Shown piece after piece: positions 1 to 64,000 of a stretch of 64,000 nt of DNA. The notes beneath the pieces are model-generated. The model did no database searches. It was not told where the DNA came from and was given only the letters and a program-made list of their open reading frames with translations. The DNA comes from Polytrichum commune (Eukaryota > Streptophyta > Polytrichopsida > Polytrichales > Polytrichaceae): contig OX485807.1 of assembly GCA_950295325.1 (NCBI GenBank), positions 33,758,440 to 33,822,439 of the forward strand, given 5' to 3'. How positions within the stretch are numbered: position 1 is the first letter of the stretch; each line of letters begins with the position of its first letter. The position numbers and the translations under genes are program-made.

Positions 1-72
1 TAGGAATAGGATGTATGGAAGACAGTTCTTCTGCACAACTTGCAAAGATTGTCAGGGGTTAAAGGCACTCAC

Positions 73-3000
73 TTGAGAGAATTTTAGGAAGAGGGTATTG
101 GAGAAGACTGGTAGGCTCATTGCTGGACCGCAAGAGCTCCTTATAATAGTCAGGAATGGGAAGGGCCTCCACAAGCCTGCTCCGCTCCTTCACTTGATTT
201 GGCTCCTTGTGTGCAACAGACAACCCTCTCACGATGTCCGGCAGAAATGAGTCCACCAGAAACCTATTAGCTGGTTCATAATCAAGGTCCTCACTGTTCA
301 GCTTCAGCCCTTGATGGTACAGCTTCTCTATGTCACTGAACGCATCAAACTCCCCTGGTGTTTCATCAAAGTAATCTGTAAGGGCTGGCACCAAGCGGTG
401 CACTAACCCTCGCAGTGAATTGGCAATGAAGTTGGTCTCTTTGATTTGCTCAAACGATTCATCTCGTGGGACATACATTGTGTCACCCTTTTCCAGCCGC
501 CGCTCTTTTGTTGGGTCTGCAAACGTCATCATTATCAGGTTATTACTACCATCAGAATCCTTCGTATTTTGAAATTTGAAGTCTTCCTTCCATCTAAGGA
601 ATTCTACAAGCATTGCAACATTGCAAGTAAACTACTAACCTCTAGACCTTCACGACATGTACCTCACCCAACCTGTGGTATGCAGGATCAGGTTAATACA
701 ATCGTCAGGGTCTTTGAATTTTGAGAATTGCACTCTTGTTTCCATCTGAGGAATACTACAAATTTTGCCTGAACTTCGTAATTTCGTTGATTAGTTGCCT
801 CTCATCAAAGCACACATTCTTGCATTTAAGTTGGATATGTTCTCTTTGGGCCATTATCCAGACTCTTCAAGGCTTTCACCCAACCTGTGGTATGCAGCAT
901 CAGGTTATCACTAACATCAGGATCTTCATATTATGAGAATTGCATTCTCGCCTCCATCTAAAATATTCTACAAATTCCGCCTGAATGCAGTAATTTAGTT
1001 CATTAGTCACCTCTCATCAAACCGTAAGTTTCTACATTTTAGTCAATGTGTTCTCTTTTGGCCATAACATAGACTCTTCAAGGCTTTCATGGAACCTGTG
1101 GTATGCAACATCAGGGTTACTACCAACATCAGGATCTTCATATTTGAGATTTGAGATTTGAAATCACGCCTCCACCTGAGGATTCTACACATTCTGCCTG
1201 AACCCAGTAATTTAAAATATTTGGTCACCTCCCGTCAAAGCACAAGGTTTTGCATTTTAGTTGGAAGTTCTCGGCTAAAATTGAGGTACAAACAACACAC
1301 TACCAATTTATTATTGGCCATACAACACCTAACCTGCATTTGCGGCTCCCAAGGGATATGGAGATCCTCAGTTTTAGGTTGCCTGATTTAACATGAGAAG
1401 GATGTAGAAACTGACCAGTTTTGCAAGGACTTCGACCAGTGCGAACACGGCGAGGGTACTTCAGAATTTTTCCTCCAAGAACTGGGCGTTTGAGTTCCTT
1501 GCTCTTGTCGGAGTCACCCAGGTCATTGTATAAGGCATAGTCGTATATACGTTCCCATGTCTTCCGCTCAGTTTTGCCATTCCCTCGGAGGACTTTCAAC
1601 TCCTCTTCCCTTAAGTCCTGAATTCCTGCGGGAGTCTCTGAAGGCAAATACACCTGCTCCACAGTACCAATTGGGAACTTAAATTATAAGAGCGTGCATC
1701 CTTGCAGAAAATGGTGTATGTATCTCACATGGTGGAATTATTTTCAAGTCTCAGATTATAAGTTGGTATACATTTCCTGTCCACACAAGATTGAGAAGAA
1801 ATTGTTCAAAGGGAACTGAATGGTAGAGATATTTGAAACTTTATATGAGCCTGCATCCTAACAGAAATAGTGTTTGCATCTCAAAGGGTAGAATGCCTTT
1901 TGAGTCTCATGTTATAAGTTGATGTACATATATGTCCTAGAAATCAAAGGGAACAGAATGGCAGAAATGGCAGTTTATATGAGCCTGAAACGGTGCATAT
2001 TTTTCAATAGATAGAAAATTAAAATTCTTGGGCGTTCTAGGTTGGTATACATTTTCCTGTCCACACATAGTTGATAAGAAATTGTTAAAAGGGAACAGCA
2101 TAACAGAAATATTTGAAACTTTACATGAGCCTGCATCATTGCAGAATCGTTGTATATATATCTCAAAAGGTAGAATTCTTTTAAGTCACAGCTTGTAAGA
2201 GGGTATACATTGTCTGTCACAAGGATGGGAAGAAATTCTTGAAGGGAAGCAAATGGCAGATAATGTTTAAACCAAGGGTGGGCAGAATAATGAAGTGAAG
2301 AAACCCTAAAACCCTAAAACCCTAGTTGCCAGCTCGTTGAAGATTGGCAATCGGAGATAGATCGCTCTTCCTCAGGACTTGAGGATTGCATCATCACTAT
2401 TGAGAACTCTATTGATTGCAAACTTTAGACTAATTAGGTCGGAGAATACCTACCTTGTTGCTGAAGAAGATGCGAGCAGCAGGGTTTTTGGCATGGGGAT
2501 GGACGAAAGAGTGGCAAGGGAAGTAGACACATCCAGAAGGCATTTTCAATGCAATGGCATCCAAGTAAAACTCCGCCTGATGCTTGTTCCGGATGAGAAT
2601 GGCACCCGGTTGGCCGAAGTCACTCGGGATTGTGAACTCCGCCACGTACTGCACCTTGTCCGCGGTTTGCCAGGCCTTCTCCCTCCAATTCTTGATGAAT
2701 GACTCCTTGCTTCTTTTGCCCACTCCAGTGGCTGCATAGGATAGCATACCCACCATAGAGAGAGTTAAGTAAGTCAGTGCCACAAAAGAGCACATTGATC
2801 TCCTTTTGCAACCAGAAAACGAGAACAATCGGAGGTTCAGTGAAAGCCATTTTGAATTTCTAAGACAGAAAAAGCATGATATAGTTCTGAAAACTGAGAT
2901 AGAGAAAATGCATCAATTTCTTGGATTCTTCTGCCATTTTGCAAGAATATGGCAGACAGGAATTCCAAACTTTGAAAAGCTTAGGAATCCGAGGTTTAGC

Positions 3001-3950
3001 AAAGCAATTTTGAAATTCGAAGACAGAAAAAGCGAGATTCGGTTCTGGAAAGTGAGACAGTGGAGAAGCATCAATTTCTTAAGTTCTTCTGACATCCTCC
3101 AAGAAATGGCAGACAGGTATTCCAAGCTTTGAAAAGCTTATGAATCCGAGATTCAGTTAAAAATCCTCGCAATTCCAGGACAGACAAAGCAAGGTGCAAT
3201 TCTGGAAAGTGAGATAAAGAAGCATCAATTTCTTAGGTTCTTCTACCATCCTGCAAGAAAATGACAGACAGGAATCTCAACGTTTGAAAAGCTTATGAAT
3301 CCAAGGTCTAGTGAAGAAATTACGAAATTCCAAGACAGAAAAAAGCAAGATTCCATTCTGGAAACCGAGATAGAAACATCATATATTCTTGGTTCTTCTT
3401 CAGCCATCCTGGTAGAAGGTGGTTCGGAGCAACCTACCTGCAAGAAAAATGGCAGACAGACAGATAAGAACCCCAAGACATGATCAAAACCTTATGAAGA
3501 AACAACAATCTCACCTGGATCGACTTCGACGCTGACAAGCTGCAGAAAAACTTTATCCCCCATCACCTCGGCAAGCGCATCTGCAACATTTACCATCTGC
3601 TCGTTCACATCGGGCCGCTGCTTTTGGATGACCGTAATCACAGCCTCCACAGTCACAGGCTCGCCACGAGAAGGCTTCACAATGGCACTGCTAAGTTTGG
3701 GGCCAATCTTAACCTTCTCCTCCCGGTGCCCATTTTGTAGGTGTCCATTGCTGGTTGTGGTTGTTGTGGTTGTGGTTGTGATGGTGTTGACAATGCTTTG
3801 GCAGCTCACACGCTTGATGGTGGCTGCCCATCTTTTCTTCGGGAAGGTGGTAAGGTCGACCAAATTAGTTTTGGGGATGCGGAGAGATGTGTTTTGAGCA
3901 ATTTTGTGGCTGAGTGGTGCACCACCACACACTGCCATAATTTGTGCCAT
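73..3950 (-). CDS. LOX: Lipoxygenase (plastid 13-LOX type), 5' part, four exons, continues beyond left edge
   Basis: Lipoxygenases add O2 to linoleic or linolenic acid; plastid 13-LOX feeds jasmonate and oxylipin synthesis. Exons read as 3950-3515, 2731-2454, 1653-1416 and 516-73, with GT-AG ends and matching phases (about 465 codons). Exon 1 starts at ATG 3950 ([10 protein letters not shown]) and has a Ser/Thr-rich, transit-peptide-like leader with a nine-Thr run. The end of exon 1 plus exon 2 form the PLAT/LH2 beta-barrel ([20 protein letters not shown]). Exon 3 carries the plant LOX signatures [33 protein letters not shown] and YPRRVRTGR, the last usually YPRRCRTGR. Exon 4 has YVPRDESF and the linker before the catalytic helices. 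The iron-binding His residues lie outside the window. Bases 1-70 are read as intron; I could not place the next exon. Family assignment is near certain; plastid location and 13-specificity are inferred. Confidence 0.93.
525..1290. repeat. Tandem repeat inside LOX intron 3, period about 210-217 bp
   Basis: The phrase ACCTGTGGTATGCA recurs near 669, 886 and 1094, and a CTCATCAAA-type phrase near 798, 1009 and 1226. That gives three full units plus a partial unit (about 533-612) lying against the acceptor of exon 4. Copies differ by scattered substitutions. It fills nearly the whole intron (517-1415) and is unrelated to the repeats of the other two LOX introns. Confidence 0.85.
1685..2260. repeat. 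Tandem repeat inside LOX intron 2, period about 130-157 bp
   Basis: Four diverged units are marked by GAGCCTGCATC-like starts near 1690, 1847, 1980 and 2128 and by GGTATACATTT / TGTCCACACA phrases near 1766, 2044 and 2200. The array occupies most of intron 2 (1654-2453) and shares no obvious sequence with the arrays of introns 1 and 3. Confidence 0.8.
2301..2324. repeat. Telomere-like short repeat (CCCTAAA units) in LOX intron 2
   Basis: Three AACCCTA-type units lie in a row (AAACCCTAAAACCCT and onward). They resemble the plant telomere unit or a telo-box, but with four A between C runs in two units. It may be a chance or regulatory telo-box; there is too little to call a telomere relic. Confidence 0.5.
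2830..3460. repeat. Tandem repeat inside LOX intron 1, period about 155 bp
   Basis: The phrase ATGGCAGACAGG recurs near 2950, 3106 and 3261 with a partial at 3450. Each is followed by TTTGAAAAGCTTATGAATCC-like and GACAGAAAAAGC-like segments. About four units fill intron 1 (2732-3514). Confidence 0.85.
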
Positions 3951-5270
3951 GACCAAGTTTCAACTGCCTGCCACGAAGTAATCGATGTAAAAATCAATCA
4001 ATCAATTCAAGAAGAAGAAGAAGAAGAAGAAGATACCGCCTCCGAAGCTCTCAGAATCTGTGTGCTCACAAGTATGTCTCAAGAGTGAGCTCCTGCGAAA
4101 CCATACCTGGAGTTGAGAACCTAAATGACAGTCATTCTCCTAACATTTAAAGTTCTACAGTTTTCTGCGAGAGGCGAAGGATAGTTCTTGTAGTGCAGAC
4201 TACTTGAAAAATTCTGCGTTCTGTTCAAGTCCGTTACTGATGTGGATTCCTGAGTTCTACTAAATTCTTTGTTTCTGTACCCGTGTGAGTGCCGGAGCAA
4301 GGCACAACCCGCAATGTCCACCAATCTGGAGCAAGAAAGACATTGCGAAGCAGTTCAATCAATTACCTCGGACTACTCCTGATTCGGAATAAAAGACTTC
4401 TACACCTCCGGTTTGAAACATTCAAGCCTTCTCCGAAACTCGGTCCTTGCTAGCCAGCAGCGATTGACCGACAGACTCAGTCTTATTCAAATTACGCTGC
4501 AAGGACGTGGTGATTAAATTAAATCAGTCGTCATCACAATCAAATCACATTACATCGACGCAGGTCTGTAAACCAGAAGTGCTTCTCTTGAAATCCTCCC
4601 AGCTTCTTCTTAATCAATGCACCCTGCAAATATGGAAACCGGAGCTACTAGCTAAGCGCGCCCTTTCTTCTTGCTTCATCTTCACCTAATAACTTTACGT
4701 CTGTCTGTTGATATTGAAACTAGCAACCGAAGCTATCCTTCTCCTCCTCCCAGCTCATACAAAAAAATGAAGATACAAATAGGTCAAGTCCTCCAACCAG
4801 AGCCAACCCAATCAATGAATTGCTTTCCTCACCCAATTCGATTGTGTCTGTTATTGATGAGGAAAGCAGACTGAACTCCAATTTGATCCACAGTAATGTC
4901 CTGGAAGAAATGGTCAACGCCCAGCACGCTTCACGAGAATGCAAAACAACGCAATAAAGGCAACACTTCCAAACCCCCACTTGCAACTGTTTCAGCTCCT
5001 ACATACTTCCAAGGACCTCCAGGCTCCTCCTGCTGCGCAGCAATGACCGAAGGCAATTTGTGATGGATGTTGCCTGCCTCCCTCCTCTTCCCCGCAGCAT
5101 GCGATTCGCTTCGATCCGATCGGTTTCAAAAGAGTGGAAGAAGCTGTGAGGCACTCTCTCTAACTCATGACATGATAAATGTATATAGCAAGCATGGAAT
5201 TGTTGCATATACATGTGTTTAGATAGATCGAGAGATCGATGGGTAGAGAGGCGAAGATCTGATTGAGAGT
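3951..5270. other. LOX 5' flank: leader and promoter region
   Basis: No further coding exon is visible. The stretch holds a (GAA)n microsatellite at 4008-4034 just upstream of the start, then pyrimidine-rich and mixed sequence that probably includes the 5' UTR and promoter. I could not place a TATA box or transcription start with confidence. Confidence 0.4.
4008..4034. repeat. (GAA)n microsatellite in the LOX leader region
   Basis: Eight or nine uninterrupted GAA triplets lie about 60 bases upstream of the LOX start codon on its 5' side. On the LOX strand this reads (TTC)n, typical of plant 5' UTR pyrimidine tracts. Confidence 0.9.
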
Positions 5271-6597
5271 CAACTGTTGGCAGAAAGAATGTATACTAAA
5301 GTTGATAGTCTTTCGGTTAGGACTGAGTCCGCTTGTCGAACGACTGTGGCGGAATGAACACAGCCACTCTACAGGCTCCTACGATCTGATTCAACAGGTC
5401 CACCGAATCAATGGATGGATGGATGAATTTTGAACTCTGTCAGTCACATGTTCAAATTGTTTTTCACTTTCTACTATGCATGAAAAGTAGAGAAACGGAA
5501 AAAGGTGAATGACCACCGGTGCACTAGACTAGGAGTAGAATGATTCTTGTGTGGGCCAAAACTGGCTCGTTGTAAAAGTGGTGATCCAGAAAGGACGTAA
5601 TGATAGGCTGCATGACACATTTTGCATCACATATTCTGTACGACACATTTTGGGCAACATTTTCTGTGTGGAGATTTGTGTATGACACTTTCTACATGCT
5701 AAAAAACATGGATTGATATAGATTGAAGTAATTTTGAAAAAAAAACCGATTTATGTCATGATTGAACATCAGCTTGAGTTGACGTAATCAATCAAGTGCA
5801 TAATTCCAATAGTTAATATAGTTTGCAAATGTTGCAGCTGAGGTCTCTCCTAAAATCATTCCTCATAATCGAAGTTGCTGCTACTTCCGTGGCTCGGTAA
5901 TATCTTTTGACATTGAACAAGATAGATCACTACGCCACTAGCTTGCTAGCCATTCCCGGACGAAAGCACATGTAGAATGCCAAAGTCAAGCAACTGGATC
6001 ATGTTTGACATCTTTGTTGTCTGTCTTGTAGTTGGATCGAGGTCCATACAGTTGACTCTCGTGCAACGAGAATTATAAGTGTTTTGTACAAACAACGACA
6101 TGTTTTTAGTCACGCCTTGATTAACTATGTTGCAGCCACAAAACTTAGCAAATCAATATGTTGTGTGTAGGTAGATATATGTTATTAGATCAACAAGTCC
6201 GCGTTATCAAACCAACTGGATAAACTAAACAATTAGAGACTCATAAACTCATAAGTGATGATTCATTTCAACGAGTATAGAACAATCACGAGTCTACATT
6301 GATATGAACGGTAGATTGTAGCGAATCAACGTAAACATCAAATGTAGCAAAATCTCATAACACCACGTTAACTACCAATACATAATCAAATTCGGCGCGA
6401 TTAGAAATACTCATCCACAACCTATATATCATGTGAGTGTAGGCACAAAACAAGAGGGCGTCTGCATTGAGCTAAATAATTTTGGCATCACATGCTTAAA
6501 GAGGAAGACCACTTGATTACATGCATTATTTGTATAAAATAGTTGTGCGCCTTTACAAGTTCGTGTCCGTTAATTTCATTACAAAAGACATTTAAAG
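5271..6597. other. Intergenic, no gene recognised
   Basis: AT-rich unique-looking sequence with many stops in all frames. I see a few short ACACATTTTG-type repeats near 5610-5700 but no clear element boundary, RNA gene or coding motif. Confidence 0.5.
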
Positions 6598-6730
6598 ACA
6601 TGGTGCATAACACATTAAAATATATGGTGCATAATACATTCCACAACTCTTGGCGCATAACACATTCCATAAATCTCAACGCATAACACATTTAATAGAT
6701 CTCGGTGCATAACACATTAGCAAATGTGGT
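6598..6730. repeat. Minisatellite, about 26 bp x 5
   Basis: The core GTGCATAACACATT recurs five times (about 6603, 6629, 6655, 6681, 6706) with 24-26 bp spacing and a variable 10-12 bp tail. Confidence 0.85.
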
Positions 6731-7939
6731 GCAAAACCAAAGAGATGGGAGTGGGGGACGTTCCCAATGTCTGAGGAGGGTCCGTGGCTAATCGGGCCTA
6801 TAATTTTAGTTATTGGATTCAATTGGTCTAGCAATCAATATGATTTTCAATGCAACAAAACATTCATTATTTGAGTTCGACACCACGAAAAGCTAAAAGT
6901 TCAAAGTGTTGTCATAAAGCATGTTGTCAAGCCAAGACTTGGATATTCTTCAACTCAACATGTACATAATGTGAAAGACCATGGGGTGTTGCTTTTGGAT
7001 GGGGTAAAGATTTTAGGATTCCTTGCCTTATTGGGAGTTCTTGGGTGTCAAAATCGTCATGTTCCTTTACAAAATTGGAATCCCATGACCTAGCAATTGC
7101 CGAACAATATTCTACGAACATTGCTACGAACATTGCATGGATGAATATATCCACTCTTTCCAATATCATTCGGTTCTCAAAAATGAGGGATTCAAAATAT
7201 TCGATACCATAATGATATGACTATTTGACGGAATTTTTATTTCCAAACCATTAAAGCCTACATGATATACATCATACCAAAACATCCATACATGGGGTAA
7301 AACCACCCTAGTATCAACATATGATTTAGAATGGTATTGACCAACACCTATATATACCACCTAACAATAAACGGCCATTATAAACTTGAACGAGTCGGCA
7401 AGAGCCCTCAATACACTCATCCAATCAAATCCACTCAACCCCTTGATTCTCCTTCCAATAAGTTTGGGGGGAGGGAGGGGTTTGAAGGACCACTTGGTCC
7501 ATGAATGTAGTGGCATGTTTATCAAGTGTCGTTGGCATCTAAAGGAGGAGACTTGCATGTGGGGTTTATTGCACCATAGTCGAATGTGTGGGAGGCTTTT
7601 AGGGCACAATCGGTCAAGATCCTAGTTACATGTTTGTGATCTTTCGGTTGTTTTTTCTTTATTGAATTGAGGTATATTCTATAGATTCCCCTAAAAACTG
7701 ATCCATAATATTTTTTGAAGTCTTGAACTTCATCAACTGGCTATTTCTTGCCGTTCATTGCAAGAGTCCATTGGGGTTTGGGATTGTCGTGAGTCGTGAC
7801 CGCAAAAGTAGTCACGGTAGTCAAGTGGGCCTTTCATGGTCACCTTCTTCGGTGGTGTGTGGTTAGCTGTGAGTTTGATAGCAAGCCTTGAATTTAAAAA
7901 AGAAATTGGACTACGTATTCAAAATATGTCATAAGATCA
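6731..7939. other. Intergenic, no gene recognised
   Basis: Short ORFs occur but none shows a known domain or codon pattern. I cannot define element ends here. Confidence 0.45.
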
Positions 7940-8780
7940 CTAATGCCCCCTCCCCACTTGACATTAGCTAAGCCTAAAAGTGGGTTCTTAAAAATGAGCG
8001 TTCACACCATCGACATTATCTAGTGCCGAGCCTAGTTGGCAAATGATGTGGCATGGCTTAAAAGTGGAGGTTTATAATAGGCCCTTGTCACACGAGAGGC
8101 AGAGGAAGTTTCACAACTTCTTCCAACATGGCACCTTGCCCAAGAAAAGTCTCATTTTCCTCGTTTTTCTCCTTATATTGTGGACTTCCGGGCACTAGTA
8201 CCCAGTAGTTGCGAACTACATTTATTGTGCCATGTCACTCTACTTTATTGCCAAGTAGATCCCGAAGCAAGATCCAAAGCAAAATCCGAAGCTAAAAAGT
8301 CATTGTTGCCACTCCCCATACTCTTCCTCTCATGTGGCAACCACTTGCTCATTTGAACCAATGTTATTCATCCAACTCACTACCGTTCATGCACGTTTCC
8401 TCTCGTGTGGCAAGGGTTTAGGGTACCTAGACATGAGGCAAGAATGTAGGACCTCTAAAAGTGTTGCCTCCTGCTCTTGTGATTGGTTGCTTTTAGTCTT
8501 AGCTATGAGGGCACGAGGAGCTTCATTAACAAAAACCGATGGTAAGTATTAAGGCATTTGGGGATGGGACAAAAAACTATCCAACATTCATTGGTTGGTA
8601 GATAAATTAACGAACATGTGTGAAAGCTACTTAACTAAAACCTACTTGGAAATCTCCGGAGCAAGTTCTTGTAGGTACATTGGGATAGCCGGACGTGTCC
8701 GCTGTAACCGAGGGAGCTTTACCCGGGTTTTAGGGAAGTCTTTGGTTATTTGCTAATGTCAAAGTGGGGAGGGGGCATAA
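7940..8780. mobile_element. TIR element (MITE-like), family 1, copy 1
   Basis: Left end CTAATGCCCCCTCCCCACTT at 7940 pairs with a right end at 8751-8780 that is its inverted copy (AAGTGGGGAGGGGGCAT), giving terminal inverted repeats of about 28 bp around an 841-bp body. No transposase reading frame is visible, so it is non-autonomous. A second copy starts 35 bases further on in the same orientation. Confidence 0.75.
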
Positions 8781-8951
8781 GCCTATAAGTTTAGCCCCCT
8801 TTCTAAACACCTCACTTATGCCCCCTTCCCACCTGACTTTAGCTAAGACTAAAAGTTAGTTTTAACAACCCGGCCTTCACACCATTGACATTATCTAGTG
8901 CTGAGCCTAGTTGGCAAATGATGTGGCATGGCTTACAAGTGGACATTTTAA

Positions 8952-10085
8952 GGGGCGGTTTACACTATGGACCGTGAAGTTGGACTAGGGCTTTGCAAGG
9001 CAGATGATTGGCTGTTGAAGTTCTCCCAGGATAACTTTGGTTTACACTAAGGAAAAAATGGCAGAGGGGCCATGGAGGTCGAAGTCCCCAAAATATATTT
9101 TTTAAGGCCTAATAAATGCACTGACATGGTCCAACGGGTTGTGCGGTGAGAGAGGCAAGAGAGGTGGTCTGGTAGGAAAAGGCAAGGGCCCATGTCAGAG
9201 ATGTACCATTTCAATAAATTTTTAATGAATCTACCTTTTAAGCACCTTAATTATACCATAGCCCATGAGACATACTAGCACTACCTTGCCCTACCCCTTA
9301 AACCGGCTCACACGTGTTTCACCAAACAACGCGGGACATCTAGAACTCAAGAATTCAAGTGCAGATTTGTTTTTTGGTCTATCAAATGCATTGTTTGGAA
9401 TTTTGGGTCTTGTAACATACCGTTGGAAAGTTATTGAAAATACCTTTCCAACGGTATATTACACACCCCAATATGCTTACAAAATACAGTTGCAAAACAA
9501 GAAAGAAAAATCTGTAGTGGTTTAGTGACTGTAGATCAGGGTAGTCAAAAGAAGTGCAATGGGAAATCTTCTAACATTAATTATCAAAGAATTGAAAATT
9601 AGTGTTGAGCAAGGTAAGGTGGTAACAACATTAAACATAATAAAACACTAAATATCCTATTTAGTGTAGTGACAACACAAGGTACATGTCACATGTAAAT
9701 CACATTGAGCATGCACAAATTAAATTGCTCATTTTATTTTATTTTTAAAAAAAAACTTGTGAGAAGATTTGCAAGCCACATCTTTGACACATTTAGCAAG
9801 AAGTGAAGACAAGTGAAGCCCAAGAGAAGACAAGGAATGATCAAACTTCATTTTATTTTTCTAAATTGCCCTTTTTGGGCATGTATTAAAAAATCGGCAC
9901 CTTCATTTTTTGGTGTGTGGTCATTCCTCTTGGTCCACATTCGGTTTACACACACTGAGGGGCCCAACGGCTTTGTAAATCAATTTTTTAAGAATTCGGA
10001 CCATGAAATGTAGACCATGAACTCGTACCACAGAATAAGGCATCTTCCGTGGGACGAATTCATGGTCTGTGGTGTAAACCGCCCC
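8952..10085. mobile_element. Nested TIR element with TAA target duplication (PIF/Harbinger, Tourist-like)
   Basis: The ends are GGGGCGGTTTACAC at 8952 and the inverted GTGTAAACCGCCCC ending at 10085, extended imperfectly to about 30 bp. TAA directly flanks both sides (8949-8951 and 10086-10088). A 3-bp TAA/TTA duplication is the hallmark of PIF/Harbinger and Tourist MITEs. No transposase is visible. The interior includes a diverged fragment (about 9540-9672) of the ACACTAAATAT-ended family described at 19145. Confidence 0.82.
9417..9457. repeat. Short perfect hairpin, 14-bp arms
   Basis: ATACCGTTGGAAAG is followed after 13 bases by its exact inverted copy CTTTCCAACGGTAT. It lies inside the nested element at 8952-10085. 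Confidence 0.9.
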
Positions 10086-10486
10086 TAAGCCTCAAGCACC
10101 AACCCTCCCATCAGTACCTAAACATGAGGCAAGAATATAGGACCTTTAAAAGTGTTGCCTCCAACCCTTGTGATTGGTTGCTTTTAATCTTAGCTATGAG
10201 GGCATGAGGAGCTCCATTAACAAAAACCGATGGCAAGATAGGTGAGTACTAAGTAGTAAGGCATTTGAGGATGGGACAAATACTACCCAACATTCATTGC
10301 TTGGTAGATAAAACAATGAACATGTCTGAAAGCTACTTAACTACAACCTACTAAAAATATCTGGAGCAAGTTCTTGTAGGTGCATTGGGATAGGCAGATG
10401 CCTCCGCTATAATTGAGGGAGCTTTACCCAGGGTTTTAGGAAATGCTTTGGTTATTTGGTAAAGTAAGGTGGGAAGGGGGTATTAG

Positions 10487-12797
10487 TCATATTGGCACTA
10501 ATTTCAACCTTACAGACATAGTGTCAGTAGTGATCTCCCACATAGGTGTGCCTCGACAATGCCTTTTGACACCATAAAATTGTAAGGTACTAGGAAAGCC
10601 TGCAAATTCCTAGTAGAGCAAGCTTGGAAATTCCCAATTGTCAGTTCAATGTGGCAAAACGAACTTAAGTTGAGGACTATGAATATTGTGAGGGAGTCCC
10701 ATCACGCCGAAAGAAGGGGGGGGGGGGGTTTAGAAGTAGTTAACAAGATTACCACTAGGGGGTTACAAATAGTTAACTAGATTGCTACTAATCCATTCTT
10801 ATCCATTCGGCTTCATAATAGCCTAGTTGAGTTCACCCTTGAGGCTTCACAATAATCTAGTTCTATCTATAATTCATAATAGTTTAGTTATGTGCCCGTC
10901 ATGAGACTTAGAGTAGAGGCACCCATAACCAATCACTTTAGAGATTTTTGTGCATAGGAAGATAGTAGATTGCAAATTTTCGGGTAAGTTTATTCCTTCA
11001 AATTGAGATCATTATGAATTTTGAAGTTGGGACGTGACCCAACCCTATTATCAATGTCTACACTCTGCCATGACCACTCATATTTAGATTGCTTGTTCCT
11101 CCTCACGTTAGCACTCAAAACCATGAAACGTGTCATGACAATATTGGTCCCAGCCTGATCGAAATTCAATCCTAGCCTTATCAAAATTCCTGTGGCCTAT
11201 AGATTGCCGATGGGGTCCTTACCAAGAATAGGCACCTCTACTATAAATCTAGGAACATCGAAGAGACTTTTTGAAGTCCATATGCACTTCTTTTTTGTTC
11301 TTTGTTTTTTTTTGAGTAATAAAGTAACCATCTCCTTTGGAGATGAGACGTGACTTTTTTGTGCACTCCTTTTTTATGCGTTATGTTGTGACCCCTACCC
11401 GCTGTCGTAGTGTAAATGCGTACACTATTTACATGTGAACTTATTTTGTGTTGCATTACGATTCTTTGATTTGAAGGAAAGTAAAAGGGAGTAGAAATAG
11501 ATTACCTTTTTGTTTATTCTTAGTGACTTTTAGTTTACCTTTTTTAATCTTATCTCTCTCTTTTACTCTTAGTTTACTCTTATTACCCTTTTAGCCTTAC
11601 TTCTAGTTTTATCCTTAGTTTATTTTTAGACCAATGGATAATTAGAAGCCATGTGATGAGGATAAGAGGAGGATTTTTGGCCTTATCTCACATGTGTGGT
11701 TGAAGAGAAGAGAGGTTGGGGAGACAAGAGTTTTTGTTGTTGTGGAAAGCTCATTGTTGTGTTTTGTGTGGATTTGATGAGAATCGGAAAATAAAATATG
11801 GAAGAGTTGTGTTTCATGAGACTATTTTCTCTTGAGTGATCTCTTGCTTGAATGAGAGTTAGCAAAAACAAAAGTTGTGCTAGTTTGAGTGGAGGGAAGT
11901 CTGTTAGCTCTTGCATAGAAGGGTTGAGACTTCGACCGACCACAAAAAGACAAACAAGTCTTTTGTTGGCAACAATCCTTTGAGAGAATAGCACTTATCG
12001 ATAGATTCTTTTTTGTAAAAAATTGAATCGATCAATTTGGCGTGAAGATTTGAAGATCGAAGAATTTTGAAAATTCAAGTGTGTTGTGGTTTGTGGTCCG
12101 TTGTCATTTTTTTGTGATTCCCAGCCGGATTTGGAGGCTAGTTGTACTTGAATTTCTTTGCATCGTAAAACTGTTGCGGGGGTTTTTTTTTTGTGGGAAA
12201 CCATAAAAACCTCATTTTGTGTTTCTGACAACGAAGTGGGATTGATGACCCACAAGGTTGTATTCTGTTGCTCCCACTGGTGAGGCGCGATTGCTGGTCA
12301 CCGTGGGTTTAAAAGCTTAGGAGCCAATTTGTCGGACGTTAGCTTGTGTTCTAACATCCCGTTTTACCCGTCCGAGGCCTGTGTTTTCTTATTACCCTAC
12401 CCTTACCCTTAACCCGTTTAGAGCCGCAACAGGATAGGCCAACGGGAAAGAGGTTGAAGTTTTGAAGAAATTGAAGACCGAAATTCTTGAAGACAAGAAG
12501 ATTCGACGGTCCGGCTAGCAAATCTAGTTGCAGCCAAAAGCCCAGTGCTTTCCCAAAGCGGACCCCTCTCTACACGACACCGCCCAAAATAATAAAATAA
12601 ATAAAACTCCCAATACCCTTAACATCATATCATATAACATATTCAATACTTAATATCATACTTCACGTAGCTGTCGGTATTCCCTGTTGTATTTACTGCC
12701 GGTGGCAGTGGCTGGACTTTGGAGACACCAAAAGCACACAGTAAGTTTAAAGTTGTGAGCCTTCAGTACGTAGAAGGTTCTAAGAGGCTTGACTTTC
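10487..12797. other. Intergenic, no gene recognised
   Basis: There is a run of about 15 G at 10718-10732. The 11470-11640 part is pyrimidine-rich with TTTAGTTTAC-type phrases. The 12250-12560 part is less AT-rich and ends in a C-rich stretch, but no RNA gene, LTR pair or coding motif could be supported. Confidence 0.4.
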
Positions 12798-12798
12798 T

Positions 12799-13216
12799 AA
12801 GGTAGAAATAGCATAACCCGTGAAAATAAGGTGATTCACATGAAGATATTGTCTTACAATCATGAAGATAATTTTCCAAGATAGACGAGAAGGATTCATG
12901 AAGAATGAATGCAAGTTGTTTCATATTTTATTGCCTTGTACAAAAAAAAAATACAAATTTCTCAAAGTGGAAAGTTGTTCAAACCCGTACTCGTTCACTA
13001 GATTCTCCCTACACTGAACATGGTAATCCGCATTTCCATAAAGAACATCACCTAAACCGATAAACTCATGAGTACATTAAACTTGACTCCCATTGGCTAC
13101 ACTAAGTGTCCACGCATTGAAGTTGCCCAGCCTCGCCATGATCAGTTTCAGAAGTGACACTTCACTATTATGACGGCGGTCTAGTGCATGGGTAGAGGGT
13201 GGGGAGTTTTACCTTA
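12799..13216. mobile_element. TIR element, family Z (TA-flanked MITE), diverged copy
   Basis: It starts AAGGTAGAAATAGCATAACC and ends TTTTACCTTAG with a worn right TIR. The body is an inverted match of the cleaner copy at 23888-24317, including AGGTGATTCACAT, GAAGGATTCATGAAGAATG and ACTAGATTCTC phrases. Confidence 0.75.
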
Positions 13217-13687
13217 GAGAGACTCAGGAATTGATGTATACAAGTGCACCTCTCGTTCATCCAACGTAAAAGCCTGGCAATCGTATGCATCCCGGATGTA
13301 AACGTTTTTAGTTGATTTGATACTGGAATCAACGTTAAAGACCCCAAATTAGCCTACGCGAGATCATATGAGATGAATCGCCAACCAGTTTATAGGTGCA
13401 TAAAAGCCCTAAAATAGCATGGAATTTGGAGGCAATTTTATTTAGTTGATTGAACACTGGAATTAGTGTACTTGAGGTCATATGAGATGAATCGGCAACA
13501 AACTTCTAGGGATCAAGTTTTTATGTTGGATGGATAAGAGGCACGGTCATATGTGATAAGTCCCACTACAATGTTTTTGTCTACACAGTGTGGGTCCCCA
13601 TTGGGAGATACTTGTTACTATAAGTTTCTAACAACATTATTGTTTTTTACCAACTAAGTTATGGCGTACTCTTTGGTGCGCATACTA
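13217..13687. other. Intergenic, no gene recognised
   Basis: It contains a short diverged direct duplication (GATCATATGAGATGAATCG at about 13364 and 13468), each followed by a phrase ending in GGATG-type sequence. No coding potential is apparent. Confidence 0.45.
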
Positions 13688-13911
13688 AGTACACTAAATA
13701 TAATATCTAGTGTCACTTACTATTTGGATTTACACAATGCTATATCGTTTTACTATTGAAGTAATTTTTACCAAGTAAAGTTGTTGGTGTTCTATGATGC
13801 CCAAACTACCATTTTCCCATTTGTTGATAACACATGAGATACACGATAAACGAATATAGCATTGTGTGATTCCAAATAGTAAGTGATGCTAAATATCATA
13901 TTTAGTGTACT
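13688..13911. mobile_element. Fold-back MITE with about 60-bp arms
   Basis: The left arm (13688-13748) starts AGTACACTAAATATAATAT; the right arm (13852-13911) ends ATATCATATTTAGTGTACT. The arms pair over about 60 bp with few mismatches around a ~100-bp loop. The terminal ACACTAAATAT motif is shared with elements at 19145 and 23606. Confidence 0.85.
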
Positions 13912-15100
13912 TATAGTACTTGGTTGAAAAATGATACTCTTAGATAAAAGTTTTAGCAACACGTATAGCATACTAAACCATATTGGCACTAGGGCGGGTT
14001 TACTTGAAAATGAAGGTTTTTGTAAGGTATATAGATATGCTTAATATAAAAGATTTTAAAAAAAATCCCGAAATACCTACCCAATTAGTTGATGATTATT
14101 CTAAACCAACTTGACATGTGGCATACCTCATTTTCATGATAGTGGACCTTTACTTCTAGCAACTACATGAATCTTTCAAACCAATTTCATAAATTCTTTT
14201 GCACTTTGTGGTTTTTGTATTATGAACTTCTAAACTTCTCGCTTCCTTGTTTTACTTTCTTTGCCTTCTCGTTGTTCATTGGCTCCTCTTTATTTTGTGT
14301 TCACCTAGAAGCCTCTAGCCTTGACATCGATCTTTCCCTGGCCTCTCATTACAGTACCTCAAAGCATGCAATGTCGGTTCTTCTCTAGTCTTTGATTACT
14401 ATACATCGAAGCACGCAACACAAACCCAATGTAGTCGGAGTGCGCAATCTCACAAATTTGAGAGTGTAATGCGGTTGTGGAGTTGATTGTGGGAAGAGTG
14501 TTGGCTGCGTGAGTAGAGTTTAGAACGTGCTTGGAGTGCAGTGTACAACTTTGCAACGTTTGGTTGTTCCAACACCCGGTTGTTGGCGAGAGCCTCCAAA
14601 CAATGTTTTCGTACTAGAAAAATCCAATACATGATGTACCATTCTTTGTGAAATAAAGTTACAGGATCTATGAAATTGGGATTGTGAAGTTGTGAATATG
14701 GGTAACAAATCATGAAAGTGTTCACAACATGTAGTGAAATCAGTTGAAAGTTCAAGCTAAATTGGTTGTCTATATAATGAACTTGGTCAATTCCAATGAA
14801 AGTGGTAGAACCTATTGCTTCGTTGCTTTTGTGAAATCATAAAACTAAGTTTGCAATTCTATGAATTCATATTACCAAAAGGAGTATAAGGCACTACACA
14901 TGTGCAAAGAAATTTGAAGATGTACAATGTTGCTTTAGATCATAAAGTTGATGGCAACGAGTCAAGTCAAGCAACACGAGGAGGTTGGATTGATTGTTGA
15001 GAAGAGGGAATTGTCTCATTCAAAGGTGGGACCACCTTTTCGCAATCCAAAAAGTGCTCAATTGGTTGCTAAGTTCCCATGTGTTTTAATTGGAGGTACC
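13912..15100. other. Intergenic, no gene recognised
   Basis: AT-rich with scattered short ORFs. Nothing resembles a domain, RNA gene or clear repeat boundary. Confidence 0.45.
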
Positions 15101-15454
15101 TAAGGTAGGGGTGGCAATTTCCGTCCAAATTTCAGATGTGCCTAGTTGGGATGCTGAAACTATTTTTTATAAACTTTGAGCGCTCCGCAAAGCTGGTGCA
15201 AGAGCAACTATGAAAAAAATCAAAATTTTCCAACATGTCTATGATTTCCTACAAATTTTTAAAGGAAACCTTGTAGAGTGACCAACACTCGCACATAGGG
15301 TACGTGGTATATCCACAGGGTGGATTTCTAAAACCAACCGCTGGCAGCCAATGAAATGTTGGCAGCGCTATGAATGGTAAAAACACCTAGATAGGTGCTT
15401 CCGACCATAGGGGTCGACTTTAGGACCTGCACGGAAATTGCCACCCCTACCTTA
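15101..15454. mobile_element. MITE with perfect ~22-bp TIR and TA flanks
   Basis: The left end TAAGGTAGGGGTGGCAATTT and the right end AAATTGCCACCCCTACCTTA are exact inverted copies, extending a few bases further inward. TA flanks both ends, as for Stowaway/mariner-like MITEs. The length is 354 bp with no coding capacity. Confidence 0.88.
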
Positions 15455-15527
15455 AAGTATGTGTGGGGGCGGTAGCCTATGCGGTCACGTTTCTCAATGG
15501 AAGACCTATATTTGAGTGGTATAACGT

Positions 15528-15917
15528 AGATGGGTCTTAAATGATATTCTTTTCCACCTAGCCACGTCTCCTACGATATGAAACACGTGATTCATACATG
15601 ATAGTTAGTGATTCCAAATCAAGGCCATAGCCATTTTCCTCATTATTTTTGGGGCTTGTATGAATTCCTTATGTATTATGGAAGTGAATTTTTTTGTGCT
15701 AACTAAGTGGTCATATAGGTCCCCTTCAATTATGTTAACTATTGAGCCTACTCTAAGGCTTATCATATTTTGAGGATGCAATTCAATTTTTGTTTATTTC
15801 AAACCAAAAAACCAAAAAACTTTCTAACATCCGTTCTTGGAGGTACACCTAGCCACAGACCACTCAAAAATAGGTTTTTAATTAAAACAAGTGACAAAAT
15901 TAGGCATGCCTACCTTA
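15528..15917 (+). mobile_element. MITE family E, copy 1
   Basis: It begins near GGGTCTTAAATG and ends near GCATGCCTACCTTA, with an interior GGTCATATAGGTCCCC...ATTATGTTAACTATTGAGCC-like core. The same core recurs at 28605, 33170, 43817, 44226 and 49172. The best copy (49172-49525) shows imperfect ~26-bp TIRs (GGTAATGGGTCTTAAATGG / TTAGGCACGTCTACC-type) with TTA on both sides. Confidence 0.72.
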
Positions 15918-16856
15918 TGACAAGGTTTGTCTTTAAAATGGACTTTAGAAAGACATGTGTTACGATGAGATTAGACCATATGCTCAATATATAGACTATG
16001 GTTGAATAATCTATCGTGAACACTTAAATATATTTTGTTTGATCCCCACCTTCCCCTAAAATTCTTGTATCTAATTAAGCTATGTAATTGAATTCACTTA
16101 TGTATACAAAAGTGAATTGGAACTCAGGGCTTGGGGACCCTGTGTGAACCATCAACAAGACGGAGCCGAGTTTAGCCCGGGAGTTGGACCAATGCATTAG
16201 GCCCAACCGCTATTGTATCGATGGCAAGGCCCGGAAAGCTCTCCCGGAACATAATAGCTTGGGTCTATTGCGGCCCAACTTTCAACTCCTCTATAAGAGA
16301 ATCAACGATCAATATCTCAATGCTTGACCAAATATATTCTTTGCTTCAACTATTTCTATGTAAAGCTTTGTGTATTTCAAGATAATAGTTTGATCACGGG
16401 ACCCATAATTTATGAAGCTCATATAGAGTGAATGTTTGGGACATATAACGAGGTTACTCCCCTCTAGAATAATGTTACCTCGTTTAGAAGCCCTTTGTGT
16501 TAGCATTTGGTGTACAACATGTGAATGTGCTCTTACTAGGTAGTAATCCCTAATATTTGTAATGTTATCCTCTGTAATGTCACTCCCTCTCCTTTACCCC
16601 AAAATCCTAGGGAAACATATGTACTCCATTTAAATCTCCCTCCTTGTTGTCACATTTCCCTCCCATATAACACAAGTTTTGACATTAAAGTAATCCACCA
16701 AAGACTTCAAACCACACACTTGCATGCATCACATTATCATTATTGTCATGATTGCAATGTCAACATTATGTTATTCCATGATGTCGCATGCCACACTAGA
16801 CACATCATGTGCACTTTGACTGACTGCCACATGCGTGACATCAAGGAGGTTAGAGT
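15918..16856. other. Intergenic, no gene recognised
   Basis: Mixed composition with a GC-richer patch at 16130-16290. No conserved motif was seen. The segment from about 16730 grades into the tandem array that follows. Confidence 0.45.
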
Positions 16857-18160
16857 GTACTTAGGAACCCTCTAACAAAATATGGTCAACTTACAAGGAA
16901 CCACTCCTCTTTTCAAAGCTGATCACTTGTCCAAGAGCAGAAGGAGCATTCATAGTTCGTCACAATGTTTCATCCATAGAGACGCCATACCATCCATAAA
17001 TCCTCAAATTTTGTTCATGAGTTGGTTGATTATGACTATTGACAAACTCGAGCATGTGAATGACTCCTTAATACTACATGCACTTTGGTTGCCACATGCG
17101 TGATAGAGTGTACTTAGGAACCCTCAAACAAAATATAGTCAGCTTACAATGAACCACCCCTCTTTCTAGAACCGATCACTCATCCAAGAGCACAAGGAGC
17201 ATTCAAAATTCGTCACAACGTTTCATCCATAGAGAAACCATACCATAAATCCTCAAAATTTGTCCGTGAGCTGGTCGATTATGACTATTGACAAATTCGA
17301 GCATGTGAATGACTCTTTAATACCACATGCACTTTGGTTGACATACGCGTGATAGAATGTACTTAGGAACCCTCAAACAAAATATGACTAGCTTACAATG
17401 AACCACCCCTCTTTCCATAGCCAATCACTCATCCAAGAGCAGAAGGAGCATTCAAAATCCGTCACAACGTCTCATCCATAGAGACTCCATACCATCCATA
17501 AATCCTCAATTTTTTTGGTCAGCTAGTCAATTATGACTATTGACAAACCCGAGCATGTGAACGACTCCTTAAATACCACATGCACCTTGGTTGCCACATG
17601 CGTGATAGAGCGTACTTAGGAACCCTCAAACAAAATATGATTAGCTTACAATGAACCACCCCTCTTCCCAAAACCAATCACTCATCCAAGAGCACAAGGA
17701 GCATTCAGAATTTGTCACAACATTTCATCCATAAAGACGTTGTACCCCATTCATAAACCCTCGAAACTTGTCGGCGAGCTGGTCGATTATGACTATTGAC
17801 CAGCTCCAGTAGGTGAAATGACTCGCCACACCCGTGGCTTTATCATCCACTCTCCTCTCATTGGTTATCTAGTCCACAACCACCATATTAGGAACCCTCG
17901 AACAAAATATGATTAGCTTATAATGAACCACCCCTCTTTCCAGAACCAATCACTCATCCAAGAGCACAAGGAGCATTCAGAATTCGTCATAACATTTCAT
18001 CCATAAAGACGCCGTACCCCATTCACCAACCCTCAAATCTTGTCGGCAAGCTGGTCGAGTATGACTGTTGACCAACCCCAGCAGGTGCAATGACTTGCCA
18101 CACCCGTGGCTTTATCATCCACTCTCCTCTCATTGGTTATGTAGTCCACAACCACCGTAT
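16857..18160. repeat. Tandem array, about 250-bp units, five units with a switched spacer at the end
   Basis: GTACTTAGGAACCCTC recurs at about 16857, 17110, 17360 and 17611, and a shorter TTAGGAACCCTC at 17888. Each is followed by AACCACCCCTCTTTCC-like and CATCCAAGAGCA-like phrases. In the last two units the segment before the next unit is replaced by a different block (CGCCACACCCGTGGCTTTAT..., about 17825 and 18100). The array is therefore a chimera of two unit types. Confidence 0.88.
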
Positions 18161-18253
18161 TTATTATCATTTAGTAGTCAACTCGGGCTAGTCACCGAAC
18201 TCAATGAATTTATGGCAGACGAAGACTTCCCCAAATAAATCCTTGGGCCATGC

Positions 18254-18442
18254 ACGTGACCGCTTTTTCAATCTATATATAAGACAGTGCCAAAAATCGG
18301 TAGTTCTATATATCCAGGTCTCCTTGAGAAGAAACAAAAAAGCATAAATGGGCCGTGAGGGCCGTTCACACTGCAGGCGACGAACGCGAGAAGAACCGGT
18401 TCAAGGTCATCAAGGCTTCGGGAAGAGTACCCATCATTCTAA
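18254..18442 (+). promoter_or_regulatory. Promoter-like stretch with TATA box, cut by a MITE (low confidence)
   Basis: CACGTGAC at 18253 and TCTATATATAAG at 18272 precede a purine-rich leader and an ATG in AAATGGGCC near 18347. About 95 bases later the sequence enters the TIR element at 18443. It resembles the front of a gene whose body is not recognisable; chance similarity is possible. Confidence 0.25.
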
Positions 18443-18977
18443 GGGCCGCTTTATATTAGGGCCCATTTGGCGGCCGGCCCATTTGGAGTAGAGCCCACTT
18501 GGACCTGAAGTGGGACTTAACTTTAGCTCTACTTTACAAAGTGGGTTGTTGAGTGGGCCTTGCAATATAAAGTCCATAGGCCCAAATTGGAAATTCTACT
18601 TTAAAGTGGGCCTTCCAAATGGGCCTAGGGACTTTATATTGTAAGGCCCAATCCACGGCCCACTTTGTCTTAAATGAATTATGCCCTTGCTTGAACTAAA
18701 GTCATAAAGTCATAAATGACTATATGATGGAAGTTGGGTGAAGTGGGCTGTAGATGCGAAGTGGGTCTCCACAAACCCTCGACCCATTTTTTTGCCTTCG
18801 GCCCACTTTTGGTCCTCCAAAACGCCGCCATGTCACCCGCCACGCAAAATTTTGGAGAAGTGGGCCGACTCTCAATATAAAGCCCTTGGGCCCATATTAG
18901 GGCCCATTTGGGCAATCTAAGCACTCTCATTGGTTGATGCCTAGGGTTTGGAAATGGGCCCTAATATAAAGTGGCCC
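18443..18977. mobile_element. MITE with GGGCC-type TIR and internal palindromes
   Basis: The left GGGCCGCTTTATATTAGGGC at 18443 pairs with the right end CCTAATATAAAGTGGCCC at 18977, giving about 25 bp of TIR. TAA precedes the left end; the right flank reads TGA, so the target duplication is imperfect. GGGCC / GGCCCACTTT phrases repeat inside in both orientations, making nested hairpins. This is Tourist-like by TIR style. Confidence 0.78.
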
Positions 18978-19144
18978 TGAGAATAATATGAGGAATATTC
19001 TCCAACTAAACAAAGCACCGAAGCCCAAAGATGTCAACATGTAGCCGGTTGGACTTGGTGAGGCTTCGATCCGATCTCGACCGTTTATCATGTGTTGTAA
19101 CATCTAACGCTCACTTTGTCCTCCCGAAGCTTGATGCGTTAGCG

Positions 19145-19560
19145 CTACACTAAAATGTTGTGTATACCTACACTAAATATGAACACATACATTAAATGTC
19201 AATACCCTATGAAAGTAAGTAGCATTAACTGTGAACTCAAACATTAAATATCAACCATGGTAATATGTGGAAGTTACATGTTTGATTTTAGTGTTAATAA
19301 GGATATGAAAAGAATGTCATCAACTTTGGCAGATGAGAAATTAGTGAGCAGGATGGTGGGGCGGCATAAAATCATCCCTAAACTCACAAGTCCAATGAAA
19401 GCCATGCTTCATGGGAAGGGAGGTGGCAGTAGGAAGGTAGCGGCACATTTATGTCTGAACACTACAGTAGTTGTCAAGGAATTGAAAATTAGTGTTGAGC
19501 AAGGTAGGGTGGTAACAACTTTAAATATAATCAAACACTAAATATCATATGTAGTGTAGT
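19145..19560 (+). mobile_element. TIR element family U (ACACTAAATAT ends), fuller copy
   Basis: It starts CTACACTAAA and ends ATATGTAGTGTAGT. The interior phrase ATTAGTGTTGAGCAAGGTAG is shared with a fragment at about 9600 and, inverted, with the copy at 23606. It has no coding content beyond short ORFs. Confidence 0.72.
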
Positions 19561-19584
19561 GTGATGTGGTGTTTTATGTTGGTG

Positions 19585-20190
19585 TGGTAACTTTTCTAAT
19601 GACACTTCTTGGGAATAAGTTGACAAGTGTTGTCGTGGACAATTGAGATTTGGATGAAATCCATGTCAATTATGAAACAAACTTTGGTGTATTCTACATC
19701 CTAACATTTCTGCCATGATTCAAATTTGGATGATAAATCGCTTAGTAAGTGACAATAATTGTAATGTTGTAAACCTATTATAACATTATTCAACCATGTG
19801 GGTCGGTTCCATGACCATGGAATAGGTCAATTATATTATGAGGGACCCTCGAACAAACTGGGAATACGTGTTTACTATTCATACATTTGGTGTGAATGTG
19901 GAATTTTGGGTCGAGTTATACTCCCGCCAATATGGGCAACTTTTATTGTTCATCACGTGAATATCCTCAAGAAACATTGTTCGTCCCGATATTATTCCTT
20001 GAAATTGATTTTAATAGTAGAACTACCACTGAAAAAACCGACACTATCTACAATATTCTTACTTTTCCAACCGACTCTATTCATTCTTCATACTAGCGTC
20101 AGTTTCTTCCCATTAACGTAAGATAGTGGAGGCAATGTCATATGCTAAATATAGAATGAACACAACCATGCAACTGAATAATTTGATGAT
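19585..20190 (+). repeat. Dispersed repeat family R, copy 1
   Basis: The 19790-20185 part matches 27183-27606 over about 400 bp (TCGGTTCCATGACC, TCAATTATATTXTG and AGTTTCTTCCCAT-like phrases). The termini contain ACATTATTCA and the inverted TGAATAAT, so a short TIR is likely. The 19585-19780 part is related to 29010-29160. Confidence 0.65.
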
Positions 20191-20365
20191 AATGCCCAAA
20201 ATTATCATGAAATAATGAAGTTATAATGGTCAATGTAATACGTTTAGAAGATGTAGTGGCCTTCTTCTATGCCAATAAGGTATGATACAATGAAAGAAGC
20301 AAGGATCTGCATTTGGCAAAAAAAAGGAGGGGGGGGGGATGACACTATATGTATTTGTGCATATC

Positions 20366-20792
20366 GTAGCTCTCTAGCAGCTTGGAGAAAATTACAAATT
20401 AAAAGTGACTAAATTTATGGGAAATTAATTTTGTAGAGTGTCCAAATTTAAAAAAAAAAAAATCAAAGAGTGCTTAAAATCACAATAATGTAAGTGACAT
20501 TCAATGAAATCCAACAAAGTAGCATCAAATACTTTCAATAGTGTCTTCATGCAACATCAATCTCACTCATGGTCTAAAAACAATACAAGCATGAATTTTC
20601 TCCACAAGTCATGTTGACACACTACCATAAAAACATGAATGAGACAAGCAAATGGGAATGAATGCCTAACTTATTGTAAATTACTTTTTTTAAATGCCTA
20701 ATTTTAGAATATGATTTTATGGGTTGACTAACTTACTTTCGCACTTTAATTAATTACTAGGCAAAAAGGTGCCCAAGTTGCTAGAGAGCTAC
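20366..20792. mobile_element. TIR element, 20-bp ends
   Basis: GTAGCTCTCTAGCAGCTTGG at 20366 pairs with the right end CCAAGTTGCTAGAGAGCTAC at 20792 with one or two mismatches. The interior has no ORF of note. It is 427 bp long and non-autonomous. Confidence 0.82.
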
Positions 20793-22003
20793 ACTATCAT
20801 ATGCTACAAATGGATACTTTGAGGGAGGGGGCTAGAAGTACTATGTAAATTTTGGTTTTTGGGAGCTTCTTAGGTATGGTTACAATGAAAGATCACACTC
20901 ATTGTGAAAACATATCATTGTTGATATTGTTGATATTATTGCAAGAAATGGTTATCCAATAACAAAATGTGAAATTGATGATGATGGTTACTTTGATTGT
21001 TGTCAAGGGTAGAATAAGCAAAGTAAGAACACCATTGCAACAATGAACAAGTTCATGAACATGTGACATGTGGGTTCATACTTGGAGGATATATTTTGAA
21101 TGCATGAAGTCTATCACATCTAGATCTTAGAGGACGAGGGAGTATTGCACGTTCTAAGATGTGTTATAAATGCGTGTGTTCTCAAAGGTCTTATGAGAAT
21201 TTTGACATAACAAATAAGTCATGAGGTGTCATTAAAGGGATCACATCCACATGATGAAAGAGTTATTATTATATATACTTGATTCGATTAGCTTACATCA
21301 TTCGTACCATAGAGAGATGAGGATCCACAAAAGCGTTGTTTGAGTCGCCAAAGTGTCAAAAATATCTCATTAGATGTAAGGCGTTGAGGATAACCATTCA
21401 TTCAAAAAAATCAAATGAGCTTTTGAAAGTGATCGCGATGGTCGTTGTGTGTTCGTGGATTAAGTGCTAGATTGTTCTTGTGGAACTTCTTTTTCACTAT
21501 CTATACCATAACATATATAGCTCTTTTACTACTTTGTAACTTTTTGGAGATTAGCTAATGCTATTGGGGGGGGGGTTAGCCATCAAGGTAGTCATATGAA
21601 GTTCAAAATTACTTGGGTATACAAAAGCAGTGGACGGAGGAGATCAGGGGAGGATGGTTACATTGGTCAAATCCGATGGTCGAGAAAGCACATGCAACAT
21701 GGCCTCACTAGAAGCTAGAAGCTACTTTCATCGCCCATAGACTTCTTCCCAACGATATGTTATGTGAATAATTGTCATAGATAACAAACCTAGGGTGTGG
21801 TTCCCTCTACCAAGTATGCAAGTAGGCTACTTATTGTACGGTTCAAATAACCTATAGATTCACATATAGGACATGTGGTTCTTGGGAGTGTACTCTACAT
21901 GAGGGTGAAAAGTAGCATGCATGCGTCACCTTCAAATCAATTCCCACATATACCAAAAAAAGAAAAAGAAAAAGAACATAAGAAAAAACAAGACAATACA
22001 TAC
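20793..22003. other. Intergenic, no gene recognised
   Basis: It contains a run of about 10 G near 21567 and a degenerate stretch around 20930-21500 that reads like a worn coding or transposon relic, but no domain could be named in any frame. Confidence 0.4.
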
Positions 22004-22410
22004 CACAGGGAGGTCCCTCCATTGTCAAGTTGAACACCATGTGCAAACAAAGTTTGCTACCCCTATATTACATGCCACATATAATTTTAAATTTTATGAT
22101 ATTTTTTCTACATATACATAACCATTGATAGTATCTTTCGTATATATTTTTTGAATTTTTTGTCATCTTTATTTTTGTAGTAATGTTTTTAGTTCAATTC
22201 TCCGTCATTCTAGTTAGAAACGGTATGTTTTATAAAAAAAAAAAATCAAATTTAGTAGTAACTTGTTATTATGTAATAGGTACCGTGTATATCTACTCAT
22301 GAAAAAAATTGATAAAAGTTTGACCCGTTTTGGTGAAAGAGTAGGATTTTTTTACATGTAAAGTGTTCGCATGTGGTAGTTCGACTTTACAATGAAGTGA
22401 CCTCCCTGTG
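22004..22410. mobile_element. MITE with ~45-bp imperfect TIR (CACAGGGAGGTC ends)
   Basis: The left arm CACAGGGAGGTCCCTCCATT (from 22004) and the right arm ending AGTGACCTCCCTGTG (22410) pair over about 45 bp with a handful of mismatches. ATA-like sequence flanks both sides. The CTCCCT-containing end resembles Stowaway TIRs. Confidence 0.82.
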
Positions 22411-23127
22411 ATACATACAAATGTAGAGATTATACATAGCCTCAAATATATGTATTAACCCAAAAGTATTCTCCCACTCATGGCTAGAATCCCAAATTTT
22501 TTTAGTTCCACTCAAATGATGAGTATATTATATTTTTACAAATCAGAAACATCATATGAATAACTTGAAGTATTTTGTATACATACAGACTTTACCTTCC
22601 ACAAATTCAGTCCATGTGCACAATTTACATGACATGTTCAATTTGCACCTCTTTTGTGCACCCAAGCTGGTAGGTATTGCAACATGGAGTGCTTTTCCAT
22701 GGGATAGGGTCAAGCACTACAAAGGTGAGATGGATCAAAACATTCACAAAAGCACACTAACTAGAAATATTAGCTTTTATTTTGGGGGGGGGGGGGAGGA
22801 AGTTTCAAAATTTTATACATGTAAATTAGAGGTATATTACTTTGTTCATACGATGATCATACATAAGTTCAAGAGCATTTTGTTTATATCTACATTGTTA
22901 TTTATATTCTTGAGTTTCAATACAAAGCATTATGATGATATAAAAATGGGAATTAAATTCATATCGACTAACGCCTATTACTTTGAGTTATACATGTAAG
23001 AGAGCCCGCATATTTAATAAAGGTGGCATCTAGAATCTGCAACTCACTTCTATTATAGGTGATTAATTCTTACCACGAGACTGCAAAAATAGGAATGACC
23101 AATCCCTTGCACCGATCCCATGACTTA
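22411..23127. other. Intergenic, no gene recognised
   Basis: AT-rich, with a run of about 14 G near 22783. The longest open frame (22556-22999, +) runs through that G tract and has no recognisable domain, so I do not call a gene. Confidence 0.45.
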
Positions 23128-23420
23128 GGGTGAGTTTCCACTACACTCCAAGACCACGATAACTCTACAATCGAGCGATCCTAATGGTCAAAAAATGTTC
23201 TCAGACCCAAGAAGATAACACTAAAATCCGTGTCCAAAGTATATGAAATTGGATTGACTTTTAAGTGACATCACATTCCCACCAATTGTTTACTAACCCT
23301 AATGTTCAAAAAGAAAACCTCTTGATTTGAGAAACCAATCTTCAAACTTGGTTCCGAATCGAGTCCGACAATATAGTCTATTTAAGAGGTTTTTTAAACC
23401 CTGGACCCTCGTGCAGACTA
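23128..23420. mobile_element. MITE family V, diverged copy
   Basis: It starts GGGTGAGTTTCCACTAC after TTA. Interior phrases (ACATCACATTCCCACCAA, TTTGAGAAACCAATCTTCAA) recur in the 45027-45328 and 46105-46415 elements. The right end is not sharply defined. Confidence 0.55.
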
Positions 23421-23605
23421 AGTCAATCTCCACGGAGATTTATGAGCATAACCAGTCAAATTCTTTATGTTTCCAAGTCCAACCAGTTATATGTTGTCAT
23501 CTCTGGTGTGTATTCTATAAATTCCTCAAAACCGAACAGTGATTCCCCGGAGTCTTGGGTTTTGAACCGGTTAATTCTCAAACTTGACCGGTTCATGTGT
23601 AATAA

Positions 23606-23883
23606 CTACACTAAATAGGATATTTAGTGTTTGATTATATTTCGTATTGTTACCACCCTACCATGCTCAACACTAATTATCAATTCCTTGACAACTGCCA
23701 CCTCCCTTATTATATCCTTTTCTTTCATACCCTCACTAACACTAAATTCAAACGTGTAACTTCCACATATTACCATAGTTGAGAAATTAGTGTTTGGGTT
23801 TACATTAAATGTTACTTACTTTCACAAGGTTATTGATACTTAGTGTATCCGTTCGTATTTAGTGTATCAAACACTATATATCC
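23606..23883 (-). mobile_element. TIR element family U, shorter copy, inverted
   Basis: It starts CTACACTAAATAGGATATTT and carries, in reverse, the same TGCTCAACACTAATTA and GTTACCACCCTACC phrases as 19145-19560. About 120 bp of the middle is absent. It abuts the next TIR element at 23888. Confidence 0.7.
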
Positions 23884-23887
23884 TCTT

Positions 23888-24317
23888 TAAGGTAGAAATA
23901 CCATAACCCGTTAGCCACCCTCTAGCCGTGCAGTAGACCGCCATCATAATGGTGAAGTGCCATTTCTAAAACCCATCATGGCTCGGCGGCAACTTCAATG
24001 CGTGTACATTTAGTGTAGCCAATGGGAGTCAAGTGTTAATGTGCTCATGAGGTAACCGATTTAGGCGATGTTCTGTATGGTAATGCAGAGTACCGTGTTT
24101 GGTGTAGAGAGAATCTAGTGAGCGAGTCGGGGTTTGGACAACTTTCCACTTTGAAAAATTGTAGCATTTTTTTTTTGGTATAGGGCAACAAAATATGAAA
24201 CAACTTGCATTCTTCATGAATCCTTCTCATCTATCTTGGAAAATTATCTTGTGATTGTCAGACCAAATCTTGAATGTGAATCACCTTATTTTCATGGGTT
24301 ATGGTATTTCTACCTTA
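23888..24317. mobile_element. TIR element family Z, intact ends, TA-flanked
   Basis: Left AAGGTAGAAATACCATAACC and right GGTTATGGTATTTCTACCTT are near-perfect inverted copies (about 23 bp). TA lies on both sides. The 430-bp body matches the copy at 12799-13216 in the opposite orientation. No coding capacity is visible. Confidence 0.87.
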
Positions 24318-24357
24318 GTGTAGTGGTCCGATCCTCCCTATGCATTGAATTGATACT

Positions 24358-24581
24358 AGGGCCACACCAACAAGCCTAGCCAAAAAGCCCAGCCCTACAT
24401 ATTCTCCGGAAATATAGGGCTGGGATTTTAGATGGCTGGAGCTATTGGTTGCAGGCTACCCGCCTGCTTCCAGCCACTCCAATAGCTCCAGCCATCTGAA
24501 ATCCCAGCCCTGTATTTCCGGAGAATACGTAGGGCTGGGCTTTTTGGTGACTGGAGCTGCTGAGTATTTCGGTGTGGCCCT
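24358..24581. mobile_element. Near-perfect fold-back palindrome, arms about 100 bp
   Basis: The left arm begins AGGGCCACACC and runs through AAAAAGCCCAGCCCTAC and ATATAGGGCTGGGAT. The right arm is its inverted copy, ending GGTGTGGCCCT. Only a ~25-bp loop separates the arms near 24465. Mismatches are few, mainly near the outer ends. This is a fold-back MITE able to form a miRNA-precursor-like hairpin if transcribed. Confidence 0.9.
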
Positions 24582-24588
24582 GGTATGA

Positions 24589-24985
24589 GGGCCACTTCAC
24601 ACACGAGACTGAGAGCCCATGACCATTGTACTTGAAGCACTCTCATTGGTGGAAAAGGCGGAGCCGGTCCAAGTTTGCTTCACACTACGCTTGAGGGACC
24701 AACGGAGTACGTGAATGCAGGGTGGATGTAAAGTCTACATGGATTCCTATGGGGCATCAAATGGATCATGTTTCATGGCCATTTGGATTGTTTTCAAAAA
24801 CCATCTCTTGGAGGTAGGCCTAACACAAAACCGGGAGACCATGGCACTTCGAGCGCTCATAACCCTTGATTTGTTCTATTTTATCATGTGCGAGAACCCG
24901 CATGAATAGAAATTCATTGAAATAGCATTTGGTTGAGGGCCCGGTCCTCACATGTGACTTCACGCTACACTTGAGGGTCCGTGAC
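24589..24985. mobile_element. MITE family W, partial or rearranged copy
   Basis: It starts GGGCCACTTCACACACGAGA after TGA. ATGACCATTG, TCTCATTGGTGGAAAAGG and TTGGAGGTAGGCCTA-type phrases match the better copies at 25071 and 25860. The right end is unclear. Confidence 0.5.
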
Positions 24986-25070
24986 CACACTATATGATGT
25001 TGGGGGTGTATTGGGACGGCCTTCGGACTCTTTTATTTGGGCTCTCACAAGTTCATGGTCACAACCCTTA

Positions 25071-25664
25071 GGGCCAATTCACACATGAGCCAAGAGCCGT
25101 GACCTTATAATGGTGAGGACCCTTGACTCTCATCCAAAGGCCGTACCATGGGTGTTGGGAAAGCCATTTTATGTAGTCTTGGGCCCTCAAGCATAGTGTG
25201 AAGTGAGAATGAACCATGTTGCGGGACCATTGCATATTTTGTTGGTGGGAAAAGAGGGGAAGATTTGGTTTAATATAATATGTCTCCAAGTTTATCAATT
25301 TAAGATAATTACTTGGTGGTGTTTGTCTGTCCTAGAATCTATTCTAAATGCTGCCATGCAGTATGTCTTGAAATCTGTCCTGCTGGAAGAAAAAATATTA
25401 AAAAAAATAATGGTCTCCTGGAATTTCCGTCAAGCCCACCTCTTGGAGGTGGGTCTGACGCAAATTCCGGGAAACCTTGCACCCTTATCCACAACCAACC
25501 ATGTAGGACTCCATGTAGACTTTTCATCCACGAACTTTTCTTTGGACCTTTAGGCCTTCACCTCCTAGTGTGCAGTGAACTTGGACGGTCTCTGCCTTTT
25601 CGACCAATGAGAGCTCTTACATTGCCATGGTCACGGGCCTTCAGCCTTGTGTGTGAAGTGGCCC
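25071..25664. mobile_element. MITE family W, copy with TTA target duplication
   Basis: The left end GGGCCAATTCACACATGAG pairs with the right end CTTGTGTGTGAAGTGGCCC. TTA flanks both sides (25068-25070 and 25665-25667). It is 594 bp long, has no transposase and is Tourist/PIF-Harbinger-like. Confidence 0.83.
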
Positions 25665-25859
25665 TTACACTTGCTTGTGCCTTCAAATAAGGTGATGGCA
25701 TGCAACGTCAGACTGGCATATTGAAAAAAGGGGCCATATGTAACGGAAATTGGTTCAGTGGGGTACTAGGCCAATTATTTCGGTCTCATTTAAGAAGCAG
25801 AAAGTGAGTGGCCTGACTTGAAGCATAGACCACACACATGAATCTCGTTCACATGCAAA

Positions 25860-26444
25860 CCGCCACTTCACACATGGGCCAAGAGCCGTGACCTTGGTTT
25901 GGAATGGTGAGGACCCTCAGCTCTCGTCTAAAGGCCGTACCATGGGTGTTGGGAAAGCCGTTTTATGTAGTCATGGGCCCTCAGGCATAGTGTGAGGTGA
26001 GAATGGACCACCTTGTGGGACCGTTGCATATTTGACTAGTGGCGGAAAAAGGAGTTAGGGGAGGGGTTGGTTTAATATAGCATGTCTCAATCTCGATCGA
26101 TTTGAGAGAATTACGTGGTGGTGTTTGTGTTGTCCTGGAGTGTGTTATGAAATCTGTCATGCTAAAGAAAAATATTAAAAAAAGTGGTGGTGGTCTCTCG
26201 GAATTTGCGTGAGGCCCACCTGTTGGAGGTGGGCTTGACGAAAATTTTGGGAGACCATGAAACCTTATCCATAGTTTGCCATGTAGGACTCCGTGTAGAC
26301 TTTTCATCCGTGAAGTCTTCTTTGGGCCTTTAAGCCTTTGCCTTTGTGTGTGAAGTGAACTTGGATGGTCTCCGCCCTTTCAACCAATGAGAGCTCTTCG
26401 ATTGCAATGGTCACGGGCTTTCAGTCTTGTGTGTGAAGTGGCCC
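25860..26444. mobile_element. MITE family W, third copy
   Basis: It aligns along its length with 25071-25664 (GCCAAGAGCCGTGACC, TTATGTAGTCATGGGCCCTC, GTAGACTTTTCATCC). It ends GTGTGTGAAGTGGCCC followed by TAA. The left end has lost a few terminal bases. Confidence 0.82.
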
Positions 26445-27182
26445 TAAGTACGTGTGAAATGTATCATAAGAGACTTTTGAAAACATGTCAAAAGAAGCGT
26501 TAAACACATAGTATGTTAATAGTGCGGCATTTCCAGTTCTTCAACTTCTACCGATTAGATTTGCAGGAGCGAATCTACGACGAAGCACGAGCAAAACTTG
26601 GATTGAAAATCGGACCTTCCCTAATTTAGTTATGGTTATCGGAAGTGCATGTTTGACCAAATACATAGCTTCTTCCAATCATGTTCACTAGGTATAATGT
26701 GTGGAGTTGTTGATAAAATGTGAAGGTGTAATTCAAACTCTTTGAAACGTGTCTTTAAGGCGTTTGATCTTTGATCCATCAACGATCTAACGTAGGAGTT
26801 CGATTGAGAAAATTAATTGAATAACACATGCACACTTTATGAGTTGATGCGATGAGCGAAGATTTGTAATGTTCTACATAAACTCATCTATTAGGAAGGT
26901 GAGAATGCAACGAGCTATATTATAGGATAAAAATGTAACTATTCAAAGACAATTTGAGCTTGTAAATAGCATTATAGACCTTGAAATAGTTATGGGAGGT
27001 TTAATTGGAAAGGATTGGCTTTCAATCCATAGGGGGCTTATTTTTACTAAACTTCTTTCATCCACGATGGATAAGTTTACAATGTACATAGATGTCAAAC
27101 CCAAAGCACGATGAGTGGAGGGGTATGTCAAGGTCACGTGCGGGATTGATGTATACAAAGGGTCACGTGGCCTTATTGTGGG
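26445..27182. other. Intergenic, no gene recognised
   Basis: A short open stretch at about 26531-26630 (+) reads FQFFNFYRLDLQERIYDEAR before a stop. It vaguely recalls F-box starts but is too short to call. The rest shows no signal. Confidence 0.4.
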
Positions 27183-27606
27183 CACATGACATTATTCAAC
27201 CATGTGCGTCGGTTCCATGACCTTGGAGTATGTCAATTATATTTTGTGGGCCCGAACAATGAAGAATATTTCTTCACTATTCATACATTCAAGCTAAATT
27301 TGGAAATAGTGCATGGAGTTATACTCCCAGCACTATGCACAAGAATGAGTATTCATCCCAATAATATTCGCATGAAACACTATTCATCACAATATTATTC
27401 CCTATAATCACCATTCATAGTAGGACTATCATTGAAAATACCGACACTACTCACAATATTCTTACTATTCATATTGGCAATATTCATTATACATATTGGC
27501 GTTAGTTTCTTCCTATTTTCTAAGTTTCTTCCCATGAAGGTAAGATAGTGGAGGTCCATGTCAAATGCTAAATATAGAATGGAACACAACCATGCAGCTG
27601 AATAAT
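27183..27606 (+). repeat. Dispersed repeat family R, copy 2
   Basis: It matches 19790-20185 over its length. It begins ACATTATTCAACCATGTG and ends CATGCAGCTGAATAATGTT, so AACATTATTC forms a short inverted terminus. Confidence 0.7.
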
Positions 27607-28604
27607 GTTATGCGCTTTCAACTATGGGTATGAATTTGGTTGCTGGATCAAATCATCAATCTTTCATTTAACTAGTGGATAGTTGTACAAGAATAAAACG
27701 GGGATAGGATCTTTGTCCTTAACAATCAATTGACCCTTCCAATTCCATAGATTTAAACTAAAATGGTCAACCCTAAGCGTATGAGAGGTCCAATTTGGGT
27801 TTCTTCAAGCAACATAAATCAAGGGTATTTGAGATACATTATATAAATGTTTTTGGGCTATTTGTGTCACAAGTGACCCTATCAAAAATCAACTTAATCG
27901 TCAAGTACATGATTTAGTTGGGTTAAATACCTTAATGTCATTGAAGATTCGAGCTCAAATACACAGTTCATGTGCCCTTGGATGCATATACATACCTAGT
28001 GTTTTAATCATATGTACACTGGATGAAGGGGGGAGGGGGTTAGACTAGGAGCCACATACATGCAAAATCCCTCATTAAAACAATTTCTATGAGGCTTGCC
28101 AAATCTCATTGTAAAACATGTCTTTTTGTTGTCTATTCTTAACTATGAGATTTGCTATTTACCAATTAAGTATAGGTGTCCGACCAAGAAAAGCGACCGC
28201 AAAGTCCCACATACCTTATCTGTATGAGTCTAAAAAAAACATAGAATTAAAGTCCGAATGAATCAAATTTGGCCACTATTCTCATTCTTCAACAATAAAC
28301 AAAAAGTTTTTGCTACTTTGTGAACGGAGCTCTATGTGACAAGAGCTTATTCATGGAAAAACAATGTTCAATAATGCATTCAATCTTACATCAAGGTAGG
28401 GTGGAAAATTATGATGGGGTTGACAAATTAGGGTTTTAAGAGGATGATCAGTTACCCATCAATCTGATTAATGTTCATGATGCTGTTCAATGAGGACCCA
28501 TACCAAATGCATGAGATAATTCCAAAGCTAATCCAATGGCCACAAATCTGTTTGGAGTTGGACGTGCCCACAATAGAATCACATAATATAGACATGCCTA
28601 ATTT
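27607..28604. other. Intergenic with fragment of MITE family E
   Basis: The 28095-28250 part carries AAACATGTCTTTTTGTTGTC and AAGAAAAGCGACCGCA phrases related to the variant at 31525-31818. Nothing else is recognisable. Confidence 0.45.
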
Positions 28605-28955
28605 AATGTCTTACTTGGACACATATATTTGAATGGTATGTGGTGAGGTGTGGCTCCAGAAATTGACATCACAAACAAATGTGTTTCAAAAAGATTGGAC
28701 GTAACATGCTCAAAATTACGAAAACTGGTCTAAGCTCAATAGTCAACATAATTGAGGACACCTCGATGACCGGTTGATGAGCATGAGATTCTTCACTTTC
28801 ATGATAAATAAGATATTCGTGTGAGCTCTATAAATTATGAGGAAAGTTGCTACCGCCTCGATTTGGATTCACTAACCATCTTGTTCTAGTAATTGTGTCT
28901 ACCGTATTCTAGGATAAGTGGGCTAGTCAAAAAATGAAACCATTAAAGACTCATC
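28605..28955 (-). mobile_element. MITE family E, inverted copy
   Basis: GTGTGGCTCCAGAAATTGA, CAACATAATTGAGGACACC and AAATTATGAGGAAAGTTGC phrases match the reverse complement of 49172-49525. It ends CCATTAAAGAC, the worn left TIR. Confidence 0.7.
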
Positions 28956-28984
28956 TATCTAATTGGTTGGGAATAATTCGAGGG

Positions 28985-29305
28985 TATTTGGAGCACTTTT
29001 TTTAGTGGCGCTTTCTATGAATAAGTTGACAAATGCCAAGTTTTGAAACAAAGTTTGGTACAATTTCCATACTAACGTTTCTGTGATGACATATTGTCAT
29101 GGATGATTGGAATTTGGGCGAAATACCACTTAGTAACAGTAATGGCAACACTGTGAATCTATAATCCCCCAAATTTTGTTTACAAAGAATGACAAATAGT
29201 GTTGGATTAACATTTAGTGTTGGTGACACTACACCGGGGTTTACAATTGATATTGTGCAAGACAATTAGAATTGGTGACACTAAATACAATATTTAGTGT
29301 AGTAC
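28985..29305. repeat. Relic of families R/U next to the orphan exon
   Basis: The 29010-29160 part resembles 19600-19760. The end at 29280-29305 (ACTAAATACAATATTTAGTGTAG) is the family-U terminus. The element end lies exactly at the donor side of the orphan ORF that follows. Confidence 0.5.
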
Positions 29306-29587
29306 CTATTGGCATACTTGCAGATTACATCCACCATATCTTTGCCCAAGTTTTTGGAGGCCAAATAACTGCCGGAAAGTATTAAAAACTCTTCATCAAG
29401 TCTAGTACACTTCATTTCGACATTCTGTACAAGCTCAATGGCTTCACCATCAAAAGTAAAAGAAACGCCCTGTTCTTTCAACTTTCTATATTGCAAGAAA
29501 GGAACTGCCAAACCCATAATAATTTGTCCACAAGAACAGAAAAGTCCTCGACTTCTCTCACATACCAAGTTGAGATTTACAGAGTCC
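29306..29587 (-). CDS. Orphan exon-like ORF, function unknown
   Basis: A 94-codon open frame on the minus strand is bounded by an AG (TTGTAG) at 29588-29590 and a GT donor (AATAG/GTACTA) at 29305. It encodes a well-composed, non-repetitive segment containing ERSRGLFCSCGQIIMGLAVP, LVQNVEMKCTRLDEEFL and GKDMVDVICKYANR. I do not recognise the family. It lies about 200 bases past the NUB1 stop on the same strand, so it may be a captured exon, an exon of a lost gene, or a rare 3' alternative exon. A family-U transposon terminus begins at its donor. Confidence 0.35.
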
Positions 29588-29784
29588 CTACAAGCTGCTT
29601 AACAACATATACGAAGTTTTTAAAAAAGGGATTGTATGTGAAAAAATTTACACTCGCATCCATGTGAGTGAGCGACCTTGCTTGATTTCCCCAGACTATT
29701 TTTTGTGTAATACTTACTGCCAGAGACTCATAATTCTTTAAGGGGGAAAAGCAAGCACATTAAACTTACTGCCAAAACTTGATT

Positions 29785-32700
29785 TTATACAGTTGGTTGC
29801 TGGGAGGTGCTCTTGAGCAATCCAAGGTACTCGGAGATGGCGTTGCCTTCTTTGTCGACTTCAATGTCGTACTCGGCAAGTGGGTCGCCTGTTATGTTTC
29901 GCGCAATGTCCTCCTCCATTTCTTCATCCCGGGGGGAAAGGTCGGTGGATGCAGGGCTGTCCAGCAATGAGCTCGCTACATTTTCTGTATTTGAAGAAGA
30001 AGAACCAGGTTGTTGTTCTGAGCCTCCACCTGTGGTGTCTTCTTGTAGACCTTGGAATAGTCTTTCCAATGCTTGTGCTTTGTCCCCAGACCCTTGTAGT
30101 GCCTTTTTTGCTGCAATACGATAATTATTCCACTCGAGGTTAGGGTATGTGACAAGATACTTGATACTAAAAGCTATTTTAAACTATGGCTGAAGAGCTG
30201 TTACCAAGAAAGAAAAGAAAGACAACTCCAATGTTGCCACCGGCATCAATTATGGTGTTGCTTCATTTTTGAATTGGTGTAAGTCTATAAGTAATTCCAA
30301 AACGGGCATTACATGAATTAGAGGGCCACCAAGGACCATGAACAGGCGCAGACAAGCTAGCTGGCACCCCCCAAGCACAAGCCCCCTGTAGGTTCACCCT
30401 GACGCCCCCAATAAGATTGTTTGGATAATAGGTGGTAGGGTGCACCGAAAATCAAGTGCTAATAGGTCACCCATCTGAGTGCTATTCCGGCCTAAGGCAG
30501 CTTAATCTCGGAGTTTCCATGGGAACCAAGTTAAGGCCTTGGGTTTAAGCCACAGTAAATATAATAAAGAGCAAGATTTTGAAGTGTCAAGGTCTCCCTG
30601 GTTTTGTGTTGGACCTTGCACCTCCTTGAGGTGGGCTTCATGCGAAATCTGGTAGACCATGAAACAATTTTCATTTCATGCCACATAGGACTCCATGTAG
30701 GTTTGTTCATCCATTCAAAATTCCTTGGTCCTTAAGGCCCTCAAGCTATAGTGTAAAGTGAAGTAAGGTGGTCTCGGCATTTTCCACCAATAAAAGATTC
30801 TGGATTTCAATGGTCACAAGCCCTTGAGCTTTAGTGTAAAGTGTCCCTAAGTAGATCACTTGTCTATATTCAAAGCAGAATAGCATTTGTGCATGGCGTA
30901 ATCTTGAATTGGATATATAAAGTTCATTCTGAACAGATGCAATCCATGAGACTACTACAGGAGAGGGAAAATCAGACCTTAGCATCTTACCTTTAATACC
31001 CAAATCAACAGAAAATTACAACTGGATGGAGAAGCACTCATCTATTTTAATGACACATTAAATAAAGAATTTAGCTTATTGTCAGTAAAACAACGAGTAC
31101 CTTTGTCTTTGCTGAAGCCCATTGACATCAACTCTGCAAGTGCAATACTATCCACAGATCCTTTTGATTGACTGCCTAAGCTTGCCTACACACATCCAAA
31201 GGATCCAGCAAATAAGCAAAGTGTCTTAAAAGCTTTGAGCAAAAATGAGCAAACTATGAGATTGTCTTCCAAAATTTTTGAATGCAAAATGATTGGTGGG
31301 TAAAGACTTCATGTCAGCACCCAGAGCCAGACTTACAAAAGGCTTTATCTCAAATTCCACAAACAAGTTCTGAAGTTTTATCATTCCGGAAAAGTGCAAG
31401 GAGATCGGTTTCATCTAGAATCCTGAAACTCTGCTAGCTTCTAAGACATCTACCAAGGTATGTGGCCATATTCCAAATCCAGAAGATTATGGCCATTGGA
31501 TTGGTTCGAAAATGTCTCATCTGGTTAGTGATTGCAAAACACACAGATTTGTCATTTCAATTTCCAGAATCAAAGTTGAGATGCAAAAGTTATAAGAGGT
31601 CAAAGTGAAGATTCTCATTCTCTTTAAGTGATCACATTGCCCCTCCCAATTGTGTTCACTCTTGAACCTAGAATGGTGTCTATAGATTGGCCAGAGTCCA
31701 ATCTCATCGTAGCATGTGTCTTTTTGGTGTCCGTTCTTAAAATGCAAGACTTGCCATATACCCCTCAAATACAGGTGTTCCAGTTAAGAAGAGTGACCAC
31801 ATAAGGCCCACATACCTTATTACTGAGGAAATAGTAGTCTCTACGAAATTCAGGAATAAGTTTTAATGGTTAAGACCTACCTGAAGAGTGGCAAAGGAGG
31901 TGGGATTCATCAACATATCCAGAGCCAAGTCCCTGTCATTGTCACTTTGTTTCAACGCCTCAGCCGCTACTCTTCTCTTGTACCTGTCATGCCCACTCAT
32001 CCATCCTGTCATGTACCTAAATCAGTCATCATTAACTGATAGCACATGTAAATTAAAAATATTCTGATCTTGAGCCTGCTGGCATAGCATTCTTAAGTAG
32101 TCTACTTAGGTTCTGATGCAAATGGAATTGTTCTTGGGTAATCCAGATAACCTAAGAATAATTCCATTAAGGACACACCTCTTCAATTGGATCTTGGTAG
32201 ATGGAAGGAGGCTTTCTGTCCGAAGATAGGCAACAATGAGGTGCCGACTAATGAGACTTGACTATGCATGTTCTCAAGGACCTTGATTCTTGAAATTCTA
32301 TTCTTGGAGGTAGAATCAAGAGACAGCATCCTTAATGAGGCATGTTTAAAAATGCTAGGGGATGCACAACTATTCATATAAATGGAAAATTATCCTTGAG
32401 TTCTTGAGAATGTTTTGGGAATGCTATGAGATGCTGAAATTAATGCCGGTTATGGGAAATTGGTAGTGCAATGTACTGACAATAATGTTAGAACAGAACA
32501 AACAAAATCACCACTACTGATGGGGACTGTATAGAAATTTGGCTGCAATATCAGGAGTAAGCCCAATCATGTGTGTTTGTCAATTTTAATCGGCCTCTAG
32601 TTTTAACACAGATTTTTTGCAAAAGCAAATATACAAGATGTATACTTGCAAGAGGCCAGAATAGATATAATTTAGGAGACCCTAGTAACAAAGACCACTA

Positions 32701-35700
32701 GATGGTTGGAAAGAAAAACTTTCAAGAGACAAAAAGCTTACCCTATGGATGCAAGCTCGCCTAACTTGGTTATGTCCACGGCCTTGCCTCCTAGAGTTTT
32801 CCCATATTTCTTCTGTTCTCTGTGATACGGTGTCAACCATAAATTATTAGCACGAGGTCCACAAAATTTTTTCTTGCCATGGTGGCATCTTTCAACCTTC
32901 TCGCACCTTCAAATTTATTTGTTATAGATGTGGACTTCAAGAACTTCCACAGGTGACAAAGCCAGATTTTCACAAACCTGACCCTTCTACGTTAGTATTA
33001 TCCATACAGTCACCGGATCAAACTCCAGGTGAGTGGCTGAAAAAGTGGGTTTAAGAGCTTATGCATAAAGCCACCCAAGTTTTCATAAGGCTTAAAATAA
33101 CATACTTAAAGAATGGGATCGGGCTATGACAATCCAGCTTTCTAGGTTGTCATACTAGGAACGTACTAAATATACGGGTCTTAAATGGTTACTTTTTCCA
33201 ACTAGTCCACTTCTCATAGGATATGAAATACAATATTGGAATGAGATGGATAGCAGATCCAATTGAAGCCTTATTCACTTTCCTCATAATTTTCAGAGCT
33301 CATATCAATATCTTATTCGTTATTGAAGTGAAGATTCTCATGCTCATTATTTGGTCATGTAGGTCCCCCCAATTATGTTGACTATTAAGCCTAGAATGAT
33401 TATTATATTTTGAGCACATAGTCCAATCTTGTTTAACACATGTCTTTTTGGTGTCTGTTCTTGGATTCGCACCTAACCACACACCACTAGGGGTCTGATT
33501 AAGATAAGTAACCAAATTAGGCACGTCTACCTTAGGACAGGCCAAGATAGCCTTGCAAGACGGGATTTAGGGTGGTGCTTATTTAAGAGGGATTAAATAG
33601 AGTCAGACCTTATCTAAGATTCTAAAGTTCTCTCAAAGTTTTTGGGATTCAAAGAGGACGTCCAAGAGCTTCACCCAACTTTCAAAATTAGGCTCCAACA
33701 CGAGATGCTCTAATGAGCTCTTAATAGAAAAGAACCTCCAAAAGGGACTTTACACATAACTCTATTGTCCATGAAACCTTTCTAGTTATTGTATGAAGTT
33801 CAAAGACACACAAAAATACTCACTAAAACTGACCTTCGTTCCTTTTGTCGTCGCATATCCTCCTCTGCCTTCTCCTGTGCCTTGACTCGCTCATTCATCA
33901 CAAACTCAACTGCACGTGTAGCATCTTGACCAGATACACGAAGAGCCCTTCTCGCTTCTTTCATTGAGAATCCCATGGATGCTAGTGCTGCCACAGCTTC
34001 ATCAGACACTTGCAACTACACAAACAAACAAAAAAGGTTAATTCCCACATCATGCCAAGCCTGACTCCATCTTAAACAGAAAAAACATAATATGCCAACC
34101 ATGATATTGTAGTGTGTAGACCATGCCTGACCATGAGAATAGAGGCATTACAAGATGTTAGTAACTGAATCATGGGATTGAGCTGAAAATAGACATTAAA
34201 GAAAGGCCTGTAAAAAGAGATATAAGGCACCTGCTCAAACTTCTGTTGTGCAGATAGTAGCGACAATTGTGCTGCGTCTGATTGGCCGCTATGGTAAGCC
34301 ACTACCCCTTCCAAGAGCTCTAGACGAACATACCTACACCAACAAAAACGTCTCTGATCAAAACTTGCAACTTTTACTCAAACTGCAAGCAGTGCAGGTG
34401 CAAAACCAAACGAGATTACATAATAAAAGTCAGCTTACTCAAGTGAAACTTTTGAAGCAGGATCTAGCTACTACACCCAGATATGCCAAAACTTCAATAT
34501 ATTCTTTACTTTTTGATAGAAACCTAGTCAGCCAGAAAATATATACTGTTATTAAGTACGTATGGTGATCTACACAAAAGGTAGGCAAGGATTTCAACCC
34601 TTAAAGGTCGGAGAGGCTCATTCTGGGCTTGAAGATGTCACTCAGAGGGGTTTAAGAATACCTTTTAAAACTTTTAGGTAAATGTGTCAAAAGTGACCCT
34701 ATCCAGAATTAGCCCATTCATCATCATATGCATTATTCCAATTGGAGCATACATATATGAAGTATAAACTATAGAAAGATTTGAGCTTGTTTGAGTGACC
34801 TGGACTCAAGTACATACAAGGCATATTTAATCATTGTTGTCACCTGTGGATTTCTTTTCACTTCCACTATTTTATAGGTTGTGCTGAATAAGGTGTCAAT
34901 ACCATAGGCCAACTGAAATATTCTTTCAATTCTTGTTGGGGGTTCCTACAAACCATGCTGTATCCTGCACTTATACACCCCAGTCTATTCAAGGGTTGAA
35001 AAGTGTGCTCACAAAGCGAGCTCAGGGCAGAATCCTCCTTGAAGTACACGAAGTCGCTCTAAATTGCGACCGTGTGAACGACCCAATCCGTCCCGGGCTC
35101 GTGCCAATCGCTCCCGTGCAACTGCTAATCGTTCAATATCTCGTAACATAAACAAACACCATACTGTGTCAATTTGAAGGAGCGCCACATTGTCAACTGC
35201 CTGAACACAAACCCAACACCATGGTAAATGGTCAATTTTGTTTTAATTGCATGTTAAAAGTAAATAAATAAAATGAAATTAGTCATACGAGAGGAACAAG
35301 AACAAACTAACAAACTAAGTCTGTGCTGTCAAAATGGTCCAGAATGGGGTTCAAGAATAGAACGGATTTGTTACCTCAAGAAATTTCCTGTCACAGAGTG
35401 AAAAAGATTCCTGCAATGATCAATTACAGAAGAATAAAATTATTCTTCTCAGGGCAAAAAGACACAGTGATGACTACCTTTGCCAACTTGAATTATCTTT
35501 CAGCTAGATCTGCCCTAACATGATGTCCAAATATCGGGGTTTGTCAGATGACGCAAATTCATCAGCAGATGATTCACAGGTGTGCAAATAGCACAATGTT
35601 CCAAATTAGGAAAAAGACCAGTCATTAAGATAAGGACTAATTCGTTGCAAAACGTTTTTTGAGAAAATTTGATAGAATCAAAACTCGTAAATCTTACTTA

Positions 35701-37147
35701 TCTTGCAAGCAATGTTCCTTAAAGACCACTGGTTTTCACACAAACACAAGTGGACACAAAAAAGTGGTCACAATGATGGTGAACATACCTCTGACATAGC
35801 AAGAACCTCAAGAGCTTCATGGTAATTACCCTGCTCAAGTAGGCTCCGGGCCTTTGAGTGTAACATAAGCCCCATAACAAGTGCCCTGCCATGTGGTGAA
35901 TTTTTTTGTATAAGTAGAAAGGACTGTCACCGAAAGAAATTTAAGCTCACAACCCCTAAATTCAACTACTGGACAAGATAGTAGACAAGGATTCCACCAA
36001 GTCCTGATGACTGTCAAGCATAACACTGAATACAGCTTACATTTGAACTGACCCTGAATGAAGAAATCTGGATAAACCCAATGTTATTTTGACCTGCAAC
36101 AGTTATGATGTTAAAGCTGAGTATTGGGTCAACCTGCGATCAGTATCGGAGTTGAATATCAGCTTCTCTCCATTCTGATTTTCCAATTGGAGATCAAAGT
36201 CGTCCGAAGGATACTCACCATCATTGCTTCTCTTTGCCATTGCATCAACTGCTGCCCTGATTCAAATAAATAAAAAGATCACTGAGGTTCAGTGTAAAGA
36301 ATAAGGAAATAAAATCATTCTCTTGCTAGTTTGAAGTCTTGCAAGGTCTATAACGTCCATACAAGCATTTCGTTTCTGTTCAAATCACCACTGGAAATGA
36401 ACTCACTTCTGACAATCACTGGCTATTATGAACTCAAGAGTCATTTCAAGGAGTCGCTCATCCCAGGAGAGAAGAAATTGAGAGTAAAAATCGTACTGCC
36501 CCTTCATCAAGTGGAATCTTTCTCCCAAGTATTTACATTCTCAGCCGGAGAGGAATTGGTTCTATTGCAGGAAAAAATAAGATCTACTACAGACTTGTTG
36601 ATTCATTTTTCCAAATCCAAAAGCTTCTGGGGTACTAAACCCTTCAAGAAGTAAGGAACTGCGCAACCGCAGTCCATGGAAAAAGAAAAAAAGAAAAAGA
36701 AAAAAAGCAAGCAATAGTCCAGTGGTGTTTAACCGGACTAGTGACTAACCAGACATTATTTGAAACTGGAGATTAATAGTGGATTTGGAGTTTTGTTGCT
36801 CACTTGATGCGGGTGAGCCGCTCCACACGCTCCTGCTCCAAATTGGCAGCATTCGGTTGCTGTGCAGACGTCACCCTTGTCAGCAAAAGCTTCGAATTCG
36901 CGCCAATCCCTGCTTCACGCAAGCTTTTTGACAATCCTGTGGGGGTGTCACCCTTCAGGATTTTTCCTGCACAAATCAATTTCATGGCATCCATTGCGAT
37001 GCCCGATTGCCTTGAAACCTCACTCTGCAGCTTCCCCACCGTCCACTCGTCCAATGGCACCTCCAAAGTACCTGACCATGCGCCGGCAACTCGCACTTTT
37101 ACACTATGGCAGCTCGGCCCCGCAGCCATCACCCTCGTATCCGCCAT
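29785..37147 (-). CDS. NUB1: NUB1-like protein (NEDD8 ultimate buster 1 homologue), complete, 11 exons
   Basis: NUB1 binds NEDD8/RUB and ubiquitin-like conjugates and delivers them to the 26S proteasome (family knowledge). Exons: 37147-36804, 36256-36134, 35885-35789, 35410-35375, 35200-35013, 34333-34231, 34015-33834, 32819-32742, 32016-31881, 31185-31101 and 30110-29785. All have GT-AG ends with matching phase, summing to 1698 bp (565 aa), close to the Arabidopsis protein. Domains: N-terminal ubiquitin-like fold (about residues 10-90), a helical middle with LLQIDTVWCLFMLRDIERLA and LELLEGVVAYHSGQ, UBA 1 (about 300-340, MGFSMKEARRAL), a second UBA-like module (about 365-428), UBA 3 (about 440-475, LMSMGFSKDKAKKAL), then an acidic tail GDPLAEYDIEVDKEGNAI. 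Exon 4 is a 36-bp micro-exon. Introns carry MITEs and a 5S-like relic. The gene looks intact. Confidence 0.95.
30437..30557 (-). pseudogene. Degenerate 5S rRNA-like sequence in NUB1 intron 10
   Basis: On the minus strand the stretch follows plant 5S rRNA in order. The internal promoter box C region is clear (complement reads GGTCACCCATCTGAGT, cf. GGATGGGTGACC), as are the box A side (GCAGCTTAATCTCGGAGTT, cf. AACTCCGAAGTTAAGC) and the 3' end GGTGCACC. Several mismatches make it a pseudogene or a 5S-derived SINE. The adjoining 30300-30430 segment could be a SINE body, but I could not show this. Confidence 0.68.
30575..30847. mobile_element. MITE family W, right half, in NUB1 intron 10
   Basis: GAGGTGGGCTTCATGCGAAA, CACATAGGACTCCATGTAGG and AATGGTCACAAGCCC phrases match the right half of 25071-25664. 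It ends GTGTCCC followed by TAA. The left half is absent; the 5S-like relic lies directly beside the break. Confidence 0.72.
31525..31818 (+). mobile_element. MITE family E variant in NUB1 intron 9
   Basis: The core CCCAATTGTGTTCACTCTTG, GTGTCTTTTTGGTGTCCGTT and AAATACAGGTGTTCCAGTTA is shared with 46569-46850 (inverted) and a fragment at 28095. It differs from the main family E at the outer ends (GTGACCACATAAGGCCC before ACATACCTTA). Confidence 0.65.
33170..33534 (+). mobile_element. MITE family E in NUB1 intron 7
   Basis: It starts GGGTCTTAAATGGTTACTTT and ends AGTAACCAAATTAGGCACGT followed by CTACCTTA. It is a near full-length match of 49172-49525 in the same orientation. Confidence 0.78.
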
Positions 37148-38893
37148 AGCCTTAAATTTATTATAAAAATAAATAAAAATAAAAACTCCCTCAATGAAAT
37201 CTCCAAGGAATTTGCAAATGCCTTGTCGGCACGAATTATATTCCAAATTTCTGGGTCGTTCAAAAAAACTTCGCTACACCTAAGCCCACAACCCACAACA
37301 TCACCACAGATCCTTCAATTGTAGGTCAAAAAACAACCATCAATCATCACATGAAAAACTAAACGAAGAAAGAATACCTACGAGCAAGTACGTAAGTAAG
37401 TAAGGTGGGAGATTGGGCTTTGTGTTCACGAAGATGCTTGTTGATGCTTTTTGAAGAGCACATATTTTGTTGATGCCCCTAAACAACCTAAAAATCATCA
37501 GAATGATGTGCTGTAGTAATAACACAACAGTTAATCGGTGTACAGAATGGAAATTTCCAACTGTTTCGGACAGTGTGACGAGGTAGATTAAACACTTGCT
37601 GCAATGCAACCTCCCATTTACAATGGTTGCCAATTTAGGGTTTCAAAAAGAAACTAGGGTTTTCGGTAATTCTGTGGCGAAGCAAGTTGACCACGGTTGG
37701 CAACTCCAATGTAATTGCCAACTGACAAATTCGTGCTATGGTTCCGAGGGAAATTACATTACAATCCCCAGCAGGTGCTGCAATCGCTTCCGAAAATGCA
37801 AAGCATGCAATTTAAGGGCACATTCTTCACCGTGATTCAACCAACGAAGGTTTTTCTAATCACAATAATAACGCGATCCCCAAACCATAAACCTTGGGTT
37901 TGTACCCTCCAACAGAGTTCCTAAAACCGAAGTAACCTTTTGCAACACAATTTAGGACACACACAAACACATAAAAGCAGGGGCTGTTACCAATTCGGAA
38001 AACAACACATGCACCCACATACTTGAAAGGAATCCTGGTGGAGAAGAAGAACGTTAAAATTCCAAATTCACTTCGATGGGTTACAGGATTGAAAATTCAG
38101 CCAACACTCACAAACTACACAACAAACCCATCACAATTTTTTCCTGACCTGCACTGCATGTAAGCTTAGCACAAACTTAGCACAGTTTTTGCTTACCAGA
38201 TGGCCAAGAGAGGTGCAGTATTGGCACAATTCGTGTGTCCCACGCTCTGTTCCTTGAGAATCCTTGAAAGCTGTCTGTAAATTGCAGCAGCACACATATG
38301 AGCGACATGCATAAGTTAGCTATGGAGAGGAGATGCAGATCAGCGAAGTTGATGGGATGAGCAACTTGAAGCGCAAGTAATAATCACTTTCATATTTGTC
38401 TGTATTGTGGTGTGAACGAGTCAAACAGAGACTCTTCCCTGCTCCTTCCTTTCCTCTTTGTCAAACATACTGTCACTCTCTCTCTCTCTCTCTTAACTTA
38501 TTGGTGGACTGACTTACCCTCACATTACTTAGAAGAGAGCGAATTATTGTATATGGGCATACCTCTCATCCATCCAACATAAAAATACATAAAAAATTAA
38601 CCCCTGTATGTTTGTTGCCGATTCATCTCCAATGATCTTGAATAGACTAATTTAGGATCTGTTGAAGTTATTTATGGTGAACTAAAAAGTTATTGAACTA
38701 AAAAGTTATTGAATCAACTAAAAAGTAACAATCTCAAAGTTGCATACTTTTTCAGGGTTTTTATGTTGGATGAGAAGTACGCTCGTATATGATAATTTCC
38801 TCCCTCCCATGACTAGGGCTACAGCTCATGCCAAACCACATGGACTCCACTTTGTCGAGCCATGACCCCATCATATATTTACAAACTTTCAGG
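37148..38893. other. NUB1 5' flank and intergenic
   Basis: No coding exon is recognised. It probably holds the NUB1 leader and promoter (37148-37400 is AC-rich). It contains a (TC)n microsatellite at 38474-38494. A stretch at 38530-38800 has repeated AACTAAAAAGTTATTGAA phrases. Confidence 0.45.
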
Positions 38894-39480
38894 GGGGAGG
38901 GGTATCAGGGCCAGGGCCCGTGTTCCGGCAGCCTTGTTGAAAAAAATTCAAAATTTTCTGATCCCACCGAACATTGTTGCTTGCCCCCACCCCCAACTTT
39001 TTTGATAAATAAAAAATGGCCCTTACATTCCCAAGGGATTGAGAGCATCGCGACTGTGGAAAACCTACGACGAGGTGAGAGAGCCTCCCGTTACTACAAA
39101 TGGAACCGGCATCTTCGAGCACCAATACCTGTTACCTTGAGAGATCGGTACCTATTTTCACCAGCATGTGCTAGGTACTACAGGCGAGTCCAACACGTAC
39201 TCCTTCTTGATGTCATTTACATGACGTTTGATGTCGTTATGGCAAATCCAAATTTCGTACTCTACATTGTTAGTGGAGTGATATTTCTTCTTCAATTCTT
39301 TGTATGTAGGAGCAGGGGTGCCATGTTTGCCAGTTCCGACCTTGGATGTTACACAAAATCCTTTGTATTGGTTTGCATCACCAAATATCTCTTGGCAAAA
39401 TTGGGTGGCAATATAGCAATGTGCCAATGGGAAGAAGGGAAGTCGATTTCTAAAACTGATGTGATGTGTGCGACATCATA
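38894..39480 (-). mobile_element. hAT-like transposase remnant (DUF659-type region)
   Basis: On the minus strand, 39427-39158 encodes a stretch whose pattern FCVTSKVGTGKHGTPAPTYK followed by ELKKKYH recalls the hAT DUF659 segment (x-F..V...G.G...P.Y..L+..YL). The left edge near 38894 begins CAGGGCCAGGGCCCGTG, like a hAT terminus. No catalytic part or zinc finger is readable and no right TIR was found, so it is a truncated DNA-transposon remnant. The longer plus-strand ORF over it is antisense. Confidence 0.35.
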
Positions 39481-42400
39481 CACTACATGGTCTATTGAAT
39501 GTGGGTGACTTGATCTTTGCATTTCACTTCAAGCTAGCTAAAATATGGGATTATACTACTTTGAAATGTTTTCCATGATTTCTTGATTGTCCTATCACAT
39601 TTCACCCAACTGAGGAAGAGGATAGCATGAAGAAAACATGTTCAATAGAGTTGCCTCCAGATGATTTTGACATGAATGTAAACAATGATATCGTTGTAGA
39701 AGTAGCTAAACGAGTAGGGAGAGGATATCATAAATGTACCACAACCACTGATGAGGCACAACCAACATCTTTCTCAAGTTGTCTTTATTGCAACCCTCCC
39801 CTATTCCATATGCAATCACATCTAGTTCTTAAGAAAATAAAGTGACTATGCTTCCCCTGAGTTCCTGTGTTTTGCACTCTCAACAAGTGCCAAAATCCAA
39901 TGTGAGTAGTGCCTCACCCTCGGGGCTTGGTTGTTCAGTCTTATTGGACAAGAATTTAATACCAACAATGATGGAGATCAGTGCAAATGAGAACCCACAT
40001 ATATTGGAAACATTTAATTTTATGAATAAAGTTAGTACATTGATAACATTAATATAATGTTGTCCATTATATTTCAATCACTTCATAATAGGCCAAGTGG
40101 ATTGTTCTTAGGTTTAAGTTTTACCCTTGATGCTTTGTCCTTAGGTGGGCTTTGGGAGGAAGAAAAACGTGTATGCGGAGGCTTACACATTTTGAGGGTT
40201 TGATCTAATTATTGCCAACTTGCTAGAAGGTCTTTCTATACCCAATGTCTCTTCTCCTTCTAATAAAACCTCCTTTGAAATGATGTAGCGGCCCCATCTA
40301 GTTGCATACAAGGACGACTCTATATTAATTGATTCAATCATGTCACTACTTTGTGATCCAAAACCAACTCCTATTTCATGTGGATTTGTAGCACACAATG
40401 CCACTGGTGATTGTAAGGAAGAGCATGTTATGAAGGTGTAGCAAGAAAATTGAATGAGTACGTAAGTTTGCCATTTATCCATGTTATCTACCAATTTAAC
40501 ATCCATATCTTGAGAAATGTTGACTTGAATTCTAACATTTTTGGTGTCTTTTGGCTGGAAAAATGAAAAGCATGATTTTCCTTCCAAACTCTATGGTATT
40601 ACCTCCATATGCGCAGAGTGTCATGCAAATCACACCAAAATCAGCGACACCGGTTCCTCGGCGTAGGTCTAAATGTTTTTTTTTGTCTTCCATACATAGA
40701 TGTCAAGGCATAGAAGGGCAACAATCTTGATGATCACTTCTTAGATCAAGACTAAATTGGTAGTTTGATGTGAGTGTGTGTTCCATGGTTTTGATTTGCA
40801 TTTTTAGTAATAACAAAAGTGTTGTGTGCATAATTGATCATTTGACCACCTTATTCTCCCATGTGTTCAATTAAACTTCCAATTTTACCTTTTTTGCATT
40901 TAATGTGCCGGTTTGCAATGATAAAAAAAATACAATTTGAGAACAAGGTCACAAGTGTTGGCAATTTGATTTTCTTTGTCAACTTGTTTTCATGCACACT
41001 TTGGTAATTCATAAATAAACTCAAAAAAATAAAATTCAAAATGACCTCCTCAAAAGAGCATCAAATTGATGCGTGCCAATTGATGTTCTTCTTCTAGTAA
41101 AGGTAGCGCTACCTTTGAGTTTGACCTAGGCCATTTAAAATTTATTACGGGTAGTTACTTTCACTAATTATAATTAATTATGTTAATATCTAGGACAAAA
41201 ATAATGTGAAGTGACAATATAGGTTCAAATATATCTTAGATTAGAATCTAAACAAATCTAGATAGCTATAAAACAACAAGAACACTTGGTGTGGCCAAAA
41301 TGGTAGTGGAAAAGTCTTCCGAAATCCGCATTGGAAACTATTTTTGACACATTTTTTAAGTTATTATTTTTTTATCAATTCTCCATTCCTATAGGCTTGC
41401 TTTGCAAGCTTTCTTTTCTTGTTAAGGTAGCATTGTGGGTACTCAAAGGGTACCTTGCTAGCATTCCTACTTAATGTTATGTTTAGTAACTAAATGTAAT
41501 TATATATCTATGGTTATAGGACCAAAATGCGTGTATTTCCAAGTCTTAATTTTTCCTCACTGCTCACCACTCATACAATAGCACTCCCTAGGGCGAGGAA
41601 TAGTACAAGCGTGTGATTTGATATGCTTGTATTAGGGTTTTTCTGTTGTTGGGTGTAGTGTCTGTTGGTTATTGTCATGATTATATTTGTTTGGGGTTTT
41701 TTTCACGGAGAGGACTATGACGTATGTTGGGATTAACCAAAGGATTTTGTGGTGAAGTCTTGGGATTGGGGTTGTAGGAAGTGTTGGCCATGTGGTGTGT
41801 TTTTGTTCTAGTTCAATCTTTCCCATAATCATTGAGCCTTGTTAGTGGTATGGTTGTGATGTAGGCTCCTATTTGGTCATATATATATTGGATTCTAGTC
41901 CTTGCATTGTATGGTAGGTTTGGAGGCGACGGTGTCTTTGCCTAGGTTACATTCTTTGATGAGTTAAGTTAGGGGTTTCAATAGGTGGCCAAATGAATCT
42001 CCGATCCTTGGATTGTGAGAAATTGAGACAAGAATTCTACTTGAGGAGGATTCTTGTCTCATATTTTTTCATGTAAATTTATGAATTAGAAATAAATTAT
42101 GGTCTAGGGTGATGTTTGGATGAAAGGGTTAGAAATCTTCTACCCATTTTGCCCATGTTATTTGGAGGTTGCATTCCATTGGCATAAACAGTAGTGTTGT
42201 TTTATAGTTTTATGAAAATTTTGTATCAAAAGATACATTTTGTAACAACTTTAACAAAAACGATTTGAACTACTCTTTGCATCACAAACCAAGTGAAAAA
42301 TTTTAAAAAATCAAATTAAGATCTTGGATTCAGTTGATGAAAACCAAAAGTGACCTTATACACATTTTGAAGTCTAGTTCATTTCAAAGGTCGCTTTTAC

Positions 42401-42955
42401 AAAAGGAAAGAATGATACATTTACCATGATGTTTGCTCAACATACATCCCACCCTAAGTTATAAGCATATCTCATACCACGTTCAAAATCTCCAAACATT
42501 GTATCATTAAGAAGAGGATAGAAAGTCCGAAAATAGCACAACTTATATTGGCAAAGACAACTCCACACTTGTCCCACATATAGAATTGCTTATTAGAGTA
42601 TCCAAATATCAACACAAGGGCAGAGTGAACTCCCTTGCATTTTTGAGAATCACTTTTGAGATATTAATACAAGTAAATTCAGCAACCAATGGGCAGACAA
42701 AAAACATAAGAGGCTGACGTTACCTTTGTTGTTGTATGCAAGAACTCTCACAACTTATAGAAGAGTCCCCCATAAATTAGTTAAGAAGTTAGAAGACTCA
42801 TCACTATATACTCAATGATGTTCAAGTGGCATGTGTGTTTTCCTGCTTCAATGACCTAAAGGTACTTGAGAGAATCGTTAAGAATCAGACCCTTAAGTTT
42901 TCTTTGACATGAATGTTAATACAAGCTCTAGACAAATGTGTCGAGGGGCATGGCA
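39481..42955. other. Gene-poor stretch, no gene recognised
   Basis: A minus-strand frame at 40183-40587 (NPHEIGVGFGSQSSDMIES) and a plus frame at 39627-39842 may be further remnants of the hAT-like element, but no domain is nameable. From 41100 to 42950 the sequence is AT-rich with nothing recognisable. Confidence 0.4.
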
Positions 42956-42959
42956 CTCA

Positions 42960-43330
42960 GAATTTATGGTCTATCAAACTTATGCTGATATGAGTGAAGA
43001 AGAACAAATGGCACATCAGCAAGTCATAAGCACAATCAACATCAATGCTACGAACTAGGCTCTCAAACTCCTTCAATGCTCCAACGATCCCTATGAGTGT
43101 TGGACAAGATTGAAAGCAAGATACGAATCTGACAGTGGTCCTCGCTGAGTGATGCTAGCATCATTTTTAGGCTGATCATAAATTGAATGAAAGATAGAGC
43201 CAAGCAGGCTTTGGTAACAATACAATGTCTTAATTTTGGTTGCACATAGAATTTTTGTTTGTGGCCTAACTTACATTACTGTTACCTCCCTCCAGATTTC
43301 AGTAATGTCAATTAATTTGCTAAACTGATA
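42960..43330 (+). mobile_element. Ty1/copia-type LTR retrotransposon fossil, gag fragment
   Basis: A short plus-strand stretch matches the copia-type gag (UBN2-like) pattern around DPYECWTRLKARYES. Only this part is visible; no LTRs, integrase or reverse transcriptase are near. It is broken in several places and clearly old. It lies just downstream of the DECR stop codon. Confidence 0.5.
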
Positions 43331-43428
43331 GAATAGCAAGCTACTTTCAAGATAATGAATGTCACTACCTACCTACCCCAAGGAAGAGGTCCATTTAGAG
43401 GGGAGAAAATAATAATTCGGTCAACTGT

Positions 43429-46400
43429 TTACAGCTTGCTCTTTGGAGCCCCCCTTCCTGGTTGCGCCATCCTGGACCTCGTTTCAATGGCACGACCAAT
43501 TTCGCGCAGATGTTCTTTTGACATTCGCCGTGGTTTTGAAAGCCAATCCCCACCGTCCACCACAAGGATTTCTCCATTTATGTACGCACCTGAAATTATA
43601 ATAATCAAGTACAAAATCAGAACAGCACCTATATACAAATTAGCCCTCACTCATGAAGGTTCTCCCACCAATGTGATAAAATCCTGGAAACTTAACATTA
43701 ACCATGAGCTTGTAAAAATAAACATGACACTTCATGTGGATAACACTTTTAGGTGACTTTCTACCTAAATAAAGATCAGGTGCACAAACTTTATTCGCGA
43801 CCTATCAATTTGACTGAGGTAAGTGGCCAATAAGGACACTTTTATCTCTGCGTCCACTTCTCTTAGTATATGAAAGAAGTGATTAGTGCAAGATGATTAT
43901 CAAAATAAAAACAAATTCCGTAGCCATTTCCCTTATGCTTTTTGAAGCTCGTATTTATAGCTTATGCATTATCAAAGTGAAGATTCTCCTCCTTATTGAT
44001 TAATCATATAGGTACCCCCAAACATGCCAACTATAGAGCCTACAATGATAAACAAACGTTAAGCACATAGTCCAATCTTTTTTAAACACAAGATGTCTTC
44101 TTGGTGTTTGTTTTTAGATCCACACTTAACCACACACCATTCAAATACAGGCGCCCATAAAGATAAGTAACTAAATATAGGTCCACTTGGTGCTTACCTG
44201 ACTTGGATGTGACACTATTGAGATAGAGGTGCCTAATCGGTTACTTATCTTAATCATACACCTCTATTTGAGTGCAATGTGGTTGTGTGTGGCTCCAAGA
44301 ACAGATTTCAAAAAAACACCATGTGTTTAAAAGAGATTGGACTGTGAGCTCTAAATATAATAACCATTTTAAGCTCCACATTCAACATAATTGGGGGGAC
44401 CTATATGACCATTTAATGTGCACAAGAATCTTAATTTTGATAATGAATAAGGTATTTATATGAGCTCTGAAAATTATGAGGAAGGTGGCTTCGGCCTCAA
44501 TTTGGATTTGCTGACCATTTCGTACTAATTGCATGTTTCATATCCTAGGAGAAAGTGGGCTAGTCTGATGTAGTAATCATTTAAGCCCCATCAACCTTAA
44601 TGACAACAATTTCACAGCATGAATTCAATTAAAACCCTTGCATATTGAACATCATCTGGGATTAATTATTCACTGTGGCAAGGTTACCTGCATTGCATGA
44701 GAGATATATGGCAGCCATAGCTATCTCCCACTTCTCTCCCATCCTCCCTAATGGGATGATTTTCTGTGCAGTGACTTTGGCTTCCTCTGGGTTCAACTTA
44801 TCCATGCCAGGTGTATCAGCAATTGGTCCTGGTGCAATACAATTGCATCGGATTCCATAATCAGTTCCCCACTCCAGAGCGAAATTTTTCGTCAAACTAT
44901 CAACTGCTGCCTGCATTACAGAAACAGAAAAAATGAAAACAACTTAACTTTTGTTGATAGTAAATCAAGTCACTTTCACAATTTGCTTCATCAGTTTCAT
45001 GATAATTTAGTCTACTTGGAGAATTAGGTGGGTTCACATAGGGTCCAGGTCCAAGAAACTTGGGGTCCAAACACGCCTTAAATGCACCTTACTTCTGGAC
45101 TCAAAATTGGACCCAAGGTTGAGGATGGGTTTCTCAAACTAGGAGTATTTCCCGAGGACCACCAAAAATTTGGCGGGAGAGTAATGCCATAATACTGCCA
45201 CTTCAAATTTTCATACTTTGGATCTGGATGCTAGTGTGAACTCCTTGGGTCCAAAAAAAGTCTCTTGACCCATGGGATCATTCGATTATGGAGTTTCTTC
45301 GGTCTTGGCCCCTAGTGTAAGCCCACCCTTAGTAAGGGCAAGTACATGTGTCTCCCACCATGGGAACTTCTCAAGAAGAATTTCAGGGACAAAGAACCAC
45401 AAAAGGGCTAGTTTAGAAAATTAGTTTGGGCCACATTAAATCGGGAATTTAGTGTAGTATCATGTCTTATTCAAATGACTCCAGGTAAACTTGACCACAA
45501 GGATCGTAGAAAGATCCAAACATAAAAAGACAAAACAATTGTCACATGATGACAGAGACAATGATATTAAGAGAGTGAATGTAACTCAAAAAAACTCTGA
45601 AACCCTTATACTGTCACATTGTTAATATCCATGACTGCCACAGAATGTAATAAATAAACCACAAGAAAACACAGTTTCTGAGGAGGGACCAACAGCTTTA
45701 AAGCACTAGTCCCATTCTGGTTCGAGAATTACATCCATTTGATATCCATAGACTCGAGCAAAAACTGATAAAAGGAGTCGAGAAGCATGAAGGGAACGTA
45801 ACCCGTCACATTGACTCGAAAACTACGGGTATTAGTTAGGTATTGTGGTCAGGAAAAGAAAGTTCTCGTTTTTAGAGAATGTATTATTCACCTTTGCTGC
45901 AGAGACATGAATTTGATACCACGATGCTGCGTAATGCAAGGTGGCGCTGATGTTGATGATGACTCCACTGTCTTCAGGACCCTTGCCTTTGCCTCCCTTC
46001 TTCAGATATTGCACAGCTGAATGGCACATTGTGAAGGTCCCAACCGCGTCGATATCCATAACTGTGCAGATTGGCACAGAAGGTAAGCAGACAACACAAA
46101 ACAAACGATGGCTTTACACTAAAGTGTAAGACCAAAGGAACTCCAAAATTGAGAGATCCTATTGGTCAAGGGCAAAATTTTGGACCCAAGGAGTGTACAC
46201 TGGGGTCCAAGTCCACGGTATGAAAAAATGAAGTGGTGCTATTGTGGCATCATATTCCCACCAAATCTTGGGGCAGTCCTCACTCAAGAATATACAACTC
46301 CTAGTTTGAGAAAGCAATCTTCAAGCTTAAGGCCCAATCTGGAGTGTGCAAATAAGGTCCATTAAAGGGGTGTTTTGGACCCCAAGTTCCTTTACACTTG

Positions 46401-48844
46401 TGTATAGACAGACAGACAAACACAGTGTATGTTTTTTTATTACAGTAACTGTAAGTAGGTCATCTGCTTGAGGCATTATTCAGGCTTAAACTCAAAGCAG
46501 GTGCCTAGGGATTGTACACAGGGCAATTCTTATTAATAAGTAGAAGCAAACCCAGTCGTACAAAAAACGATATGTGGGCCTTATGTGGTCACTCTCCTTA
46601 ACTCCACCTATGTACGAGTGGTAGATGACAAGGCTTGTAGTTAAGAATAGACACTAAAAAGAAATGTTTTACAATGAGATTGGACTATGTGCTCAAAATA
46701 TACACCATTCCTAGGTTCAAAAGTGAACATCGTCACAATTGGGAGCGCCAATGTGATGACTTCAAGAGAAACAGAGACTCTGAACTTTGACCTCTTATAA
46801 CCCTTGCATCTCAAGTCCCGCTTCCGATGAAAAACGAGATGACAATCTTCATGATTCATAAGAATTCCTGATCCGATCAACCTGTCAAATAGTACTACCT
46901 GTTTTGAAGCCATTAGGAGAAAGGTCCTCAGCTGCAATGAGAAAGTTCCCTGCAGCCGCATTGATGAGAATGTCCAGCCTGCCCAGCTGCTCCACCACAC
47001 TGTTCACCACCCGGATTGCATCTTCCTTGTTGCGCACATCACCTTCCATTCCTATGGCCTGCCATATACACCATGCAAACAATGTCAGGGTTTTAAAATT
47101 TCTTCCCGTCACACATCCTGTGCCTAGCTTTGGAAATGCACAAGGCCAAGTGACCCCAAAAACCCACAGAACGCAAACCGGGCTGTTGATACATTCTGAC
47201 AAGACATTCTGAGGCAATTGGCAAGGGCTTTGAGGAGCAACGCTTTCTACAAAAGCATTTTTTATGTCGCCTTCCATTCCTGTGGCCTACCATATACACC
47301 ATACATTGCCTGGGAGGGAAAAGAATTTACTTCCTTTGCTCAATTTGTGTCGAGTCTTCCTGTTCCTAGATTTGGAATTGCAAAAGAGCAAGTGATCTAA
47401 AAACGCACAGAATGCAAACTGGGATGTCGACACATTCTGAACCAAAAACTGAGGCAATTGGCAAGGGCTTTGAACCTCAGCACCCTGTGTCTAAAAAATA
47501 CTTCTTTTTCTTACCTTGTGCACATTTACCCACAAACAGATACAATCCAAGTTTCAGCCTCAAACAGCAATTTGTGCTGGGTTTCCCGTTCCTAAGACTG
47601 GAAGTGTTCAAGAGCAAGTCACTCAAAACTGCATAGAATACAACTGGGATGTCAACGCATTCTAAACAAAATTCTCAGGTCATCGACAAGGGCTTTGAAC
47701 CTCAACACCCTCTTTCTACAGAACCATTATTGTGCTTACTTTGTGCACATTTATTCACATGGACATACTATTCAATGGGAGGGATAGCGGTGGCGCAATC
47801 AGGTGAGAAATTCCAGCCTAACAGAGCAAATTTTCCTAGGAAACCACGGAATGCAAACTGGGTTGTCGATACATTCTGATAATTATTCTGAGGTTATATC
47901 GACAGGAGCTTTGAACCTCAGCACCCTGTGTCTACAGAAGCCATTATTGTGCTTACTTTGTGCACATTTGCTCACATGGACGTACGACGAATCCGAGGTA
48001 GGGATAGCGGTGGCGCCATCAGCTGAGAAATTCCAGACTCAAAAAAAAGCAGCCTGTTTCCAGCTTAGCAACTCCCCAAGAGCAAGTGACCCAAAATCCC
48101 CACAGTATGTAAAATGGGCTGTCGACACATTCTGAACAAAAATTCTGATGCAAACAACAAGGGCTTCGAACCTCAGCACCCTATTTCTAGTTCCATCGAC
48201 AAGAGCTTTGAACCTCAGAACCCTGTTTCTCGAGAAGCATCATTGCTTTTCTTACTTTATGCACATTTGCTCACATGCACATACGATCAATCCGAGGTAG
48301 GGATAGTGGTGGTGCAATCATCTGAGAAATGTCAGACTCTAAAAGAAATTTGTCCTTGGAAACCACAGAATGCAAACTGGGATGTCGAACATGTTAAAAC
48401 AACAATTCTAATTCCATCGACAAGAGCTCTGAACCTCAGCACCCTGTTTCTCCAGAATCATCATTATTATCATTACTTTGCGCACATTTGCTCACATGGA
48501 CATACAATCAATCCCAGCTAGGGATAGTGATGGCGCCATCAACTGAGAAATTCCAGACTCAAAAAAAAATTAAGCACCCCCCAGCAAATTTCCCAAGAAG
48601 AGCATCACCAAAAAAGAGAACAACAACAACAACAACAACAACGAACCTTAATTCCAAGAGACTCGAGGTCCACCACAGCTGCGTCCAGCACATGTTTCCT
48701 GCGCCCCATGATGGCAATCTTGGCGCCATGGAGACCGAATTGAGTGGCAATCTCGAAGCCTATCCCCGATCCCCCACCTGTGATGAGCGCCACCTTCCCC
48801 TGCAACACAACATTCTTGAACGGAGACTCAAAGCTGCCATCCAT
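43429..48844 (-). CDS. DECR: Peroxisomal 2,4-dienoyl-CoA reductase (SDR family), complete, five exons
   Basis: It reduces 2,4-dienoyl-CoA with NADPH during peroxisomal beta-oxidation of unsaturated fatty acids. Exons: 48844-48647, 47058-46899, 46061-45892, 44910-44688 and 43589-43429. All have GT-AG ends with correct phase; 912 bp, 303 aa, against about 298 in Arabidopsis. Start ATG 48844 gives MDGSFESPFK. Features: Rossmann TGGGSGIG (22-29), NAAAGNF (99-105), ISATLHYAASWYQIHVSAAK with the conserved Lys at about 176 in place of a standard YxxxK, and APGPI. The C terminus is SKL, a canonical peroxisome signal (PTS1). Intron 1 (1.6 kb) is a tandem array that includes a duplicate of the exon-2 start; intron 4 holds an inverted MITE pair. 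The gene looks intact. Confidence 0.95.
43817..44198 (+). mobile_element. MITE family E in DECR intron 4, left member of an inverted pair
   Basis: It starts GAGGTAAGTGGCC and carries the family core (CATATAGGTACCCCCAAACA, TTCTTGGTGTTTG). It ends GGTCCACTTGGTGCTTACC. It faces a second copy 28 bases away. Confidence 0.72.
44226..44590 (-). mobile_element. MITE family E in DECR intron 4, right member of an inverted pair
   Basis: AGGTGCCTAATCGGTTACTT at the left and CATTTAAGCCCC at the right are the family TIRs in reverse. The interior CAACATAATTGGGGGGACC and AAATTATGAGGAAGGTGGC match other copies in the opposite orientation. Confidence 0.78.
45027..45328. mobile_element. MITE family V in DECR intron 3, TTA-flanked
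   Basis: The left GGTGGGTTCACATAGGGTCC and the right end GGCCCCTAGTGTAAGCCCACC form imperfect TIRs. TTA lies on both sides (45024-45026 and 45329-45331). 302 bp, non-coding, Tourist-like. Confidence 0.82.
46105..46415. mobile_element. MITE family V in DECR intron 2
   Basis: It shares TTTTGGACCCAAGGAGTGTA, CATATTCCCACCAAATCTTG and AGTTTGAGAAAGCAATCTTC phrases with 45027-45328 and 23128-23420. The ends GTGTAAGACCAA / GTTCCTTTACACTTG are worn TIRs. Confidence 0.65.
46569..46850 (-). mobile_element. MITE family E variant in DECR intron 2, inverted
   Basis: It starts TATGTGGGCCTTATGTGGTC and continues through GACACTAAAAAGAAATGTTT and GAACTTTGACCTCTTATAAC, the reverse complement of the NUB1-intron copy at 31525-31818. 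It ends close to the acceptor-distal side of DECR exon 2. Confidence 0.65.
47040..48560. repeat. Tandem repeat filling DECR intron 1, period about 215-265 bp, includes a copy of the exon-2 start
   Basis: CATTCTGA-type phrases after GTCGA(C/T)A recur near 47182, 47430, 47650, 47866, 48120 and 48385. AAGGGCTTTGAACCTCAGCA recurs near 47470, 47685, 47905, 48158 and 48425. The first unit overlaps exon 2: CTTCCATTCCTATGGCCTGC at 47043 is repeated as CTTCCATTCCTGTGGCCTAC at 47271, duplicating the acceptor and first codons of exon 2. Confidence 0.88.
48620..48642. repeat. (CAA)n microsatellite next to the DECR exon-1 donor
   Basis: Seven CAA triplets start 5 bases inside intron 1 from the exon-1 donor. 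On the gene strand this is a (TTG)n run. Confidence 0.85.
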
Positions 48845-49171
48845 CCTTTCTCTTTGCAAAAGCTTCCTGATACTTCAAATTTATGCAATGCTTTCTTTCC
48901 TTCCTTCCAATTCTCTCCCTCCACCTCAAGGGTAACGTAAGGAGTGCAACCTCGAAGTATGGAGTGTGCAGTTGTGAGAGATTTGTGTGTTGCTAAATTT
49001 GAGTGGGATTCACTTGATGGTGCTTGTTGTGTAGTCAACCTAATTGCTCACACAATCTAAGTGTGTCTGCATCTTTGACCGGTGGGTGGGTAGCATTGGG
49101 TCTAATTTCGCTTGGGAAGCTCCCATTTTGCTTTCGGTGCTCTCCGGTGCTCTACCATCATCACATGGTTA
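48845..49171. other. DECR 5' flank: leader and promoter
   Basis: The CT-rich leader-like segment 48885-48935 lies directly upstream of the start codon. No clear TATA box was placed. Confidence 0.4.
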
Positions 49172-49525
49172 GGTAATGGGTCTTAAATGGTTACTTTTTC
49201 CAACTAGCCAACTTCTCCTAGGATATGAAACATGAGATTACAAGATTGCCACTTTCCTCACAATTTTTGGAGCTTGTATGAACATCTTGTTCATCATTGG
49301 AGTGAAGATTTTGTGCCCATTCAATGGTCATATAGGTTCCTCCAGTTATGTTGACTATCGATCTTAGAATGGTTAGCATATTTTGAGTATGCAATCCAAT
49401 CCCTGTTAAACACATGTATTTTTGGTATCCATTCTTGAATCCACATGAAACCGCATACCACTCAAATACAAGTGTTCGATTGAGACAAGTAACCGAATAG
49501 GGCACTTCTACCCTGCGTCTACCTT
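49172..49525 (+). mobile_element. MITE family E, best-preserved copy
   Basis: It starts GGTAATGGGTCTTAAATGGT and ends with its imperfect inverse before TTA. TTA flanks both ends. The core GGTCATATAGGTTCCTCCAG and TGTTAAACACATGTATTTTT is the reference for the family (15528, 28605, 33170, 43817, 44226). Confidence 0.8.
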
Positions 49526-49856
49526 AGGTGAACGCATGGGTATGGATAGTCAACATCAATAAATGGTATCAAGGAACCTACGTAGTTGTGGGTATTAGTT
49601 TTGTAATTCCAGTCAAATATTGATATTTGGTGGATATGCCAAGGTGGGAGAATCTTCGTATATCCGAGTTATTATTTGGGTTGATACCATTCTAAACCAT
49701 ATTGATGACTTTGCCTAGGCATGAAGATTTTTGCAATGGTATATAGACCCGAATGGTATAGAAATCAATAACATTGGTTTAAGAAATTGTGAAGTCCTCA
49801 TTATAGATACCCGAATGGTGAAAAAATAATTAAAAAGCATACCAGACCAACACTAG
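49526..49856. other. Intergenic, no gene recognised
   Basis: There is a short internal GATACCATTCTAAACC / ACCCGAATGGT repetition, but no gene or clear element. Confidence 0.45.
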
Positions 49857-50163
49857 TACATTGTTTTGTCTAATTAGTGTGGACCAAACTAATTCTCAAT
49901 TCCCATATTATTATTTTTATTATAATTTGAAGCAACCCACTATAATTTCGAGTGTGAAAATTTAGTGTGGATTTTTTCATCTACAAATTTGGATGAAAAT
50001 TCAAGGCAAGGCAAGCACTATAAAATAATAATAAATAACTAAATTTTAAATTCAAAAAATAAAAATAATGTTAACCAAGGCAAGTACTATAAAATTAGTG
50101 TGGGCCACACTAAATTCTAACCCACATGAATTTCCCACCAACACTAATTAGACAAAGTATTGT
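49857..50163. mobile_element. MITE with ~25-bp TIR
   Basis: TACATTGTTTTGTCTAATTA at the left pairs with TAATTAGACAAAGTATTGTA at the right. GTGTGG(A/G)CCA phrases repeat inside in both orientations. 307 bp, AT-rich, non-coding. Confidence 0.82.
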
Positions 50164-50669
50164 AGCTAGCTGCCATAGTAGGTTGGAGGGGTTGATACAT
50201 CGAGTGAGTGGGGCTATGCGTTCGCCATGTCCCCCATGGGACTCATTATTAATGCATGAGTACAACATCATGAGTCATCTCCCCCGTCAGCTAGGGACTT
50301 GTGGTTGGGCAAGGTGTATATGTTCTATGTGAGGAGTTTTGTTACAAGTTGTAGCAAAGTGTCCTTAACGCGATATTAAACATTATGGGACTTTAGGATG
50401 ATTTTGGGACTTCTGGGATGTATGTGGGGAACTCAATGGGAACTCAATGGGAACTCATTGGGAACTCATTGGGAACTCGTGGACACTTTGGATGGACCTG
50501 CCCATGCGAGACAAATACTCTTTGCTTCCAATGGGCTTTTGCATAGACTGTCACACAACAGGAGGTTTGCACCCACAGTCCTCTTCATTGAAACACCAAT
50601 TCTATGCTAGGAGGCGTCCACTCGATTGAATATTGTGCTATAAATGCCTGTAACATGCCATAACTTAAA
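50164..50669. other. 3' flank of the 50.7-61.3 kb locus
   Basis: It contains the 12-bp minisatellite at 50427-50480. No gene is recognised; the transcript end of the neighbouring locus probably lies here. Confidence 0.4.
50427..50480. repeat. 12-bp minisatellite, 4-5 units
   Basis: GGGAACTCAATG is repeated four to five times with a C/T alternation (TCAATG, TCATTG). Confidence 0.92.
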
Positions 50670-51572
50670 TTACTCTACATTTGTGCCTTGGCTTTCGCAA
50701 ATTGTGGAGTCCTGTTTGGCCATGGACTCAAAGATGTTTGGCAAGTGAGGTTTGATTTCCCGAGATTGCTCCCATGTAACTTTCTCCATGTAAGCCAAGT
50801 CCGGTATTTTGCTCCCAAGATAGGCTTTTTGCTGAGAGTCAAAGCCAATGTGTTCTACCGCTAACACCAACATACAAAGGCGGTGTATGCGATCGCCGAG
50901 CAAAAGAGTGCCCGTATATCTCTGTAGAGCAGTTGTCATGGTCCTCTGTAGTCCCATAAACTCGCGCGTTACGTCATGGATATGCGATGCTAAGTAGTAA
51001 AATTCGTAATCAATGTTACGCTCCCCCATTGTGGGTTCCACTGGGTCTCCTTCATCATTCTGTGGATCGGCAATATGACAGGCTTCCAACAATGGTGTGA
51101 TTGGGAGGTTCTCATCCGTGATGTCATAGACATGGTTCAACATGTCTTCTGAATCACGGCGGAGTAAGTCATCTAAATGGGGCTCGATTGCTTGAGTAGC
51201 TTCCCACATATCGTTCTCTATTAAGTGCAACTCTGGGAGACGTTGTTGGAGTGCCTCCACTTGTGGGATGGTGAGCCCTATATCGGCACTGTATACCACC
51301 AATCTCCCAAGCATGTGTGCATCCATTCCAACCAAGCGGCATCCTTTATATCTATCTAAAGCAGTGGTCATAAATGATTGTAGTTGCATGAACCGTTCCA
51401 TGCACACATCAATATCTGAAGCTAAGTTGTTAAACTCGTCGTCCATACTCCTCCTTTCCATTGGGAGGCCTAACGGGCGTTCCAGTTCAGCTGTTTGCAT
51501 TCTCGCAATGACCTCCCCGAACCCAGTTGGCTGGGGAGCTGGGGGGGAACTGGCCGGGTTGGGAGGGGCATC
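50670..51572 (-). CDS. Terminal exon: protein of two tandem ~100-aa modules, unknown function
   Basis: A 301-codon exon, phase 0 at its acceptor (GTGTCAG/GATGCC) and ending in TAG at 50670. After a Pro-rich start it has two diverged copies of one module. Copy 1 runs from MDDEFNNLASDIDVCMERFM to AIEPHLDDLL; copy 2 from IDYEFYYLASHIHDVTREFM to EIKPHLPNIF. Both hold FM.LQ..MTTAL.RY.G, a helical pattern with conserved spacing. I do not recognise the family. It follows the other exons of the locus on the same strand in the same phase, so it is probably the C terminus of that protein; a separate gene is possible. Confidence 0.6.
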   Translation of the reverse strand, partial: DAPPNPASSPPAPQPTGFGEVIARMQTAELERPLGLPMERRSMDDEFNNLASDIDVCMERFMQLQSFMTTALDRYKGCRLVGMDAHMLGRLVVYSADIGLTIPQVEALQQRLPELHLIENDMWEATQAIEPHLDDLLRRDSEDMLNHVYDITDENLPITPLLEACHIADPQNDEGDPVEPTMGERNIDYEFYYLASHIHDVTREFMGLQRTMTTALQRYTGTLLLGDRIHRLCMLVLAVEHIGFDSQQKAYLGSKIPDLAYMEKVTWEQSREIKPHLPNIFESMAKQDSTICESQGTNVE

Positions 51573-52427
51573 CTGACACGGCATTGAATAGTACGAACAA
51601 GTGTGAATAACACTTCAACATGTGAGGTACAGATACCTATAACCGAAAACTTAAGCATTTCAACATAGCATATCTTGGAATATCAAGGAGGAGTTATTTT
51701 TTGTGCGTAGGAAAATAAGGTTCATGAATAATGACCTTTTTTTCAAAATTGATTGTGTAAAATTTCTTTGTGCGAAAGTCGGTCAAAGGCCATAACCAAC
51801 ACATAGCTTCACACATGACCGACAATATCTATGGGAAACAACTTCCCCTCCACAGTCATATTGTCCTCACGTTTTATATATATTCATAACGACTTCTAGT
51901 AAAGCCATGCGCGTTTATGAGCTACTCTACTTGTCGGTGATGGGATCGTTATCGGTTATAGGGTGTCTATACCTTAAGGGCGGATTTACATGGTGCACAC
52001 ATGGGTTGTTCCTCTGGGAGTGTGCATTCAAGACAAAGGCGCCCTACGCGTTGTGTCCAGTCACAGAAGAGTTTGGGCAGGACAAATAGGTTACATGAAG
52101 GGGCAACTTCCCATGAAGCAGTTATGCAAGACAGAACGAAAACATTCACATGGAGCTTCCGCCGTATCGTTTATGCACTACATGTTCCACCCATACATGG
52201 GGGAGTGCTCGATGATGGATTTACGAAGGACAAGCAAGAACCATACATTGGGTGCAAACAAGCATGTGGATATGGTAAGCAAAATGAGAGCATGGTTGAC
52301 ATGTGAACCGACTTGATATAAGACAATGCGTTGGGTATTGGGAGTGTCTGGCCACTTTTATATATTGAGTGTTGCACTAAATATTGTGTACACATATGAA
52401 TGCCTGCACAATTGGTCACGGGATTGT
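51573..52427. other. Intron-like gap between the last two exons of the locus
   Basis: Several short frames are open here, but none resembles the flanking exons and none is bounded by convincing splice sites in phase 0. Confidence 0.4.
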
Positions 52428-52901
52428 TTAACTTCTAGCATATTTAGGGTACAGACAAATCATCTGTCCATCACATTGATTGTGGTGTTTTGGGCCTTCC
52501 AAGGGGAGGCTAACTGTTTCCGGACCGTGCTCTGTGTGTGTCGCGAGGTCAGCCAACCCCACATGCAATAGATTGACGCCTCTTGAATTAGGACCTCTTG
52601 ACTCAATAAGCTCTATTTGATGCTCGCGGGTGGAAGGTGGTCCCAATGGTTTCATATTGAAGTCAGCACCTTGCGCGCTCAAAAGAATCGTTGGCACTGT
52701 GGTCGTGATAGGTTGTGGGTCATAAGTTTTGCCAATGCTCGCCAATCCCGCACGTAACATGTGAACACCCCTTGAGTTAGGGCCTCTTGATTCAATGAGG
52801 GAGATTTGGTGGTCGCGTGTAGAGATAGAGCGCAGGACGGGCAATGTTTCACAAGGGGATGCACAATCTTCCACTGCGGGTTCCATATTGAGATCAACAC
52901 C
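52428..52901 (-). CDS. Exon with duplicated ~60-aa motif, unknown function
   Basis: The acceptor GTGCAG/GGTGTTG at 52902 opens a phase-0 frame. It contains two copies of a motif: D(L/F)NM(E/K)P, then STR(D/E)HQI.LIESRGPNSR, then GV..L..GLA. The donor is not certain; the frame stops at 52428, and GT sites near 52480-52540 are possible. It resembles nothing I know. The upstream in-frame VYMCMG repeats come from the (CATACA)-rich minisatellite and are not counted as coding. Confidence 0.5.
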   Translation of the reverse strand, partial: GVDLNMEPAVEDCASPCETLPVLRSISTRDHQISLIESRGPNSRGVHMLRAGLASIGKTYDPQPITTTVPTILLSAQGADFNMKPLGPPSTREHQIELIESRGPNSRGVNLLHVGLADLATHTEHGPETVSLPLEGPKHHNQCDGQMICLYPKYARS

Positions 52902-52954
52902 CTGCACGGTGACAAAGTGATACGCATTTATTTGGCTTACTAATTTACATACAC

Positions 52955-53115
52955 TCGTGCATACATATACACTCATAGACACATATACACCCATACACAT
53001 ATACACATATGCACCCATACACATATACACATATACACCCATACACATATACACACACATATACAGATATACACCCATACACATATACACATATATACCC
53101 ATACATATATATGTT
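52955..53115. repeat. CATACACATATACAC minisatellite
   Basis: About ten 16-24 bp units of ACCCATACACATATACACAT type lie in an intron of the locus. Confidence 0.93.
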
Positions 53116-53344
53116 TGCAACTTATCATGATTTCATAACTCGCATATGCGGTAGCAACTGAACCAAAATTGCGTACACATGCACGTTCAAGCGAGTCTGG
53201 ATTTATACAGATTCAAGTATACTTATGCTAATGACCCTGAATTGGTAATGAAATGTGTGTTTGATATTACAATAACCTTTACACAATAACGTTGTCGAAA
53301 CAATAAATGACACTATAATAATAAATGACACAATAATAAATTAC

Positions 53345-53524
53345 CAGAGTTGATCCATCTGTCCATTGCACATGGTGCAAGTTGTTCTTCACTGGTGAAA
53401 CCTCCATTGGGTTGTGCGACTCTAAAACTTGTTTCGCCTCTATTGGACCGCGTGAGAGCCCCGAAGTGGGGCACGCAAAAGCTGATGGCGTGGAACTGGA
53501 TGGTGTGTACCCAGCAGGAGGAAG
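53345..53524 (-). CDS. Small Pro/Ser-rich exon of the 50.7-61.3 kb locus
   Basis: Sixty codons, phase 0 at both ends (TTCAG/CTTCCT and CTCTG/GTAATT). It reads LPPAGYTPSSSTPSAFACPT and continues SGLSRGPIEAKQVLE. It is probably a disordered linker between the phosphatase-like exon and the duplicated-motif exon. No domain is recognised. Confidence 0.5.
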
Positions 53525-53584
53525 CTGAAGATACCATAAAATACAATGTTACTAGACATACAATCCTACTTATTTCTTTGCTAC

Positions 53585-54355
53585 TTCTATTCGATCGATT
53601 TGCAACTTTTCTACAATTTCCGAGTCGGTTTCTTCAAGCCCGTTGGATTTCAAAACTACCACCTTGACTGCATCGTTATGCCGTACAGGTTGTTGCCCAA
53701 ACCTACGGCTGACCACAAATTCACGTGCGTCGGACATTGGTGAGTAGAACAATGATTGAAAGTAAGGAAGGAGGACCTTTGTCATGTTTGCGTCTTGCAC
53801 CCGATTGGATGTGAATGGGTTGGGAAAGATACCACACTCGTCCGGATTGCAAACAGATTTGTAAGGGCAATCGTCTACTAGAATGGTGTTGGAGGGTGCA
53901 GCTGTGATCCTTCCAGAATCGAAGGATATAGGCGGCCACCAAAACTTGTTGAGTAAACTTTTCAAAAACAAAAGAGCTTCTGGCTTCAAAGGGTTCATGA
54001 CGACATTGTTCCACATGTCCTTGAACAAGGTGCAATCCTCTTGGCCAAGTACTAATGCGGGTTTTGGGCCCCCGGCAAATAGATACTCCACCACAAGGTC
54101 TACAGTGGATTTTTTCATGGATGACCATATGCAAACATGGAACATGGAGGACATCCGCAACCAAAACACCTTGTATCCCAGTCTAGGTAGGACAACCTTG
54201 GGCCCTACCAAGGCCGGAGGTTTGTCCGGTGCTTTATCGTAAGTTATCTAAGTGGGCACAGTCACCATACCCGGGTTACGTCGGGAACAGTGGCAAAATA
54301 TGCCGTTTAAATCGAACACCACAATGAACCTTCGACTGGGTGTAGCAGCAGGCGC
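53585..54355 (-). CDS. FCP1/NIF-type (HAD-fold) phosphatase domain exon
   Basis: FCP1-homology phosphatases dephosphorylate phospho-Ser/Thr, classically on the RNA polymerase II tail. The exon is phase 0 at its acceptor (CGGCAG/GCGCCT); the proposed donor GAA/GTAGCA is weak. It reads FIVVFDLNGIFCHCS near the start, the HAD motif I position. Here the usual DxDxT(L/V) is DLNGI, as in many plant and protist FCP1-like proteins, so the second Asp is missing. Then come VFWLRMSSMFHVCIWSSMKK (motif II area, usually V.IWTS) and NTILVDDCPYKSVCNPDECG (motif III, DD). One in-frame TAG lies between motif I and motif II. It is likely catalytically weak or dead, or a pseudogene. Confidence 0.65.
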
Positions 54356-54448
54356 CTGCCGACATGAACCCACTGTGAGCTTTTGACATGTGCTACATGT
54401 AAATTAAACATAGAATGACCTCGCAAACCTAGGCATGATGGACTATAC

Positions 54449-54760
54449 CATTAAGTAGTTCATTGGGTAGTCCTCCAAACCACGTGTGGTATGGGCGAAC
54501 TCGAACGACAGGGAAAAATGGGCCACGATCAATACCTCGTACTATATTGGATTGAATTCCCATCGCTCAGAGTACCCTAGGGAAGGATCTTCGGGATACT
54601 TAGACATTAGTCTTTTAGCACACGCGATTATCATCTCCCTTGTGAAAACTTGGCAAGGTCTATTGATCTTTGGGTATGTGTCATCGTAAACAAATAGCTT
54701 ATCATAGACGACGTCTTTTGGTAGAGGCGCATCCAAAGGCGCTATCGAATGTTGTGGAGC
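54449..54760 (-). CDS. Exon N-terminal to the phosphatase domain, unknown function
   Basis: 104 codons, phase 0 at both ends (TTCAG/GCTCCA and TTAATG/GTATAG). It reads KDVVYDKLFVYDDTYPKINR and TREMIIACAKRLMSKYPEDP, then continues past one in-frame TAG to HTTRGLEDYPMNYLM. Its position suggests a domain that packs before the FCP1-like fold, but I recognise no family. Confidence 0.5.
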
Positions 54761-54876
54761 CTGAACCCAAAACTACGCGAATTTAAATAAATGGGGAGGT
54801 GAAAAGGTTGAAATAGACATATGTCAATCGAAACTAACGTGCCTTTTAACGAATGCATTGGATGGAATAAACTTAC

Positions 54877-55542
54877 TTTGACATGTGAAGGCACCACTTT
54901 TAGAAGGTCGGCAGGCCGTCTCTGATCGTCTTGGTTGTTGTGCGTCGTCCGGAAATCTTGGCAACTAACGTTGTTGAATACTGGATGGGGAGCCTTCTCG
55001 CCTTGTAGCCAACGTGTCAAATACCTCCTAACTGCTTGTGGAGCATTTATGGTGGCTTCTGGATTCGACGAGTCCAATGGGATAACATTGACAGCACTCG
55101 TCGATGTCGTCGCATGCGACTGTGGCTTTGTTTGAGGGCACTCCACGGGTGGAGTTGAAGCCTCTTCGTTGGCAACATCATCATCCACACCTTGCGGCGA
55201 TAGCTCGACAATCTCCAAAGGTGAGGGCTCAAGTGGAGGCTGTGCAGAATGTGGCACTTGGATAACTTCTTGAATGATGCCACTAATTGTAGAATTTGCC
55301 ACTTGTTTGATGCCAGTCGGCGAGAGTGCCATACGCGGCGATGGAACCTGAGCTTGCAGATGTTCTGGCGGTGACGGGGCCGTGGGTGGAGCGCGGGTGA
55401 CCACCGCTGCATCCGAAGTGTGTATGGGAACCACAATAGGCAAGGGGTTGATGTGCTCGTCGTCGATTGGGGTAAGTGACGTTTGAATAGACAAAATTGC
55501 AATCTGTGATGCATCCACTCGTTCTGGGTTGTGCAGGCAAGC
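54877..55542 (-). CDS. Pro/Ser/Thr-rich linker exon of the locus
   Basis: 222 codons in phase 0 (TTCACAG/GCTTGC to GTCAAA/GTAAGT, a strong donor). It is low-complexity and Pro-rich (PPTAPSPPEHL, PLEPSPLEIVELSP), ending with QAVRRYLTRWLQGEKAPHP. This reads as a disordered linker with one structured patch. There is no known domain. Confidence 0.55.
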
Positions 55543-56916
55543 CTGTGAATTGCAAGACATCATTAAGGACAATTGAATGCAAACTAGAAAGTACATGTGC
55601 TAGACAAAGGAATCCACTTTATTTATAATAAATGGTCGAACATATTGCATCTCCTCCCCACAAGGGAGGAGTTCCGGGTAATCAACACCCCTAACTCTAT
55701 TTATTCTACTCGTCCTAGTCCACTTTTAGCTTCAAGATGCCGCGCCATCACCAACTTGGATCAAACATCCAGGTGGAGATTCAGTCACTTGAACAGAAAA
55801 ACTTGCATACTGAAATGTTCACGGGGATCGAATACTTACACTGACCTCGGCCTTGTCGGAGGTGTCCATGGTTGTCGGTGCTGCATCCACGCAGGAGACA
55901 TTGTCGCAACCCTTGCTAGGTCCCTTAATAATCTTGCCAATTTTCGTTTCTAGCAAAGGTTACGAGCGCTAACCCTTCGCATACCGCCATGCTAATGGTT
56001 AGCTCCTCTTACCCCGGACCACATAGTTCATAGAAGGGGAACCAACCCTCCTACTTTGCTTTCGGGACTCACCCCTTAATCGGTAACCCATTTCTTTGAT
56101 GTGGACTTCCATCCATGGAAGTCCAATCCTATGTTGATCATCATGTTGCCGGAGCAACACTACAACAACCCGAACCATACTAGGCAACTATGGCCTCACA
56201 ATGGGCCAAAGCCCATGGAGGCCGTGCCGTTCGGCCTCGGGTGGGTGAGGCCACACCACCTCACCCATATAAGCCTCTAGGACTCTATGCGGGGCCCCTA
56301 CCCCACCGTCAACCAACCTCTTGTCTCTCTACCAAGAGTTGGGGCCAAGTGGACATTTTCCCTTAGCCGCTGGGCCTAGAAGCCCCCACAGCTTCAGACC
56401 ATCATAACTTCCTTGTATGATGTCTGATCATAACAACCAACCACTCCATCCTCATCTACGCTTCACGTAGATGCCGATGGACTCCTCACTTGCCCCATTC
56501 GGGCAAGTGGTGAGGAAGTTATGCCTGTTTGAACCTTGGCAGTCCCGGGAATCACTCCCAGGCACTGCTGTACCAGGGCGCTGTCCCGGGACAGCGCCCC
56601 ACTCAAATGGCCATAACTCCTAGCTCACACCTCCGATTGAGGTGTTCTTGAGCATTCTAGAATCACCACGCCATGAGCTACGCATAGCTCATGGCCTTAC
56701 CCTTGTGCCTCCTAGTGTCCGTGGGTGGGAGGCGTTCCCAACGCCCGGGGCCCTCACCCACACTAGGATCACTTGGGCCCTCTCACCAATGGCGCCACAA
56801 GTCCCGGGTGTCACTCCGGGGTCCCCCTTGTGCCCATGGTGTTTCGGGCACTCCTCATGGAGAGGTGCGCGACAGACATCCACTGCTTGCACGCCAACTG
56901 GGAGCGATGCGCCCAC
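55543..56916. other. GC-rich, hairpin-rich block in an intron of the locus
   Basis: The 56200-56880 part is clearly richer in GC than its surroundings. It is dense in short inverted repeats (GCGCTGTCCCGGGACAGCGC at 56579, CATGAGCTACGCATAGCTCATG at 56671, CTTGCCCCATTCGGGCAAG at 56490, CTACGCTTCACGTAG at 56456). No reading frame matches the flanking exons. It is probably an insertion, but I cannot name its family or find its ends. Confidence 0.5.
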
Positions 56917-57987
56917 CTGATCGTTCACCCTTTCGGGTTCGGCTGCACCGACTGCAACATCCACTGTGGGTGTTGGTGTCGGCACTTGTTGAGGGGGGGT
57001 ATTTTTTGCCAGGCCCAACGCTTCTTGGAGCAAGCCCGACAGCATGTTGGGCAGTGTGCTTCTCAAGATCCCCACAATCTTGTCTTCCAATACAGACTCC
57101 GCTATCACAGGCTCTGGAACCCGAGAACTATGTCTTTTCGTATGCCGGTCCTTGTGCTTGCCTCGCTTGGAGGCCTTGGATTTCGGGGCATTGGGCGGTG
57201 GCAGTTCTTCTTCGCTCTCAGACACAATTGACGCCGTGGAAGGCCGGGAGGTGGTTGCCACTTTGGGTGTGAGCTCAGCCGCATCACCTTCGGCCTCCTC
57301 TTGAACACGAGCCTGCTCATGTTCTCCTTGAGCCACCTCTCGTTCTTCTTGTGCTCCCTCGCAAGCCCCTTCTTGTGCGTCGTCAAGGCCCCCCTCGAGC
57401 TCCCCCTCGAGCGTTCCCTCAAACTCCTCATCACGGTCCGAGTACTCGGCATCTTGCTCTTCATTGGCATCTCCCTCGTGATCCTCGTCGCGATACTGGT
57501 CTTCGGCCGGGTCACCTTCCGCTAGAGAGGTGACATGCTCGTCCTCTTCAAATTCCAGGACCCTGCCGCGCATAGGTGAAGCGGACTGTGGTTGTGGCGA
57601 TTGTGTGTGAATGGATTCGCATTCATCCGATTGCGTATCCATATGGGCGCTTTCCCCTCTACTGGAGGCCTCCTCTGTATCATGTTCACTAGGCGCCTCT
57701 TTGTCGTCGTCGTCATCTTCGGGCTCCTCGTACTCGCCCTCGGATTCGTCTCTATCAACGTCCATGGCGTCGATGTCCAAACCGGGTGACGGATCTCGCG
57801 AGACATCCTCCAGCAACAGTGCAGGGGGTGCTTCTTGCTGAGGTTGAGGGTGGTCATCTCTGTCACCTGCAGCTTCATGGTCTTCTTGGTCATCTTGAAA
57901 GTCCACAGCCCGAACGTGATCTATCTTCTCGGGAAGCGTGTGCATGAAGCTAGAGTCCATGCACGAGAACACATGCTGTTCGTTCAT
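56917..57987 (-). CDS. Acidic low-complexity exon of the locus
   Basis: 357 codons, phase 0 at both ends (ATGCAG/ATGAAC to GATCAG/GTGGGC). The start MNEQHVFSCMDSSFMHTLPE may complete the preceding methylase-like fold. Then follows a strongly Glu/Asp-rich region (EEPEDDDDDKEAPSEHD) and a basic patch KASKRGKHKDRHTKRHSSR, a likely nuclear localisation signal. A helical stretch DKIVGILRSTLPNMLSGLLQ is near the end. Confidence 0.6.
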
Positions 57988-58065
57988 CTGCATACATGAA
58001 AAATATCAGAATAGATAAACAAGCCTGCGAATAAAAGCAAGGTTGCGGATGTTGTATGTACTCAC

Positions 58066-59454
58066 CAATGCGGCAACAATAGGCTTCAATCTGCCGAATA
58101 GATTTATCACAACTCCTCCCGAGCTTCCAAGGTTGCTGAGAAACGAGTTATAAACCTCCATTCGCAACTCGCCTCTGTTCGCTTCGTATGAAAGCTCCGA
58201 CCACTCCTTCGGGTTCACATTGTAACGCCGAGTTACAGGCGCTATCATGGGACATCGAAACTGCTTGTGGCGCGGGAGGATACTTCGGCAAGTGAGGAAG
58301 TCCACATAAAGAAGAGGGGTAGTCCTCAGCCAATCTACTTCCTTGTTGAAGGTTTGATCCTCAGTGTGACAAGGTAGATAAACTGACGGAACGTTCAGAA
58401 ACGTCCCCGGGTGCTTGCAAATCAAGGCGGAGATGAACTCTTCAGCCGCGGGGTGGTTGCGCAAATCGGACACAATCATCCAAGCGGGGATTTTCTTGAG
58501 GCCCGGGACCCAGACCGGGTCCGCAACATACTTCACCAAGGACTCGACCACCGACGATGATACTGGCTGATCGACACACCCCGGGATGAATCTAAAGTCG
58601 ATGAAGCCCCATGTAATGGTGAACTTCGAGAGCCAATCAGTGTCGACCTTGTCCTGATTAGGGATTACCAACTTCCGCTTCAGAGGATTATAATCTACAT
58701 ATCGAGTGATCACTTGTCCTTGACTCTCTTCTACCGGTGTTTGCAGCCACTCTTGCAACAAACGCAGGCATGCCGGGGTAGGGTCCAGTTTCTTGTAGTT
58801 CGGCAACCGCTTCTTATTTAACCAACCATCACCTGTAACCTGATAAAGCTTCACCCATTTGGCCTTCGTGATGCCATGGTCCCTCTTGAATTTGTCCCAA
58901 ACAGATCTATTAAGGCATTCATTGTCCTCCGAGTCCTTTCCCCAAATGCCAAGATCGTTTGGCTCATGTGCTGACAACTCTTGCAAAAGAATATTCTTCC
59001 ACTTCCTAAAATTACACCACGACTTCAAGGTCGTGACATCGTGGTTCTTTGTGGCACGGAGAGAGACTCTAGGAACCTCTTCGCCAGGCTTCACCTCGAG
59101 GATACGTCTCGCACACAGAAGATAGTCGGGCCGTGTTAGGCTTGCCATCACCCTGAAAGTTTCCATGGTCAATGGCTTACAAACATACGGCTTCTCCTCG
59201 AATGGTGTTGCCGATTTTTTCTTGTCGTGGCGGACTCGTTGTTTCTGTTGCGTGTCCAGGTATTCTTCTAAATAGGGGGAGCCTGGTTTGTCCGGGTTAA
59301 TAAGGGTCCATTTCTCGTGTCCTTGAAATACCTTCTTCCACATCCTCGAGGTCTCATCATCTGCCATGATGAGTGCCAGCTCGGCATTAAGGTCATTGTG
59401 GGTGATTCCTCTAGCAATGGCAGTAAATGAAGCCTCTATGCTTGTCGTGAAATT
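58066..59454 (-). CDS. Large exon with features of a degenerate N6/N4 DNA methylase domain
   Basis: 463 codons, phase 0 at both ends (TTGCAG/AATTTC to GCATTG/GTGAGT). No frame break. The C-terminal part reads MEVYNSFLSNLGSSGGVVIN, LFGRLKPIVAAL, continuing in the next exon as NEQHVFSCM. This has the layout of the last blocks of beta-class N6/N4 DNA methylases (G..VLD.F.G.G....AA......G.E.D). The glycine-rich AdoMet loop is worn and no DPPY/NPPW is readable, so activity is doubtful. The middle (WMIVSDLRNHPAAEEFISAL) is also compatible. The methylase link is my inference from pattern; the exon itself is well supported. Confidence 0.6.
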
Positions 59455-59510
59455 CTGCAATGGAGAAGTGTTAGAACACAAGTTGAAGTAACTATGAATG
59501 GAGGGTAGAA

Positions 59511-59832
59511 GCGAGGGAACTTCCTCTCGGCCGAGAGGAAGTTCCATGAATCCTCCCATCCCTCAATCAGGGCTCAAGGGATTGAGGGAGGCGAGGGAAC
59601 TTCCTCTCGGCCGAGTGGAAGTTCCATGAATCCTCCCATCCCTCAATCAGGGCTCAAGGGCTTGAGGGAGGCGAGGGAACTTCCTCTCGGCCGAGAGGAA
59701 GTTCCATGAATCCTCCCATCCCTCAATCAGGGCTCAAGGGCTTGAGGGAGGCGAGGGAACTTCCTCTCGGCCGAAAGGAAGTTCCCTCACCTTCCTCAAG
59801 CCCTTGAGCCTTGATTGAGGGATGGGAGAGGA
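59511..59832. repeat. 80-bp tandem array of palindromic units, closing in a ~120-bp palindrome
   Basis: GGAACTTCCTCTCGGCCGAG plus AGGAAGTTCC occurs at 59516, 59596, 59676 and 59756 with an exact 80-bp period. Between copies is a conserved spacer (CCTCCCATCCCTCAATCAGG, CTCAAGGGCTTGAGGGAGGC). After the fourth copy the spacer appears in reverse (CAAGCCCTTGAGCC, TTGAGGGATGGGAG), so about 59711-59832 is a near-perfect inverted repeat. The array sits in the first intron of the locus. Confidence 0.92.
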
Positions 59833-59979
59833 GTCTGCATGTGGGAGTGCAAAAATAAAAGTTGGAATGGGAGTGGGTGTATGAAAACTTATTCTTCATG
59901 CCTCCTTCATTTTGGGGTCTATAGTTATCCCCACAGCGTTGATCCGTTGTTTTGAGGGCCTCCCTAGTTTCACCCATAC

Positions 59980-61287
59980 CCTACGACAGTACATAATTTG
60001 TATTGTCCAAGTAGGAGTGAACTTGTTGAAAGAATTAGAGTTGTTTAGAGTATAGGAGAGACGAATTGTCATGCTTGGATCATTGGTCCAAACAATCGTA
60101 CAAGGCCAAATCTTCAATTTATCCTTGAGTGCTTGATCTGTATCCTTGTGCCCTATAATCTGCCTCGAAGCAGCCACGCTGTGTTGACCGTTGATGATCA
60201 CAAAATTGCCGTCCTTGATATCGTCCCAGGTCATTCATTCTCTCCATGTCTCATCCTTATTGAGTTTCGGCATGAGACATAGATTGTGATGGGGCCACGC
60301 TGGTGGGGTCTGTATAAGGTAGTTCTTCATGAGAGCTACTCCGGCATCATCCAATGGGCGAGTAACCTGATACGACTTTGCGCTCAACATCTTCTTTATG
60401 TGGACATGAAAAACTTTCTCGATACCGAAAGGATATAAGTGTCCAAATAATTGGACGAATTTCTTGCGGTCCGCTGCAGCTTCCTCCAGACTTGGTTCCT
60501 CGCCATGTGCGATGACTCTGCCCCTCTCTGTTGCGGTGAGCACTAGTGGAGTTTCTTCCGATGCATCCGCAGCCTTCGCCTTCTTAGGTTTTGTCTTCCG
60601 CTCCTCATCAATAGTCCTCTTTGAGGCCGGAGGTTTCCTTGCACCTGATGTCTCTTGGGGATGGCTCTGCATAATTGGCGTCGCGTTTGTAGGCGTCGCC
60701 AAGAGAACGAGTTCACCAGAAGCCTTCTTGGGCTTCTTTGCCACCTCTCTTGTTCCTTCAACATCTTGATCGCCGGGTTTCTGCTTCTTGTGTTTCTTCT
60801 TCTTACTCCCCTCATCATCAGTCCTAGATTTCAGAAGTGTCTCCGCTTGTTTCTTCTTTTGCGTCCTCAGAGCCTCCATTTCGTTCGCCTCTCTCGAATT
60901 GATATCACCTATTGCTTCAAGAAGGAAGTTAATTGCCTTCTTCGATACACCGGAGACCATCACTCTCTCCATCTCTTCTTTATCCGCAGGAGGAAGCATT
61001 TCGATTGATTGGGTGAATGGCTCCAGGTGAAATCTATGCCTTTTGCAGTCGATGGACAAAGTGCGTTCTTCGAGTCCTTCGAGCACCGTTACATTAAGCT
61101 GGTCGCGATCGCCGACCGATGCTAGAGTTATTGCGTTTCCTGGGTTTGGAATCCAATTTTTTCCTACCCTGTATGCGAGGGTTAGTTTTAACGGAGATTC
61201 CTTGTCCCTCCTGTGTACCTGAATTGACCAGTGTCTCAAGTGAGTGTCTTTTAATTCCCAATAGACACCCTTCTGCCTTATTTCCAT
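59980..61287 (-). CDS. First coding exon: basic region plus ParB-like domain
   Basis: 436 codons from ATG 61287, which has an in-frame stop upstream, to a phase-0 donor (AGG/GTATGG). Residues 1-110 are unrecognised; 150-240 are Lys-rich (GSKKKKHKKQKPGD, ERKTKPKKAKAAD), nuclear-signal-like. The last 100 residues contain GNFVIINGQHSVAASRQIIG, resembling the ParB/Srx-fold signature (hydrophobic-x-G-x-R/H-x-x-A-A), followed by a charged helix and PTWTIQIMYCRR. Prokaryotic ParB-like domains are often fused in front of DNA methylases, the same order as here. One in-frame TGA (60235-60237) interrupts the exon just before the ParB-like part, so this copy may be a pseudogene or start again at the ATG that follows. 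Confidence 0.6.
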
Positions 61288-61449
61288 TGTCCCAACAAGG
61301 TCTGTTCATAGCACTTCCTTGTCCATGTCACCTGCAAGACAAATTGAAATGGTTAGTATTTGTGGAATAAAGCAAGTTTGAGAGAGCTTGCACCTTGAGG
61401 CTATCGCGTACGTTGATAAATAGGGTTTACATAATGTGACGGATGAGTG

Positions 61450-61700
61450 TGCAAGGGAGAACTTCCTCTCGGTCGAGAGGAAGTTTTCCATTTCCTGCTG
61501 TATGTTGATAGGGGTGGATTGAAGTCTAGGGAGTGAGGGCTAGGAGAGGGTTAATAAGATGAGTGTGCAAGGGAAAACTTCCTCTCGGTCGAGAGGAAGT
61601 TTTCCCTCTCCTCAAGTCTGCGTGTGAGGGTTGGGAGGGGCTCTTAAAATGAGAGCGCAGGGGAAAACTTCCTCTCGCTCGAGAGGAAATTTTCCCTTTC
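61450..61700. repeat. Three palindromic units upstream of the locus start
   Basis: GGGAAAACTTCCTCTCG-NN-CGAGAGGAAGTTTTCCC-type palindromes lie at 61456, 61571 and 61661 with centre pairs GT, GT and CT. They are embedded in ~90-bp units with GAGTGTGCAAGGG or GAGAGCGCAGGGG lead-ins. Confidence 0.9.
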
Positions 61701-61955
61701 CTGCTGTCATGTTGATAGGGGTTTGTCATCAAATACCTAACCCACATCATTCTAAATTGATGGAAACAAAAAAAAAAAAAAAAACATGCATCCATTCATC
61801 CATATTTGATTTACTAACATAATATAGACTAATTAAACATTAAACCAGTCCCCACGCTCCCCATGAGTAGGGATTGATGAACAAACATCACATATCAGTT
61901 GTAAATAACAATGACACTCTTTTTCTTTATCATTTTCTTGAAGTCGAACTTGTAC

Positions 61956-62146
61956 CTTGCAAAGAGGGTTGAATTCAAGGCAAGGGAGTCGCAACTCGCG
62001 AAACTGTCTGAGATAACGAACCTGCCATTTTCCAACCACAAATCGCCAAAATCGATTAATAATGTATGAAGACGTTTGCATACCAAAGTAATTTTAGTCG
62101 CAAGCTCCATCAAAAACTTCTCTATTAAGCATTCATCACAGCACAT
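61956..62146 (-). CDS. Possible F-box-like or leader exon (low confidence)
   Basis: A frame from ATG 62146 to a GT donor (TTTGCAAG/GTACAAG) encodes CLIEKFLMELATKITLVCKR and LHTLLIDFGDLWLENG. The VCKR.H.L..D..LW pattern is like the second half of an F-box. It is short, lacks the usual LP start and is not in phase 0 with the downstream locus, so it may be unrelated or non-coding. Confidence 0.25.
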
Positions 62147-62329
62147 ACTCAAGATTGTCGGTAATTACACATCTTGGTTCCAAGTATCCAGTTCTTTGTA
62201 ATGTGATCATCAATGAGCTTGATTTGAAACGTGCTTCTGCCTGGTGCAAGGATGACGATATTGACAGAGAAATGACTCGAAGAATTGACATCTTTGAATA
62301 TTTGAAAAAGGATTGTAGGCTAGGGAGAC

Positions 62330-62680
62330 GTCAGTGTGTGAGGGTGTGGAGGGCTCCTAAAATGAGAGCCCAGGGGAGAACTTCCTCTCCATCGAGAGGA
62401 AGTTTTCACTCTCAAGTGTGAGTGTGAGGGTGTGGGGGCCTCTTGAAAATGAGAGCCCAGGGGAGAACTTCCTCTCGAGCGAGAGGAAGTTTTCACTCTC
62501 AAGTGTAAGTGTGAGGGTGTGGGGGCCTCTTGAAAATGAGAGCCCAGGGGAGAACTTCCTCTCGAGCGAGAGGAAGTTTTCCCCCTCCTCAAGTGTGAGT
62601 GTGAAGGTGGGGGGCTCTGAAAATGCAAACCCCCAGGGAAATCTTCCTCTCGCCCGAGAGGAAGTTTTCCCTCCCATCCT
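62330..62680. repeat. Four palindromic units in ~90-bp tandem array
   Basis: Palindromes AACTTCCTCTC-NNNN-GAGAGGAAGTT lie near 62373, 62462, 62550 and 62638. They are set in units with GTGAGTGTGAGGGTGTGGGG and AAATGAGAGCCCAGGGGAG lead-ins. It is the same family as 59511-59832 and 61450-61700 but with different spacer sequence. Confidence 0.92.
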
Positions 62681-63439
62681 GGTGCTTGAGGGAGGGTTTG
62701 TGTGAGGGATAAGTTATCCACACTATTTTGTGATACTATTTTGAGTTTTGTAACATTGAGTTGAATCAAGCATTAAAGACCAACTTTGAATTCATGCAAT
62801 TGATATCAATGCACATGCCAAAACATAACTATTGTGTCAATGGCTCTATCAGACTGCAATGGCTCAATTTCTTGCAATAAGATGTGATTTTTCAATAAGA
62901 CTGCATGATTATCACACAAACAATTAACGCAGAAGAAAGACAAACTTTGGAACTAGTTCGGCAACAACAAATACAATATAGTCACTGGAGATTGAAAAGA
63001 AGAACATTTGCTTAGTTTATTTTCTAGGGTTTAGTGTTTACATTGATGAATGCCACTACAGCTACAATTGCTACATTGATATTCAGCTAGATCCACCATT
63101 ATTTGAGGAAGTTGAGGAACAGAACATTGAAGATACTATGTTTACTTATTCCGATGAGGGAGTAAGATGCATTCAAACGTAACTAAATAACCACCTTATA
63201 TCCGAGTTCTCACTGTATCTGCAGAAAGTGCACTCTCACTATTGCAAGCAGACTATGCAATCAACATCGCCTCCCAAAGTTTAGAGAAACCACCTACCAC
63301 CCAAGAAAATCTTTTACTAAGGACAGAGGGTTAGTGTGAAAATAGTCTTTGGCACAAAAGAACAGTTGTGGTCAACACATCTCATTGCAGCTTACTTGAG
63401 TTCAGCTGATTCAAAAGATCAAATTAGCAATCACACATC
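62681..63439. other. Intergenic or intron-like, no gene recognised
   Basis: AT-rich without repeats or coding signals that I can identify. Confidence 0.45.
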
Positions 63440-63640
63440 TTTCAATCCTAGACATTCAACCCTGACATTTCAGCAACCAAACACATTCAACCCACACCAT
63501 TCAACCCAACACATTCAAGCAAGATATTTCAGCAACCTAAAGCATTCAACCCAACACATTCAACCCTGAAATTTCTTCACCCCAACCAACAACTCAACAC
63601 ATTCAACCCAACAACTCAACAACTCAACCCTGATAGATAA
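63440..63640. repeat. CATTCAACCC-type minisatellite
   Basis: CATTCAACCCAACA-like units are repeated irregularly about ten times, with ATTTCAGCAACC interludes near 63466 and 63528. Confidence 0.85.
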
Positions 63641-63854
63641 CTCAAACACATACTCTAAGTGGAGAGAGCACAAATCTGACTTGAGAGATGCACCAGTTAT
63701 TTTTAGATGTTCATAGAAATCGCACAAGACCAACAGATTCAAAGCACATACAAACATACTGATAATGACGCAAAGAATGTGCATCAAATCGCTCCATACC
63801 AACATTCAAACATGAAGTTTTAAGCAAAATCTGGTGTAGTGGTGGAATACTCAC

Positions 63855-64000
63855 CAGAAGTTGTGAGGCGCGCCGAAGATTTCCAAAGCCGCTGGATATG
63901 CACCTCCGCGCCTAAACCTGGAGTAGTGGGAGATTGCGTGGAAATGCAATGAGGCGAGGAAATGTGAGGCAATGCGAGGAAAAAAGAGGGAGAGAGTTGG
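63855..64000 (-). other. Possible 5' leader exon of a minus-strand transcript
   Basis: On the minus strand a pyrimidine-rich, less AT-rich stretch ends in a strong donor (CTTCTG/GTGAGT at 63854). No long frame is present. It would suit a 5' UTR exon of the 50.7-61.3 kb locus or of a gene outside the window. Confidence 0.3.

Follow-up and report, generated by a model that had tools for sequence, protein, structure and literature searches.

The minus strand of the analysed stretch of DNA (64,000 nt, hereafter the window) contains a series of long open frames between positions 50670 and 61287, which raises the question of whether they belong to one gene, and what that gene codes or once coded for. 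An earlier note made from the sequence had proposed nine exons (e1 to e9) with phase-0 junctions, which would join a ParB-like region, a methylase-like region and an FCP1-type phosphatase, either in one protein of >2,300 aa or spread over two or three adjacent genes, the ParB-then-methylase order being taken as a trace of an ancient prokaryotic or phage transfer. The proposed exons are as follows:

e1, 59980..61287, minus strand: begins with ATG at 61287; first 350 codons open and Lys-rich, followed by an in-frame TGA
e2, 58066..59454, minus strand: open exon of 463 codons without known domain, lying in the window's longest open frame (518 codons)
e3, 56917..57987, minus strand: acidic, with a Lys/Arg-rich patch; open frame
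e4, 54877..55542, minus strand: Pro-rich; open frame
e5, 54449..54760, minus strand: broken by TAG 54542-54544
e6, 53585..54355, minus strand: NIF/FCP1-type HAD phosphatase domain; TAG 54248-54250; weak donor
e7, 53345..53524, minus strand: exon of 60 codons
e8, 52428..52901, minus strand: probably the final coding exon; ~44-aa module present twice; TAA at the end
e9, 50670..51572, minus strand: two copies of a module of ~104 aa; TAA at the end; separate gene or detached 3′ exon

The part of e1 described as ParB-like sits around and after the TGA at 60235-60237.

The exons of the locus are real, and their frames are far above chance. On the minus strand between 50400 and 62000, seven stop-to-stop frames of at least 200 codons were found, whereas 200 dinucleotide shuffles gave 0.1 on average. 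The four longest of the seven comprise 518, 438, 356 and 314 codons, and the longest frame in any of the shuffles had 302. In codon use, the claimed frame scored highest of all six for e2, e3, e4, e7, e8 and e9, and also for e1 and e5 before their stops and for e6 after its stop. This test is blunt, since the e1 piece after the stop gave a near tie between frames, four of the five other frames scored higher for the e6 piece before the stop, beyond the e5 stop an antisense frame beat the claimed one, and the intron between e1 and e2 equalled some exons. Apart from self matches and the duplicates in e8 and e9, a search for other copies within the window gave nothing better than E 0.04.

For the exon junctions, splice sites were scored using approximate weight matrices. 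The claimed sites are in phase 0 and mostly strong: seven of eight acceptors and six of seven donors were the best-scoring site within 60 nt, and of 5000 random placements, 12 attained the mean acceptor score and 137 the mean donor score. Among 636 GT, the donors of e1 (59980), e2, e3, e4 and e7 ranked 17, 43, 18, 6 and 2, and among 758 acceptors those of e2, e3, e4, e5 and e7 ranked 9, 5, 22, 3 and 27. As site pairs, six of the seven claimed introns scored 13.0-17.3. Exceptions are the e6 donor, which is weak (rank 257 of 636 GT), and e8, which terminates at TAA 52428-52430 and has no good donor there. Some sites in other phases score higher than the claimed ones: the donors 58532 in e2 and 55025 in e4, both deeper in the exon, and the acceptors 58024 close to e3 and 51415 within e9. 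An alternative phase-0 donor at 56701 also outscores the one claimed for e3.

The FCP1/NIF domain attributed to e6 was confirmed, as PF03031 (NIF) matched the piece after the stop with 30.3 bits (E=3.9e-7), above the curated cut-off of 21.8 bits. With X at the stop, e6 scored about 37.8-37.9 bits (E=1.9e-9) over profile positions 2-154 of 160; from this increase from 30.3 to 37.8 bits on adding the piece before the stop, it follows that this piece is part of the domain. Motif I (FDLNG) is located at 54302-54316 and LVDDCPYK at 53858-53881, with TAG 54248-54250 between them. The NIF catalytic motif is defined as DxDx(T/V) in an excerpt of a review (PMC8346121); in e6, motif I reads DLNGI instead. 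The internal duplications described for e8 and e9 also proved genuine, with module starts at 52823 and 52634 in e8 (local score 127, maximum of 500 shuffles 41) and at 51476 and 51044 in e9 (local score 164, maximum of 500 shuffles 50). The pN/pS between the copies was 0.24 (bootstrap 0.11-0.45) for e8 and 0.51 (0.40-0.66) for e9; the copies differ mostly at silent positions and thus once coded for a constrained protein, these ratios telling of past constraint and not of present function. The results support a coding locus of several exons that includes an FCP1/NIF domain and, on the 3′ side, duplicated modules.

A DUF4100 match in e1 (13.9 bits, cut-off 27.9) and weak matches of the e1 piece after the stop to phrog_26561, an unnamed phage family (E 0.12), and to Hsp70 chains (best E 0.07) were left aside. 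No relative was found in viral contigs with e2, e6, the e1 piece and e9 as protein queries, and neither RNA families at the gathering threshold nor tRNAs were detected within the window. In searches of open-licence PMC papers, no account of such a gene was evident.

Long minus-strand frames do lie where they were proposed, while e1, e5 and e6 each hold an in-frame stop (TGA 60235-60237, TAG 54542-54544 and TAG 54248-54250), so that the nine-exon frame as proposed is not open. Because of these three stops and the terminal TAA of e8, which had been overlooked, the protein of >2,300 aa cannot be read as proposed. With a probability of about 0.45, we regard e1-e8 as one gene, a copy, decayed or still decaying, of a plant nuclear gene that is lineage-specific, comprises several exons and is built around an FCP1-like domain. 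It would be a single minus-strand gene with introns mostly in phase 0, and e9 would be the next gene or a 3′ piece that has become detached; e9 may be separate because e8 closes with TAA and lacks a good donor. In a working ancestor, the FCP1-like domain would have been flanked by long charged arms and, given DLNGI at motif I instead of DxDx(T/V), might have served as a phospho-binding scaffold or a weak phosphatase. With the exons as proposed, a ribosome starting at the first ATG would meet a stop after 350 codons; the FCP1-type phosphatase gene of this locus is thus probably broken and the present copy a pseudogene, and any transcript of it would go to nonsense-mediated decay. Against decay, three stops without a visible frameshift in ~2,358 codons are mild damage, which may also be due to sequencing or assembly error.

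Possibly, though we consider it somewhat unlikely, the locus comprises two or three adjacent genes instead, with e1-e3 coding for a charged protein, e4-e8 for an FCP1-like protein and e9 for a protein of duplicated modules. The 1,374-bp gap between e3 and e4 together with the weak e6 donor leaves room for two genes, e9 has its own stop behind the one that closes e8 without a good donor, and an in-frame ATG just before e9 (51582-51584, read by eye) could serve as a start. However, the e3 donor and the e4 acceptor are strong and both in phase 0, and no in-frame stop follows right after e3, whose frame continues to 56689.

That the gene is intact, the stops being sequencing or assembly errors or lying inside unrecognised introns, appears distinctly unlikely. 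In favour of it, the frames carry on at both sides of each stop, and frame-keeping introns with moderate sites span two of the stops. Introns that would remove a stop were sought as frame-keeping site pairs, and the scores were calibrated on the pairs present within 250 nt at 96 positions of exons that have no stop. Thereby, an intron 60367/60159 with a pair score of 10.8 was found that could remove the e1 TGA, and for the e6 stop a 66-nt intron 54271/54204, also scoring 10.8, besides longer ones of up to 11.4. The 66-nt model fits PF03031 with 37.6 bits, compared with 37.9 bits with X, equal to the unspliced model, so that the choice cannot be made from the NIF profile. Unrecognised introns could account for the stops in e1 and e6, but the calibration does not support them, as chance yields equal pairs: a pair as good as 10.8 occurred at 19 of the 96 control positions, and both pairs score below six of the seven claimed introns. 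For the e5 stop, the search gave no plausible frame-keeping intron, the best scoring just 5.1, a value reached or passed at 94 of the 96 control positions. Under our preferred reading of a decaying copy, the e5 stop is the firmest sign of decay.

The protein gene of a transposable element would account for the in-frame stops, the repeats near the 5′ end and the lack of library matches for most exons, but this is very unlikely, since ten pieces of the locus matched no transposase, integrase or reverse-transcriptase profile, and the longest exact inverted match between 48.8-50.67 kb and 61.33-64 kb was a single one of 11 nt.

Hardly credible is the view of the earlier note, in which a prokaryotic or phage ParB-methylase unit was merged with host exons; what speaks for it is IINGQHSVAASR, a short string downstream of the e1 stop whose likeness to a ParB box is by eye only. 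In profile searches by exon, as recommended there, NIF was found, whereas ParB and methylase were not: Pfam, PHROGs, NCBIfam and PADLOC gave no match to either in the pieces of the locus, and at E<=10 e1 did not match PF02195 (ParB N-terminal domain), nor e2 PF01555 (N6/N4 DNA methylase). Neither family was matched among PDB sequences, and phage tblastn gave no convincing match (best E 0.7-0.8). For hhalign, a ParB profile was built from 19 of 60 loci (L012-L071) and a methylase profile from 19 of 30 loci (L072-L101), the other 11 serving as controls. From 20 further loci with ParB hits, ten were used for a fusion profile and eight as positive controls, while L107 and L108 were unused; nine of the ten fusion-profile loci match the methylase profile, all but L117. 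Pieces of e1 reached probabilities of 0.1-1.0% against the ParB profiles and e2 0.2% against the methylase profile, all inside the range of 20 shuffles, whereas 8/8 ParB controls were found at 95-99.9% with two ParB profiles and 11/11 methylase controls at 99.4-100%. All these controls had been found through PF02195 or PF01555, which makes them easier to detect than a eukaryotic relative that has diverged very far. Single-sequence AlphaFold2 models of the ParB- and methylase-candidate pieces were unusable (mean pLDDT 33.9 and 33.3). At the sequence level, both identities were rejected; the ParB-then-methylase order is unsupported, and with it the transfer. That e1-e2 hold a real but extremely diverged ParB-like/methylase-like unit, which became fixed in a plant lineage and linked with an FCP1-type pseudophosphatase, the family having working intact members elsewhere in the genome, is more improbable still.

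The main use of the result is a correction: a prokaryotic DNA-modification fusion is unsupported, and the copy in the window has stops in the proposed exons. Any intact relatives would be FCP1-type proteins in which the catalytic motif is altered and the long arms are otherwise unclassified, and would form a lineage-specific branch of a family already large in Arabidopsis, for which an excerpt of one paper gives 16 SSP genes in addition to CPL genes (PMC8774115).

Compared with known systems, the locus shares with ten bacterial ParB-N6/N4-methylase proteins only the order that had been suggested for it; sequence similarity to them was detected neither in e1 nor in e2. With Tim50-like NIF proteins it has an imperfect catalytic motif in common, the comparison being confined to this motif; fungal Tim50 is, according to the excerpted review, without phosphatase activity owing to an imperfect DxDx(T/V) motif (PMC8346121). 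From the NIF/FCP1-homology (SCP-like) HAD phosphatases of PF03031, the locus differs by DLNGI at motif I, by the long unclassified exons on either side and by the TAG that splits motif I from the remaining domain, provided that this TAG is not taken out by an unrecognised intron; like them, e6 matches nearly the whole profile and keeps the DDCP motif.

The locus, a chain of nine proposed minus-strand exons numbered from upstream (e1, 59980-61287; e2, 58066-59454; e3, 56917-57987; e4, 54877-55542; e5, 54449-54760; e6, 53585-54355; e7, 53345-53524; e8, 52428-52901; e9, 50670-51572), is best interpreted as a lineage-specific plant gene, in a copy that has decayed or is decaying, centred on an FCP1-like domain to which charged arms of no known class and duplicated modules at the 3′ end would be joined. 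By its lipoxygenase and short-chain dehydrogenase genes, the window resembles plant nuclear DNA; the neighbouring features are:

Within 62-1683, minus strand: lipoxygenase in two pieces (E 6.2e-17 and 2.4e-28)
Near 44.7 kb: short-chain dehydrogenase (E 1.6e-13)
36803-37273, minus strand: ubiquitin-like exon (20.8 bits, below the Pfam cut-off of 25.4)

Degenerate repeats with ~220-260 bp spacing (47039-48626) adjoin the dehydrogenase exons, and a tandem array of about five copies of a ~253/272-bp unit is located at 16851-18161.

The proposed exons are real coding sequence. Long exons had been claimed at these places, and 50400-62000 indeed contains seven stop-to-stop frames of at least 200 codons (518, 438, 356, 314, 285, 234, and 225), all on the minus strand, versus a mean of 0.1 in 200 dinucleotide-preserving shuffles, in which the longest frame had a median of 162 and a maximum of 302 codons. 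In-frame stops interrupt the following exons:

60235-60237, minus strand: TGA in e1
54542-54544, minus strand: TAG in e5
54248-54250, minus strand: TAG in e6

Codon use was scored across six frames after training on the other long exons and the two lipoxygenase pieces. The claimed frame ranked first for e2, e3, e4, e7, e8, e9, the pre-stop pieces of e1 and e5, and the post-stop piece of e6. It was nearly tied with another frame in e1 after the stop (84 codons), outscored by four of five other frames in e6 before the stop (35 codons), and outscored by an antisense frame in e5 after the stop (31 codons). Because these short pieces were weak or tied and the e1-e2 intron reached up to +0.11, equal to some exons, this score discriminates only coarsely.

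Splice sites were weighted by approximate plant matrices. Among 758 AG sites, the eight claimed acceptors took ranks 3, 5, 9, 12, 22, 24, 27, and 46; among 636 GT sites, the ranks of the seven claimed donors were 2, 6, 17, 18, 29, 43, and 257. Of these, 7/8 acceptors and 6/7 donors were the best-scoring sites within 60 nt. In 5000 trials of random placement, the mean of the claimed acceptors was reached 12 times and that of the claimed donors 137 times. Every claimed site is in phase 0, as the earlier note had stated; higher-scoring sites in other phases are donors at 58532 (inside e2) and 55025 (inside e4) and acceptors at 58024 (near e3) and 51415 (inside e9), and an alternative phase-0 donor of e3 at 56701 scores above the claimed one. 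The donor of e6 scores weakly, and e8 reads into a TAA (52428-52430) with no good donor; thus, the e1-e8 chain is plausible as one gene, and the tie of e9 to it is not secure. For e1-e8, a single gene is tentatively preferred to two. The 1.37-kb e3-e4 interval (55543-56916; GC-rich portion above 56 kb) has no clear coding frame except the continuation of e3; it may represent a long intron, inserted DNA, or the gap between two genes.

Near-perfect palindromes of 30-36 nt (core CTTCCTCTCG NN CGAGAGGAAG; eleven copies with at most three mismatches, none in 100 shuffles), mostly inside 80-90-bp units, potentially form strong hairpins. Within the window they are confined to the 5′ flank of this gene and its first intron:

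59506-59790, 61448-61700, and 62367-62680: palindrome copies

A microsatellite-like array of 8-bp ATACACAT units (52949-53111) lies within the e7-e8 intron, a short way upstream of e8.

Introns removing the e1 and e6 stops are possible on the sequence: frame-keeping site pairs scoring 10.8 are present in e1 (60367/60159, 207 nt) and e6 (54271/54204, 66 nt; best pair up to 800 nt, 11.4), compared with 13.0-17.3 for six of the seven claimed introns and 7.7 for e6-e7. For the e5 stop, the best pair scores only 5.1 and no plausible intron is apparent. At 96 calibration positions within stop-free exons, introns of at most 250 nt gave pairs of at least 10.8 at 19 and of at least 5.1 at 94 positions, and introns up to 800 nt at 72 and 96, respectively; the e1 and e6 pairs are therefore no better than expected by chance.

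The suspected internal duplications were confirmed, with a ~44-aa module present twice in e8 (local score 127, against at most 41 in 500 shuffles) and a ~104-aa module twice in e9 (164, against at most 50 in 500 shuffles). With silent sites saturated, pN/pS between the e8 copies was 0.24 (32 codons; bootstrap 0.11-0.45) and between the e9 copies 0.51 (104 codons; bootstrap 0.40-0.66), so both stretches coded for constrained protein after duplication; this constraint is evidence of the past only.

The earlier note had suggested that e1 and e2 recall a prokaryotic or phage ParB-methylase fusion for DNA modification, acquired by ancient transfer. This view has no support at the sequence level beyond a ParB-box-like string in e1 recognized by eye, which would fall inside the 60367/60159 intron, if that is real. 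Neither the e1 nor the e2 pieces gave a match to ParB or methylase families in Pfam (E ≤ 10), PHROGs (one family without name at E 0.12), NCBIfam, or PADLOC (E ≤ 1). With post-stop e1 and e2, PDB sequence searches gave unrelated weak matches only (Hsp70, E 0.07; fibrinogen, E 0.4), and phage tblastn reached E values no better than 0.7 and 0.8, respectively. A more sensitive comparison used profiles of 19 ParB domains from bacterial genomes, of these together with ten ParB domains taken from longer bacterial proteins, of those ten proteins at full length (methylase domain in nine), and of 19 bacterial methylase domains. Against them, the e1 piece reached 0.1-1.0% and e2 0.1-3.3% probability, within the range of 20 shuffles each, and all controls were detected (8/8 other ParB proteins at 95-99.9% with both ParB profiles and 88-98% with the fusion profile; 11/11 other methylases at 99.4-100%). 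A single diverged sequence may evade such tests; structure models of both pieces were unusable (pLDDT 33.9 and 33.3).

The predicted FCP1/NIF domain of e6 was borne out. Its post-stop piece matched the Pfam NIF profile with 30.3 bits (E 3.9e-7), and adding the pre-stop piece with X at the stop raised this to 37.8 bits over positions 2-154 of the 160 in the profile (E 1.9e-9), so both pieces are part of the domain. Removal of the putative 66-nt intron gave 37.6 bits and the same stretch with X 37.9 bits; hence, the profile cannot say whether the stop is coding. Single-sequence PDB searches with this domain found no relative. Motif I of e6 reads DLNGI and thereby differs from the signature DxDx(T/V) given in the review PMC8346121. 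An imperfect motif is likewise described there for fungal Tim50, which is reported to be without phosphatase activity (PMC8346121). From this precedent and the DLNGI motif, the ancestor of the gene may have been a pseudophosphatase.
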